Source of the DNA: a gamma proteobacterium endosymbiont of Lamellibrachia anaximandri
GTDB lineage: Bacteria > Pseudomonadota > Gammaproteobacteria > Chromatiales > Chromatiaceae
NCBI GenBank assembly: GCA_016756855.1
Contig: JAESPD010000025.1
Location: 1-51,393, forward strand
Direction: 5' to 3'
Length of the DNA stretch: 51,393 nt
A program made the position numbers and the translations under genes. The notes beneath the pieces are model-generated. The model was not told the DNA's origin and made no database searches. It saw only the letters and a program-made list of their open reading frames with translations. Below are positions 1 through 51,393 of this stretch, one piece after another (position 1 is the stretch's first letter; each line of letters opens with the position of its first letter).

Positions 1-116
1 GTTGTTTGTCTTTGAACACAAACATTTTACCATGCGTGAGGCCTACTTACTTTTGTATTCAGTAGGTTAGACGATATTATTTGCTATATTTGAACTCCGA
101 AACTTGAGTTAATCAA

Positions 117-344
117 ATGGTTCTGCCTGTTGAGTATAAGGGGCTCGCTCTGGATTGTGGGTACCGTATCGACCTGATGGTGGCGGGGAATCTGATCGTT
201 GAATTGAAGAGCGTAGATTCAATTCAGCGGATTCACCAAGCACAAATACTAACCTATATGAAACTGGCGGATATCAGAACAGGGCTACTCATCAACTTCA
301 ATACCAGGCTATTGAAAAATGGAATTAAACGCCTTGTGCTCTAA
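117..344 (+). pseudogene. GxxExxY family protein, N-terminally truncated
   Basis: The 75 residues match the C-terminal two thirds of GxxExxY proteins, a PD-(D/E)XK nuclease-like family of unknown role that is usually about 125 residues long. The visible core is LDCGYRIDLMV, then IVELKSVD (the acidic and lysine motif), then LLINFNTRLLKNGIKR. The family's N-terminal part, including the GxxExxY signature itself, is missing, and an in-frame stop (105-107) lies just upstream of the only ATG. I read this as a decayed remnant. The CTTCGTG-rich stretch directly after it (about 351-392) is of a kind often found beside such genes. Confidence 0.7.
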
Positions 345-411
345 ACATCAAAACCTTCGTGCTCTTCGTGAGCTTCGTGGTGATGCCTAGTACCAAAGAA
401 CAGGAAACACA

Positions 412-1287
412 ATGAAAGGAATTATACTCGCCGGTGGTTCTGGAACACGCCTTCACCCGGTAACAATAGGCGTTTCAAAACAACTCCTCCCTATCTATGA
501 CAAACCGATGATCTACTACCCACTAAGCACGCTCATGCTGGCGGGAATCAGGGATATCCTAGTCATCACTGCACCTACCTTCAAAGCGCGTTTTGAAGAT
601 ATCCTTGGTGACGGTGCTCAGTGGGGGCTAAATATTCAGTATAAAATTCAGCCCAGGCCTGAAGGGTTGGCTCAGGCCTTTATTCTGGGTGAAGCGTTTA
701 TTGGGGATGATAGCTGTGCTCTGGTCCTGGGGGACAATGTCTTCTACGGACACTATCTTAAAGAAATCCTGATTGATGCCGTAAACCATAAGGATGGCGC
801 CACAGTATTTGCCTATCATGTAACAGACCCTGAGCGATACGGTGTTATTGAGTTTGATGGCAGCGGTCGTGCAGTCAGTCTTGAGGAAAAGCCGGATAAT
901 CCACGATCGAATTTTGCGGTAACCGGCCTCTATTTTTATGACAACCAGGTCGTGGAAATTGCTAAATCATTAAAACCATCACAACGTGGTGAGTTGGAGA
1001 TAACTGATGTCAACCGCATCTACCTGGAAAAAGAACAACTCAATGTTCATCTTTTGGGCAGGGGTTCCGCATGGTTGGATACAGGTACCTACGATTCATT
1101 GCTCGTAGCCAGTCAGTTCGTACAGACTCTGGAACTTCGTCAGGGGTTGAAAATTTCCTGCCCGGAAGAGATCGCCTGGAGAAATCGGTGGATTGATGAT
1201 GAAGCACTGGAAAAACAGGCAGCCGCATTGTCAAAAAACAGCTATGGGGTCTATCTGGAAAGATTGCTCAAAGAAGGTCGAAGTTAA
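412..1287 (+). CDS. rmlA: Glucose-1-phosphate thymidylyltransferase RmlA
   Basis: Cytoplasmic first enzyme of dTDP-L-rhamnose synthesis; it joins glucose-1-phosphate and dTTP to give dTDP-glucose. The 291-residue length is normal. The N-terminus carries the nucleotidyltransferase signature GGSGTRLHP (residues 8-16) followed by [21 protein letters not shown] at 107-109 is the metal-binding site and EEKP at 158-161 the substrate loop. The ATG follows an AGGAAA ribosome site at about 401. rmlC starts 3 bp after the stop, so the two are co-transcribed. Identification is secure at family level. Confidence 0.97.
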
Positions 1288-1290
1288 GTA

Positions 1291-1854
1291 ATGAAAGTGA
1301 TCGAAACAGAACTACCGGGCGTATTGATTATCGAGCCGAAAGTTTTTGGTGATGAGCGTGGCTTCTTCACGGAAACCTGGAATAAGCAACTTTATACCGA
1401 TGCAGGAATTGCGGCTGAATTTGTGCAGGATAACCTCTCCATGTCACGTCGGGGGGTGCTGCGCGGACTGCATTTTCAGAACCCCAACGCCCAGGGGAAG
1501 CTCGTCACAGTCCTTCAGGGTGAAGTTTACGATGTGGCTGTTGATATTCGTCGTGGTTCACCGACATTTGGACAGTGGGCATCGGTGAGTCTTTCATCTG
1601 AAAACAGACGGCAAGTCTACATTCCCGAGGGTTTTGCCCACGGCTTCTGTGTAACCAGCGAGACGGCTCTGTTCAGCTACAAATGCACCGATCGATACAA
1701 TCCAGGGGCTGAAGGCAGCATACTTTGGAATGATCCGGATCTGGCTATCGATTGGCCCATTGATAAACCGGAACTCTCCGCCAAGGACCGTGATGGTATA
1801 CGGCTAAAGGATTTTCCTGTTGAACGACTGCCTGCGTACCATACTAGTGTCTAA
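1291..1854 (+). CDS. rmlC: dTDP-4-dehydrorhamnose 3,5-epimerase RmlC
   Basis: Cytoplasmic cupin epimerase acting on the dTDP-4-keto-6-deoxyglucose made by RmlB. At 187 residues it is standard length. The motif RGVLRGLHFQ contains the catalytic histidine (residue 61), with QGKLVTVLQGEVYDVAVDIR behind it and SYKCTDRY carrying the conserved tyrosine region near 130-137. The gene follows rmlA directly. The last codons, ACT AGT GTC TAA, lie inside the left end of a miniature inverted-repeat element (1843-2009), so the insertion has replaced the original C-terminal tail and stop. The functional core looks intact. Confidence 0.96.
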   Translation: MKVIETELPGVLIIEPKVFGDERGFFTETWNKQLYTDAGIAAEFVQDNLSMSRRGVLRGLHFQNPNAQGKLVTVLQGEVYDVAVDIRRGSPTFGQWASVSLSSENRRQVYIPEGFAHGFCVTSETALFSYKCTDRYNPGAEGSILWNDPDLAIDWPIDKPELSAKDRDGIRLKDFPVERLPAYHTSV

Positions 1855-2009
1855 CAAGTTTATATTGATGGATATGGCAGTGGCGGTCGTAGGGTGGATA
1901 AGCCACAGCGCATCCACCGAAGTGGTCGCAAGAAAAGGCGGATGCGTTCCACTTATCCACCCTACCGTTCTGCCTAAACCCATCAAAGCAAAGTTGTTAC
2001 TCCACTAGT
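1843..2009. mobile_element. Miniature inverted-repeat element A, copy 1
   Basis: An element of about 167 bp starting and ending with ACTAGT (1843-1848 and 2004-2009). Behind CTAG the two ends are imperfect inverted repeats: the left continues TGTCTAACAAGTTT, and the right, read on the other strand, TGGAGTAACAACTTT. The middle contains a strong hairpin with arms GTAGGGTGGATAAG and CTTATCCACCCTAC. CTAG at both edges (1844-1847, 2005-2008) looks like a 4 bp target duplication, as in many IS5-family relatives. It encodes no plausible protein. A second copy lies at 11211-11388. It fills most of the rmlC-rmlD gap. Confidence 0.75.
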
Positions 2010-2046
2010 TAAATAATCAAGTTGTGCCTAATGAATTTTGAAGAGA

Positions 2047-2123
2047 CTCTCGCCAAGACGCAAAGTACGCAGAGGAAGTGGGAAATCAATGATTTCTTGG
2101 CGCACTTTGCGTCTTGGCGAGAG
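2047..2123. repeat. 20 bp perfect inverted repeat upstream of rmlD
   Basis: CTCTCGCCAAGACGCAAAGT at 2047-2066 is perfectly inverted at 2104-2123, with a 37 bp spacer. A related motif (CTCTCGCCAAG...CACGCAAAG) occurs near 34783-34808, and a decayed form near 32041-32075. It belongs to the family of short CGCCAAG/CGCAAAG intergenic repeats. It may form a long hairpin in the rmlC-rmlD transcript. It ends about 40 bp before the rmlD start. Confidence 0.7.
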
Positions 2124-2164
2124 CAATAATCTTTTCAGGTGGTCCAGAAATAGTTACGGAAGAC

Positions 2165-3061
2165 ATGAAAAAAGCACGATTTCTAATCATCGGCGATCAA
2201 GGCCAGGTCGGCTGGGAGCTTCAACGCACCATGGCCACACTGGGCGATGTCATTGCCATTGGTCGCCGAACAAAGTCTTCGACTATTGACCTTGCGGATC
2301 CCGACACCATTCGCAAAGCAGTACGAGGAATCAAACCCGACTGGATCATCAATGCCGCCGCCTATACAGCTGTCGATAAGGCTGAAGAAGAACCCGATTT
2401 GGCCATGGCGGTAAATGGCACAGCCCCCGGCATTCTGGCAGAGGAGGCAAAAGCCATTAAAGCCACACTTATCCACTACTCAACAGATTACGTGTTTGAT
2501 GGCAAAGCAACCGAACCCTACAAGGAAGAGAGTCCAACAAACCCACTAAGTGTCTACGGAAAGACAAAGCTGGCCGGTGAGAAGGCGGTTCAGGCAGTTG
2601 ATGGGCGATATCTTATCTTTCGAACCAGCTGGGTTTATGGTTTTCGGGGCCATAGCTTTCTCATGACAATGCGGCGCTTGGCGCAAGAGCGCGAGGAACT
2701 TAAGATTGTCGATGATCAGTATGGCGCACCGACTTGGTGCAGGCATATCGCAGAAGCAACCAGCCAAGCTGTTTCGCAATGCGTAGCAAATTCGGATTTG
2801 CTTGATGAGAAGCGGGGACTCTACCATCTGAGTTCAGGTGGAATGACAACATGGTATGGCTTTTCGAGATCAATATTTGAATTGATGCGGGAAGCGGACG
2901 AAAAAATATTACTCCAAGATGTAAAGCCTATAATGACAAAGGAGTATCCACTTCCTGCGCCGAGACCAAGTTATTCAGTATTGAATAATGCCAAACTGCG
3001 ACACCACTTCGGTGTGGTGCTTCCTGACTGGAAATTGGTGCTGGATCAAGTGATGAAATAA
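2165..3061 (+). CDS. rmlD: dTDP-4-dehydrorhamnose reductase RmlD
   Basis: NADPH-dependent short-chain reductase that finishes dTDP-L-rhamnose. I start at the ATG at 2165 because it follows CGGAAG and puts the Rossmann motif GDQGQVG at residues 10-16; an upstream in-frame extension would add 17 unrelated residues. STDYVFDG (106-113) and the YxxxK pair in VYGKTKLAGE (Y131, K135) are the catalytic segment, and TSWVYG follows. The 298-residue length is typical. It is separated from rmlC by about 300 bp of repeats but is probably part of the same unit. rmlB is not in the window. Confidence 0.95.
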   Translation: MKKARFLIIGDQGQVGWELQRTMATLGDVIAIGRRTKSSTIDLADPDTIRKAVRGIKPDWIINAAAYTAVDKAEEEPDLAMAVNGTAPGILAEEAKAIKATLIHYSTDYVFDGKATEPYKEESPTNPLSVYGKTKLAGEKAVQAVDGRYLIFRTSWVYGFRGHSFLMTMRRLAQEREELKIVDDQYGAPTWCRHIAEATSQAVSQCVANSDLLDEKRGLYHLSSGGMTTWYGFSRSIFELMREADEKILLQDVKPIMTKEYPLPAPRPSYSVLNNAKLRHHFGVVLPDWKLVLDQVMK

Positions 3062-3212
3062 CCTTTAGTCTTAAACAATTGTATTATCAATGGGTTATGT
3101 GAACCAGGTTTCTCGCCGCGCTCGATATGGCAATTGATCAGGGATTCCTTAATCTGTAGACTACATCGTTTGGGTCTATTGCCACTTTTTAGTGCTTTAC
3201 TATCTCCCTGGT

Positions 3213-3593
3213 ATGGAAACTGTCAGAAAACTCCCTCTGCTCATATTGACTGCCTGTCTGGTATCAGTCACAGGCTGTGCTACCTCTATGAGTGCCCCAT
3301 TGGCCAAGGCAGAGACCGTGCAGAAGGATGTTGCTACTTATTCGACCAGCAATCCCCTTGAATCGGCCATTCTCTCTGAAATTCCAACCATGAACCCCGG
3401 AGAAAGAGGTGCAGTGGGGTCGGTCATGTTCGTTGCAGGCAAGCTATACAGCGCAGCAAGTGGCAGGCGCTGCCGGTCTGTTACGATAACCGGGAACCCA
3501 TCCCCAGGGGTCACCAGAGGACGAGTGGCTTGTAATGACGGACACAATTGGTTTTTCTCCGGAGATGTCTTCTTAACGGGTTCCATAAAGTGA
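3213..3593 (+). CDS. Small outer-membrane lipoprotein, capsule-linked
   Basis: A 126-residue protein with a lipoprotein signal: METVRKLPLLI, a hydrophobic stretch, then the lipobox VTGC, giving an N-terminal cysteine at about residue 22. The ATG at 3213 is chosen because it gives this signal; a GTG 21 bp upstream is possible. The mature part ends in a compact region with YSAASGRRCR and a second cysteine (VACNDG), a pattern seen in small surface lipoproteins of unknown role. It sits directly before kpsD and overlaps nothing else credible, so it may help the export machinery. Function not known. Confidence 0.75.
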   Translation: METVRKLPLLILTACLVSVTGCATSMSAPLAKAETVQKDVATYSTSNPLESAILSEIPTMNPGERGAVGSVMFVAGKLYSAASGRRCRSVTITGNPSPGVTRGRVACNDGHNWFFSGDVFLTGSIK

Positions 3594-3622
3594 CTGATAT
3601 TAAACAATTATATGGAGTTCGG

Positions 3623-5242
3623 ATGAGAATGGATAGGGTGAAAAGGCATTTCATCACTCTGCTTTTTCTCGTTATGCTTTACAGTTTGGCATCGCCACTC
3701 CACGCCGCAGAGGTCGTTTTACCCAGCCCTCCAGTTGCCGTTCAGCAAGTGGATCCGATCGAACCGTTCGGCGCCAAGCTGTTTAACGGAAACTTCCTCA
3801 AGGCGCGGGGTGACGGACTTAACCCCAACTATATCCTGGCTCCGGGAGACAAGGTGGCCGTTGCTGTGTGGGGGGCAGTAACCATAAAAGATATTTATAC
3901 CATCGATAGCCAGGGTAATATTTTCATGCCAGAGGTAGGGCCCCTGAAGCTCGCAGGGGTGAAAAATGCCGACCTGACAAGTACGGTCAGAGCGCATATC
4001 AAGACGGTCTACACCAGTAATTTTGATGTCTACACCAATCTTGCCACTGCACAGCCGGTAGCCGTCTTTGTGACAGGCATGGTCAACAATCCAGGCCGTT
4101 ACGCCGGTCTGCCGTCTGACAGCATCCTCTATTTTCTTGATCTGGCGGGCGGTATCGATCCCAAACTGGGCAGTTACCGGAAAATTGAGATTATCCGCGC
4201 CGGAAAACCCATTAATACGACCGACCTCTACGATTTTATCCTTAAGGGGAAGATCGCCTCGCCTCAGCTGCAGGAGAATGACACTATTCTGGTTACACAG
4301 CGAGGCGCAGTCGTCCAGCTTGAAGGCAATGTGGCCCGCAGTGCACTGATTGAGATGGAATCAGCGAGTTCATCGGGTGGCGAAATCCTCAAGGTGATCC
4401 CCAAAGCAGCGCAGGCCACTGAGGTCACCATCATCGGCATGCGCAATGGTCTACCAATCAAGCAGACTATGCCACTCATGACCTTTCTTGATTACCCTCT
4501 ACGTGATGGTGATACGGTAACACTCAGGGACGACGGGCGCGCCAATACCATACTGATCAATATCCAGGGTGAATTTAACGGACCGGCCACGTTGTCGGTA
4601 AAACGTGGCTCCCGTCTGATGGATGTGCTCAACCACATTCCGGTCGATCCTGGATTGGCGAATACGGAGGCGATTCATATACGCCGGGTTTCGGTGGCCG
4701 TGGCGCAGAAGGATGCTATCAGCGACGCTCTGTTCCGCTTGGAGCGTAGCTCAATGCTGGCGTTATCCGGCTCCCAGGGTGAAGTGGGGATCCGTGTCCA
4801 GGAGGCTGAGTTGATGGCCAAGTTTGCCGAGCGGGCCCGCCTGATCGATCCGCTGGGAAGAGTGGTGACCTCGCAGGATGGGGTTCAACAGAACATTCTG
4901 CTGGAACCAGAAGATACCCTCATTATCCCCACCAATACACAGCTTGTTCGTACGGTCGGTGAGGTGATGATGATGCATGCCGTCACTCATCGTGAAGGCT
5001 GGACAGCAGGACAGTATATCCAGAAAGCCGGTGGTTACTCAGACCGGGCTGATACAGAAAAAGTCATCATTCACCACCCCAATGCAGAGGTTGAGGTAAC
5101 TGACCCACAGGCCATCATTAAGCCGGGTGATGAGATTATTGTACCGCCGAAGGTCGATTCCAAGACAAGACAGTTTGCCTTGGACTTGATGGATGTCATC
5201 TACAAGATTGCCATTTCGGCGAAAGTTGCCTTCACGTTATGA
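3623..5242 (+). CDS. kpsD: Capsule polysaccharide export protein KpsD
   Basis: Periplasmic/outer-membrane channel of ABC-transporter-dependent (group 2) capsule export. The 539-residue protein closely parallels E. coli KpsD (about 558): a cleavable signal peptide ending near SPLHA (residue 28) without lipobox, FGAKLFNG, then the polysaccharide export domain NPNYILAPGDKVAVAVWGA, and several ligand-binding repeats (QPVAVFVTGMVNNPGRYAG, the GEV and GD repeats), ending IYKIAISAKVAFTL. I chose ATG 3623, preceded by GGAG at the right distance, over an in-frame start 75 bp upstream. kpsM follows after 15 bp. Confidence 0.95.
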   Translation: MRMDRVKRHFITLLFLVMLYSLASPLHAAEVVLPSPPVAVQQVDPIEPFGAKLFNGNFLKARGDGLNPNYILAPGDKVAVAVWGAVTIKDIYTIDSQGNIFMPEVGPLKLAGVKNADLTSTVRAHIKTVYTSNFDVYTNLATAQPVAVFVTGMVNNPGRYAGLPSDSILYFLDLAGGIDPKLGSYRKIEIIRAGKPINTTDLYDFILKGKIASPQLQENDTILVTQRGAVVQLEGNVARSALIEMESASSSGGEILKVIPKAAQATEVTIIGMRNGLPIKQTMPLMTFLDYPLRDGDTVTLRDDGRANTILINIQGEFNGPATLSVKRGSRLMDVLNHIPVDPGLANTEAIHIRRVSVAVAQKDAISDALFRLERSSMLALSGSQGEVGIRVQEAELMAKFAERARLIDPLGRVVTSQDGVQQNILLEPEDTLIIPTNTQLVRTVGEVMMMHAVTHREGWTAGQYIQKAGGYSDRADTEKVIIHHPNAEVEVTDPQAIIKPGDEIIVPPKVDSKTRQFALDLMDVIYKIAISAKVAFTL

Positions 5243-5257
5243 GAAAGAAGAGAACTT

Positions 5258-6040
5258 GTGTCCCGTTCTCCCTTTGAGATCCAGAAAGCCGTTGTCTTCG
5301 CGCTCTTTGTTCGCGAGCTGAAAACGCGCTTTGGTAAGTATCGGCTTGGCTATGCCTGGGCATTATTGGAGCCCATGGCTCACGTCATTATTCTCTCCGC
5401 TATCTGGAGCGCCATGGGGCGTAGCGAATTTTCCGGAATTCCAGTGCCTCTGTTCCTTGCAACGGGTATCGTCCCTTATCTCTTTTTTCAAAGAACAACC
5501 GCGAATTGCATGAATGCAATTGAGTCCAATCGTGGGCTGTTTAACTATCGGCAGGTACGCCCGATTGATCCGGTAATCTCACGGATTATTCTGGAATCTA
5601 TGATCTATTTTGTAAGCTATCTTATGCTGCTTTTCGTTGCAGGATGGTTCCTCGATTATGACATTGGGGTTCATAATCTCCTCGGCCTGATTTTCATCAA
5701 TGCGTTGCTTTATCTACTGACATTCGGTGTTGGGTTGACCTTTTCGGTCTATGGAACGCTCTATCCAGAGATGATGAAGCTGGTGCCCATATTAATCTTC
5801 CGGCCTATGTATTTTATGTCGGGAATCCTCTTTCCACTTATAGTTATCCCGACCGAATATCATCACTGGCTGATGTGGAATCCGTTACTCCACATAGTTG
5901 AACTGAATCACCTGTTCTTTTTCCGCGGCTTTGAGTCGGGGGATGTGAGCCTGTTATTCGTTTTTCTCTTTGCCTTGGCGAGTACCACCTTTGGTCTGCT
6001 CAGCTACCGGGCCAACTGGGTGAGGATGGTGGCTACATGA
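5258..6040 (+). CDS. kpsM: Capsule ABC transporter permease KpsM
   Basis: Inner-membrane subunit of the capsule exporter, ABC-2 family. It has 260 residues with about six hydrophobic segments, and the family's cytoplasmic amphipathic start FVRELKTRFGKYRLGYAWALLEP. It starts at GTG 5258 behind a purine-rich AAGAAGAG. Its end overlaps the kpsT start by 4 bp (ATGA), so the pair is translationally coupled. It would export the lipid-linked polysaccharide with KpsT supplying energy. Confidence 0.95.
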   Translation: MSRSPFEIQKAVVFALFVRELKTRFGKYRLGYAWALLEPMAHVIILSAIWSAMGRSEFSGIPVPLFLATGIVPYLFFQRTTANCMNAIESNRGLFNYRQVRPIDPVISRIILESMIYFVSYLMLLFVAGWFLDYDIGVHNLLGLIFINALLYLLTFGVGLTFSVYGTLYPEMMKLVPILIFRPMYFMSGILFPLIVIPTEYHHWLMWNPLLHIVELNHLFFFRGFESGDVSLLFVFLFALASTTFGLLSYRANWVRMVAT

Positions 6041-6702
6041 TAAATTTGGAAAATGTCACCAAATTTTATCCTACACCAAAGGGGCGAAAATACATCCTGC
6101 GTGATGTGAACATTGAATTTCCGCCGAAGTGCAATATTGCTATTTTAGGCCGCAACGGTATGGGCAAGTCCACGTTGCTTCGGCTTCTGGGTGGGATCGA
6201 CTACCCCAACCGCGGCCACATTCGGAGTGAAGGAAGAATATCCTGGCCCATGGGGCTGTCAGGCGGGGTGCAGGGCAGCATGTCAGGTCGTGATAATGCC
6301 CGTTTCGTCTGCCGTATCTACGGTGACAGTGAAGATGAGGTCGAACGAAAAATCGAATATATCCATGAATTCACAGAACTGGGTGACTACTTTGATATGC
6401 CCGTGAAAACCTATTCAAACGGTATGCGGGCAAGGCTCTCTTTTGCCACCAGTATGGCGTTCGATTTTGATATCTACCTGATGGACGAAATAACAGCCGT
6501 GGGTGACCAACGGTTTAAACAGAAGAGTCGCGCGGCATTGCAGGAGAAGAAGGACAAGGCAAACATCATCAAGGTCTCCCATAACATGCAGGAGTTGATA
6601 CGTGACTGTGATGTCGGGATCTATCTCGAAAAGGGTCAGATGCTTCTCTATGAAGATATTGAAGAGGCCGTGGCCATCTATCAAAGGGAACAAGCAGCGT
6701 AG
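6037..6702 (+). CDS. kpsT: Capsule ABC transporter ATP-binding protein KpsT
   Basis: Nucleotide-binding subunit partnering KpsM, 221 residues. Walker A is GRNGMGKST (38-46), the signature is the KpsT-style YSNGM (126-130) in place of LSGGQ, Walker B is IYLMDE (146-151), and the switch histidine is in SHNM (182). The family's short length, without the C-terminal carbohydrate-binding domain of Wzt, fits an exporter that recognises the conserved lipid terminus rather than the glycan. kpsE begins 2 bp downstream. Confidence 0.95.
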   Translation: MINLENVTKFYPTPKGRKYILRDVNIEFPPKCNIAILGRNGMGKSTLLRLLGGIDYPNRGHIRSEGRISWPMGLSGGVQGSMSGRDNARFVCRIYGDSEDEVERKIEYIHEFTELGDYFDMPVKTYSNGMRARLSFATSMAFDFDIYLMDEITAVGDQRFKQKSRAALQEKKDKANIIKVSHNMQELIRDCDVGIYLEKGQMLLYEDIEEAVAIYQREQAA

Positions 6703-6704
6703 TT

Positions 6705-7805
6705 ATGGCCAAGAGCATTTTAATCAAACTGGATCGTAGCGCCAGCCTGCTGACTTTGGTAATCATCCCCTTTGCATTGCTTGTGCTCTATTACGGCCTT
6801 GTTGCCTCTGATCGGTATACCAGTGAGGCTATCTTTACCATCAAGGAGAATGGCAATAGTTCAAGCAGTCTCGATATCGGTCTGCTGGGAATCGGTAATC
6901 CCTCCGGTCTTGAAGATGAGCGCATCATGGAGGAGTACCTGATTTCCGATGATATGTTGGCCTTTCTCGATAAAGAACTCGGTCACAGGGCGCACTATCA
7001 GAAAAGCAGCGCTGACTGGTTCTCCGCTCTGCCCGTCGATGCAACGCGTGAAGAGTATCTGGAGTATTACCGTGACCATATCGATGTCTACTTTGACGAA
7101 TTATCGGGACTGTTGTTTGTCGAGGTGCAGGCATTTGAGCGCGATTTTGCCAAGCGCCTGCTTGAAACCGTGCTGCAACATGCTGAGGGGGTAGTGAACG
7201 AGATCAGTCACCGCCTTGCCATGGCTCAGTACGAGTTTGTGGAGCAGCAGTTGGTGAAGACGCAGGACTCTCTCAAGCTTTCCAAGCAGCGTCTGTTGGA
7301 GTTTCAGAATCGATACCAGATCTTCAGCCCGGAGCAGCAGGGTCAGTCCCTCACTGCCATCATGGACATTCTGGAGGGTGAACTCAGTCAGGAGAAGGCC
7401 AAACTAAAACAGCTTCTTGGATTTCAAAAGAGTAACTCCCCACAAGTGATTGCCAGCAAAGAACGCATTCGGGCGCTCACAGAGCAGATAATCGATGAAA
7501 AACGTCGCTTGATCGGTGAAGGGGACGAAGAGTTGAATGATCTGATGGTGAAATTTACCAACCTTCAGCTCGATCTCGAATTTACCAAAGATGCCTACGC
7601 CTCCACTCTGGCAGCCCTTGAACAGTCAAGGGCAGAGGCATCAAAGAAGATGAAGCACCTGGTTGTCATCAGTAAACCCTCTCTGGCCGATGAGGCAAAG
7701 TATCCCGAGAGAGTCTATATCCTGGTTACTGCACTCATCGTATTGCTGATGCTGTTTGGCATAGTCAGAATGACGATTACCACAATCAGGGAACATCAGG
7801 ACTAA
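6705..7805 (+). CDS. kpsE: Capsule export inner-membrane protein KpsE
   Basis: Polysaccharide co-polymerase (PCP-3) that bridges the KpsMT transporter and KpsD. The 366-residue protein has one membrane segment near residues 15-33, a long periplasmic part rich in predicted coiled coil (for example LVKTQDSLKLSKQRLLEFQNR), and a second membrane segment near 335-354 preceded by KPSLADEAKYPER, the usual PCP proline-rich stretch. It is packed between kpsT and the GT4 gene with 2 bp gaps, as part of one operon. Confidence 0.95.
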   Translation: MAKSILIKLDRSASLLTLVIIPFALLVLYYGLVASDRYTSEAIFTIKENGNSSSSLDIGLLGIGNPSGLEDERIMEEYLISDDMLAFLDKELGHRAHYQKSSADWFSALPVDATREEYLEYYRDHIDVYFDELSGLLFVEVQAFERDFAKRLLETVLQHAEGVVNEISHRLAMAQYEFVEQQLVKTQDSLKLSKQRLLEFQNRYQIFSPEQQGQSLTAIMDILEGELSQEKAKLKQLLGFQKSNSPQVIASKERIRALTEQIIDEKRRLIGEGDEELNDLMVKFTNLQLDLEFTKDAYASTLAALEQSRAEASKKMKHLVVISKPSLADEAKYPERVYILVTALIVLLMLFGIVRMTITTIREHQD

Positions 7806-7807
7806 GG

Positions 7808-9769
7808 ATGAATTCCTGCATCGAGACAATGCTTGAATTAGGTGGGCAGACGCAATCTGAAGGACATGGATTGCTTGCTCCGATTGCAATGCCCTTCCAT
7901 CTTCCTACCCCAGTCTATGGTGCCATGCTTGCCATTTGGCACCTGCGCCCGATTTTGCAGCGGCGCTTTCCGCTGCATGAAGGAAGGCCAAAAGATTTCG
8001 TCCGGTTTCTTGCCTGGTGCGCCATCGAAGGGCGGCGGCAGTATGCTGTTTTGCGGTCAATGCCAGAGTGGGATGCTGCCTTGGTGCGCCCACTATCGCT
8101 GCCTTCTCTTAATAACGACCGTTGGTCCGATGGCTTTTCTGTTGCAATGTTCTTCTACGGCATCGTGCGCTATCGCTATTTTGTCGCACCCATGCTGCGG
8201 GATGCTAAAGCCCGGCACCGCATAGCACGGGCCTTTTGGCGGGGCGAACGTCATAAGTTCATGCTTCCTAAAGCAAGTTTATGGCAAGTTGAATTTTTTC
8301 GTCGGCAGTTTGGTAGTACTGATTCAGTGATTGCCACGCTTCGGCTTAAACGCAAAGATGTTGGAAAAAGTACATTGCAGCTGGTCGAAGAGTTTGGTTT
8401 GGCCAACGTTCTGCAAACCCTGGATACACATACTGAGGTTAAACAACTACCTATTGGAGAGCTGTGTACATCCCTTACGAAACCTGACAAGGCCCTGTTG
8501 CCTGCAGGGCAGAGCCGATTTTATCTTCGACTACCCAAGCTGGTGTTACGAAAACTTGCCTGGCTTGGTGTGCGTTTCAAGCGCCGTCCCACCCAGTTTC
8601 AGTTGGCCAGCATTACAAACCGCATACCGATAGGCCAGCGTCCATTATCACGCTCAACAGAACCCTTTGGCGTGAACCTGTTCGGCTACGCACAGGGCGA
8701 AATAGGCATTGGCGAGGATGTACGGCTGCTTGCGCTGGCACTGAAGTCCCATGACATCCCCTTTTGCATCGTCAACGTCAAACCGGGCGATAACGTTTCG
8801 CAAAAGGACAGTAGCGTCGATCAATGGATCGTCGATGAGCCACGCTACGCCATAAACATCTTCTGTACCACCGGCATAGAGCAGGTCCGCTATGCATGCG
8901 AGCGGGGTCTTGATCTGTTTGAAGGTCGCTACAATATCGGTTATTGGCCTTGGGAGTTGCCCGACTGGCCCGCAAGCTGTACCCATGCCTTCAGCATGGT
9001 GGATGAGCTATGGGGAATCAGCCACTACACTGCCAATGCCTATCGAAGGGCACAGTGCCCCGTCTACACGATGCCGCTCTCTGTCACAATCGACAGCGTG
9101 GCCCCGATGGGACGTAAAGATTTCGGCTTGCCTGAAGAGGACTATCTATTCATCTTTTCATTCGATTTTAACTCCACACTTGTTCGCAAGAATCCGGTAG
9201 CCGTTATCAAGGCATTTCAACTTGCCTTTCCAAACTCCGCCGGAGGCAGGGTTGGTTTGGTTCTTAAGGCGAGTCACGTCAATGCGGGAAATAGAGCCTG
9301 GAAACGAATAAAGCCTCTTATCGAGGCAGATCACCGCATTCATCTCATCGATACCACATTGCGCAGACCCGAAGTACTGGCACTCTACCAATGCTGTGAC
9401 TGCTACGTGTCGTTGCACAGGGCAGAGGGGTTTGGACGAGGACTCGCAGAGGCACTGATGCTGGATCTTCAACTTATCGCCACCGGTTTTTCCGGAAACC
9501 TCGATTTTTGCACGGAGGATCGGGTTGGGCTGGTGCAGTATCGGCGACAGGATGTACGCCGCCGGGCGTACTTCCATGCCGATGGCCAAAGCTGGGCAGA
9601 CCCGGACATCGATCATGCAGCAGAACTCATGCAAAAAATCTACACACACCCAAGGCCCATTGAACCTAAGGCATTTGATTTCAGTCCTGCTACCGCAGGC
9701 ATCCGCTATGCACAGCGATTGAATGAAATAAAACACCAACTTGATCTAACGAAGGCAAGTCTATGTTGA
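7808..9769 (+). CDS. GT4-type glycosyltransferase with extra N-terminal domain
   Basis: A 653-residue cytoplasmic glycosyltransferase. The C-terminal half is a GT-B fold: NLFGYAQGEIGIGEDVR near residue 300, YNIGYWPWELPDWP, GLVLKASH, and the GT4 donor loop HRAEGFGRGLAEALML, which carries the E-x7-E pattern. The first 280 or so residues (rich in W, R and F: GIVRYRYFVAP, ARAFWRGERHKF) are not a family I recognise; some large capsule glycosyltransferases have such helical N-terminal regions. The ATG follows CTAAGG, 2 bp after kpsE, and the gene overlaps manC by 7 bp. Donor and acceptor unknown. Confidence 0.85.
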   Translation: MNSCIETMLELGGQTQSEGHGLLAPIAMPFHLPTPVYGAMLAIWHLRPILQRRFPLHEGRPKDFVRFLAWCAIEGRRQYAVLRSMPEWDAALVRPLSLPSLNNDRWSDGFSVAMFFYGIVRYRYFVAPMLRDAKARHRIARAFWRGERHKFMLPKASLWQVEFFRRQFGSTDSVIATLRLKRKDVGKSTLQLVEEFGLANVLQTLDTHTEVKQLPIGELCTSLTKPDKALLPAGQSRFYLRLPKLVLRKLAWLGVRFKRRPTQFQLASITNRIPIGQRPLSRSTEPFGVNLFGYAQGEIGIGEDVRLLALALKSHDIPFCIVNVKPGDNVSQKDSSVDQWIVDEPRYAINIFCTTGIEQVRYACERGLDLFEGRYNIGYWPWELPDWPASCTHAFSMVDELWGISHYTANAYRRAQCPVYTMPLSVTIDSVAPMGRKDFGLPEEDYLFIFSFDFNSTLVRKNPVAVIKAFQLAFPNSAGGRVGLVLKASHVNAGNRAWKRIKPLIEADHRIHLIDTTLRRPEVLALYQCCDCYVSLHRAEGFGRGLAEALMLDLQLIATGFSGNLDFCTEDRVGLVQYRRQDVRRRAYFHADGQSWADPDIDHAAELMQKIYTHPRPIEPKAFDFSPATAGIRYAQRLNEIKHQLDLTKASLC

Positions 9770-11214
9770 TCCCTGTTGTACTCTCAGGTGGTGCCGGTAC
9801 CCGCTTGTGGCCGGTTTCGCGAGAAGGACATCCAAAGCCCTTCATGCGCCTGGCTGATGGCGATACTCTGCTGGAAAAAACCTATTCGCGCGCTATTGGC
9901 TGTGATGAAGTCAGTGAAGTGCTAACCATTACCAATCGTGACTACTACTTCCAGAGCAAGGATTGCTGGAGCAGAAGCATATCTGATGAAGCGATCCCCC
10001 GGTTCCTGTTAGAACCCAGTGGGCGAAATACTGCACCAGCGCTACTTTTGGGGGCGTTAAAGATCCGCGACCGGCATGGTGAAGACGCGGTCATGCTTGT
10101 ACTGCCAGCCGACCACCTGATTAAAGATATGGTGGAATTTCGTGCCGATGTCGAACGCGCCAGTGAATTGGCAAAACAGGGCTACCTTGTCACGTTTGGC
10201 ATACATCCCACCCAAGCGGAGACCGGCTTTGGATATATACGAGCCGGTGAAAATATTGCGGATATGCAAGTGGGATTCAAGGTTGCCAGCTTCATCGAGA
10301 AACCGCCGATTGAAGATGCTGAACGAATGATTGCTGAAGGCGGGCATTACTGGAATGCAGGTATGTTTTGCTTCCGTGTGAACGATCTGCTTTCTGCTTT
10401 TGCACATCACGCGCCAGAAATGTTGGCAGCGGGCGAACATTGCTGGGAGGCGTCGAATTGTAATCGGCAGGATGCCTTCTGTGAACTCGAAGCTGATAGC
10501 TTTGCGGCTTTGGAAAACATCTCCATTGATTATGCCATCATGGAAAAAGCCGATAATGTTGCCGTTGTGGCTGCTGGATTTGACTGGAGCGACATCGGTT
10601 CCTGGCAGGCACTGGCGGATCTTGCTGAACCCGATGAACAGGGTAACCGGGCATTAGGTGAAGTCGTCAATGTCAACAGCCGCAACTGCTTTGTGCAAAG
10701 TGAGGATCGGCTGGTAGCCACGCTCGGGCTGGAAAATATCATGATTGTTGATACCCCGGATGCGCTGCTTGTGAGCCATCGGGATCAGGCCCAGAATGTG
10801 CGCGAGGTAGTAAAAAAACTCAAGGCAGAAGGCCGCGAATGCTATAAGCTCCACCGTACCGTCTCCCGCCCCTGGGGCGCTTACACGGTGCTGGAAGAGG
10901 GCAGGCGCTACAAAATCAAACGCATTGAAGTCAAACCCGGTGCATCGTTGTCACTGCAGATGCACCACCACCGCAGCGAGCATTGGATTGTGGTACGTGG
11001 CGCTGCCCGTATCATCAATGGTGATGAAAAGATGTTGATCAAAGCCAACGAATCCACCTATATACCTGCTGGTCACAAACACCGGCTGGAAAACCCCGGT
11101 GTGATTGATCTGGTTATGATCGAGGTGCAGAGCGGTGAATACCTGGGTGAAGATGATATCGTTCGCATCGAGGACAACTATGGCCGTCGCATCGAGGACA
11201 ACTACGACCACTAG
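9763..11214 (+). CDS. manC: Mannose-1-phosphate guanylyltransferase / mannose-6-phosphate isomerase
   Basis: Bifunctional type II enzyme making GDP-mannose, the precursor of mannose and, through Gmd/Fcl, of L-fucose. It has 483 residues: nucleotidyltransferase domain with GGAGTRLWPVSREGHPKPF (9-27), EPSGRNTAPA, FIEKP, then the isomerase cupin with RPWGAYTVLEEG and the metal-binding MHHHRSEHW from about residue 400. The C-terminus has a 24 bp tandem duplication (RIEDNYGR then RIEDNYDH). Its TAG stop is part of the ACTAGT end of miniature element A copy 2, so the normal tail may have been altered by insertion. Confidence 0.96.
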   Translation: MLIPVVLSGGAGTRLWPVSREGHPKPFMRLADGDTLLEKTYSRAIGCDEVSEVLTITNRDYYFQSKDCWSRSISDEAIPRFLLEPSGRNTAPALLLGALKIRDRHGEDAVMLVLPADHLIKDMVEFRADVERASELAKQGYLVTFGIHPTQAETGFGYIRAGENIADMQVGFKVASFIEKPPIEDAERMIAEGGHYWNAGMFCFRVNDLLSAFAHHAPEMLAAGEHCWEASNCNRQDAFCELEADSFAALENISIDYAIMEKADNVAVVAAGFDWSDIGSWQALADLAEPDEQGNRALGEVVNVNSRNCFVQSEDRLVATLGLENIMIVDTPDALLVSHRDQAQNVREVVKKLKAEGRECYKLHRTVSRPWGAYTVLEEGRRYKIKRIEVKPGASLSLQMHHHRSEHWIVVRGAARIINGDEKMLIKANESTYIPAGHKHRLENPGVIDLVMIEVQSGEYLGEDDIVRIEDNYGRRIEDNYDH

Positions 11215-11388
11215 TACTCCAACAAGGCTGTGTTGATGGATAATTAAGGTAATTTCTCATGAGTGGTAGGGTGGATAAGCTACAGCGCATCCACCGAAGT
11301 GGTCGCAAGAAAAGGTGGATGCGTTTCACTTATCCACCCTACCGTACTGTCGTAACCCACCAAAACAAAGTTGTTACTTCATTATTAG
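11211..11388. mobile_element. Miniature inverted-repeat element A, copy 2
   Basis: Second copy of the element at 1843-2009, in the same orientation. The left edge is CTAGTACTCCAACAAGG and the right edge, on the other strand, CTAATAATGAAGTAACAAC, so the 4 bp flanks are CTAG and the imperfect TTAG. The central hairpin is nearly identical: GTAGGGTGGATAAGC, then GCATCCACCGAAGTGG, then CTTATCCACCCTAC. It lies between manC and the next gene, and an open frame runs through it into that gene, which would give a false N-terminal extension. Confidence 0.72.
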
Positions 11389-11414
11389 TAGGAACGAGAC
11401 AATCCGCGAAAATC

Positions 11415-13562
11415 ATGAAATCGCAATCGGCTATCAAACAAGATGACGCATATATGAACATAGTGGTAACTACCGGCTGCCCGCACAGCGGTTGGGAAAC
11501 TGCATTTCCAGCCTTGCGGCAGCTAGGACTTGAAGAGGGTGGAGACACCTTTGCTGATTGGCACGACAAGCTGTTCCAGGAAACAGACTTAGCCGATCCG
11601 GTTCAGCTCAGCCAGTCTATCCAACCCAGTCTTGATCTGGCAGAAAAGGCGGCTGCGATGTTCTCTGAGGGAACTGATACTCCGATCTTGTGGGCGGATA
11701 GCCGAAGCCTGTGGCTGCTTGATTTCTGGGCCACGACTTTTCCGCAAGCGAGGTTTCTGCTCTTCTACATCCGTGCAGAGAGTGCTTTGGCCCACGCACT
11801 TCGGCAAGGCGTGGACCCTGAGCGGTTCATGGAGGCCTGGCATGCGTCGAACCAGGTGTTGATACGCTTTCAGCGCCGCAATCGCCGCCGTAGCCTATTG
11901 CTCGACGCAGAGACAACAGCCCAGCAGCCGGAAGCATTGGCCGATGCCTGTCAACGCATCGGGCTAGTGCTGCGACAAGAGAACCCGTCGCCTACCCTAA
12001 CAACCACAGCGCCTGCGTTGGAGCGGCTACTGGCCAGCCAGTTCCTGCGTGAACAGTCAGCTCTTCAGGCCCTGCAAATGGAGCTGGAGGCGGGCGCTCA
12101 ACCGCTGGGCGAAACAACAGCCCATGAACCCCCTCAACCGCTGGAGGTCTACCACAGCTATCAGCAAGGGCAAGTGCGAGTTGAGCAGCTGACACAGGCA
12201 AGGGATGAACAGGCGAAGCTAGCCAGAGAGCGCCAAGACCAGATACAGCAACTGACCAAGGTGCGGGATGAACAGGCAAAGTTGGCTACTGAATATCAGG
12301 CACAGCTTACCCAGTCCAAACAGGCACAAGAGAAGCTGGAGTCGGCCAATGAAGAGGCCGGGAAGGAAAATGAACTGCTCTTGTTACAACTGCACCAAGT
12401 ACAGGAAGAACTCGAAGCAGTTTTCCTGCAAAAGCAGCAGATCGACCAAGCCCAGAAGGAACAAGACACTAAGCTCAAGCAGCTCCAGCGGGAACTGGAT
12501 CAAACCAGGAAGGATTTTCAGGTAGAGGAGAAGATACGGAAAGGGTTGGCCGGTGAACAGCAGAAGCTGCAAACGCAGATTGAGTCTCTGACAAAGGGAC
12601 GAGACGAACAGGCAAAGCTGACTACTGAACGTCAGACACAACTCACCCAGGCCAAGCAGGCACAAGAGAAGCTAGAGTCGGCCAATGAAGAAGCCGGCCA
12701 GGAAAACGAGCTGCTCCTGTTACAGCTACACCAAGTACAGGAAGAGCTCGAAGCAGTTTTCCTGCAAAAGCAGCAGATCGACCAATCCCAGAAGGAACAA
12801 GACGCCAAGTTAAAGCAGCTCCAGCGGGAACTGGATCAAACCAGGAAGGATTTTCAGGTAGAGGAGAAGATACGGAAAGGGTTGGCCGGTGAACAGCAGA
12901 AGCTGCAAACGCAGATTGAGTCTCTGACAAAGGGACGAGACGAACAGGCAAAGCTGGCTACTGAGCGTCAGGGACAGCTCACCCAGGCCAAGCAGTCACA
13001 AGAGAAGCTGGAGTCGGCCAAAAAGGAGACCGAACAGGAAAATGAACTGCTGCTGCTGCAACTGCACCAGGTACAGGAAGAGCTGGAACACTACTTCATT
13101 AAATACCAGGATCTAGTGCGGGAGTTAGAAGAACAAACCAAAGCTGAATCCAGCAGTTCCGAAGAACAGCGGGAGTCAGAGAAGTCCAAACCGGCCAAGA
13201 CCTCGAAGATTACTACACCCATCCGCGCCCTTGCTAAGCCATTCAGGCTCACGAATAAGGCGAGAAAAAGAGAGAAGGTGCTTGTCAATCTGCTGAAAGA
13301 TTCAGGCCTTTTCGATGAGTCTTGGTACCTTGCCGAGTATCCAGATGTGGCCGAAGCGGGCATCGACCCTATTCAACACTATCTGCGTTACGGGGCATCA
13401 GAAGGACGCAATCCATCACCTAAATTTGATACCACGTTCTATTTGACTACCAACCCCGACATCGCCCAAGCAGAAATCAACCCACTGATACATTATCTCC
13501 GGTATGGAAAAGAGGAGGGCCGGTTGCCATCACTCCAGGGTATCAGCGCATGGACGCCATAA
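11415..13562 (+). CDS. Degenerate sulfotransferase-like domain fused to repeat coiled coil
   Basis: About 715 residues. Residues 14-190 resemble a sulfotransferase: VVTTGCPHSGWE stands where the phosphosulfate loop (PxSGT) would be, and FLLFYIRAESALAHALRQG looks like the 3'-phosphate region, but key loop residues differ, so activity is doubtful. Then comes a long coiled coil rich in E, Q, K and L containing 112-residue repeats, and finally two copies of a short repeat seen at the ends of many glycan enzymes (LFDESWYLAEYPDVAEAGIDP...HYLRYGASEGRNP, then FYLTTNPDIAQAEINP...). I start at ATG 11415; ATG 11454 is also possible. Longer starts read through the miniature element. Confidence 0.75.
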   Translation: MKSQSAIKQDDAYMNIVVTTGCPHSGWETAFPALRQLGLEEGGDTFADWHDKLFQETDLADPVQLSQSIQPSLDLAEKAAAMFSEGTDTPILWADSRSLWLLDFWATTFPQARFLLFYIRAESALAHALRQGVDPERFMEAWHASNQVLIRFQRRNRRRSLLLDAETTAQQPEALADACQRIGLVLRQENPSPTLTTTAPALERLLASQFLREQSALQALQMELEAGAQPLGETTAHEPPQPLEVYHSYQQGQVRVEQLTQARDEQAKLARERQDQIQQLTKVRDEQAKLATEYQAQLTQSKQAQEKLESANEEAGKENELLLLQLHQVQEELEAVFLQKQQIDQAQKEQDTKLKQLQRELDQTRKDFQVEEKIRKGLAGEQQKLQTQIESLTKGRDEQAKLTTERQTQLTQAKQAQEKLESANEEAGQENELLLLQLHQVQEELEAVFLQKQQIDQSQKEQDAKLKQLQRELDQTRKDFQVEEKIRKGLAGEQQKLQTQIESLTKGRDEQAKLATERQGQLTQAKQSQEKLESAKKETEQENELLLLQLHQVQEELEHYFIKYQDLVRELEEQTKAESSSSEEQRESEKSKPAKTSKITTPIRALAKPFRLTNKARKREKVLVNLLKDSGLFDESWYLAEYPDVAEAGIDPIQHYLRYGASEGRNPSPKFDTTFYLTTNPDIAQAEINPLIHYLRYGKEEGRLPSLQGISAWTP
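12321..13090 (+). repeat. 336 bp tandem repeat (112 residues, 16 heptads)
   Basis: CAGGCACAAGAGAAGCT at 12321 recurs at 12657 and, with small changes, at 12993, giving an exact 336 bp period. Two full units (12321-12656, 12657-12992) are nearly identical in DNA over most of their length. The third is partial and more diverged, ending near 13090. 336 bp is 112 codons, exactly 16 heptads, so each unit adds length without shifting the coiled-coil register. Near-identity at DNA level implies recent duplication or gene conversion. Confidence 0.9.
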
Positions 13563-13590
13563 AGTGTGGTTATTTTTGTGAGCAACACAA

Positions 13591-14877
13591 TTGAATAAAG
13601 CCAATACTGATCAGACGCAGGCAAGTCAGCAGATAAGCGTATCTGTAGTCATGCCATCGCTCAATCAAGCCACCTTTATAGAGCGATCAATCCGCAGTGT
13701 ATTGCCGCAATCAAAAATACCACTGGAGCTGATAGTCATGGACGGTGGTTCCACCGACGGCACACAGGCTATCCTGTCTCGCCTGGCGCAAGAAGCCAAT
13801 GGTCGGCTGCGCTGGAAATCGGAAGCGGACCGGGGTCCTGCCCATGCCGTAAACAAGGCCATGGCGATGGCCCAGGGCGACGTAATTGGATGGCTGAATG
13901 CTGATGATATCTACATGCCGGGTGCGGTGGAACGGGTAGTCCAAGCGTTGGATGTACACCCTGAATGGTTGATGGTCTATGGTCATGCCCAACACATCGA
14001 TGAGTGCGATAAGGTTATCGGCGATTATCCGACTCGCCTGCCAGATACCCCGCTTGAGGCGTTTGCTGATGGTTGTTTTATTTGCCAGCCTACCGTATTT
14101 CTACGTAAGGATGCACTGAACAGGTATGGGCGATTGACCGAGAATTTGGAGACAGCCTTCGACTTTGAATGGTGGTTGCGAATCTTTAGCCAGCAGCGTG
14201 AAGCCATAGGATTCGTCAATGCTCTACAAGCCGGTTCACGTCTGCATAGCGCCTGCATAACCCTAAATCAGCGGGAAACAGTCATCCGCGAAGGCATGCA
14301 AGTGTTGGCGCAATACCTGGGTACCAGTCCCTTGCATTGGTTCAAGACCTATACCGATGAAATATTGGCGGACTACCCACATGGGCGGCAGATCAACAAC
14401 ATCAAGACATACTTAACAAAATTTGCACGTAGTATTTCAGGCTATCTTTCAGAGGCCGACAAGCAGGAATTACGTAACTACCAACAGACAGATGCGCGCA
14501 TCAATTTGGCTATTCCAGATGCCTGCCTGGAGGTATATCCTGATGGTTGGTTGCCCTCGCGCTCCACGCTACGTGTGCGGAGTCGAAAACGCCGCTGGCG
14601 GCGGGTAGAATTGCGGGGACGGCATGTTTCGAAGGCCGATGGTTCGTTACAGTTGAAGATCTGCTCACCCGATGGAAAGGAAAGTCTTCACAAGATTGAA
14701 AAAAGGGGATCGTTTGTGCTACAGATCGACCTGCTCACTCCAGCAGAGCGTCCCGCCTTCTGGACCTTTGCGATAGAGGCAGATGGCTGTTTTATTCCAC
14801 GGGAACACGATCCTGCCTCAGATGACACTCGCGAACTTGCCTGTCAGATCGACGCAATCCGGTTGCATGCAAAGTAG
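13591..14877 (+). CDS. GT2 family glycosyltransferase
   Basis: A 428-residue GT-A enzyme. The N-terminus has VVMPSLNQATFIERSIRSV, then MDGGSTDGT, and WLNADDIY supplies the DXD-type metal site; FDFEWWLRI is the usual acceptor-side motif. The last 120 or so residues (LEVYPDGWLPSRSTLRVR onward) form a separate beta-rich domain I do not recognise, perhaps carbohydrate-binding. Only a TTG start (13591) gives the full N-terminus; no strong ribosome site is visible. It lies between the two coiled-coil proteins in the same direction. Sugar specificity unknown. Confidence 0.85.
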   Translation: MNKANTDQTQASQQISVSVVMPSLNQATFIERSIRSVLPQSKIPLELIVMDGGSTDGTQAILSRLAQEANGRLRWKSEADRGPAHAVNKAMAMAQGDVIGWLNADDIYMPGAVERVVQALDVHPEWLMVYGHAQHIDECDKVIGDYPTRLPDTPLEAFADGCFICQPTVFLRKDALNRYGRLTENLETAFDFEWWLRIFSQQREAIGFVNALQAGSRLHSACITLNQRETVIREGMQVLAQYLGTSPLHWFKTYTDEILADYPHGRQINNIKTYLTKFARSISGYLSEADKQELRNYQQTDARINLAIPDACLEVYPDGWLPSRSTLRVRSRKRRWRRVELRGRHVSKADGSLQLKICSPDGKESLHKIEKRGSFVLQIDLLTPAERPAFWTFAIEADGCFIPREHDPASDDTRELACQIDAIRLHAK

Positions 14878-14945
14878 GAGTGGGAAATATTTTGTACATG
14901 AGAGGTCGGAGTCAAAAGGCTCTGGCTTAAAGCACCAGTGGGTAG

Positions 14946-14980
14946 GTTGGGTTAGGCCGTCTTTTTGGCCGTAACCCAAC
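14946..14980. repeat. Hairpin repeat between GT2 and coiled-coil gene
   Basis: GTTGGGTTA (14946-14954) pairs with TAACCCAAC (14972-14980), with inner GGCC arms. The sequence belongs to the GTAGGTTGGGTTA / TAACCCAAC class of intergenic hairpins. A second small stem, TGTGGGG/CCCCACA, lies at 15014-15034. The inter-gene region 14878-15060 holds nothing else I can identify. It could act as a weak transcription attenuator. Confidence 0.6.
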
Positions 14981-15060
14981 AATATGCATTTTCAAAATTC
15001 ACCAAGGTGAGGGTGTGGGGCAAAATACCCCACAACACGACAAACGAGCAAGAAGCACAA

Positions 15061-17151
15061 ATGCACAAAGAACAGCATAATTCTCAGATATGGCCCACGA
15101 CAGATATGGACACCATCGTGCACCTGGGCGCAGGCCGTTGCAGCGAACTGGATGACTACCTCGCCGCGAAGCCTGCCAGCTTACTGCTGGTGGAGGCCGA
15201 CCCGCAGCTTGCCAAGACGCTCCAAGTGCGTACAACTGATTACCCGCAGGTTGAGGTCATCAACTGTGCTGTGGCTGCCCAGCCTGGTCCTGTGACTTTT
15301 CGCCGGTATAACCTCCCGGATGCCAGTAGCATACACCCCGCTTCCATTGGTCTCCTGGATCTATTTCCCGGCCTCAAGACGGTGCAAGAGCTTCAAATCG
15401 AAGCGTTGGACCCAGCCCCGCTGCTACAGCCCCTGCGGCTGCAAGTGGAACAACGCAACCGGCTGGTTATCGACCTGCCCGGTGAGGAACTCCCCGTACT
15501 TCAGGCGCTCCAGCAAGCCGATCAGCTACATTATTTTGAGCAGTTACAACTCCACTGTGGACGCGAATTCTTGTATGAAGACAGCGAACCCGCAGCCATT
15601 GTCATCCAATGGCTTCAGGATCAAGGTTTTGATCTATTGATGGAGGACGACAGCCAGGATCCTGATCGACCCCGCTGGGATCTCAAACGCAATAAATTGC
15701 AACTTGACCATCGCGATCTGAAAAAACAGTTGGTTCAGAAAACCAAAATTCATGATGAGCAAAAAGCGCTGCTCAATGAACGCCAAGTCCAGGTAGGCGA
15801 GTTAACCAATGCCCTGAATGAGCAGACGAGGTTTGCGGCTGAAAATAAAGTCCAGCTAGAAAAGGCCAACCAGGCCAAGGGCGAGCAGGTCAAGTTGCTA
15901 AACGAGCGCCAGACCCAGATAGAACAGCTCACCCAAGCGAGGGATGAGCAGGCGAAGCTTGCGGCTGAACACAAAACCCAGTTGGAACAGGCCAACCAGG
16001 CCAAGGCCGAGCAGGTCAAGCTGGCAAACGAGCGCCAGGCCCAGATAGAGCAGCTCGCCAAGGCGAGGGATGAGCAGGTCAAGCTGGAAAATGAGCGCCA
16101 GACTCAGATAGAACAGCTCACCAAGGTGAGGGATGAGCAGGCGAAGATTGCAGCTGAACACAAAACTCTGCTGGAACAGGCCAACCAGGCCAAGGCCGAG
16201 CAAGTCAAGTTGGCAAATGAGCGCCAGAACCAGATAGAACAGCTCACCCAAGCGAGGGATGAGCAGGCGAAGCTTGCGGCTGAACACAAAACTCAGTTGG
16301 AACAGTCCAACCAGGCCAAGGCCGCGCAGGTCAAGTTGGCAAATGAGCGCCAGAACCAGATAGAGCAGCTCACCCAAGCGAGGGATGAACAGGCAAAGCT
16401 TGCGGCTGAACACAAAACTCAGTTGGAACAGGCCAACCAGGCCAAAGCCGCACAGGACAAGTTGGCAAATGAGTGCCAGAACCAGATAGAACAACTCACC
16501 AAAGCGAGGGATGAACAGGCAAAGCTTTCGGCTGAACACAAAACTCAGTTGGAACAGGCCAACCAGGCCAAAGCCGCTCAGGGCAAGTTGGCAAATGAGC
16601 GCCAGAACCAGATAGAACAACTCACCAAAGCGAGGGATGAACAGGCGAAGCTTGCGGGTGAACACAAAACTCTGTTGGAACAGGCCAACAAGATCAAAGC
16701 TGATATGGAGAAGCTGGCTAGCGACCAAAACTTTCAGTTGGAGGTACTTTCCAAAGAGAAGTCAGCTCTCGAATTGCAGATAGAGTCGTTTAATAAATCA
16801 CTTTCACAACAACAAACAAGAGAAGTTCAATTACAACAGGAGATCACTGAGACACGCCAGGCATTAAATCTCAGTGTTAAGTTGCAGACGCTACGAGAAA
16901 ATGATCTGAAAGATTTGCAAATCCGATATCAAGAGGCTGCTGAAACGCAAGAAAATCAGCACCAATTACTCGTCAAGCTGTCAGAGCGTCTTAGCGCTGC
17001 TTCTTCCTATCTGCATCAGCTAAATACGAAAAAATCCAATTTTGTAATGAAAAAAATTAAAAATAAAAAGAAGAAGCTGAAGGATAAGAAAAAAAGGAGC
17101 AAGCGCAAAAAGCTTAACCATATAGTGGATATTTCAATAGACAAGGCTTGA
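15061..17151 (+). CDS. FkbM-like methyltransferase domain fused to repeat coiled coil
   Basis: A 696-residue protein from ATG 15061; a longer frame from 14965 would include intergenic repeat. Residues 16-200 look like a class I methyltransferase: VHLGAGRCSELDDY (motif I) and LLLVEADPQLAKTL (motif II), then VIDLPGEELPVLQAL, resembling the D-x2-G-x-E segment of FkbM enzymes. A coiled coil of some 400 residues follows, built from 42-residue repeats (RDEQAKLAAEHKTQLEQAN). The C-terminus is an extremely basic tail with many KKK runs, suited to contact membrane or nucleic acid. The architecture recalls WbdD, a methyltransferase with a coiled-coil ruler, but no kinase domain is visible. Confidence 0.78.
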   Translation: MHKEQHNSQIWPTTDMDTIVHLGAGRCSELDDYLAAKPASLLLVEADPQLAKTLQVRTTDYPQVEVINCAVAAQPGPVTFRRYNLPDASSIHPASIGLLDLFPGLKTVQELQIEALDPAPLLQPLRLQVEQRNRLVIDLPGEELPVLQALQQADQLHYFEQLQLHCGREFLYEDSEPAAIVIQWLQDQGFDLLMEDDSQDPDRPRWDLKRNKLQLDHRDLKKQLVQKTKIHDEQKALLNERQVQVGELTNALNEQTRFAAENKVQLEKANQAKGEQVKLLNERQTQIEQLTQARDEQAKLAAEHKTQLEQANQAKAEQVKLANERQAQIEQLAKARDEQVKLENERQTQIEQLTKVRDEQAKIAAEHKTLLEQANQAKAEQVKLANERQNQIEQLTQARDEQAKLAAEHKTQLEQSNQAKAAQVKLANERQNQIEQLTQARDEQAKLAAEHKTQLEQANQAKAAQDKLANECQNQIEQLTKARDEQAKLSAEHKTQLEQANQAKAAQGKLANERQNQIEQLTKARDEQAKLAGEHKTLLEQANKIKADMEKLASDQNFQLEVLSKEKSALELQIESFNKSLSQQQTREVQLQQEITETRQALNLSVKLQTLRENDLKDLQIRYQEAAETQENQHQLLVKLSERLSAASSYLHQLNTKKSNFVMKKIKNKKKKLKDKKKRSKRKKLNHIVDISIDKA
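15901..16719 (+). repeat. 126 bp tandem repeats with one 63 bp half unit
   Basis: The unit starting AA(C/T)GAGCGCCAG begins at 15901, 16027, 16090, 16216, 16342, 16468 and 16594 (the 16468 copy reads GAGTGCCAG). Spacings are 126 bp except 16027 to 16090, which is 63 bp. 126 bp is 42 residues (six heptads) and 63 bp is exactly half, so every change preserves the heptad register. Units are highly similar at DNA level. The antisense strand is open throughout, which creates a spurious reverse reading frame. Confidence 0.92.
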
Positions 17152-17153
17152 AA

Positions 17154-18101
17154 ATGAGAAAGGAAAACAAGCCCGCTGTAAACCCTGCTGACATCCTGGT
17201 TTCAACAATAGATGATGCATTGGCTTTGCTAAGAAGCTCGTCATACGGTGAAAAAGCACTGCACGCATACCAAGATGATCCCGGGAGCCTGCTCGAACAG
17301 TGCATAGTATTGTGTGAAAAAAATAAATCTAAAAAACTTGAGCCGATTCGTACAATACACCATTTTGCTTGTACGGGTGGCACCCTGCTTTGTAAGTGCT
17401 TGGCTGTAATGCCGAATACACAGCTATTAAGTGAGGTTGACCCCCTTAGTGTCTTGGGAACTAATGATAACGGTACAATATTTGCTCCCACAGACATGAT
17501 TACACTATTACGTCAAAGTACATGTGGGGGTGATAAAGAACTCATCTTAAAAATGTTTTTGAATAATGTAGAAATAATCTATAAATCCGCTCTGCATGCG
17601 GGGAAGAGGTTGGTTTTTCGTGATCATTCTCACAGCCATTATTGTGTTGGTGGATCTATTCCAGATCGCCAACATTTAAGACAAATCCTAAAGCTGAAAT
17701 TCCCTGTTTTATCAGTGGTTACTGTTCGTGATCCGATGGATAGTTATTTGTCACTGCTGAATAACGATTGGGTTCATTTCACACCCGAAACATTCGATGA
17801 ATACTGCAGGCGATATCTGATTTTTATTGAGAGTTATAATGATGTTGCGATAGTTCGATATGAAGATTTTGTTAATTATCCGAATAAGATAATGAAAGAT
17901 ATGTGCAGAATCCTGGATTTACCATACGCAGATGACTTTGCTGATTTGTTTGACGTAATTAAACTGAGTGGAGATAGTGGAAGAAGATCAGGTACCATCG
18001 AACCGAGAGAGCGACGGCCTGTTGGATGTGAACTTGAAGAAGAGGCGAGTGCTTCACCGCACTATATGAGATTACGTGAGATGTTAGGGTATTACGGATG
18101 A
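17154..18101 (+). CDS. Sulfotransferase family protein
   Basis: A 315-residue protein with HHFACTGGTLLCKCLA near residue 65, matching the P-loop-like 5'-phosphosulfate motif of PAPS-dependent sulfotransferases (xGGTxL), and LSVVTVRDPMDSYLSLLNN near 190, matching the 3'-phosphate motif (RDPxxSYxS). YEDFVNYP also fits. It would transfer sulfate from PAPS to the glycan in the cytoplasm. ATG 17154 lies 2 bp after the previous stop, and the gene overlaps the next by 4 bp. Base composition is clearly more AT-rich than upstream. Confidence 0.85.
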   Translation: MRKENKPAVNPADILVSTIDDALALLRSSSYGEKALHAYQDDPGSLLEQCIVLCEKNKSKKLEPIRTIHHFACTGGTLLCKCLAVMPNTQLLSEVDPLSVLGTNDNGTIFAPTDMITLLRQSTCGGDKELILKMFLNNVEIIYKSALHAGKRLVFRDHSHSHYCVGGSIPDRQHLRQILKLKFPVLSVVTVRDPMDSYLSLLNNDWVHFTPETFDEYCRRYLIFIESYNDVAIVRYEDFVNYPNKIMKDMCRILDLPYADDFADLFDVIKLSGDSGRRSGTIEPRERRPVGCELEEEASASPHYMRLREMLGYYG

Positions 18102-20503
18102 TGTTCGCAAGATATTGGAAGGTTCTGGATCAAATTAGAACTCATGCTAAATCTGGGAATAAGGAGGACGCAGAACAACTGCTACAGGGCCTGTTAAAAC
18201 ATTCAGGTGAGATGCTGTTCGAGAAAAGTCAGAGTCGGCTGAAAATTTTACATAAACTCTGTGCAGTTTACGATCTTAAACTAACCTTTGAGCCTGAATA
18301 TGAGTCATGCAATGTAGATCTTGATCACTATGTCAATGAGGTTGTGTCTGGTGTTTCACTCGTTACCTGCTGTATGAACCGGAATGATAATCTTATAAAA
18401 GCTCTACCTTCGTGGATTGCATGTCCTGAGTTAAATGAAATTATTATTGTTGATTGGTCCTCGACTATTCCTGTTTATGATTATATTCGTGCTCATGGAT
18501 TTGATGACTCGCGTATAAAGGTGATCCGTGTTGATGACCAGCCACGCTGGATACTTTCATATGCGTTCAATATTGGATTCCGGGCTGCGCGCTTTGATAA
18601 AATTCTTAAAACTGATGCCGATATCATTTTACATAAGGAGTTCTTCCACAAGAACACTCTGTCTGACTACGTCTTTATCTCGGGTGATTGGCGCATAGCT
18701 GAAAAGGGTCAAGAACATATAAATGGCTTTTTCTATATCACACGAAAAAACCTGATGCGGGTTAAGGGGTTTAACGAATACATAACCACTTATGGTTGGG
18801 ATGATGATGACATCTATAATAGACTGCAGGCATCTGGGACAAAACGTGTGCACGTTGATGTTTCAACGATCTATCACATTCCTCATGATGATGCTCAACG
18901 AATTGGGGGTGAAGGGAAGGATTTATCAACAGGGCTTGAGCAGTTGGCACAGGATACCTTATTCAAGATCAGAGCAAATCGCTATCTGGCACATGTAATG
19001 CCGCCCTGGAATGCGGATCGGGTATGCCATCCTTTCAAGATCATCGGAGAAGCGCCAGACTATCTTAAGTTACAGAAATGTGGAGAAAGCATACATTATG
19101 TTCCACAACATATTTGGGATGATGCTGAGTATTATGCCGCTCTTGAATTGCTATCCTGGCATGCAGGGTTACGAGTCTATGATCTAAACAAGAAGAAATT
19201 GAGGAGTCTTCTGAATGCAAAACCACTTGAGCAGATTACCAAGCTTGACATTGAGGTTTTCATACATAATTCGTATGACAAGATTCCGCGCAATTCACGT
19301 AATTTAATATTGAAGTTGTCGAATGATGTCCTCAGCAAACCTCAACTTCAGCTAACGGCCATTTTAGAACGCATCAGGCATCAAATAAAACAGCACGATA
19401 TGGGTTTAGTGCTTGCGGCAACTAGTCAGAAATCTTTGGTAGATATGCTGCCTGAATTAGCCAGCTATGCTTATGTCCCTGCTTGGCGTGACATCGGCGA
19501 ATACAACTCGATCGAGAGTGGAGAGATGATAGCTGAGATGAATCGTGCCGAAGGTAAGAATTGCCTGCTGCAACTAGATATGGCTGCAACACATGCGCTT
19601 TCAGAAGAGCAGTGGGATCTAAAGGAGTATCTGCCTATTAGCAAGCCCATCATTAAGCAACCAATATTCTATATTGATGCACAGCATGGATTGGGGAATC
19701 GTTTGAGAGCTATAGCTTCCGCTGCTGCAATTGCTGAGGCGAGTGACAGAAAGCTCGTTATAGTCTGGCAGCCTGACCACCATTGCGATTGTCGTTTTAC
19801 TGATCTGTTTGTCAAAGAGTTACCTTTAATTGAAGAAAGTTTTACTGCTTCAGTTAGTGGTCAAGAATTCTCTGTTTATAACTATATGGAGGTAGAGGAG
19901 AATTCATCGAAAGATGCAGAGATTATTCTTAATCCTGGAAGAGATGTTTACGCACGTTCAGCTTATGTGCTTAATAGTCCGTTAACTGACTGGGATCTGG
20001 AAAATAAATTTATCCGTAGTTTAAAGCCAGTGAGTCAAGTAAGGGAGCTTATTGCGCCATTCGATCTAACCAATAGCATTGGTGCCCATGTAAGGATGGA
20101 AGCCGGGGAAGGTCTCGATAACAATACTTATGATAACATTGAGAATTGGACGGAAGAGGGGCATGAGTTGTTGCATTATTGGCGCGACAAAAGTCACTAT
20201 TCCCACTTTATTAGGCGCATTGATCAGCTAATGAAGACTGATGCATCTATCAAATTGTTTCTGGCAACTGATATGCCAGAAACTTATGAGGTGTTTGAGC
20301 AGTACTACGGTAACCGCTTATCATACCTTAAACGCAACGTTTATGATCGCTCGAAAGAACAGCTTATCTATGCACTTGCCGATGCAATTCTACTAAGCAA
20401 ATGTAATCGATTATTAGGAAGTACGTGGAGTTCATTCAGTGAGCTTGCTACACGACTATCAACTCACTATTCAACAATTGAAATGAGCGGTGAAGACTTT
20501 TGA
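18098..20503 (+). CDS. Two-domain glycosyltransferase (GT-A plus fucosyltransferase-like)
   Basis: An 801-residue protein. The first domain (about 85-270) is a GT-A enzyme: VSLVTCCMNRNDNLIKALP, then IIIVDWSS, the metal motif TDADI (172-174), and GWDDDDIYNRL (from 233), which resembles the galactosyltransferase C-terminal motif. After a linker, residues from about 523 on (FYIDAQHGLGNRLRAIASAA) resemble GT-B fucosyltransferases of the NodZ/O-fucosyltransferase type, with GAHVRMEAGEG as the HxRxG-like loop. GDP-fucose would come from Gmd/Fcl nearby. The split of functions is inference. Confidence 0.8.
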   Translation: MMFARYWKVLDQIRTHAKSGNKEDAEQLLQGLLKHSGEMLFEKSQSRLKILHKLCAVYDLKLTFEPEYESCNVDLDHYVNEVVSGVSLVTCCMNRNDNLIKALPSWIACPELNEIIIVDWSSTIPVYDYIRAHGFDDSRIKVIRVDDQPRWILSYAFNIGFRAARFDKILKTDADIILHKEFFHKNTLSDYVFISGDWRIAEKGQEHINGFFYITRKNLMRVKGFNEYITTYGWDDDDIYNRLQASGTKRVHVDVSTIYHIPHDDAQRIGGEGKDLSTGLEQLAQDTLFKIRANRYLAHVMPPWNADRVCHPFKIIGEAPDYLKLQKCGESIHYVPQHIWDDAEYYAALELLSWHAGLRVYDLNKKKLRSLLNAKPLEQITKLDIEVFIHNSYDKIPRNSRNLILKLSNDVLSKPQLQLTAILERIRHQIKQHDMGLVLAATSQKSLVDMLPELASYAYVPAWRDIGEYNSIESGEMIAEMNRAEGKNCLLQLDMAATHALSEEQWDLKEYLPISKPIIKQPIFYIDAQHGLGNRLRAIASAAAIAEASDRKLVIVWQPDHHCDCRFTDLFVKELPLIEESFTASVSGQEFSVYNYMEVEENSSKDAEIILNPGRDVYARSAYVLNSPLTDWDLENKFIRSLKPVSQVRELIAPFDLTNSIGAHVRMEAGEGLDNNTYDNIENWTEEGHELLHYWRDKSHYSHFIRRIDQLMKTDASIKLFLATDMPETYEVFEQYYGNRLSYLKRNVYDRSKEQLIYALADAILLSKCNRLLGSTWSSFSELATRLSTHYSTIEMSGEDF

Positions 20504-20683
20504 TGTAAAATTCTCCAACTAATCTTGTTGCTGCTTGTTTGGCCTAGACAGATTATTGGGATATGTCTTTTATGCAAGTCAAATGAATCTATAGAATAAC
20601 GGTTTTCACGCAGCTTATGTGGTGATTCAGAGAGCTGGAAGCCAATTTAAATGATCAATAACAAATGATTACATGAGGTATAT

Positions 20684-21907
20684 GTGAGTACGAATAATCA
20701 GCCTATAGCAATCATGGGAACTCCAGGGTATGTTCGGCATCCTATACGCTTTGATGACGATACCATGCTTCAAGTGCTGGGTCAGAATTCAGGGAATCTG
20801 ATGTTTCAATATGCTGCGGCACAGATTATTGATGCACCTCAAGTGCACATTTCACTTGCCGAGACCTCATATTCTGACAGAAAGGCACTTGAGGGTATAA
20901 GCTATTTGGTTTTTCCTGCTGCCAATCATCTCCGTCTTGGAGCTGATTGGACAGGATTGAATGGCTACTTAAGCTCTGTAAAGTGCCCGCTGGTTATTAT
21001 GGGGCTAGGTGCTCAGTCGCCTAAGGTGGATGGGGAATTGGAGACAATCCAGGCCCTGAAAAAGGACAAGCATGTTTGCCGTTTAGTAGATATTTTGCGT
21101 GATAAGGCTGCATTTGTTTCGGTAAGAGGCGCATACTCACAAAAGGTTTGTGCCGAATTGGGATTGGACAATGTCCATGTATTAGGCTGCCCATCTGCAT
21201 TAATAAGTCCTGAACTGAACTTAGGTGTTTCGTTGGAGAAAAAAATGGCTACTAGCCAGGCTGCAGTGGATAGAACAACATTTGCTGTTACTGCAGCTGC
21301 TCCGTTTGAAATAAGCGATGATTCACGTAAGCTTGCGCTTGAGCGTAAATTGTTTGCTTGGTTGTACAGCAATAACGGAGTCTATGTGCAGCAATCTGGT
21401 GGTGTGGCTGCAATGAATTTGGCAAACGGCATGATGTATAAAAATACTGAAAATGCCAATAAAAGTATGGCCAGAATATTAGCACCAGATTTGGAGCAAA
21501 GCTCGTTTGAGGTCTTTTTGCGAAGTAATGGGCGTTTCTTTCTTTCAGTTATTGACTGGATGTTAGAGATGAAGGGTTTGGATTTTTCAATTGGTACCAG
21601 GTTGCATGGGAACATGGCAGCAATTGCATCTGGTATACCAGGTATTTTGATTGCGCATGATTCAAGAACGAGTGAATTAGGCGAAACGATGAATTTGCCA
21701 CAGATTAGTTTAGATGATGTTCTGGCATCAGAAAATCTACTTGATGCAATTGATAAAGTCTCATTTGATGGTAGGGCGTTTGATACTTGGAGGCGGAATA
21801 CAGCGTTAGAGTTGACTGTGGCTTTTGATAAGTTAAATATTCCTTTAGCAGAACACGTGAAGGCTCTTGGGGGTAATTCCCCCCTTAATAATGACGGCCA
21901 AAAGTAG
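20684..21907 (+). CDS. Polysaccharide pyruvyl transferase family protein
   Basis: A 407-residue protein with the fold of CsaB/polysaccharide pyruvyltransferases: GNLMFQYAAAQII early, VIMGLGAQS, SVRGAYSQKVCAELGL with LGCPS, and the strongly diagnostic GTRLHGNMAAIASGIPGILI near residue 305. Such enzymes add ketal-linked pyruvate from phosphoenolpyruvate to sugars. It starts at GTG 20684 with GAGGT at 20675. The upstream 180 bp (20504-20683) contain no gene I can support. AT-rich like its neighbours. Confidence 0.87.
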   Translation: MSTNNQPIAIMGTPGYVRHPIRFDDDTMLQVLGQNSGNLMFQYAAAQIIDAPQVHISLAETSYSDRKALEGISYLVFPAANHLRLGADWTGLNGYLSSVKCPLVIMGLGAQSPKVDGELETIQALKKDKHVCRLVDILRDKAAFVSVRGAYSQKVCAELGLDNVHVLGCPSALISPELNLGVSLEKKMATSQAAVDRTTFAVTAAAPFEISDDSRKLALERKLFAWLYSNNGVYVQQSGGVAAMNLANGMMYKNTENANKSMARILAPDLEQSSFEVFLRSNGRFFLSVIDWMLEMKGLDFSIGTRLHGNMAAIASGIPGILIAHDSRTSELGETMNLPQISLDDVLASENLLDAIDKVSFDGRAFDTWRRNTALELTVAFDKLNIPLAEHVKALGGNSPLNNDGQK

Positions 21908-21929
21908 CGGTTAAGCGGCCTGGGAGCAG

Positions 21930-21949
21930 AAAGGGGACGGATTTATTTA
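21930..21949 (+). repeat. REP-associated motif AAAGGGGACGGATTTATTT
   Basis: This 20 bp stretch, 23 bp after the pyruvyltransferase stop, matches the phrase commonly found upstream of REP-associated tyrosine transposases (TnpA-REP). No such transposase is present here, so it is probably a relic. The 21908-22084 gap otherwise holds no gene. Confidence 0.45.
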
Positions 21950-22084
21950 ATATCTTAGGGTAAAATTCCCCACAGCTTGCTGCGATCAAAATGGTTGTTG
22001 CAATGGAGGTCTGTGATTTCGGAGTCAGTCTATTTGATACATCGTCTGTTTGCAGCAGGGTGGTTTATTGCTCAAGCATAAGAA

Positions 22085-22768
22085 TCAGTCATGTTTCTTC
22101 AATGCTGAAGCGATAATGTTATTGAGCTTGCCAGAGTCTCTCAATAATCTGATTAAACCATGTCCGCCTTCACTGAAGGGATGTAGCGAAATATTTTCTA
22201 TATCTCCTAAATGCATCGCATGTATGCTGTCAAGCATTTCACTGCCATCATAGTAAATATTAACGTTACACCTGTGGCAGTGTGATTTGACTGTTGGCTT
22301 TAAGTCAAAATACTTATCTGAAAACTTTTCATGCACGAATGATATTCTATCTCTATTTCTTATATATCCTGGAATATGGATAAAGGTTTGTGGAGAAAAC
22401 GCATGGATGCTACTGGCATTAATCAAAACACCAATAATTATAGCTGCATATCCACCCATTGAATTGCCAAAGACGGCCACCTTTTTGATGCCGTTTTTAT
22501 CAATAATATTCCTGAGATATGAAGCGGTTTCATCAATATTGGTTGAGATTCCTGAAACACCGGATTGATACCATACTTGCTGAAGGTCGCGTAGGTATAT
22601 TTTATTGGCTTTTAGATTTCTTGTTAAATTGTATAACTCAAAAGGAGGTGGGGCATGGTTACCAGCAACCCCGCCAAAGGCAATTAATAGAGGGCTATCC
22701 TTATGCGATAGTTCAATGATGGATGATAGGTTCGGGTCATCTATATTTCTATGAGATTCTGCTGCCAT
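22085..22768 (-). CDS. Alpha/beta hydrolase-like protein
   Basis: A 227-residue protein on the minus strand, against the direction of neighbouring capsule genes. LLIAFGGVAG near residue 27 gives an oxyanion-type loop, VAVFGNSMGGYAA is a classic G-x-S-x-G nucleophile elbow, and EGGHGL near the end supplies a candidate catalytic histidine. An acidic residue (for example in YYDGSEMLD) would complete the triad. Similar proteins occur in glycan clusters as possible deacylases, but substrate is unknown. AT-rich. The start is taken at ATG 22768; a poly-C tract lies 125 bp upstream. Confidence 0.72.
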   Translation of the reverse strand: MAAESHRNIDDPNLSSIIELSHKDSPLLIAFGGVAGNHAPPPFELYNLTRNLKANKIYLRDLQQVWYQSGVSGISTNIDETASYLRNIIDKNGIKKVAVFGNSMGGYAAIIIGVLINASSIHAFSPQTFIHIPGYIRNRDRISFVHEKFSDKYFDLKPTVKSHCHRCNVNIYYDGSEMLDSIHAMHLGDIENISLHPFSEGGHGLIRLLRDSGKLNNIIASALKKHD

Positions 22769-22892
22769 GGAATTAACGGGGTCTTCTGCCAGGAAAAGGA
22801 ATGATCTGACTTTAGTTTACTTGTTTATGCCGACTTCGATTAATAAAAATGGAGTAAAATTGACGTAACTGTTATTCAATCTCTTGGGGTTT

Positions 22893-22907
22893 CCCCCCCC
22901 CCCCCCC
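22893..22907. repeat. Homopolymeric tract of 15 C
   Basis: Fifteen consecutive C residues (22893-22907), in the intergenic region between the divergent hydrolase gene and an antitoxin gene. Tracts of this length vary readily by slipped-strand mispairing and can also be sequencing artefacts. Confidence 0.9.
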
Positions 22908-22961
22908 TCTGTCAGGATAAATACCACATTGGAAATGGCTCGGCATTGCTTACCGTGCCAA

Positions 22962-22994
22962 ATGAATTACAATAAACGCTAAAATGTAATTCAT
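22962..22994. promoter_or_regulatory. Inverted-repeat operator of toxin-antitoxin module 1
   Basis: ATGAATTACA (22962-22971) and TGTAATTCAT (22985-22994) are perfect 10 bp inverted repeats with a 13 bp spacer, ending 15 bp before the antitoxin start. The position and symmetry fit an autoregulatory site bound by the AbrB-fold antitoxin. Confidence 0.7.
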
Positions 22995-23009
22995 CAAGAG
23001 GTGCAGAGG

Positions 23010-23234
23010 GTGAAAAGTACAATCACATCACGCGGCCAGACGGTTGTTCCTGCAGGTATCCGCCATAGGTTCCATTTAGGCGCTTCTGATTGTCTTGAAT
23101 GGATTGTTGAGGGGAAAACAATAAGGGTTGTCCCTCTACCCCAAAACGGTATTGACGCCTTTCGTGGAAGAGGTCGTGGAGGCGCGACAGAGCGTCTGTT
23201 GGCTGAACGAAAAAAAGAGAGGGAGGGGGAGTGA
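23010..23234 (+). CDS. AbrB/MazE-type antitoxin
   Basis: A 74-residue protein beginning KSTITSRGQTVVPAGIRHRF, the swapped-hairpin AbrB/SpoVT DNA-binding domain used by VapB/MazE antitoxins; the basic, disordered C-terminus (GRGRGGATERLLAERKK) would wrap the toxin. I prefer GTG 23010, with AGAGG 7 bp upstream, to GTG 23001. Its stop overlaps the toxin start by 4 bp. Confidence 0.85.
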   Translation: MKSTITSRGQTVVPAGIRHRFHLGASDCLEWIVEGKTIRVVPLPQNGIDAFRGRGRGGATERLLAERKKEREGE

Positions 23235-23626
23235 GGCGCTATCTGTTAGATACCTCTGCACTTTTAACACTCCGTGATGATGAGCACGGTGCTGACCAAG
23301 TTGCAGAGGTTTTGTTGCAAGCGGAAGAGCATCAAGCAAGAGTTTATGGCTCATTCATGACACTGATGGAGGTTTTCTATCGGGTCTGGAAGGATGAGGG
23401 TGAGACAGAAGGAAGAGTTGCTTATGAGCAGTGTAAATCGCTCCCAATCCAGTGGGTTCATGAAAACTCTGATCTCTTGGAGCAGGCGGCTAAAATCAAG
23501 GCAACTCATCCACTGTCACTCGCAGATGCCTGGATTGCCGCAACTGCAATTTTGGAGAATGGGATATTAATGCATAAAGATCCTGAGTTTGAAGTTGTAG
23601 ATGTAGAACAGCATATCTTGCCGTAA
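23231..23626 (+). CDS. PIN-domain ribonuclease toxin (VapC-like)
   Basis: A 131-residue PIN-domain protein. YLLDTSALL gives the first catalytic aspartate (D7), SFMTLMEVFYRV the conserved glutamate, and LSLADAWIAATA the further acidic residues. Such toxins cleave RNA and are neutralised by the upstream antitoxin. It starts at GTG 23231, overlapping the antitoxin stop. The following 23627-23813 region shows no gene. Confidence 0.87.
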   Translation: MRRYLLDTSALLTLRDDEHGADQVAEVLLQAEEHQARVYGSFMTLMEVFYRVWKDEGETEGRVAYEQCKSLPIQWVHENSDLLEQAAKIKATHPLSLADAWIAATAILENGILMHKDPEFEVVDVEQHILP

Positions 23627-23813
23627 AAGTGAATTCACCACGACTTATACAGATGAAACAAAGGGATCCCACCTGCAATCAGGCACGCTGTTCGGCTGTG
23701 CGAAATTCACATTACAAATTAAAGCAAGGTCGGGCCGCAAGATTGGCTTTTCCAGGCGTGGCAGACCGTCAAAGGTCTCTCAGGGAATTAAATAGTTACA
23801 ACGAGGATTGATC

Positions 23814-24932
23814 ATGAAGAAGGCACTTATCACGGGCATAACGGGCCAGGATGGCTCCTATCTGGCAGAGTTTTTATTGGAGAAGGGGTACGAGGTGCAT
23901 GGTATCAAGCGCCGTGCCTCATCATTCAATACGCAACGCGTGGATCATATCTACCAGGATCCACACGTTGACAATCAGCGATTTATACTCCACTACGGAG
24001 ATCTTACAGACAGCTCTAATTTGACCCGGATCCTCCAGGAGGTTCAGCCGGATGAAGTCTATAATCTGGCGGCGCAATCCCATGTGGCCGTCAGTTTCGA
24101 GGCGCCTGAATACACAGCGGATGTTGTTGGTATGGGTACGCTCCGCCTGCTTGAGGCGATTCGCCTGCTGGGGTTGGAGAAGAAGGCGCGCTTCTACCAG
24201 GCATCTACCTCCGAACTGTTTGGGCTGGTACAGGAGACACCTCAGAAAGAGACCACGCCGTTTTATCCGCGCAGTCCTTATGCTGCAGCCAAGCTGTATG
24301 CCTATTGGATCACGGTGAACTACCGTGAGGCTTACGGTATGTATGCCTGTAATGGGATCCTGTTCAATCATGAATCACCGCGTCGTGGTGAGACATTTGT
24401 CACCCGAAAGATTACTCGCGGTCTGGCCAACATTGCACAGGGGCTGGAAAAGTGCCTCTACCTGGGCAATATGGACGCGCTTCGTGACTGGGGTCACGCG
24501 AAGGATTTTGTTCGTATGCAGTGGATGATGCTGCAGCAGGATCATCCTGAAGACTTTGCGATCGCAACCGGTGTTCAGCACTCAGTGCGCGATTTTGTCA
24601 GTATGTCAGCCGAAGAATTAGGGCTGACCCTGCGTTTCGAGGGCGAGGGGCTGGATGAGAAGGGTGTCGTTGAGCGTATAGAGGGTGACAAAGCGCCTGG
24701 GTTGAAAGTGGGTGATGTGATCGTAGCGGTTGACCCTCGGTATTTTCGTCCGGCTGAAGTGGAAACCCTGCTGGGGGATCCAACCAAAGCGAAGGAGCAG
24801 TTGGGTTGGGTGCCGGAAATCACACTCCAGGAGATGTGTGCTGAGATGGTGGCTACCGATCTGCATGAGGCACGACGGCATGCGCTACTGAAAGAGCATG
24901 GGTATGAGTTGCCTATGCAGGTGGAACATTGA
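23814..24932 (+). CDS. gmd: GDP-mannose 4,6-dehydratase
   Basis: Converts GDP-mannose to GDP-4-keto-6-deoxymannose in the cytoplasm, the first committed step to GDP-L-fucose. From ATG 23814 (ribosome site ACGAGGA) it is 372 residues, the usual length. NADP-binding [14 protein letters not shown] is at the N-terminus; the catalytic threonine and Y-x3-K lie in STSELFG and [26 protein letters not shown] is the family signature. fcl starts 2 bp after its stop. Confidence 0.97.
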
Positions 24933-24934
24933 TT

Positions 24935-25909
24935 ATGCCCCGTAATCTGTCACAGAAAATCTTTGTGGCCGGCCATCGGGGGATGGTTGGATCAGCCATC
25001 ATCCGCCGTCTCCAGGCGTTGGGCTATAGCAACATCATTACCCGTGGGCGCGATGAGCTGAATCTGTTGGATCAAGCGGCTGTACACGCTTTTTTCGAAC
25101 GCGAGGGTTTAGACCAAGTCTACCTTGCGGCGGCGAAGGTGGGTGGCATCCATGCCAATGATACCTACCCGGCTGATTTTATTTATGAAAATCTTATGAT
25201 CGAGGGCAATATTGTACATGCCGCACATTTTGCGGGTGTGCAGAAGTTGCTCTTCCTCGGTTCTTCTTGCATCTATCCCAAGTCGGCCGTTCAGCCGATG
25301 AAGGAGACGGCGCTGCTCACCGGGACGCTGGAGCCCACAAACGAGCCATACGCCATTGCCAAAATTGCCGGTATCAAGCTGTGTGAGAGTTACAATCGTC
25401 AGTATGGCCGAGACTACCGTAGTGTGATGCCGACCAACCTCTATGGGCCAAATGACAACTTTCATCCAGAAAACAGTCATGTGATTCCTGCGTTGTTGCG
25501 CCGCTTTCATGAGGCGGTTCAATCCAATGCAGAAGAGGTGGTGATCTGGGGTAGTGGCAAGCCGATGCGCGAGTTTCTGCATGTGGACGACATGGCGGCG
25601 GCCAGTGTGCATGTAATGGAACTTGACGTTGAAACCTATCAGGCAAATACAGAGCCGATGCTGTCTCATATCAATGTAGGTACAGGCTTGGATTGTACGA
25701 TTCGAGAGTTGGCAGAGACGATTGCCCGTGTTGCAGGATTTACCGGCAAGCTGAGCTTCGACAGTAGTAAGCCAGATGGTACGCCGCGCAAGTTGATGGA
25801 TGTTTCCCGCCTGAAGGCGCTGGGCTGGGAGGCGTCGATTACCCTCGAAGAGGGGCTGCGGGATGCCTATCGGTGGTTCCAGGAGAATCAGGAGCGGTTC
25901 AGGGACTGA
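24935..25909 (+). CDS. fcl: GDP-L-fucose synthase
   Basis: Epimerase-reductase that turns Gmd's product into GDP-L-fucose (also called WcaG). 324 residues from ATG 24935, behind [18 protein letters not shown] is the dinucleotide motif, FLGSSCIYP and [14 protein letters not shown] hold the catalytic Ser and Y-x3-K, and NLYGPNDNF with HVIPALL completes the signature. It supplies the donor that the fucosyltransferase-like domain at 18.1-20.5 kb would need. Confidence 0.97.
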
Positions 25910-25911
25910 AA

Positions 25912-26070
25912 GTGCATATATCGGTTGATAGTTTTCCAGACTGTGGTGGCGTCAACGCCGCTGATCTCAAGAGATTTGGTACACTCAATAGCCGGGATTA
26001 TCTTTCGGTGCTGGAAGAGATTGTGCGCCGTGCTAAGGCTTGGGAGCAGCAGAAGGGAGCAAAATGGTAA
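25912..26070 (+). CDS. Small hypothetical protein before sulfotransferase
   Basis: A 52-residue frame from GTG 25912, 2 bp after the fcl stop, ending 26070 and overlapping the next ATG by 7 bp. Sequence features: ISVDSFPDCGGVNAADLKRF and a helical DYLSVLEEIVRRAKAWEQQK. The tight packing suggests translation, but I recognise no family. It may be a leftover of a larger gene. Confidence 0.4.
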   Translation: MHISVDSFPDCGGVNAADLKRFGTLNSRDYLSVLEEIVRRAKAWEQQKGAKW

Positions 26071-27155
26071 TCAAAAAGTTGCGCTCGGTTCTCGGGCAGG
26101 TTGCAAAATCAAATGGTTCAAAAAAGCGTTTTAAGCGTTGCGTATTGCATATTGGTACCGAGAAAACCGGCACAACAACCATACAACGTTTTTTAACGGT
26201 TAATCGCAAGGAATTGGCCCGTGATGGTGTGATCTATCCTGCGGCAACGGGTAATAACGGAGGGACTCAGTGGGGGTTTGCTGCCTGTGCGCAAAACAAG
26301 CCTTGGGAAAAGGATGTTGGTGTGGCGTTAGGTATCCACTCTGAAGAAGATCAGGTGTCATACAGGGATACGCTGCGAAAAAAATTGTTCCGGGAGTTTT
26401 TGGCCGCGCCCAAGGCTGACGTACTGGTTATTTCGTCAGAGCATCTGCACAGCCGGTTGATCAGTCAGGAAGCAATTTTTCGTCTGAAGGCTTTTTTAGA
26501 ACCCTGGGTGGAACGGTTCGAGATTGTTCTCTACCTGCGCAGGCAGGATCGCGTGGCAGTGAGTCTCTATTCAACCAAGATCAAGTCCGGCAATCCCACT
26601 CCGATTCTTTTTCCTGGCGCACCCAAAGGGCCTGTACCTTACTATTTCGATTACGAGAAAATCTACGATAACTGGTGTGCGGTGTTTGGTGAAGAGGCGC
26701 TAAAGGTTCGTCTCTTTTCACCACGTGAGTGGGAACAGGGCGATCTGGTGCATGATTTTTGCGATGTTTGCGGGTTGAGTCCTGAAGGCAAGCGCATGCC
26801 TGTTGTGGAAAATGAGTCGCTCAATCAAATGGGGGCGGATTTTCTACTTGAGGTCAACCGGAAGTTACCGAACATAGTCGACGGTAAACGGAACCAAGAG
26901 CGCGATGCGGTGACCCGGCTCATCTCAAAACTGTGCCACGGAAAAAATTATCCTGCCAGCCGTGAAGCGGCAATGAAGTTTTATCATCGTTATCTGGAGT
27001 GCAATGCACGAATAAAAGAGAAGGCATTTCCAGATCGTTCAGAGCCGCTGTTCGACGAGGATTTTTCTGACTATCCGGAATCAGTCGAACAGCTTGAGCC
27101 GCGTTACGAGGATGCGGTCGAACTCGCCTTGCGTATATGGAAGATGAAGATTTAG
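26064..27155 (+). CDS. Sulfotransferase family protein
   Basis: A 363-residue PAPS-dependent sulfotransferase-like protein. LHIGTEKTGTTTIQRFL (from residue 28) is a good 5'-phosphosulfate loop, and EIVLYLRRQDRVAVSLYSTKIK near 160 is the 3'-phosphate segment. It would sulfate a sugar of the capsule. The ATG at 26064 follows AAGGGA. Clustered with fcl and the phosphomannomutase. This one looks catalytically complete. Confidence 0.88.
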   Translation: MVIKKLRSVLGQVAKSNGSKKRFKRCVLHIGTEKTGTTTIQRFLTVNRKELARDGVIYPAATGNNGGTQWGFAACAQNKPWEKDVGVALGIHSEEDQVSYRDTLRKKLFREFLAAPKADVLVISSEHLHSRLISQEAIFRLKAFLEPWVERFEIVLYLRRQDRVAVSLYSTKIKSGNPTPILFPGAPKGPVPYYFDYEKIYDNWCAVFGEEALKVRLFSPREWEQGDLVHDFCDVCGLSPEGKRMPVVENESLNQMGADFLLEVNRKLPNIVDGKRNQERDAVTRLISKLCHGKNYPASREAAMKFYHRYLECNARIKEKAFPDRSEPLFDEDFSDYPESVEQLEPRYEDAVELALRIWKMKI

Positions 27156-27160
27156 AAATC

Positions 27161-28582
27161 ATGAAAACATTCACTATTCAGCAATTGGCAACCGATAGCG
27201 GTGTGGTTTTTGGAACCAGTGGCGCCCGCGGTCTGGTCGAACAGATGACGCCTGAGGTTTGTGCAGGTTATACCGCAGCTTTCATCAATTTATTTGGAAG
27301 TGCCCAGGTTCAACAAGTTGCCGTCGGTATCGATCTGCGGCCCAGTAGCCCGGAGATTGCGCGTGCCTGTATTCTTGCGATTGAATCGGCAGGTCTTGTT
27401 GCTGAGTTCTGCGGGGTGGTGCCTACGCCAGCATTGGCGTCTTATGCAATGCAGAAAGGGATTCCGGCCATCATGGTAACCGGCAGTCATATTCCGTTCG
27501 ACCGAAACGGAATAAAATTCTATCGGCCAGAGGGCGAGATTACCAAAGCGGATGAGGCTGCTATTCTGGGTGCTGAGGTTTTATTGCCTGAGCCTTTGGT
27601 ATTGCCGGACTTGCCTGTGGTGAATAAGGGGGCGCAACTGCGTTATCTGGAACGATATCTTCAGTTTTTTCCTGAGGATATGCTGGCGGGGTGGCGAGTG
27701 GGTTTTTATCAACACTCCAGTGTTGCGCGCGATCAGCTGACGACACTGCTTGCCCGGTTGGGTGCGGAGGTAATAGCGCTGGGGCGTACCGATAAATTTG
27801 TCCCAATCGATACAGAAGCGGTTTCAGAAGAGGATGCTGAACGGGCTAAAGCGTGGGTCTTGGAGCACCAGCTGGATGCACTGGTCTCGACCGACGGAGA
27901 TGCTGACCGGCCTCTGCTTGGTGACGAACAAGGCATTTGGTTTCGGGGAGATGTCGTCGGATTGCTGTGCGCACGATTCCTGAAGGCCGAAGCGCTTGCC
28001 ACGCCAGTCAGTTGCACAACGGCAATTGAAAAAAGTGGATGGTTTAAGCATATTGCCCGGACCCGTATCGGCTCGCCGTATGTCATAGAAGGCATGGATG
28101 CACTGCTGGCTGCCGGAAGAGCACCAGTGGTCGGTTTTGAGGCGAACGGTGGATTTTTGCTGGGGAGTGAAATTGAGCGCAACGGAAAAATCCTGCAGCC
28201 GTTGCCCACTCGTGATGCGGTGTTGCCGATCCTGGCGCTATTGGCGCTTGCTCAGGAAAAGAGCGTACCCCTGTCAGCACTGACAGCGGAGCTGCCTAAG
28301 CGTTTTACTGCGAGTGATCGGCTTCAGAATATTACTAAAGAACATAGTCGGGAATTGCTGGAAAGTCTGGAAGGTGATTCAGCGCCACTCACCCAACTCT
28401 ACGGTCCGGTTTCGGCACTGGATGTGACCGATGGACTGCGGTTTACCTTTAAGATTGGTGACATCGTCCATCTGCGCCCGTCAGGTAATGCACCGGAATT
28501 GCGTTGTTATGCCGAGGCCGATAGTGCTGTGCGTGCTGTAGCGCTTGTATCTGAGGTGCTGGAACTGGCGAGGCGCCAGTGA
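27161..28582 (+). CDS. manB: Phosphomannomutase / phosphoglucomutase family
   Basis: A 473-residue alpha-D-phosphohexomutase interconverting mannose-6- and mannose-1-phosphate, feeding ManC. FGTSGARG is near the start; the phosphoserine loop reads TGSHIP (S109), a variant of the usual TASHNP; STDGDADRP (about 245) is the metal loop; EANGG (about 327) the sugar loop; RPSGNAPELR (about 438) the phosphate site. I start at ATG 27161, 5 bp after the sulfotransferase stop. The symbol rests on context; glucose-1-phosphate activity is also possible. A weak stem CTGGCG/CGCCAG overlaps its stop. Confidence 0.88.
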   Translation: MKTFTIQQLATDSGVVFGTSGARGLVEQMTPEVCAGYTAAFINLFGSAQVQQVAVGIDLRPSSPEIARACILAIESAGLVAEFCGVVPTPALASYAMQKGIPAIMVTGSHIPFDRNGIKFYRPEGEITKADEAAILGAEVLLPEPLVLPDLPVVNKGAQLRYLERYLQFFPEDMLAGWRVGFYQHSSVARDQLTTLLARLGAEVIALGRTDKFVPIDTEAVSEEDAERAKAWVLEHQLDALVSTDGDADRPLLGDEQGIWFRGDVVGLLCARFLKAEALATPVSCTTAIEKSGWFKHIARTRIGSPYVIEGMDALLAAGRAPVVGFEANGGFLLGSEIERNGKILQPLPTRDAVLPILALLALAQEKSVPLSALTAELPKRFTASDRLQNITKEHSRELLESLEGDSAPLTQLYGPVSALDVTDGLRFTFKIGDIVHLRPSGNAPELRCYAEADSAVRAVALVSEVLELARRQ

Positions 28583-28706
28583 CTTCAGGTTACATTTTTT
28601 TCAAGACAGAGTTGACTTAATTGCCTGGATAAGGGGGCGTTATGTGACTTGGATAATCTTGCGATTATGTGTACACTTTAATGTGACTACATTGGAGAGA
28701 TAGGCT

Positions 28707-28952
28707 ATGCAAGTCAGTGTCCGAGAAACGAGAGAACAACTCAGCCGATTGTTGAAAGCCGTCGAACATGGAGAGCAGGTGGAGATAACACGGCGGGGTC
28801 GGGTAGTGGCGCGGCTTGCTCCCCCAGAGCCACGTTCAGATAGTTCACGGGTGGCGCGTGCATCTGTTCGGGCGAAATTACGTGATACCTTGCCCCCATC
28901 CAAGACTGCATCAACAGAACTGATTCGAGAACTCAGAGAAGAGCGTGGCTGA
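28707..28952 (+). CDS. Phd/YefM-type antitoxin
   Basis: An 81-residue protein starting MQVSVRETREQLSRLLKAVE with ITRRGRVVARL, the standard Phd/YefM DNA-binding fold. The C-terminal part (STELIRELREERG) would bind the toxin. It overlaps the toxin gene by 8 bp. The 8 bp palindrome GTGTACAC lies at 28669-28676, about 30 bp upstream, and may be part of its operator. Confidence 0.85.
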   Translation: MQVSVRETREQLSRLLKAVEHGEQVEITRRGRVVARLAPPEPRSDSSRVARASVRAKLRDTLPPSKTASTELIRELREERG

Positions 28953-29379
28953 TCCTCGTCTCTATTTTGACACCAGTGCGTTGTTGCCGCTATACCGTCA
29001 GGAGCAATTAACGGCGCAAGCAGAGCAGATCCAGAATGAGGTGACGCCGGTGATCAGTGCCTTAACAGAGGTCGAAGTGGCTTCCGCTTTAGCTCGTTGG
29101 GTGCGAATGGGAGAGCTAACCGGCGAGCAGGCAGAATTGCTGGAGACAACCTTTTCTGAAGATATTCGCCTCGACGTGTTTGAACGCGTTGCTCTGGAAG
29201 ATCGTCACTACTGGCAAGCACGGCATTGGCTTCTAGGGCGGAAAACGGCGCTGCGTACCCTGGATGCACTCCACTTGGCATGCGCGGTAGAATATAATTT
29301 AACGATCGTTACTGCTGATAAAGTGCTTGCAGATGCTGCTGCGTTTGTCGGTGGGCGTGTGCGCTTCTTGAGGAGTTAA
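28945..29379 (+). CDS. PIN-domain toxin (VapC-like)
   Basis: A 144-residue PIN-domain protein: LYFDTSALLPLY with the first aspartate, ALTEVEVASAL with glutamates, RTLDALHLACAVE and IVTADKVLADAA with the remaining acidic residues. GTG start at 28945 inside the antitoxin gene. It would be an RNA-cleaving toxin held by the Phd-type partner. Confidence 0.87.
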   Translation: MADPRLYFDTSALLPLYRQEQLTAQAEQIQNEVTPVISALTEVEVASALARWVRMGELTGEQAELLETTFSEDIRLDVFERVALEDRHYWQARHWLLGRKTALRTLDALHLACAVEYNLTIVTADKVLADAAAFVGGRVRFLRS

Positions 29380-29410
29380 CGGGATAGCAGTGATGTAATT
29401 TATATCTTAA

Positions 29411-29634
29411 ATTGCATTGTAACTAATCAGCTCATGGTGGATACGCCGATAATGTGTAGGATGCTGGTGAGGAACGAACCGCATCGATCGCGAATGATGC
29501 GGTTCGCAAGCTCGGCTCTGGCTTCCTGCTTCGCCCTACCTCCTGCGTCCATGCAGTCGTCACCAGCATCCTACGTTCTGCATTTTGACCGTTATGGGGC
29601 CAATCAAGGGTGAGCTGAATAGATACATTGCATT
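29411..29634. mobile_element. IS66-like miniature element B, copy 1
   Basis: Element 29419-29626 (208 bp) flanked by the perfect 8 bp direct repeat ATTGCATT (29411-29418, 29627-29634). Ends start GTAAC on the left and GTATC when read from the right, followed by (T)(A/T)TCAGCTCA; the 5'-GTAA end and 8 bp duplication are typical of the IS66 family. It encodes no protein. Compared with copy 2 (inverted, 31853-32013), it carries an extra stretch of about 47 bp near 29510-29560. Confidence 0.85.
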
Positions 29635-29661
29635 TTGCATAACAGGGTGTGCACTGGCTAC

Positions 29662-30705
29662 ATGGTAATTCAGAACATTGTATTCGTCGCCAGTAACCGT
29701 AATGCGGATCTCTATCGCAACGATCCCGCGTTCGTCTACCGTTGCGAAAACCCCGGACTAGCCCTCTCGAAACAAGGCCACGATGTCCATTTTACCCATT
29801 TGACGAAACTCAAATGGAAGGAAGGATATCAGACGGTTATTTTCCATCGACCTATTGCCTCCGTTCGGTTGTGGTACCTGCTCAGGCAGTTACGTCTCCG
29901 TGGTATTGTGGTAATCGCTGATTTCGATGATCTGGTCTTTGATGAAGCCTATGTCGACTATTCACCTGGTGTTCTGAATGGGCTGGTTTCACGCAGGGTG
30001 ACGCGGCGACGTTTTCTGGCTCATTGGCGGGCGCTGTCGTGGTTTGATGGCGTTACCGTCGCCACCGAGCCACTGGCGAATCATATGCGCCGCTTGTTTC
30101 CCTCTATCAGTGTTGAAGTCATTCACAACAGTGTGCATCTGGCCTGGCGGCATGAATCGCATGATGTGCTACCTAATGAGGGTACGCGGATTATTACCTA
30201 TTTCCCCGGTACGCGGAGCCATCACCGTGATTTTGCGCAGATAAGAGAGCCGTTGTCGCACTTTTTGCGGGCACATCCCGAGGTCAATTTGCAGATTACC
30301 GGCACTCTGGTATTTTCCATCGATGCCGATCCACGACAGATATCACATGAAGAACGGGTGCCATTTTCTGAGTATCAGGCCCGTGTTCGAAACAGTTGGG
30401 TGAATCTGGCGCCCCTGGAGGAGACCCCCTTCAACCAGTGTAAATCGGCCCTGAAAGTGCTGGAGGCGGGTTATTGGGGCGTCCCCACTCTCTGTTCCTC
30501 AAATAGAGATAATCTCCGCTTTTCCAGCGCTGGAGCCTGGGTTTCAACAAAACCCGAAGAGTGGATTGACAAGCTGGAGCGCCTGCTAAATAAAGCAGAG
30601 TACCAACGGGCATCACATGAGCTTAGGCAACGTACGATTGCCCTTGCCGATGTTGATAAGCAGGCAAAGCTGTTTTTGCAGTTTGCAGAGACGTTGATAG
30701 GTTGA
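29662..30705 (+). CDS. GT4-type glycosyltransferase
   Basis: A 347-residue GT-B enzyme, shorter than average. VFVASNRNADLYRNDPAFVYRC and VIADFDDLVFDE are in the N-terminal half, EVIHNSVHLAW at the hinge, then IITYFPGTRSHHRDF and, near the C-terminus, NQCKSALKVLEAGYWGVPTL as the donor-binding stretch. I use ATG 29662, since the upstream codons lie by the miniature element. Its stop lies 5 bp before the GT29 gene. Substrates unknown. Confidence 0.83.
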   Translation: MVIQNIVFVASNRNADLYRNDPAFVYRCENPGLALSKQGHDVHFTHLTKLKWKEGYQTVIFHRPIASVRLWYLLRQLRLRGIVVIADFDDLVFDEAYVDYSPGVLNGLVSRRVTRRRFLAHWRALSWFDGVTVATEPLANHMRRLFPSISVEVIHNSVHLAWRHESHDVLPNEGTRIITYFPGTRSHHRDFAQIREPLSHFLRAHPEVNLQITGTLVFSIDADPRQISHEERVPFSEYQARVRNSWVNLAPLEETPFNQCKSALKVLEAGYWGVPTLCSSNRDNLRFSSAGAWVSTKPEEWIDKLERLLNKAEYQRASHELRQRTIALADVDKQAKLFLQFAETLIG

Positions 30706-30710
30706 TTTTG

Positions 30711-31781
30711 ATGCTGCGGTTGCCTACAAATCGAACTGCATTATCCTGGGTGCCATGGTGGCTGAGTGCAGCGATTGGGCGTTGGCGTCGCAAAAAGGGT
30801 GAATATGACAAGACAACCCTTGCCTGCTTCTATTCAGCATGGCGTAGGCGGCCAAGTTTAACCAATTTGATTGACTATCTAAGATTTCGGCGCGATCTTG
30901 GCCTAACTGCACCACCTCGCTTGCTCAAATCGTTACTGGCCTCTTTTGTGAGTTTTAATCCAGTAACTCAGCGGCGGGTTTTTAACTGGATTTTGGAGGG
31001 GCGTGGTGAGGTGCAGCTGGATGAGTTCCCCTCCAGCACCCTGCGAGACTTGGCTGAAAGCTCCCCACCGGCCGCAGCAGAGATGGCGCAGCGGCGTGAG
31101 CTGATCTCCAGTGAGGCCAAAGCTCTGGCGACCTTGCAAAATATGCAGGAGGTTTGGCGTGACGAATTCACGGCATATCTGAGCGCAAACCGTGACAGCA
31201 TTTGTGTGGTCGGTAATGCCGCCACTATAGTGAATAATGCTATCGGTCGTACCATTGACACCTCTAGCGTGGTGTTTCGCTTTAACCGGTTTTCTATTGA
31301 AACTGCACAAGAGGCTTCGGATGGCAAATTAACGACACAGCTTCAGGAAGTGGGTCGTCGTCTGGATGTTTGGTTTTTTGCCCCCAACATACAGACGCCG
31401 TACCCGCCTGCAGTCGAGGCAGTCGAGTGGGTGGTTTTAGCCGGGCCGGATGCGCGTTACCATCTTGCCGATTGGGGCAATATTATTTCATTGCTCGGTG
31501 CTCATAAGAAGGTGCTTACCGTACCCTTGAGTATTTGGCGGAAGTTGGTACGGGATCTCAAGGCACCACCCAGTGCTGGTGTCTTGTGTCTGGCATGGGT
31601 AATTGAGATGCTCGGGGTGCCTGAAGGGCTCAAGGCTGCGGGATTTCAGCGACAATCTGTGCCGGGTATGCAATATCACTATGCATTGCATCGACACAAA
31701 CCGAGCCGGCGGCACAATTGGGAGGGTGAAAGGGCGTTGCTGTACCGTTGGGAAATGCAAGGGTTGCAGTTTCTGGATTGA
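30711..31781 (+). CDS. GT29 sialyltransferase-like glycosyltransferase
   Basis: A 356-residue protein whose C-terminal half carries the three sialylmotifs of GT29: an L-like motif CVVGNAATIVNNAIGRTID with VVFRFNRF (from about residue 164), an S-like motif PPSAGVLCLAWVIEM (about 286), and a VS-like HYALHRHKPSRRHNWEGE (from about 323). GT29 enzymes use CMP-sialic acid; bacterial members are few and may use CMP-Kdo or related donors. No sialic acid synthesis genes are visible. The first 130 residues (basic, helical) are unassigned. Start is ATG 30711. Confidence 0.8.
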   Translation: MLRLPTNRTALSWVPWWLSAAIGRWRRKKGEYDKTTLACFYSAWRRRPSLTNLIDYLRFRRDLGLTAPPRLLKSLLASFVSFNPVTQRRVFNWILEGRGEVQLDEFPSSTLRDLAESSPPAAAEMAQRRELISSEAKALATLQNMQEVWRDEFTAYLSANRDSICVVGNAATIVNNAIGRTIDTSSVVFRFNRFSIETAQEASDGKLTTQLQEVGRRLDVWFFAPNIQTPYPPAVEAVEWVVLAGPDARYHLADWGNIISLLGAHKKVLTVPLSIWRKLVRDLKAPPSAGVLCLAWVIEMLGVPEGLKAAGFQRQSVPGMQYHYALHRHKPSRRHNWEGERALLYRWEMQGLQFLD

Positions 31782-31844
31782 GGCACTGCGCTGACTAAAT
31801 AGCACCTGTCCGCAAACGCCGTTTTTTACCACGAAGCGCACGAA

Positions 31845-32021
31845 GGTAATTTGTAACTATTCAGCTCACCCTTGATTGGCCCCATAGCGGTACAAAATGC
31901 AGAACGTAGGATGCTGGTGAGCTTGCGAACCGCATCATTCGCGATCGATGCGGTTCGTTCCTCACCAGCATCCTACACATTCTCGCCGTATCCATCGTGA
32001 GCTGAATGGTTACGGTAATTT
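31845..32021. mobile_element. IS66-like miniature element B, copy 2 (inverted)
   Basis: Element 31853-32013 (161 bp) between perfect 8 bp direct repeats GGTAATTT (31845-31852, 32014-32021). Ends are GTAACTATTCAGCTCAC and GTAACCATTCAGCTCAC, one mismatch in 17. It is the reverse complement of copy 1 without the 47 bp extra segment. Internally, GATGCGGTTCG-type palindromes give a long hairpin. The 31782-32112 gap holds only this element and CACGAAG/CTTTGCG repeat remnants. Confidence 0.9.
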
Positions 32022-32112
32022 ATTGTTAATCAATCTTTACCTTGGCGTTCTTCGCGTTCTTTGCGGTTAGATATGGGGTTTCCGGACGGACACAAACTAA
32101 GCATGTGTTGAG

Positions 32113-33177
32113 TCAATGAGTTTTAGACATCGCCACCAGCTTGTCCTGCACCGCTGTGGTTACTGGCGTTTTGCTAAAGGGGACAAAGCTGCAATGTTTA
32201 CAAAGGCCATTCTTTTCTTCAAAGCCAACAAGTGAACGCCGCCAAGCTACCGCATTGGCGCTCGCATAAATCAGAAAAATATTTCTTTGCGTATTCAGGT
32301 TGCCGATAATGCATTCTTGATGTTCAGGAATGTCAGAGCGCAGATTGCAGCATGGCATGACAGAACCGTTATAGTCGATATAGACGTGATAAAACGGTGA
32401 CAAACATGGAGATGTGCGAACAGGTTGATTGGTGACCTCTACTGTTTCTCCCCGGTTACAGCCGGTGTTATCAAAGTTGCGTCCATAGATACGAAATGAC
32501 ATGTCTTTGTAGTCGATATCTGCTTCCAAACGGTGGCCGAAAAGATCGACTGTAGTTTTCGCTTCAAGACCAAGTTCGGCGAGCTTTTTTTGCATCCGTT
32601 GCCATATGACTTCATGATCATATGTTTGGTCATTTCGCAGATAAATCTGAATATTCAAGCTGTTCAGCCCGGCGTCGTAAAGTTCATCAAGATACTCTTT
32701 GGTCAGGTAATCACCATTGGTATTCATGTGCAAAACTGCCTTCGGCACCAGGCTGCGAGCCTGGGCAATTTTGTCGATAATGATCCTGTCGGCCAGCGGT
32801 TCATTATAGCGGCTATAACTGATTTTCCTGCTGTAGTCGCGCTGCCCCAGTTGTCTGAGGATGGATAAATACACATTGTCATCCATATGATGTTGTGCTG
32901 ACCGTCGGTCATATTTTGCGTTAGGACAAAACCAACAAATACGGTTGCAGTAGGAGAATACCTCTATTTCAACCATATCAACGGATCGTTTGAACAGACT
33001 CATCGCATTGTCAGGATCGCCAAGAGGCGTAAAGTGATCCTGTTCAACAAAATCGAACGGAGTGCGTCCATGTTTGACAACATTGGCAAAGGCATCGCGG
33101 ATCTGTACTCCGCCAGCACGCCTGACTAAGTGCGCCAGTTGGCTTTTGGCTCTGATGTGCCAAGGCCGTTTATTCAT
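32113..33177 (-). CDS. Radical SAM/SPASM domain protein
   Basis: A 354-residue protein on the minus strand. C77-x3-C81-x2-C84 in YCNRICWFCP is the radical SAM 4Fe-4S motif, followed by YNEPL (in place of GGEP) and MNTNGDYL. The last third has further cysteines (PCLSPF, MPCCNLR, GLCKHC) fitting a SPASM or twitch domain with auxiliary clusters. Possible roles are sugar, lipid or peptide modification for the capsule; the sequence does not decide. Isolated from operons, between a miniature element and a toxin module. Confidence 0.82.
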   Translation of the reverse strand: MNKRPWHIRAKSQLAHLVRRAGGVQIRDAFANVVKHGRTPFDFVEQDHFTPLGDPDNAMSLFKRSVDMVEIEVFSYCNRICWFCPNAKYDRRSAQHHMDDNVYLSILRQLGQRDYSRKISYSRYNEPLADRIIIDKIAQARSLVPKAVLHMNTNGDYLTKEYLDELYDAGLNSLNIQIYLRNDQTYDHEVIWQRMQKKLAELGLEAKTTVDLFGHRLEADIDYKDMSFRIYGRNFDNTGCNRGETVEVTNQPVRTSPCLSPFYHVYIDYNGSVMPCCNLRSDIPEHQECIIGNLNTQRNIFLIYASANAVAWRRSLVGFEEKNGLCKHCSFVPFSKTPVTTAVQDKLVAMSKTH

Positions 33178-33302
33178 GGCCGATATGATCCCTTTTTTGC
33201 TTAATGAGTCTGTAGAAAAGCATTATTAACCAACAAGTTCTGGTTTCCTAATATTTGGCTATTCCCGAAGACTTTCCATTGTTTTTCTACTCAGTTATAG
33301 AC

Positions 33303-33324
33303 TAAACTAATAAGACTTAGTTTA
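33303..33324. promoter_or_regulatory. Palindromic operator of toxin-antitoxin module 3
   Basis: TAAACTAA (33303-33310) and TTAGTTTA (33317-33324) are perfect 8 bp inverted repeats, 6 bp apart, ending 12 bp before the antitoxin ATG. This fits an autoregulatory site for the Phd-type antitoxin. Confidence 0.7.
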
Positions 33325-33336
33325 TTCGGGGTCGTT

Positions 33337-33582
33337 ATGCACACTGTCAATATCCACGAAGCCAAGACGCATCTGTCACGGCTGATTGATCAGGCCATCA
33401 AGGGCGAGCCCTTTATCATCGCCAAGGCAGGTAAGCCGCTGGTCAAGGTTATGCCTTTGAGTGCGCCGGAGGCGGGGCAGGTAAAGCGGTTGGGCTTTAT
33501 GGCGGGGCAGATCACTGTGCCCGATGATTTCGATCAGATGGGAAGCGTTGAAATTGAGCTGCTTTTTGGTGATGAAGCTTGA
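33337..33582 (+). CDS. Phd/YefM-type antitoxin
   Basis: An 81-residue protein, MHTVNIHEAKTHLSRLIDQA with IIAKAGKPLVKVMPL: a prevent-host-death family antitoxin. The C-terminal acidic end (VPDDFDQMGSVEIELLFG) is the usual toxin-binding tail. It overlaps the toxin start by 4 bp (TTGA). Confidence 0.9.
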   Translation: MHTVNIHEAKTHLSRLIDQAIKGEPFIIAKAGKPLVKVMPLSAPEAGQVKRLGFMAGQITVPDDFDQMGSVEIELLFGDEA

Positions 33583-33965
33583 AGCTTCTGCTGGATACTC
33601 ATTTATTGCTATGGGCGGCAGGTGAACCTGACCGCCTGTCTGCTGATGCTCGTGGCTTGATTAGTGAGGTAGAAAACGAGCTGTTTTTCAGTGCGGCCAG
33701 TCTGTGGGAGATCGCCATCAAGAGTGGGCTGGGGCGTGATGATTTTCAGGCAGATGCGCGACTCCTGCGACGGGGGCTGCTGGATAATGGTTATAGCGAA
33801 CTGCCTATCGGCAGCGAACACGCTGTCGCTATCGATAGCTTGCCGCCGATTCACAAAGATCCTTTTGACCGCATACTCGTTGCTCAGGCAATGGTTGAGG
33901 GTATCACCCTGCTAACATCCGACTCTCTGGTGGCACAGTATCCTGGCCCTGTGAAGAGGGTGTAA
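33579..33965 (+). CDS. PIN-domain toxin (VapC-like)
   Basis: A 128-residue PIN toxin of the LLLDTHLLLW type (D6), with SLWEIAIKSGLG (E44) and IHKDPFDRILVAQA carrying the remaining acidic residues, then LLTSDSLV. It uses a TTG start at 33579 overlapping the antitoxin stop. This subgroup regularly pairs with Phd/YefM antitoxins, as here. Confidence 0.9.
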   Translation: MKLLLDTHLLLWAAGEPDRLSADARGLISEVENELFFSAASLWEIAIKSGLGRDDFQADARLLRRGLLDNGYSELPIGSEHAVAIDSLPPIHKDPFDRILVAQAMVEGITLLTSDSLVAQYPGPVKRV

Positions 33966-33979
33966 AGTACGCCGGGGCC

Positions 33980-34036
33980 GAGTCAAACCGCTTCAACCCC
34001 GTCGTTATTACTACTATTGTTTGGGCGGTTTGACTC
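33980..34036. repeat. 12 bp inverted repeat between two toxin modules
   Basis: GAGTCAAACCGC (33980-33991) is perfectly inverted at 34025-34036, with a 33 bp loop. It separates two toxin-antitoxin modules and could form a transcript stem after the first, but there is no U-tract typical of a terminator. Confidence 0.6.
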
Positions 34037-34084
34037 TGCACCTTCATCTGAAACCGTTGCATGGTTCTGTAAGGTTAGCTAGAC

Positions 34085-34096
34085 TATTAGCTAATA
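34085..34096. promoter_or_regulatory. Palindromic operator of toxin-antitoxin module 4
   Basis: TATTAGCTAATA is a perfect 12 bp palindrome, 22 bp before the antitoxin ATG, with a further TTAGCTA just upstream near 34075. This is a likely antitoxin-binding site. Confidence 0.65.
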
Positions 34097-34118
34097 AGTG
34101 ATTTTCCGAGGCGTCCAC

Positions 34119-34343
34119 ATGCAAGTCAATGTACATCAGGCTAAGTCCCAACTGTCGAAACTGATTGAGAGGGCGTTGGCTGGAGAAGAAGTGATTATTG
34201 CCCGCAATAATAAACCTGTGGTGCGACTCGAGGTACTCCCCGAAGCTCGGGACAAACGCAGGTTGGGTACTTTGAAAGGGCTGGTAAAGTACATGGCGGA
34301 TGATTTTGATGAAACGCCGAATGACTTCAAGGGTTACCTGTAA
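34119..34343 (+). CDS. Phd/YefM-type antitoxin
   Basis: A 74-residue protein, MQVNVHQAKSQLSKLIERA with IIARNNKPVVRLEVL, plus the tail FDETPNDFKGYL. ATG 34119 follows GAGG at the proper distance; a GTG 21 bp upstream gives an unlikely extension over the operator edge. Its stop shares a base with the toxin start. Confidence 0.9.
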   Translation: MQVNVHQAKSQLSKLIERALAGEEVIIARNNKPVVRLEVLPEARDKRRLGTLKGLVKYMADDFDETPNDFKGYL

Positions 34344-34729
34344 TGGACCTATTGTTGGACACTCATGCCTTCATATGGATGAGCAGTCAACCCCAGCATC
34401 TTTCGCTAACTGCCAGGGCGCTTCTGGAAGATGAAAAAAACGCCGTCTCCGTTAGTATTATGTCCTTCTGGGAGATGGCCATAAAAATCAGTCTTGGCAA
34501 ACTGGATCTGGGGGCGGACTGGATGAGTCAGTTGCAGGGTTTTATGAGAGACAATGCCGTATCCAGCCTGCCCCTGCGTCCTGAGCATTGCACAATGCTT
34601 AGCTCATTGCCCTTTATCCATCGTGATCCGTTCGATCGCATGCTCGTAGCCCAAGCGCTGTCGGAGGAGTTAATCCTGATAAGCAAAGATGGAAGCTTGA
34701 GAGGGTACGATGTTGAGGTTGTTTGGTGA
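34343..34729 (+). CDS. PIN-domain toxin (VapC-like)
   Basis: A 128-residue PIN toxin: LLLDTHAFIWM (D6), SFWEMAIKISLGKLDLG and IHRDPFDRMLVAQALSEE, then LISKDG. It is clearly a paralogue of the module just upstream (same family and length), but the DNA differs, so this is not a recent duplication. The region after it to 34939 holds only repeat remnants. Confidence 0.9.
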   Translation: MDLLLDTHAFIWMSSQPQHLSLTARALLEDEKNAVSVSIMSFWEMAIKISLGKLDLGADWMSQLQGFMRDNAVSSLPLRPEHCTMLSSLPFIHRDPFDRMLVAQALSEELILISKDGSLRGYDVEVVW

Positions 34730-34939
34730 TCGAAAAGATGGTTCGTCAGCGACGATTGTTGGGAATTTTAAGATAAGTATTGCTCTCGCCAAGCCGCCAA
34801 GCACGCAAAGATATCATTGATCTTCCTCGCAGTTATCAGCCCGCTCATGCCATCTAAGTTGCTTGATATCATGCGCTTGGCGAACTAATCGAGACGAACT
34901 TCCTCCCCGGATTTTGCTAACGAGCCTTTTATATACGGG

Positions 34940-36268
34940 TCACGCTACATCGGAATGCTCAATACCCTTCTGTACTGAATCAATATAGGCGGCAAGGAGG
35001 GCATGAGCACCGGAAGGAGCGACTGGCATGTCTGTTTCTGTTGAATGAGTAGTCTCATCTGATGCCTGTGTGAGCTCAACCAGATGTTGGTAATCAATAC
35101 CCGAGTGACTTTTTAAGCCTGGAGTTTTCCGATAGAAATTTCCGTTTATCTGGTTTTTTTCGATGAGGTGGTTTCTGAATCTTTGATATAACTTTCTGTC
35201 CACTGTGCCTTGGGTACTCCAGAACTCTTTCATTTCCCCCTGAAACGTAAGTCCCGGCATATTGTAGATGGCATGGCCCGATGTTTTAACGGGTGTGCCA
35301 TGAAATATTGACGATAGGCCTACCGTGCTATTTAACAGGACTGTGCCTTTGGCGTGATCCAGCAGCGTGGGTAGATGCATATCGTGGACATAGATAACCC
35401 GCGCTTTGCAGCCATACTTGTCGGCAAGTTTATTGATAATTCGGGTGTAGTCTGAGTAACCCCTGTCCAGTGGATGGTGTTTGATCACCAGAAGGGTGTC
35501 TGTCGGTGCGTGTTTCGAAAAGGAGGAGATCACTCTTCTGATAAAGGCGGCCGCAGAGGGAACCGATGACCAGATTTTTATCTGTGCATCGTTATGGACC
35601 TGAAGGGGGACGAGGAAGAATCTCTTTGAATAGTGTGTTGTCAGTTGTTGTTGAACGCCACGTTCGCAAAAGCGGTAGTAGTATTTTCTGATTCCCCCAC
35701 GTACCCATATTACCGCCTCGTTGTACCATTTGAATGGGCGATGGTGGATGTAGTCCGGAAAGTGACTCTGGCCAAGCCATCCCATAAAAAAATAGACGGC
35801 CGCATACCAGCCTGCATGGGAAAATGAGTAGGGGACATGTGTCGGTTGTCTCGTGGCCTCTTCCTGGATATCTTTATATGCCTCTGGAGTTCGCGGAATG
35901 GATGAGCGTCCATTCACGCCATCTTTTTCAAAGGTGACGTAGTGAGGCCGGAGATAGCCCTCCTCAAAGACAAATACGTCAATAGAGAGCAAGCGTGCAG
36001 CTTCATGGGCTCTTTTGTGGTACGAGCGTTCATCACCGAACAGGTAGATGGTGGTGATTTTGCAATCTTCCAGAAACTGCTTCAGAAACACCGGCCACTG
36101 TTCAACAGTGCCGGTGTAGTCCACACTATTCTCACCACTGAAGAAAAAGCGGTCACCCGCATTTAGATTTATCTTGTAAACAGTATGCCCGGATTCTTCC
36201 AGGTCCATGGAGAGGCGCTTGAAAAAAGGCCCCACTGGCCCCTGAAGCAGGAGAATATTACTTGCCAT
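34940..36268 (-). CDS. kpsS: Capsule Kdo transferase KpsS
   Basis: Cytoplasmic enzyme adding the first beta-Kdo to the phosphatidylglycerol anchor of group 2 capsules. 442 residues, in the family range. NILLLQGPVGPFFKRLS begins the protein, with FEEGYLRPHYVTFEKDGVN, VIKHHPLDRGYSDY and GTVLLNSTVGLSSIFHGTPV, all typical KpsS motifs. It overlaps kpsC by 11 bp, so they are co-translated. The anchor is shared by KpsMT-type systems and fits the exporter genes at the left of the window. Confidence 0.94.
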   Translation of the reverse strand: MASNILLLQGPVGPFFKRLSMDLEESGHTVYKINLNAGDRFFFSGENSVDYTGTVEQWPVFLKQFLEDCKITTIYLFGDERSYHKRAHEAARLLSIDVFVFEEGYLRPHYVTFEKDGVNGRSSIPRTPEAYKDIQEEATRQPTHVPYSFSHAGWYAAVYFFMGWLGQSHFPDYIHHRPFKWYNEAVIWVRGGIRKYYYRFCERGVQQQLTTHYSKRFFLVPLQVHNDAQIKIWSSVPSAAAFIRRVISSFSKHAPTDTLLVIKHHPLDRGYSDYTRIINKLADKYGCKARVIYVHDMHLPTLLDHAKGTVLLNSTVGLSSIFHGTPVKTSGHAIYNMPGLTFQGEMKEFWSTQGTVDRKLYQRFRNHLIEKNQINGNFYRKTPGLKSHSGIDYQHLVELTQASDETTHSTETDMPVAPSGAHALLAAYIDSVQKGIEHSDVA

Positions 36269-38402
36269 ACATCAATCCATGGATAAGGTTGTTTAGCTTC
36301 CTGGCCATACGACTGGTCCCATGTGTGCTGATTCGAGTCTCGTTGGTTGCTGATGATCGTAGACTCTCAAGCCCGCTGATGGCCATTTCCGGGCTGGAAA
36401 AAGCCCTAGAAAAACCATTGATATAACGCGGGTATAATACCATACAACCGGCTATCAGTTCATCTACTGTTAAAGTCCTGTTTCTGCAATTATTGCGATC
36501 CAGTTTGCGTTTGTCAGTGGTAAGCCCCCATCCCGCATAGAAAGGAAGACCATAGGTGGTAACCCGTTTACCCCTTAACAGCCCTTCAAAACCGACCAGG
36601 GAGGTCATGGTGTGCACCTCATCTACGGTATCGAGGCATTGTGAGATGCTGATATCGGTAACCAGTTGATCAAAATAGGGGGGGTGCCGGGTATTTCTAT
36701 GGCCTTTCCGATTTCCACTCAGCACATCCGGGTGTGGTTTGTAGACGATATAGGCATCAGGGGCATTTTCTCTCACAGCTTGAAGCAGTGTGCCATTTGT
36801 GCGGATATCTCTGCACCCCAGGCGGATCGAGGCATCACCTTCAACCTGACCGGGAACCAGGATAATACGCTGTCCGGGTTTCGCTGAGTGGATAAGCGGT
36901 TTTCTTTCACCGACGTTATATTTACTGATCCCGGAGTCGATAAGTGCTCTTCTTATCGACTGGGCGCGGTGAATCTTTTCCTCAGAAAAATCAGTGTTTT
37001 CAAGGATTGTCTCCAGGTCACTGATTTGGTCTGGGTCAAAATAGATCCCCTGTTGGTCCAGGACCAGGGATGCCGGGGCTGTCAGGTCAGAACCCAGACC
37101 CACGGAACGCAGGAAGCCATCCTCCATACGCCAGATAGGAATATTATTCTCCCTGGCAAGCTCTCTTATTTTGTCATTCTCTCGGATCCCCCAGACCACA
37201 ATGCGGGCATTTTTCTTCGGCAGTCGGCGCTCTATCTGCCAGGCACTGCTGGCGAAGCGAATATTATTCCAGGGACTGTAGAGGTAGTCGCGAACATAAC
37301 CGCGCTTCCATGGAGTGAAGCCATAACAGAAAAGGCTGCCACTGTTTTCAACAAAGTAGTGTCGCTGGAGGGCCAAGTGATCGATAACCCGTTCGATTTC
37401 GCATGATTTGCCGGTATCCGGGTCGCGGTAGCGACTGTAAAGGATATAGGTCGCGATAAAGAGCTGTTCTATGGTGCGATTCCCGGTGCGTCTGGGAATC
37501 TGAATCCGGTCATCGGTAAGCCCCCAACCGGCATAGAAAGGGACGCCGAAGCAGGTCACGGGTTTGCCTGTCATCAGTGCTTCGAAACCCATTTGTGAAG
37601 TAACGGCATAGACGTGATCAACCTGCTGTAACAGGCTGATTGGATTGCAATTTTCGGAAATAAGATGAACCCGAGTGTGTTTTCCTGCCCGCAAGAGGTG
37701 GCTCTGTTTTCTGCCGGCAATAACATCGGGGTGAATCTTGACCAGGATCTCTGCTGCGGGGTGCTCCTCCAGGGCGGCATCAAGCATACGGGTAAAACTT
37801 TCAGGTTTCGCCAGACCTTGCTCGATAGAGAGATCGCCGGCTGTCTGATCTACAACCAGAATGCGTTTCTTGGCTGTTGGCTTGAGGGTGATATCCGGAC
37901 TGGAATTGTACTTGGAGAGCCGGTTGTCGATGATCTGCTTGATACACTGTTGTGCCCGTGAAATCAGCGTCCTGTTTTCCAGGGGATTCTGAACGCCATC
38001 GAGATACTGCCGTAGACTTCTGAATGGAGGCGAGTCCGGTATATCGTCGAATTTGCCGGTGAGGATTTTTTCCAGGCGAGAGGGGCGGGTTGCGTCATAG
38101 TAGATCCCCAGATCGTCTATCACCAGGGAGAGGGGAGGGGAGCGGTCGACACCCAGGCCCACTGAGCGCAGAAAACCGTCTTCCAGGGTGAGATATTGGA
38201 GATTATTGGATTCAGCGTATCGCCGGGCTGCGGCTGTATTGGTTTTTAACCCCCATCCAATGACCGTCTCATTGTGATTTTTTGCAGCAGGGCAGGGAAA
38301 GAACTTCCATCTCCTGGAGATGGCGTCGACATCAAGGAAGCTTCGAAGATGGGGGATCCTGAAGATCCCCCTGGAAAACGTCACTGCTGATGTTGAGGGC
38401 AT
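36258..38402 (-). CDS. kpsC: Capsule Kdo transferase KpsC
   Basis: A 714-residue protein that extends the poly-Kdo linker. It is the usual tandem of two related Kdo-transferase modules: EDGFLRSVGLG occurs at about residue 74 and again at about 427; VDQTAGDLSIEQG matches VPGQVEGDASIRLG; and PVTCFGVPFYAGWGLTDDR matches VTTYGLPFYAGWGLTTDKR. KpsC enzymes alternate two linkages. It overlaps the cysC stop by one base and kpsS by 11 bp, forming a cysC-kpsC-kpsS operon. No Kdo synthesis genes (kpsF, kpsU) are present. Confidence 0.95.
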   Translation of the reverse strand: MPSTSAVTFSRGIFRIPHLRSFLDVDAISRRWKFFPCPAAKNHNETVIGWGLKTNTAAARRYAESNNLQYLTLEDGFLRSVGLGVDRSPPLSLVIDDLGIYYDATRPSRLEKILTGKFDDIPDSPPFRSLRQYLDGVQNPLENRTLISRAQQCIKQIIDNRLSKYNSSPDITLKPTAKKRILVVDQTAGDLSIEQGLAKPESFTRMLDAALEEHPAAEILVKIHPDVIAGRKQSHLLRAGKHTRVHLISENCNPISLLQQVDHVYAVTSQMGFEALMTGKPVTCFGVPFYAGWGLTDDRIQIPRRTGNRTIEQLFIATYILYSRYRDPDTGKSCEIERVIDHLALQRHYFVENSGSLFCYGFTPWKRGYVRDYLYSPWNNIRFASSAWQIERRLPKKNARIVVWGIRENDKIRELARENNIPIWRMEDGFLRSVGLGSDLTAPASLVLDQQGIYFDPDQISDLETILENTDFSEEKIHRAQSIRRALIDSGISKYNVGERKPLIHSAKPGQRIILVPGQVEGDASIRLGCRDIRTNGTLLQAVRENAPDAYIVYKPHPDVLSGNRKGHRNTRHPPYFDQLVTDISISQCLDTVDEVHTMTSLVGFEGLLRGKRVTTYGLPFYAGWGLTTDKRKLDRNNCRNRTLTVDELIAGCMVLYPRYINGFSRAFSSPEMAISGLESLRSSATNETRISTHGTSRMARKLNNLIHGLMYGK

Positions 38403-39040
38403 CAGTGTGCGACGGAGAGAGACTCCTCGGATTTTCTGGTTAGCTGCAGAAGGATTCCGCGTTCGACCAGGATTTCAAGCAGCTGCTCTACGCATACTTC
38501 CAGGGTGCTGTTCTCAGTATCGATGCTGATTTCAGGGTTTTCCGGTACCTCGTAGGGAGAGGAAATGCCTGTGAAATCGGAGATTTCGCCAGCACGGGCC
38601 CGTTTGTAGAGCCCTTTTACATCGCGTCTCTCGCACTCCTCGATGGAGCAGTGGCAGTAGACCTCGATGAAATCATCATCAGCAAACAGTTTTCTGACAT
38701 TTTTGCGGTCATCCGTGAAGGGCGAGATAAAGGCCGTAAGGGCAATGACACCGGCTTCAACGAACAGTTTGGCCATCTCGCCGATTCTGCGAATATTCTC
38801 CTTCCTGTCTTCAGCGCTGAATCCAAGGTCACCGCAGAGACCATGGCGGACATTGTCACCGTCAAAGACATAAGTGCGCCCTCCCCGCTGATGGAGTTGT
38901 TCCTCCAGCGCATGGGCCAGAGTCGATTTTCCCGAGCCTGAGAGGCCGGTAAACCAGAGGACGACGGATTTGTGCTGATTGAGCTTTTCCCTGCGTTCGC
39001 GGGTGACGGTGGCGCAGTGCCAGACGATATTGTTGTCCAT
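38402..39040 (-). CDS. cysC: Adenylylsulfate kinase CysC
   Basis: Phosphorylates APS to PAPS, the sulfate donor of sulfotransferases. A 212-residue protein with Walker [10 protein letters not shown] (32-40), [17 protein letters not shown] and [25 protein letters not shown], all diagnostic. It is first gene of the kpsC-kpsS operon, sharing a base with kpsC. In most bacteria cysC sits with cysDN; here its placement suggests PAPS supply for capsule sulfation rather than for assimilation. cysDN are not in the window. Confidence 0.95.
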
Positions 39041-39178
39041 TTCAGTATTTGCTTAAATTGTGTGGGTGATTGTCCGGTAAACTGCGCCAGAATATCATGA
39101 TGACGGAAAAACGCTATAGGGCATTGCGAATAGAAATTTAGCGTTCTTGCCGATACTAAGGCATGCTTTCTGGCGGCG

Positions 39179-39835
39179 CTAGTGGGTGACGATGCCCTTC
39201 TCAATCGCATATGTGGTCAGGGCGGAAGCATTGTGCAGATCGAGCTTTTTCATTAGATTCGCGCGGTGTTTTTCAACGGTTTTAATGCTGATGCAGAGGA
39301 ACTCCGCCATACTTTTGTTGGTATGCCCCTCCGCAACGAGCTTCAGTATCTGTTTTTCCCGTCGGGTGATCGTAGCCCACTCGGTCAAAGGCTCTGAATT
39401 TTTTTGTCCGACCAGATATCCCTGCACTACCTTGTCAGTAATGTCGGGGCTTAGGTAGATCTTGCCTTGCATCACTCTCTCCACTGCGATCAGCAGTTCG
39501 GAGTGGGTGGCGTCCTTGAGGATGTAGCCGTTGGCCCCGGCATTGAGACTGGCGAGCACATACTCCTCTTCGTTGTGTGCCGTAAGCACGAGGATCTTCA
39601 TCTCAGGGATTCGGTTTCTGATCTCCTGTATTGCATCCATGCCGTTCATGCCTGGCATGTTCAGGTCCATGATCGTCAGATCGGGTTTTTTTTCCACGGT
39701 GCAACGAATCGCCTCCCGCCCGTTCCCCGCCTCTCCGATGACGGTGTAGTCAGGATTGCTCTCTAACAGCGATTTCAAACCAGCCCTTAGGATTGTGTAG
39801 TCTTCGGCAAGAACTATTCGTATCTTTTTTCCCAT
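39179..39835 (-). CDS. NarL/LuxR-family response regulator
   Basis: A 218-residue transcription regulator: receiver domain with acidic pair E11-D12, phosphoacceptor D57 in TIMDLNMPG, T85 and K107 in place, then a LuxR helix-turn-helix (TRREKQILKLVAEGHTNKSM...IKTVEKHRANLMKKL) around 155-197. It is divergent from the histidine kinase at 40.3 kb, so they probably form a pair. Target genes are unknown; it lies between the capsule and secretion operons. Confidence 0.93.
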   Translation of the reverse strand: MGKKIRIVLAEDYTILRAGLKSLLESNPDYTVIGEAGNGREAIRCTVEKKPDLTIMDLNMPGMNGMDAIQEIRNRIPEMKILVLTAHNEEEYVLASLNAGANGYILKDATHSELLIAVERVMQGKIYLSPDITDKVVQGYLVGQKNSEPLTEWATITRREKQILKLVAEGHTNKSMAEFLCISIKTVEKHRANLMKKLDLHNASALTTYAIEKGIVTH

Positions 39836-40337
39836 CTTTTATGCCTGATTCACTGCAAAGGCAGCTTCTCGTGGTGATGCCTGCGTCTTTTTGGCCTATA
39901 ACCACCGGGGTTTGTTGGTGTCCACGCTAATGATTATAGTCAAACAATGCTTTATTCAAATCAAACGGTTCATTAAGATCGTATGATGCGCAATCGCATA
40001 AATTAGGTGTTTGGTACAACACTTCATATGCGACTTAATCCGACAAAACAGCGTCGGAATACGATGCGAGGTTAACCATATGACGAAATTCAAGCTTGGT
40101 GCAACGCGCATCTAGCCCGACCTGCCATGTCCTAACACGGTGTTAACGTACCGCCTTAGTATCGGTCATTCCCCAGGATCAGTCTTGACCTTGGGTAGCG
40201 GTTCTGTCAAATAGGGACTACATTGCAAGGATGGTCTAGGCTGACAGGTAGAGACGCGAGCCGTCTACGGGTGGCTGCATCTCCTGATCCTTGCGAACGA
40301 CGGTACTTGTGAATCTATATTGCATGGGAGTGATGCA
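39836..40337. promoter_or_regulatory. Intergenic region between divergent two-component genes
   Basis: About 500 bp without a gene. It holds the palindrome TAACAC-G-GTGTTA (40133-40145) and a small stem TCCGAC/GTCGGA (40039-40044, 40053-40058). The symmetric site is a candidate for binding by the divergently encoded regulator, and both promoters should lie here. I could not assign -35/-10 boxes with confidence. Confidence 0.45.
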
Positions 40338-41702
40338 TTGGCGGCGAAGAGACAGGCAAAAATCCACCTCGCCCGGTTTTTCGGGCTGACCAGCTTTATC
40401 TCGATTTCAGTTACGGCGTTGCTAATTATCGTCTTCATCCGTGGGCTGATAGTGAGTTCCGTCGAGGCGATCTCTGAACAGGGCAACTCGACCCTGACCA
40501 ACGCGGCGGTCTCTTTTTTCTCAGATGAGTTGAATGCTTTTATCGAATTGGTGGAGCGGGATGGTGAGGCGGGTGTAGCGGCGATGATGGCATCCACTCA
40601 CTTGCGGCGGCATATTCATGATCTGCTGCGAGAGACATCGGTAGTTAGGGTAAAGATCTATGACTGGAGTGGGAGGGTGATCTACTCCACCAAGTCCGGG
40701 CAGATTGGCCGCATGCAGGAAGGAAACCTGGGCTTTGCCGCCGCGATCAGCGGGAACGAGACGACAAGAATTCTCTATCGCGATACCTTCAACCTGTTTG
40801 ACGAAGAGACGGCAGAGGATAATCTCGTTCAGACCTATGTACCGATCCACGCGCTGGACAAGAGCACTGTCGTTGGCGTATTCGAGATCTATTCCGATAT
40901 CAACGATCAGATCAAGGATGCAGGAGCCAGTGTTGCCGGGCTGATTATCGGCGTAGTGGTTGTTATGGTGATTCTGTTCGGTATTCTCTTCTTCCATATC
41001 AAAAGGGCTGAACGGATCGTTAAACAGCAGCAGCGTGAAAACAGAGAGCGACAGCATACACTTGAGATACTCTCATCGAAGATGCTGACCGCGCAGGAAG
41101 ATGAGAAAAAGCGTATTGCTGATGAATTGCACGAGGACGTGGTGCAGACCCTGGTTGCGGTCAAGTTTCACCTTGAAAACCAGCTTCAGCAGCTGGGCAA
41201 AGACACCGATTCGTCGACTAACGAACCTGATCCAATCGTAAAAGTGTTGCAGGATGCTGCACGAAAGATCCGGGCGGTGGCTGTCGATCTGCGAAACCCG
41301 AGCCTTGATGATTTTGGCCTTAAGACTACTATCACTTCAATGGTTAAGGAGTACAGTTCTATTTCGGATGATCTCAACTTCGTTGCGACAGTGCAGATTC
41401 CAGAAGAGGAGATCCCCCTGGAGCGCAAAAATATCATCTATCGCATTCTCAATGAGACGTTGACCGCGATCTGCAAGCTTGGATATTCGGCTGGTACGAT
41501 CAAGATCGACCTGATGCAATCTCCAGAGGGGATGAAACTCGGCATCGAGACGAACTGGAGAGATGAAATCGGAAACGATGATCTGGGAGCGGTTGATGGG
41601 TTCGGTTCGATGAGGGAAAAGACGATTCTCTCAGGGGGTGATTTTTCCTCTGTGCGTAATGATTCCGGTTCCGTTTCCCGGGTGTCGGTCTGGCCCAACT
41701 GA
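40338..41702 (+). CDS. Histidine kinase with HisKA_3-type phosphoacceptor
   Basis: A membrane sensor kinase of about 454 residues. One membrane segment near 12-34 and another (VAGLIIGVVVVMVILFGIL) flank a periplasmic sensor domain; then the H-box RIADELHEDVVQTL (His near 265). The ATPase part is unusual: where an N-box such as N-A-x-K-H is expected, RILNETLTAICKLGYS lacks the asparagine; the G-box region (GFGSMREKTILSGG) is also variant. A TTG at 40338 follows GGGAG; TTG 40320 would add six residues. Likely partner of the divergent regulator. Confidence 0.85.
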   Translation: MAAKRQAKIHLARFFGLTSFISISVTALLIIVFIRGLIVSSVEAISEQGNSTLTNAAVSFFSDELNAFIELVERDGEAGVAAMMASTHLRRHIHDLLRETSVVRVKIYDWSGRVIYSTKSGQIGRMQEGNLGFAAAISGNETTRILYRDTFNLFDEETAEDNLVQTYVPIHALDKSTVVGVFEIYSDINDQIKDAGASVAGLIIGVVVVMVILFGILFFHIKRAERIVKQQQRENRERQHTLEILSSKMLTAQEDEKKRIADELHEDVVQTLVAVKFHLENQLQQLGKDTDSSTNEPDPIVKVLQDAARKIRAVAVDLRNPSLDDFGLKTTITSMVKEYSSISDDLNFVATVQIPEEEIPLERKNIIYRILNETLTAICKLGYSAGTIKIDLMQSPEGMKLGIETNWRDEIGNDDLGAVDGFGSMREKTILSGGDFSSVRNDSGSVSRVSVWPN

Positions 41703-42453
41703 ATTGGCGAACCTCTGAGGGGTCACTGACTGCAAGTGCAGATCATGTTTCATGCCAGCTAAGCTTAGAACCTGATCAATAATTGATACAATGCCCTATC
41801 TTTTTGATAAAACAAGAAAAAAAATAAACTCTCCAAATGGATGAAAATATAAAAATACTGGGTTCTGTTGAAAATACCGGTAATTATCTTGGTATGTAGC
41901 CGTATGGGTAGGGTGAGCACTTTAAAAAGGTAGGGCTTCTGCTTATTCGGTTTTACAGGCAAGACAGCAAGATCAGCTTCCGTTGAACGAATCAATAATC
42001 TACAACTTCATGTTTTGCATGAATATATTCTATTTCCAGCTGCCTGGGGATCCGGCTGTAAAAAAAATCGACACCTTTTTCCCGATTCTTCTACATGCGT
42101 TCTGTCCTGAAAGAGCATGCCTAAGAATATGCTTTTAAATTCTTTGTAAAATCATATATTTATAAGTTTAAGGCAGTGCTGGAACAATCTTGATTCTTCG
42201 CAGTCCGGGAAAAGCAGAAATTCATTCTGCAAATGGACTGTAGGGTATTTTGCCTATATCACCATGGGTCGATTCACGGCCGATTCATTTTTTCACTATG
42301 ATTGCCCTCAACCAGACGTAGTTACGTCGAAGTGGATAAAGCCACCTGCTCATTGGGCGGGACGCGGTAAATACTCCCTTCAGGCTTGTCGATGGGGATG
42401 GTAATGGTGTGCATGCACAGGGTGGGGCGGTGACTCAAACCAAAAGAATCAAA
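41703..42453. promoter_or_regulatory. Non-coding region upstream of the type II secretion operon
   Basis: About 750 bp, clearly AT-rich in 41770-42180, with no reading frame that looks real. It should contain the operon promoter. I saw no convincing riboswitch, tRNA or terminator. The function of the AT-rich part is unknown; it might be a site for nucleoid proteins. Confidence 0.5.
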
Positions 42454-44715
42454 ATGATAACCAACAATATTAGAAAATTGGGATGGATCGTGACGCTGAC
42501 TTTTGTGGTCGCGTGCGCCCCGGTTACCAAGAAATCGGTTAAACAGTCTGAGCCGCGACCAGTGGAATCTACAGTGATGCCTGTAGTACTACCTGAAGAT
42601 CAGACGGCCAACCTGCAATACCCTGGAGGCGAACAGGAACCGGTCTATGCGGCGGTCACGGGCGATGATCGGGAGTCTCTTGAGAACAAGGCGCCGTTCA
42701 TGAAACTCGGCAGTGGGAGATTTATCAACGCACCTGCCAGGAAGGAACAGGCTGTGAAGCCGTCTGGCGAAATAACCCTGAATTTTGAGAGCGTCGATAT
42801 CCGCGAAGTTATCAAAATCATTTTTGAGGAGATACTTCAGAAAAACTATCTGATCGACAAAAATGTCCAGGGGGTGGTAACTATGCATACAGAGACCCCT
42901 GTGGCGGTCGACAGTGTGCTCGCTATTCTTGAGTCGGTCCTGCATAGCAACGGTGCCGGTCTTGTCCTGAACAATGGGATTTACAAGATTGTTGCGCTCT
43001 CTGATATCAAAAAACAGTTGTCGGTTCCGTCGGTTGGAAAACGGGGGAAAAGCATATCAGCGGGTTTCGGCACGCAGATCATTCCTCTCCAGTATGTCGC
43101 GGCAAAAGAGATCCGTAAGATACTGGAACCAATGATCCCGGAGGGGCTGTCGTTGAGTATCGATGAGGCCAGAAACCTGCTGTTTATTTCGGGAATCCGG
43201 TCGCAGATCAATCAGGCACTCGAGACGATCAAACTGTTCGATGTCGATTGGCTGAAAGGGATGTCCTTCGGCCTGTTCCCTCTGGAGTATGCTGACTCTG
43301 CCACGATCGTGGATGAGTTAAACAAACTCATTGGTTCCTCTGGTGGCGGCCCTTTATCGGGCATTGTGCGCTTGGTGCCGATCGAGAGACTCAATTCCAT
43401 CATGGTGATTACACACCAGCCGAAATATCTTGAAGAGGCAAGACGCCTAGTGGAGCAGTTTGACAGGGGAACGGTGACTTCTCCCGGGCAACGTCTCTAT
43501 GTCTACCACTTGAAGCACGGCAAAGCAGAAGAGATCGCCGGTCTGTTGCAGGAGATCTTTGGTGGTGCTGGAGGTTCTGGCTCGGACTCCGGTGCAGGCA
43601 AAGATGTTCCGCCGCCGCAGGAACGATCCAACGTGCGTTCCCCATCTCAGTCTGCAGTCCCTCCCAAAGGTGGTACCAAAGAGAGTCTCTCCACTGGGTC
43701 TGCGAGTATGACAGCCGGCAAAGAGGAGGGAGGAACAAGGGGTGGCGGCGGTCAGGGTCCGGTCAATATCATTCCTGATCAGAACCGCAATGCGATTCTC
43801 ATACTCGCCTCGGCTCGGGATTACAGGGCAGTTGAGGCAACTATTCGCAAGCTTGATGTGCAGCCTATGCAGGTGTTGATCGAGGCAACGATTGCTGAAG
43901 TGGCATTGACCGATAATCTGAGTTACGGCGTGCGCTGGTTTCTCCAGGGAAACATTGGAGATCACACGATTCAGTCAGGTCTGAACCTGCCGCTTCCCGG
44001 CTCAGTATCGGGTCCAGGATTGGCGCTGGGTATCCTCAACAGCGCGGATGAATTAAGAGTGTTTTTCGATCTGCTCAATGCCCAGTCTTCCGTTGAGTTC
44101 CTTTCCGCGCCCCAGATCATGGTGGTGGACAATAAAACAGCCAATTTCCGCGTGGGTGACCAGATTCCTATAACTACCCGCTCTTCACAGAGTACCTCCA
44201 ATCCTGATGCCCCGATCGTTACCGAGGTGCAGTTTCGCGATACTGGAACACTGCTGTCGGTTACGCCCAGGGTTAATGTTGGTGGCATGGTGACACTTGA
44301 AATCAACCAAGAGGTCAGTGTGCCGGGGACTGCGCCTGCGGTAGGCGGCGGTGGCAATGTTCCCATCTCCCAGCGCACCATCGATAGTACGGTGGTGGTG
44401 CACAGCGGCCAGACCGTGGTGCTTGGTGGCATGATCACTCAGTCTTCCAGCAATTCACAAGATGGCATCCCCGTTCTTATGGACTTGCCGGGTGTCGGAA
44501 AGTTCTTTAGTAGTACGACGGAAGACATCACTCGAACCGAACTCATTATTACCATCACGCCGCGTGTCATCACTAATCCGATGCAGGCAAAGGCAGTGAC
44601 CGACAGGCTTCGAAAAAGACTCAAGGATGCGAGCGCGCTGGAGAGGTCTATACAAGAGCTCTCAGCGAGGCCTCCCTTACGCAGCGAAACCCCGACCGTG
44701 GAATCGGTGCAGTGA
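42454..44715 (+). CDS. gspD: Type II secretion outer-membrane secretin GspD
   Basis: Forms the outer-membrane channel. About 753 residues from ATG 42454, giving a lipoprotein-like signal that ends in VVAC near residue 20. N0 domain (LNFESVDIREVIKII), then N1-N3 repeats (IIPLQYVAAKEIRKIL, GLFPLEYADSATIVDEL, VYHLKHGKAEEIAGLL), a Gly/Ser-rich insert of about 60 residues inside the N3 region, and the secretin domain (VDNKTANFRVGDQIPI; QRTIDSTVVVHSGQTVVLGG). GTG 42409 would add 15 residues. gspE follows after 62 bp. Confidence 0.94.
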   Translation: MITNNIRKLGWIVTLTFVVACAPVTKKSVKQSEPRPVESTVMPVVLPEDQTANLQYPGGEQEPVYAAVTGDDRESLENKAPFMKLGSGRFINAPARKEQAVKPSGEITLNFESVDIREVIKIIFEEILQKNYLIDKNVQGVVTMHTETPVAVDSVLAILESVLHSNGAGLVLNNGIYKIVALSDIKKQLSVPSVGKRGKSISAGFGTQIIPLQYVAAKEIRKILEPMIPEGLSLSIDEARNLLFISGIRSQINQALETIKLFDVDWLKGMSFGLFPLEYADSATIVDELNKLIGSSGGGPLSGIVRLVPIERLNSIMVITHQPKYLEEARRLVEQFDRGTVTSPGQRLYVYHLKHGKAEEIAGLLQEIFGGAGGSGSDSGAGKDVPPPQERSNVRSPSQSAVPPKGGTKESLSTGSASMTAGKEEGGTRGGGGQGPVNIIPDQNRNAILILASARDYRAVEATIRKLDVQPMQVLIEATIAEVALTDNLSYGVRWFLQGNIGDHTIQSGLNLPLPGSVSGPGLALGILNSADELRVFFDLLNAQSSVEFLSAPQIMVVDNKTANFRVGDQIPITTRSSQSTSNPDAPIVTEVQFRDTGTLLSVTPRVNVGGMVTLEINQEVSVPGTAPAVGGGGNVPISQRTIDSTVVVHSGQTVVLGGMITQSSSNSQDGIPVLMDLPGVGKFFSSTTEDITRTELIITITPRVITNPMQAKAVTDRLRKRLKDASALERSIQELSARPPLRSETPTVESVQ

Positions 44716-44777
44716 GAATTGGAGCGAAGTGACGTGGGTGTTGAACAGAATCGATGCCGCAGAGGCAGGAACCATAA

Positions 44778-46538
44778 ATGATTGCTTCGGTACCAGACAA
44801 GCGCCATGAGGCAGCAGTCAGTGAAGTTGCTGTGGATGAGTCTGCCCCGATCAATGGCGGCCTCGGCGCCTATTTGGTCAGAACAGGATGCCTGAGGCAG
44901 GACGAGGCGGACAATGCCTTTAAAATCTTTCTGGATCAGGATGGCGAAGCCTCGTTCGGATTGTTGTTGGTGCGTATGGGTATGCTCTCTGACAAGGATC
45001 TTGCGGAGGCGCAAGCGGCATGTCTTGATATTCCCCTCATGGATGGAAGGGCCTTCCCGGACACCATGCCCTGCGAAGGAAAGGTATCCAGGGAATTTCT
45101 GAAAAAGAATCTCAGTGTGATCGTCGAGGAGAACGACGATAACCTTATCGTGGCAATGGCTGATCCTGACAATCACTATTTGCTCGATGCATTGAAAATG
45201 ATTACGGGCAAGAGGGTAGAACCCAGGGTGGGTATTGCCTCAGAGATCGAAGCGGCCTTTCGTCAAAGATATAGCGGGACAGGGGAAGCCGAATCAGCCG
45301 GGTCTGACTTCAATGTGACGGCTACCGGGGTCTCCTGTGATGATGTGGAGCATCTGAAGGAGCTGGCGAGTGAGGCGCCGGTCATCAAGCTGGTCAATCA
45401 GTTGATTCAGCAAGCAGTCAGTCAGAATGCATCGGATATTCATATCGAGCCGTTTGAAAGGATGCTGATGATTAGATACCGCGTGGATGGTGTCCTGCGG
45501 GAAGTGGAGCGTGCCCCTGTTGAGATCGCTGCCGCCGTGGTATCCAGAATCAAGATTTTGTCCAATCTGAACATTGCAGAGCGTCGTTTGCCGCAGGATG
45601 GAAGATTCAGGCTCACCGTGCGGGGTTCACGGCTCGATCTGCGCGTATCCACTGCACCTACCATAAATGGTGAGAGTGTGGTGCTCCGCCTGCTGCCCAG
45701 CAACAGTACTGCGGATGATTTCGACGGCCTTGGATTTACACAAAAACAGAAGGAAGACCTTCTGTCTGTACTCTCCTATCCTCACGGTATCGTACTGGTA
45801 ACAGGGCCTACCGGCAGCGGTAAAACGACTACTCTTTACGCTGCATTAAACTATCTCAATACCCCAGAGAGGAAGATTCTCACAGTAGAGGATCCAGTAG
45901 AGTACAACATCGAGGGTATAAACCAAATCCAGGTTAAACCGCAGATCGGCCTAACTTTCGCCAACGCCCTGCGTACTATTGTGCGGCAGGACCCGGATGT
46001 GATAATGATCGGTGAGATGCGGGATCAGGAGACAGCATCCATTGCCGTGCAGTCTGCGCTTACGGGCCACTTGGTGCTGTCTACGCTGCATACAAATGAC
46101 GCAGCGGGAAGTATCACCCGGCTTCTCGATATGGGAGTGGATGACTTTCTGCTCAAATCGACGGTAAATGCTGTCGTAGCGCAGCGGTTGGTTCGCACAC
46201 TCTGTAATGATTGCAAGAAACCTTATGTGGCCTCCGACACAGTAGAAGAGCGGTTGCATCTCAGGGAAATCGTTGGAGACTCTGAAATAACACTCTATTC
46301 AGCGGTGGGTTGTGATAAGTGTGATGGAACAGGTTTTACAGGTCGCTCGGCAATCGTCGAACTCATCGTACTTGATGATGGGCTAAGGGATTTGATCATT
46401 AGTCATGCCGATTCGGTCGCCATTGCGCGTTACGCCAGGGAGAACGGATCGGGCACGATGTATGAGGATGGGATCAGAAAAGCCGCTGCCGGGGTGACCA
46501 CTATTGAGGAGGTGTTGCGTGTAACGCGACTCGACTGA
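44778..46538 (+). CDS. gspE: Type II secretion ATPase GspE
   Basis: Cytoplasmic hexameric ATPase that powers pseudopilus assembly, 586 residues. An N-terminal T2SSE_N-type domain (GAYLVRTGCLRQDEADNAF), then the motor: GPTGSGKTTT Walker A (from about 343), GEMRDQETA Walker B region, LSTLHTNDAAGSITRL His box, and the zinc-binding cysteines C-x2-C (CNDCKK) and CDKC. gspF follows 1 bp after its stop. Confidence 0.96.
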   Translation: MIASVPDKRHEAAVSEVAVDESAPINGGLGAYLVRTGCLRQDEADNAFKIFLDQDGEASFGLLLVRMGMLSDKDLAEAQAACLDIPLMDGRAFPDTMPCEGKVSREFLKKNLSVIVEENDDNLIVAMADPDNHYLLDALKMITGKRVEPRVGIASEIEAAFRQRYSGTGEAESAGSDFNVTATGVSCDDVEHLKELASEAPVIKLVNQLIQQAVSQNASDIHIEPFERMLMIRYRVDGVLREVERAPVEIAAAVVSRIKILSNLNIAERRLPQDGRFRLTVRGSRLDLRVSTAPTINGESVVLRLLPSNSTADDFDGLGFTQKQKEDLLSVLSYPHGIVLVTGPTGSGKTTTLYAALNYLNTPERKILTVEDPVEYNIEGINQIQVKPQIGLTFANALRTIVRQDPDVIMIGEMRDQETASIAVQSALTGHLVLSTLHTNDAAGSITRLLDMGVDDFLLKSTVNAVVAQRLVRTLCNDCKKPYVASDTVEERLHLREIVGDSEITLYSAVGCDKCDGTGFTGRSAIVELIVLDDGLRDLIISHADSVAIARYARENGSGTMYEDGIRKAAAGVTTIEEVLRVTRLD

Positions 46539-46539
46539 T

Positions 46540-47760
46540 ATGGCAGCCTACTTCTTCAGAGCCGCATCCCTGGAGGGAGATATTACGGAAGGGATTGTCG
46601 ATGGCAGCAATCGCGAGAGCGTCGTTGAACTCATCCAATCCCAGGGCAGGATCCCGATCAGGGTAGAACTGAAAACGGGGAACCCGGCGCAAAAAACCAG
46701 CAAGTCATCGACTTCCTTTTTCAGGCGCAGAAAAAAAGATCAGATACTGACTTTTACACGCGAACTCTCGACACTTCTGAAGGCAGGACTCTCTTTGGAT
46801 AAGTCTCTTTCGCTGCTGATAGAGGTAAACAGTGCCGATCCGTATTCACAAGTGCTTGCGAATCTCCAGGAGAAGATTAAAGGCGGGGCTTCTTTTGCTG
46901 ATGCCCTGGAATCAGAGGGGAGTGAGTTTCCAAGTATCTATGTCAGCCTGGTAAGGGCGGGTGAACTCGGCGGTGCACTTGAGACTGTACTGGAGCGCCT
47001 TGCCGACCACCTAGAACGCAGCAGTGAACTGCGAGAGTCGCTGAAATCCGCCATGATCTATCCAATGATTTTGGTGGTGGTTGCTATCTCATCGATCATT
47101 TTGCTCCTGACCTATGTGATTCCCCAGTTCAAAGAACTTTTCGAAGGTATGGGAAGCGCTCTTCCAATGTCGACGGCCATCGTTTTGCAGGCAGGTGACT
47201 TTGTTAAACACCAGGGCTGGATCGTTCTGCTCGTCATTCTTTTGGTTGTGATGCTTATCCGCTACCAATTACGCACGCCGGAGGGGAAATTGCGTTGGCA
47301 CAGACGGGTGTTGTCGATGCCCCTGCTTGGTGGTCTTGTCACAAGGATGGAAGTGGCTGTGTTCAGCCGCACGCTGGGAACCTTGCTGCAGAACGGAATT
47401 CCTATGATAAAGGCAATCTCCATCGTGCGCGAGACGGTACAAAACCGGGTCATAACGAAAAGCATGGATGAGGTTATCAAGGGGTTGAAGGAGGGAGGTG
47501 ATCTCTCCTCGCCATTGGCTGAATCAGGATACTTCCCGGAGTTTGCCGTACAGATGATCAGAGTCGGTGAAGAGTCTGGAGAGATGGAGCAGATGTTGCT
47601 TCATGTTGCGGATATCTACGATAAAGAGGTCAACCGGGAGTTGAAGCGGACGTTGGCGCTTCTGGAACCGGTACTGATCCTAGTTCTTGGTGTAATTATT
47701 GCCGGTGTAATCATGTCCATCCTGGTGGCGATTATGGGCATCAATCAAATGGTTGTATGA
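46540..47760 (+). CDS. gspF: Type II secretion inner-membrane protein GspF
   Basis: Polytopic platform protein, 406 residues, with two T2SSF domains. TFTRELSTLLKAGLSLDKSL and YPMILVVVAISSIILLLTYV cover the first half; RTLGTLLQNGIPMIKAI and LEPVLILVLGVIIAGVIMSI the second. Three membrane segments are clear. Standard position between gspE and gspG. Confidence 0.95.
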   Translation: MAAYFFRAASLEGDITEGIVDGSNRESVVELIQSQGRIPIRVELKTGNPAQKTSKSSTSFFRRRKKDQILTFTRELSTLLKAGLSLDKSLSLLIEVNSADPYSQVLANLQEKIKGGASFADALESEGSEFPSIYVSLVRAGELGGALETVLERLADHLERSSELRESLKSAMIYPMILVVVAISSIILLLTYVIPQFKELFEGMGSALPMSTAIVLQAGDFVKHQGWIVLLVILLVVMLIRYQLRTPEGKLRWHRRVLSMPLLGGLVTRMEVAVFSRTLGTLLQNGIPMIKAISIVRETVQNRVITKSMDEVIKGLKEGGDLSSPLAESGYFPEFAVQMIRVGEESGEMEQMLLHVADIYDKEVNRELKRTLALLEPVLILVLGVIIAGVIMSILVAIMGINQMVV

Positions 47761-47772
47761 GAGGCGGAATGA

Positions 47773-48210
47773 ATGATCAAAAAAATGGCATATAGCCGAT
47801 CACAAGTGTGTTACGGATTCACATTGATCGAACTGTTGGTGGTTTTGGTGATATTGGGGCTGCTTGCAGGCCTGGTGGGTCCGCAGATGGTGCGTTATCT
47901 CGGCGGTGCGAAAACTGATACCACGATGCTGCAAATTGAGGAGTTTGGCGCTGGGCTGGATCTGTTTCATCTGGAGGTTGGCCGCTACCCGACCACAGAT
48001 GAAGGTCTGATCGCGCTTGTCGAAAAACCAAATAGCGTAGAGGGTTGGAACGGACCCTATCTGAAGAAAAAGCAGATTCCGGAAGATCCCTGGGGAAATG
48101 AGTATCTATACAGATTTCCTGGGGATAATGGGATTTATGACCTCTACTCGTTTGGGCAGGACAATGCAGAAGGAGGAACCGGTGAGGCACAGGACGTCGT
48201 GAGCTGGTGA
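47773..48210 (+). CDS. gspG: Major pseudopilin GspG
   Basis: Major subunit of the T2SS pseudopilus, 145 residues. The prepilin site is G15 followed by FTLIE, with glutamate at mature position 5, and a long hydrophobic helix (LLVVLVILGLLAGLVGPQ). GRYPTTDEGL and PEDPWGNEY are the GspG-specific motifs, and the C-terminal region carries the calcium-site loop (DNGIYDLYSFGQDN). Confidence 0.96.
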   Translation: MIKKMAYSRSQVCYGFTLIELLVVLVILGLLAGLVGPQMVRYLGGAKTDTTMLQIEEFGAGLDLFHLEVGRYPTTDEGLIALVEKPNSVEGWNGPYLKKKQIPEDPWGNEYLYRFPGDNGIYDLYSFGQDNAEGGTGEAQDVVSW

Positions 48211-48217
48211 GGTCGCC

Positions 48218-48679
48218 ATGAGAGTGCGCTTTGCAAACGGTTTTACGCTGCTGGAACTTATGCTTGTGCTGACCGTATCGGGTCTGATAATCGCAATGGT
48301 TCCGCCGCTGCTCAGCAAAGCAATGCCGACAGTCAATGCACGGAGCACAGTAAGTGATCTCTCTGCGATTATTCGAAATGTACGAAGCCGGGCAATTGTT
48401 TTGAACGAAACGAGAGTGATCTATTTTGACCGGGAAAGCCGCACCATATTTGAGGAAGGGGGGAATCAGAAACTGCAGATCGAGGAACCTCTACGAATTA
48501 AAGTGGAGAATCTCCGCAGAAGCGAAGAGACCCCCAAGATCCTGGTGGCCCATCCTGATGGCAGTATAAATGGCAGCGTGATTACGATAAGTGGAGGTAA
48601 AAAGAGTTACATACTCCGCCCCAACTGGGTTACAGGCGCTTTGAGCATAGAAGATCGTGTCGATGAAAGTACAATGTGA
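48218..48679 (+). CDS. gspH: Minor pseudopilin GspH
   Basis: A 153-residue pseudopilin with prepilin peptidase site G8 followed by FTLLE and a hydrophobic helix (LMLVLTVSGLIIAMVPPLL). The rest fits the GspH globular fold (IRNVRSRAIVLNETRVIYF). Its 3' end overlaps gspI by 17 bp. Confidence 0.92.
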   Translation: MRVRFANGFTLLELMLVLTVSGLIIAMVPPLLSKAMPTVNARSTVSDLSAIIRNVRSRAIVLNETRVIYFDRESRTIFEEGGNQKLQIEEPLRIKVENLRRSEETPKILVAHPDGSINGSVITISGGKKSYILRPNWVTGALSIEDRVDESTM

Positions 48680-49076
48680 CAGGAGGGTATCGCAAAAAGG
48701 CTTCACTTTGATAGAGGTGCTTGTTGCTTTCGTTATCCTTGCCATGTCGCTCTCCGTACTGTTTCGGATCTTCTCCGGCGGGTTGGGAAATATTTCAATG
48801 GGTGAGCGATATGCGGGTGCAGTCACACTGGCGGAGACACTACTCGATGAGGCGAATTTGCCGCAATCTGAGATGTCCGGTTCACGCAGTGGGTCCCGCG
48901 AAGACGGATACCGTTGGATCAAGACGGTCCAGGCGTATGAGGTCTTTGATCGGGATGGCAACTCTATACCGGTTGAGAATCTGCAGAAGGTAGAGGTTCA
49001 GATCACCTGGGAGGCAATGGGCAGGGAGCGCCATATGGTACTTTCAACCCTTCGAGGGGACAGGAGAAAATATTAA
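48663..49076 (+). CDS. gspI: Minor pseudopilin GspI
   Basis: About 137 residues from ATG 48663; a GTG six bases upstream is less likely. Prepilin site G followed by FTLIE, helix VLVAFVILAMSLSVLF, then GERYAGAVTLAETLLDEA, a GspI hallmark. It belongs to the tip complex with GspJ and GspK. Confidence 0.93.
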   Translation: MKVQCDRRVSQKGFTLIEVLVAFVILAMSLSVLFRIFSGGLGNISMGERYAGAVTLAETLLDEANLPQSEMSGSRSGSREDGYRWIKTVQAYEVFDRDGNSIPVENLQKVEVQITWEAMGRERHMVLSTLRGDRRKY

Positions 49077-49125
49077 GCATGCCTGTCGGAATCATAGAGA
49101 ATGCTTTGACGGGGACATAAGTTTC

Positions 49126-49776
49126 ATGGTGTCACAGAGTCGTAGGCAATCAGGATTTACCTTGCTGGAGTTGCTGGTCGCAGTGACGATTCTGTCGTTG
49201 CTGATGACGGCAGCATTCGGCTCTGTTTATTACGCAAGTAAGAGTTGGAAGACAGGTATTGCGGCGATTGAGAACCAGGATCTGCGTCGCTCTGCAGACC
49301 GATTTGTCTCGGGAATCCTGCGTCAGATCTTAACCCATTCATATAGCGAAGATGGCAGGAGAAAGATTGAATTCAACGGTTCTGACAGGAGTGTGGGGTT
49401 TGTGGGGCCAACGCCTGCCAATGATGAGCTTTATGCTCAATATGAGTACCAGCTCGAATACAGGAGAAGTGGTACGAGTGGAGAATTGGTGATGTTTTAT
49501 CGCCCCAGATTGCCAGGTGAAACAGGTCTTTCCCTAGACGATAGAGATGACGAATTAATGCTGCTTTCCGATCTGAAGAATTTGCGTCTGAGCTATTACG
49601 GGCGCAAAGATGATCGTTCCATGTCCGGGTGGCACAGTCGCTGGGGCGAAGAAACTCAGGAATATCCTGAATTGATCAGGTTCGAATATCAATTTGAAGG
49701 AGAGAGGATGCCAAGGCGGTCTGTTATCGGTATTCGATCGAGCGCGAAGAGTGTCGACGGGAACCGTTCAGGGTAG
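49126..49776 (+). CDS. gspJ: Minor pseudopilin GspJ
   Basis: A 216-residue tip pseudopilin. SGFTLLELLVAVTILSLL gives the prepilin site and helix. The body fits GspJ in length, with QDLRRSADRFVSGILRQIL and a C-terminal FEYQFEGERMPRRSVIGI. It lies 49 bp after gspI. Confidence 0.9.
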   Translation: MVSQSRRQSGFTLLELLVAVTILSLLMTAAFGSVYYASKSWKTGIAAIENQDLRRSADRFVSGILRQILTHSYSEDGRRKIEFNGSDRSVGFVGPTPANDELYAQYEYQLEYRRSGTSGELVMFYRPRLPGETGLSLDDRDDELMLLSDLKNLRLSYYGRKDDRSMSGWHSRWGEETQEYPELIRFEYQFEGERMPRRSVIGIRSSAKSVDGNRSG

Positions 49777-49824
49777 TTATCGGATATTGAAGACAGTGAT
49801 TGCAAAGAACAGAAGGTACGGATC

Positions 49825-50709
49825 ATGGTGATCGTAGCAAAAAGACAGACGCATAAGGAACAGGGCATTGCACTGGTACTGGTGTTGTGGCTGATCGTAC
49901 TGCTCAGTGTGATCGGGGGAAGCCATGCAAGAAATGGAAGAATGGAGTTAACGATTGCCGGCAATCAGTTCAAGTCGCTGAAGGCCAGGTCACACGCAGA
50001 GGCCGGGGTTTATCTGGCTATCGAGGATCTTATTTCCCGGCAGGGCAACAGCCGATATTTACTCCGGGGAATGGAAAACAGGGAGGATTTTCTCGGTACA
50101 TCATTGTCAATATCCATTGTGAGTGCCGTGGGGCTGGTGGACATCAATAATGCAGATACAGCAGTTCTTTCTGCGCTTTTTAACTCGGCGGGCATGAAGG
50201 CAGAGGAGCAGGATGCACTGGTGGATTCCATACTCGACTGGCGGGATGCCGATGATCTTGTGCGACTGAATGGCGCAGAGAAGAAACAGTACGATTTTGC
50301 TCGACTACCCTACGCGCCTGCAAACGGGGCGTTCAGGAGTGTAAACGAACTGAAACTGGTTCTGGGAATGAACATGATGGTCTATCGTGAGATCGTCCCT
50401 TTTATCACAGTCGATGCTCGAACCGGAGAAATCGACACTACCCAAGCGCCACTTGAACTATTACAACGACTCGGACAGGTGAGCGGGGATCAGGTGTTGT
50501 TAGAAACCGGGGGAGGCGAGAGCGATGGTGAAACCTTTAACGCCAAGCCCTCGCATCCTGTGTTCCACCTGGAGGTCTATGCGTTGACAAAGGAAGGAGG
50601 CAGCGCACACATTAGAGTGACTGTCGATATCAGCAGGAGAGAAAAGGAAAGGTACCGTATTCTCTCCTGGAGGGAACTCCCAGGAAAAGTGGGGTACAAC
50701 AATGGCTGA
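49825..50709 (+). CDS. gspK: Minor pseudopilin GspK
   Basis: A 294-residue tip-capping pseudopilin. The signal KEQGIALVLVLWLIVLLSVI has no glutamate at mature position 5, which is normal for GspK. VGLVDINNADTAVLSALF and ADDLVRLNGAEKKQY belong to the large alpha domain, and the C-terminus ends in RYRILSWREL. It overlaps the gspL-like gene by 8 bp. Confidence 0.93.
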   Translation: MVIVAKRQTHKEQGIALVLVLWLIVLLSVIGGSHARNGRMELTIAGNQFKSLKARSHAEAGVYLAIEDLISRQGNSRYLLRGMENREDFLGTSLSISIVSAVGLVDINNADTAVLSALFNSAGMKAEEQDALVDSILDWRDADDLVRLNGAEKKQYDFARLPYAPANGAFRSVNELKLVLGMNMMVYREIVPFITVDARTGEIDTTQAPLELLQRLGQVSGDQVLLETGGGESDGETFNAKPSHPVFHLEVYALTKEGGSAHIRVTVDISRREKERYRILSWRELPGKVGYNNG

Positions 50710-51307
50710 TTTGAGTCGCTCGATGTTCTCATCGCTTTCAACCGAGGTCAGAGGATTCGGCAACTGGTGGGTTTCTGAGATTACGGGAATGATGCCTGAA
50801 TTCCTGAAAAGGATGGTACTCAGTGGAAAGATCTACCGGATAGAGATCGACGCTGAAGATTTCGTCGCGCGACGAATGGAAAAGGCCGGGTCTAGCTCAG
50901 TGGTCGTGGCGGTTGGCCGGGTTGACGGTAGGCAGGAAGATAATCAGGAAACCCACCTGAGAGATGCGAGAAAAGTCGAACTGATACTTCCATCAGACTA
51001 CATTCTCAATAAAACCCTGACACTGCCAAAAGCGGCCGAGGAGAACCTTCGGGAAGTGATCTCTTTCCAGATGAAGAGAGAGACGCCATTCGAGCCGTCC
51101 CAAGTCTATTTCGATTATCTTGTCACAGGGCGGGACAAGAAGAGCAAGACTGTTCAAGTCACACTCTATGTTGCAATGAAGCAACAAGTCGATTCCCTGC
51201 TTGAACGGTTGCGAGACTACAACGTCAGGATAGATCAAGTGACTGCTGAGGTGAAAAAAGGGTTAGATGGGAATGGCACTTACTTTAGGATTAACATATT
51301 GATATAA
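50702..51307 (+). pseudogene. gspL: GspL/PilN-like assembly protein, truncated
   Basis: The 201 residues match the N-terminal cytoplasmic part of GspL/PilM-type T2SS components (DARKVELILPSDYILNKTLTLPKAAEENLREVISFQMKRETPFEP). A full-length protein would continue with a membrane helix and a periplasmic or PilN-like domain, but here the frame ends in a short unrelated tail (GNGTYFRINILI) just before the AT-rich insertion-like sequence. I infer an IS insertion split it near 51265-51290. gspM and gspC are not seen. Confidence 0.72.
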
Positions 51308-51315
51308 CAATAAAA

Positions 51316-51393
51316 AAGGCTGGTTCAGGTGATAAGATGCAAATCGCCAAACCCACACCAATCAACTCAGGAACCAGCCTTAATGCATCCTAG
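51316..51393 (+). mobile_element. Possible insertion sequence left end, partial
   Basis: An 11 bp inverted repeat, AAGGCTGGTTC (51316-51326) and GAACCAGCCTT (51371-51381), is followed at once by an ATG (51383, reading MHP) with AGGAA upstream. IS elements often place such a stem before the transposase start to block translation from outside transcripts. The window ends 11 bp into this frame, so the family is uncertain; IS4-like is a guess. Confidence 0.4.

Follow-up and report, generated by a model that had tools for sequence, protein, structure and literature searches.

Coiled-coil enzymes in described polysaccharide systems

The closest described counterparts of the protein analysed here include WbdD of Escherichia coli O9a and O8 and the Klebsiella pneumoniae proteins O7 ORF6, O12 WbbB and O4 ORF7, in which a terminal enzyme domain lies at the far end of a coiled coil, as it does here, and further enzymes are recruited or fused C-terminally (PMC3482155, PMC11231755). 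Complexes are organised by WbdD and the Klebsiella coil proteins (PMC11231755), and in WbdD systems a Wzt_C domain couples capping to export (PMC3482155). These proteins serve export of lipopolysaccharide O-antigen, whereas the gene described here lies in a capsule locus, and the available portions of both papers describe no sulfotransferase-fold partner. WbdD of O9a has a kinase domain; that of O8 is a methyltransferase only (available portion of PMC3482155).

Coil-methyltransferases of varying coil length are also carried by E. coli group 3 capsule loci (PMC13171606, in the part available). In the one such locus examined (NZ_CP023142.1 816481-819210, 909 aa) the gene is the first behind the export genes of a transporter-dependent capsule locus and encodes a methyltransferase head and, judged by eye, a long coil, as here, so that the claim of an earlier sequence-only reading, that a methyl cap plus ruler would be new for the export class, cannot stand. 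That locus has one coil protein where ours has two, and its head matches Methyltransf_24 (6.1e-25), unlike the FkbM-like head here. Since hhalign of our head profile against the E. coli protein gave no match (probability 0.0), we claim no homology of the two heads beyond a possible common fold. The E. coli tail, by contrast with its head, shares 44% identity across 124 columns with that of the second coil protein, the partner described below. The searched literature, to the extent that its text was available, gives no function for the E. coli protein.

An expanded KpsMTEDCS-type capsule locus

The window is a 51,393-nucleotide stretch of contig JAESPD010000025.1 from a gammaproteobacterial endosymbiont of Lamellibrachia anaximandri. 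Judged from profile matches and gene order, it contains a KpsMTEDCS-type (group 2/3) capsule system, with counterparts of KpsD, M, T, E, S and C all present (Table 1). The KpsM and KpsE profiles, the ATPase in the KpsT position, KpsS and the KpsC-like PF05159 protein agree with the KpsMT-type assignment made earlier. Beyond the group 2/3 set the locus holds the pair of coil genes, the gene for ApsK and others that resemble sulfotransferase genes; sulfotransferase and pyruvyltransferase genes neighbour the coil pair. The ATPase is too short to include a C-terminal glycan-binding domain. WbdD works with a glycan-sensing Wzt, whereas Wzt_C (PF14524) has no match in this genome or in three congeners (G000, G002, G004 and G005); the profile is present in 13 of 21 genomes searched. 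The family 2 glycosyltransferase gene between the two coil genes recurs in only 5/20 loci, those of this genus and G239.

Table 1. Features of the capsule locus, in window coordinates.
Feature	Coordinates	Strand	Basis or remark
KpsD-type outer-membrane export protein	3548..5242	+	export-protein profiles below cut-off; synteny
KpsM permease	5258..6040	+	NF050053 7.6e-52, under its cut-off
ATPase, KpsT by position, 221 aa	6037..6702	+	ABC ATPase profiles, of which Wzt/RfbE matches best (1.9e-40, under its cut-off)
KpsE-type polysaccharide co-polymerase	6705..7805	+	TIGR01010 2e-92, under its cut-off
Partner: predicted sulfotransferase-fold head, coil and tail	11259..13562	+	767-aa open frame; relatives make a start at 11415 or 11454 likely
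Partner head, predicted degenerate sulfotransferase fold	11454..12080	+	AF2, Foldseek
Partner coil, ~347 residues, 336-bp repeat, three ELLLLQLHQVQEELE motifs	12081..13121	+	
Partner tail: basic linker and tandem FDxxWYLxxYPDV domain	13161..13562	+	related to tail of E. coli group 3 coil-methyltransferase
Family 2 glycosyltransferase, gene lying between the two coil genes	13591..14877	+	PF00535 4.4e-27
FkbM-like head, coil and basic tail protein	15061..17151	+	ORF, 696 aa; start conservation in congeners
Predicted class I methyltransferase-fold head, residues 16-213	15106..15699	+	AF2 model, Foldseek, TIGR01444 below cut-off
Coiled coil, ~395 residues; tandem 126-bp (42-aa) units at ~15818-16700	15706..16890	+	
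Tail A, conserved helical C-terminal segment (LRxxDLKDLQxRY...LTERLxxASxYLHQL)	16855..17031	+	coupled to next gene
Lysine-rich C-terminus	17032..17148	+	19 K/R vs 3 D/E in last 45 residues
ST317, sulfotransferase-like gene	17148..18101	+	PF13469 5.5e-5, below cut-off; 4-bp overlap with stop of preceding coil gene
KpsS	34940..36268	-	NF050054 5.3e-123, under its cut-off; PF05159 2.6e-85
KpsC, name inferred	36258..38402	-	two-domain PF05159 protein adjoining KpsS
ApsK adenylyl-sulfate kinase, for PAPS supply; gene immediately behind kpsC	38402..39040	-	PRK03846 2.5e-95, above cut-off

A methyltransferase-fold head on a repetitive coil

The reading frame of the FkbM-like protein is genuine; its ATG and MHKE start are conserved in all three congeneric relatives carrying the gene, which is absent from two further congeners (G001 and G003). 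The architecture is as first described, with a long coil and a lysine-rich end behind a predicted methyltransferase-fold head. The AF2 model of the head (pLDDT 86.0, pTM 0.84) has class I methyltransferases as its best Foldseek matches in the PDB (KsgA, 3.5e-6; fibrillarin with SAM, 5.8e-6), supporting the fold proposed from the letters alone. Profile comparison partly upholds the proposed family relationship: FkbM is the best-matching methyltransferase family, and TIGR01444 is matched at E <= 1 by 9/9 members tested of the A2 head set, most strongly at 1.3e-8, but the window member, unlike the family proper, falls under both curated cut-offs (TIGR01444, 26.1 bits against 37.7; PF05050, 13.6 against 22.7), and a Pfam profile search of the head gave no match above cut-off. 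FkbM proteins usually carry a KxDxEG motif, where the window head has IDLPGEE.

Among 22 heads scored, the SAM-site residues G23, G25 and E45 are kept in 22, 19 and 20 respectively, and the non-SAM positions L98, L101, P103, G104, D200, D202 and P204 in 21-22. Motif I is lost in 3/25 heads (type II excluded), those of G571, Thalassovita and Ensifer; GxGxG is complete in four of the five type II heads, and II_G039 has GxGxxG. The coil starts directly after the head, with no kinase profile found between them. The sequence-only reading counted this as a departure from WbdD, which it is not, because WbdD of O8 is itself described, in the portion available, as only a methyltransferase. WbdD is not among the 14 PDB sequences that match the A2 head profile at E <= 10, its presence in the PDB copy being assumed. 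No relatives of the head were found among viral contigs.

The coil was called from its repeats and from the periodicity of hydrophobicity, which peaks at 3.5 residues (power 19.9 vs 0.1 at 3.6). Each 42-aa tandem unit consists of two 21-aa halves, and every period that Tandem Repeats Finder gives for either coil gene (126, 189, 315 or 336) is a multiple of 21 bp; repeat number could therefore alter length in register. The phrase RDEQAKL, noticed earlier in both coil proteins, is indeed shared, RD[EAN]Q[AS]KL occurring five times in this coil and four times in that of the partner. Among tail-A proteins the net charge of the last 45 residues ranges from -3 to +16 and is positive in only 12/16.

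A partner with a predicted sulfotransferase fold

The head of the partner is predicted to have a sulfotransferase fold, in degenerate form. Its AF2 models disagree among the five and have a pLDDT of 74, and with this reservation the top 16 Foldseek matches are all sulfotransferases, with tyrosylprotein sulfotransferase at 2.2e-6; sulfotransferase Pfam families have no match at E <= 1 to the seven partner-head members searched. Sulfotransferases that use PAPS are typified by a 5'-phosphate loop and an R[DN]P...S 3'-phosphate motif. Gxxx[ST]GW is kept in 11/19 partner heads, that of the window included (GCPHSGW), and R[DN]P strings occur in 3/19, none within the expected LLFY segment, the place being set by eye. 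The coil motif peptide matches 4/369 class genomes, this one among them, and the string QLHQVQEELE has no occurrence in the open-licence literature searched.

The two coil genes are kept together

The partner lies one or two genes upstream of the head gene in 19/20 loci, and most other neighbours change between loci while the pair persists. The head profile identified it in 16 of these; in G023, G571 and CSSed11 it was recognised from its tail or the QLHQVQ motif alone. Where a type II head carries one of these tails, the partner is in the genome in 4/5 cases. The partner is neither beside the gene nor in the genome at E <= 1e-5 in G032, and none was seen beside the gene in Gemmobacter, Thalassovita or Ensifer. 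Four order-level genomes carry the partner and no mate was found (G001, a relict locus; G055 and G241, at contig ends; G195, within the 20 kb read), in a search that left out type II heads genome-wide. Candidatus Accumulibacter is among the paired loci, as is a MAG named Desulfuromonas.

Between lineages, the lengths of the two coils covary (rho 0.83, n=19; 0.77, n=16; with type I alone 0.66, n=14). At n=18, a set with more than one locus per genus (G154, G158 and G030 in one, G221 and G222 in another), rho is 0.80 (1/20000 permutations). Phylogenetic contrasts give r 0.60 on raw lengths (89/20000) and 0.46 on log lengths (459/20000). Partner head length also tracks coil length (rho 0.53, p 0.036), and general shrinkage therefore accounts for part of the covariation; the partial correlation of coil lengths given partner head length is 0.72, and with the four most degenerate partners dropped rho is 0.62 (p 0.03, n=12). 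These tests leave out the loci without a complete partner (G023, G032, CSSed11), one that is N-masked (G117), two that are incomplete (G120, G039) and those of Gemmobacter, Thalassovita and Ensifer, which have no partner seen beside the gene. In the length table the G571 head end was placed manually, as was the last motif in G158, which is frame-split. Coils reach up to 581 residues. Within this genus lengths do not track (395-500 residues in this coil, 320-347 in the partner), and in G158 they are 116 vs 259 for the partner. Own pairs share more coil 5-mers than non-own pairs (0.031 vs 0.0105; 0/10000 permutations), though they exceed the others in only 10/16 genomes and in five pairs the coils have no 5-mer in common. 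Pairing, length covariation and shared words support the connection between the two coil proteins that had been suggested earlier, the last two of them statistically.

The tail predicts the next gene

With tail classes assigned by profile (G222, with <1 kb downstream, left out), an ST317-type sulfotransferase gene comes next after tail A in 16/16 loci (15 scripted, plus Salipiger, where ST317 is annotated at L129:10824-11771 with a match of 39.6%), and after tails B and C in 0/12 (Fisher 4e-7, on the scripted 15/16). Tail and next gene switch together within one genus: tail A with ST317 (G000, G005), tail B with a TPR module (G002) and tail C with neither (G004). Tail type predicts the next gene, and the two may be one linked block that is simply co-inherited. 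Among ST317-type seeds the AC[ST]GGT loop is present in 5/6 and, by a strict pattern, an R[DH]P..S string in 4/6.

A candidate two-protein scaffold

We favour, at a probability of about 0.55, the reading that the two proteins form a membrane scaffold serving capsule assembly and draw in a third enzyme. The methyltransferase-fold protein would be one half of this scaffold, at the cytoplasmic face of the KpsMTEDCS-type machine, its long coil running alongside that of the upstream partner. With the coils side by side, both N-terminal heads would lie tens of nanometres from the C-termini, going by residue counts and the rise of an alpha helix, and the C-termini would be located at the membrane or polymerase. 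The C-terminal tail may act as a docking module that selects the third enzyme, tail A pairing with the ST317-type sulfotransferase. In this way the scaffold would keep the chain-modifying and chain-finishing enzymes at a fixed spacing from the glycosyltransferases, in the manner of WbdD, and the chain would be shaped or finished accordingly.

Possible, if somewhat short of probable, is that both heads are pseudoenzymes and the pair a pure scaffold or glycan-binding tether, with catalysis in third enzymes (ST317 or the TPR-linked transferases). The loss of motif I in three lineages points this way, as do the seven partner-head members with no sulfotransferase Pfam match at E <= 1, the patchy Gxxx[ST]GW (11/19) and R[DN]P strings (3/19, by eye none in the LLFY segment), the better-kept motifs of ST317-type genes and the ApsK gene adjoining kpsC. 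Drift, however, would erase the SAM-type residues that most methyltransferase heads retain, and the glycine-rich loop of type II heads and GCPHSGW of the window's partner head are kept too. A part in measuring or terminating the chain is plausible in itself; the specific version proposed earlier, a WbdD-like protein whose head methylates the non-reducing end so that growth stops and whose coil length sets chain length, is unlikely. The order of parts (head, coil, C-terminal recruitment region) is that of WbdD, methyltransferase only in O8 as far as the available source text goes, and the predicted class I fold, the retention of G23, E45 and G25, the glycine loops of the type II heads and the 21-bp multiples in both coil genes fit as well. 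On the other hand, this explanation has no place for the conserved partner, G571, Thalassovita and Ensifer have lost motif I while non-SAM positions persist, WbdD is missing from the 14 PDB matches (if present in that copy), and Wzt_C has no match in the four genomes of this genus searched. The methyl cap is thus not borne out, given the missed FkbM cut-offs, the loss of motif I in relatives and the lack of Wzt_C in this genome.

That the head methylates internal sugars in a decoration complex, the coil only raising local concentration and measuring nothing, is harder still to credit: adjoining sulfotransferase and pyruvyltransferase genes do imply a decorated chain, but coils of up to 581 residues and their length covariation would go unexplained. 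Least probable is that the protein is a standard FkbM-like methyltransferase whose repeat expands neutrally and that it is paired with its neighbour through operon inheritance. Tandem repeats readily expand and length varies freely inside this genus, yet the pair is retained while most other neighbours change, the window repeats hold the heptad period and the tail is coupled to the next gene. An extension of the scaffold reading, which we put forward as a quite speculative idea, is a heteromeric ruler for transporter-dependent capsules: the two kinds of coil would twist together into a mixed bundle, the length they have in common would determine how long the capsule chain grows, and the interchangeable tail would choose the enzyme that caps it. 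In this locus that enzyme would be a sulfotransferase supplied by the ApsK whose gene adjoins kpsC, and chains would end in sulfate, not methyl.

A 2025 review regards chain-length control in ABC-transporter-dependent capsules as unresolved and perhaps needing a yet-to-be identified factor (PMC12220298, in the part available). The scaffold module is a concrete candidate for that factor, on the basis that its coil genes are kept together across distant proteobacterial lineages, their lengths covary and the tail tracks the next enzyme; the tail domain common to the partner and the E. coli group 3 coil-methyltransferase adds to this candidacy.

The coiled-coil protein and its capsule locus

Residues 16-213, the head of the 696-residue protein under study, are predicted to fold as a class I methyltransferase (AF2 with nine sequences, mean pLDDT 86.0, pTM 0.84), and the head's best Foldseek matches in the PDB are methyltransferases (KsgA, and fibrillarin with bound SAM), with query TM-scores of just 0.41-0.51 among the 50 matches listed. 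Model and matches agree on the methyltransferase fold proposed in the sequence-only reading; the FkbM-like assignment stands in part, as FkbM is the nearest sequence profile but the score falls below the curated cut-offs. The long repeat coil and basic tail are confirmed: about 395 residues with a hydrophobic period of 3.5, encoded by 126-bp tandem units of two 21-residue halves each, are followed by a conserved 60-residue segment (tail A) and a lysine-rich C-terminus. The stop of the gene overlaps the next gene, encoding a sulfotransferase-like protein (ST317), by 4 bp.

Coordinates of the principal features (window positions, or those of the locus named)
Feature	Coordinates	Strand	Basis
Partner coil protein	11259-13562	+	sulfotransferase-fold head
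FkbM-like head, coil and basic tail	15061-17151	+	open frame, 696 residues
ST317	17148-18101	+	
ApsK adenylyl-sulfate kinase	38402-39040	-	directly behind kpsC and kpsS
Tail C or similar domain	L009:4835-7489	-	sequence pattern
Tail C or similar domain	L050:8214-10247	-	sequence pattern
Tail C or similar domain	L015:4212-4970	-	sequence pattern

The window contains KpsD-, KpsM- and KpsE-type genes, an ABC ATPase of 221 residues in the KpsT place (by profiles and position), KpsS, and a protein matched repeatedly by PF05159 that is taken as KpsC. The placement of ApsK ties PAPS supply to the capsule genes, and we read the locus as a capsule system of KpsMTEDCS type that provides its own PAPS. 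There are no Wzt_C matches in this genome and three congeners; the search works, because matches turn up in 13 of the 21 genomes covered. KpsS, KpsC and KpsE are mentioned in the accessible text of a study of a siboglinid symbiont (PMC6908572). Two short PIN-like frames (23231-23626 and 28945-29379, forward strand, by eye) lie amid the capsule genes.

Distribution of the head and its partner

Heads like that of the window (type I) are present in 8/92 close genomes (among them G066, a distant FkbM match only, which was left out), 15/210 order genomes and 3/369 class genomes, the own genome being counted each time, and at eight loci of a public genome set, five of them in duplicates of genomes already counted. 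The total is 20 separate loci, and the bacteria carrying them include Candidatus Accumulibacter, a MAG named Desulfuromonas, and Rhabdochromatium marinum. In five type II proteins (G224, G030, G117, G039 and G120) the head is diverged and contains a glycine-rich loop; the C-terminus is visible in four and is tail A or B, and G039 runs off its contig. The G117 gene is partly N-masked (L097:1-200) and its coil length was excluded. More distant heads occur on Alphaproteobacteria plasmids (16 of 72,556 records; six neighbourhoods read, five used); an Azospirillum plasmid head was dropped as a plain FkbM protein, coil-free by eye.

One or two genes upstream lies a partner whose sulfotransferase-fold head is followed by a coil bearing between one and three ELLLLQLHQVQEELE-like motifs, then by a basic linker and, in most cases, by a tandem FDxxWYLxxYPDV domain. 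Its head is modelled at pLDDT 74 by AF2 with disagreement between models, and the top 16 Foldseek matches are all sulfotransferases. The partner is found at 19 of the 20 type I loci, 16 by head profile and three by tail or motif only (G023 and CSSed11, both at contig edges, and G571). The sole exception, G032, has no partner; by eye, its place is taken by a frame resembling a transposase and by short frames of toxin-antitoxin appearance (L016:10805-12227). Conversely, partners in 22/210 order genomes have a type I mate in 14 and a type II mate in four (G117, G030, G039, G224), with no mate found in the other four (the relict locus of G001, contig ends in G055 and G241, and the 20 kb examined around the partner in G195), a count that for type II heads rests on less than a whole-genome search. 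In the relict locus of the congener G001 (L101 1951-9612) the kpsD frame is kept, kpsE is cut to 169 aa, and the partner coil gene is still open; no kpsM or kpsT frame lies between kpsD and kpsE, and the genome has no FkbM-like coil gene at the thresholds used. Among the alphaproteobacterial loci, those of Salipiger and Leisingera carry, immediately before the head gene, a coil gene that resembles a diverged partner; these assignments rest on position, coil and tail because the partner head profile matches at E 1e-5 in Leisingera and not at all in Salipiger. The FDxxWY pattern, which could possibly be a common docking domain, is also seen, as a pattern only, on large neighbouring glycosyltransferase-like proteins (L096:12442-15489, L098:11175-14243, L100:9397-11910).

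Possible association of the two coils

The coil lengths of the pair covary: rho is 0.83 over 19 loci, 0.77 over 16 when the own genus is limited to one member, and 0.66 over 14 when only type I is kept. With two Alphaproteobacteria added, rho is 0.80 (n=18; 1/20000 permutations). Some members of these sets share a genus. Phylogenetic contrasts give r 0.60 for raw lengths (89/20000 permutations) and 0.46 for log lengths (459/20000); 12 of the 18 contrasts agree in sign. As a control, partner head length also correlates with coil length (0.53, p 0.036); the partial correlation given partner head length is 0.72, and rho is 0.62 (p 0.03, n=12) without the four most degenerate partners. Coil 5-mers are shared more within own pairs (0.031) than mixed pairs (0.0105; 0/10000 permutations), the own pair exceeding other pairs in 10 of 16 genomes. 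The proposed mixed bundle of the two coils thus has statistical support through covarying lengths and shared 5-mers, which is not proof. Within the own genus this covariation is absent: the coil of the methyltransferase-fold protein spans 395-500 residues and that of the partner 320-347.

Tail class and the next gene

Profiles place 29 scored proteins, 28 of which have more than 1 kb downstream, in tail A (16), tail B (11; AExQIELIKDLLLR) and tail C (2). An ST317-type sulfotransferase is next after tail A in 15/16 by script, and in the sixteenth (Salipiger) by annotation and BLAST; it follows tail B or C at 0/12 loci with enough downstream (Fisher 4e-7, scripted counts), with profiles built from some of the tested loci (ST317 from six loci, tail A from 6 and tail B from 8 of the proteins). 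A TPR-like module fused to varied transferase domains, namely FkbM (L039), Methyltransf_24 weakly (L012, L024) and sulfotransferase weakly (L130), is next to tail B in 5/10 by script and to tail A in 0/16. Two such adaptors with very basic starts (L012:16461-18545, L039:16072-17496) overlap the end of the tail-B coil gene by 17 bp. In tail C the coil is fused to a second domain, Rossmann-like in pattern (LPxLHGWPIS...EFGSGxST), and a similar domain also occurs as its own short gene; Pfam gives nothing at E <= 0.01 for the L009 protein. Within one genus, tail and next gene switch together. We read this coupling, from gene order and tail sequence, as probable docking; the rival account is inheritance of tail and next gene as a block.

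Activity, precedents and mechanism

Of the 22 heads scored, 17 are type I, with the own genus represented once, and five are alphaproteobacterial; G23 is conserved in 22, E45 in 20, G25 in 19 and D138 in 17, and motif I is visibly gone in 3/25 aligned non-type-II heads (G571, Thalassovita, Ensifer); SAM binding is therefore likely in most members. The most constant positions are largely outside the SAM site (L98 and D200 in 22/22; L101, P103, G104, D202 and P204 in 21/22). The partner head has no Pfam sulfotransferase match; Gxxx[ST]GW, the pattern of the 5'-phosphate loop, is kept in 11/19, and R[DN]P strings occur in 3/19, in none at the place expected of the 3'-phosphate motif (by eye). That the heads are pseudoenzymes is a tentative alternative, favoured by the poor keeping of the partner's motifs and opposed by the likely SAM binding.

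The sequence-only reading proposed a WbdD-like methyl cap and ruler, new for this export class. The novelty does not hold: as a gene, the coil-borne methyltransferase of a Kps locus is already known, because E. coli group 3 loci carry one, in the locus compared a 909-residue Methyltransf_24 and coil protein directly after four export genes. Over 124 tail columns it is 44% identical to the tail of the partner, and its gene has DNA matches in 66/5426 complete E. coli genomes (37 of the 66 at >=80% coverage). In the accessible text of one paper, coil length is said to differ among the genes for putative methyltransferases in many group 3 clusters, a variation not expected there to be critical (PMC13171606); that of another mentions a SAM-dependent methyltransferase gene in a group 3 locus and gives it no function (PMC10433991). 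We found no mechanism for the coil-methyltransferase of Kps loci, and a wording-dependent search of open-licence papers turned up no published account of the coil pair, of the head with a sulfotransferase fold, of the covariation in length or of the tail code.

In WbdD and the Klebsiella terminators, according to the portions of the sources available, the chain is finished by an enzyme at the far end of the coil, and the WbdD C-terminal region recruits the polymerase (PMC11231755; PMC3482155). The window system has the same geometry, but doubled. A true methyl terminator and ruler would suit this geometry and the likely SAM binding; given a constancy mainly outside the SAM site, we consider it unlikely. 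We favour, at a probability of about 0.55 that overlaps with those of the terminator and pseudoenzyme alternatives, the figures not being mutually exclusive, a scaffold formed by the two coil proteins, in which the tail would direct the recruitment of a further enzyme.
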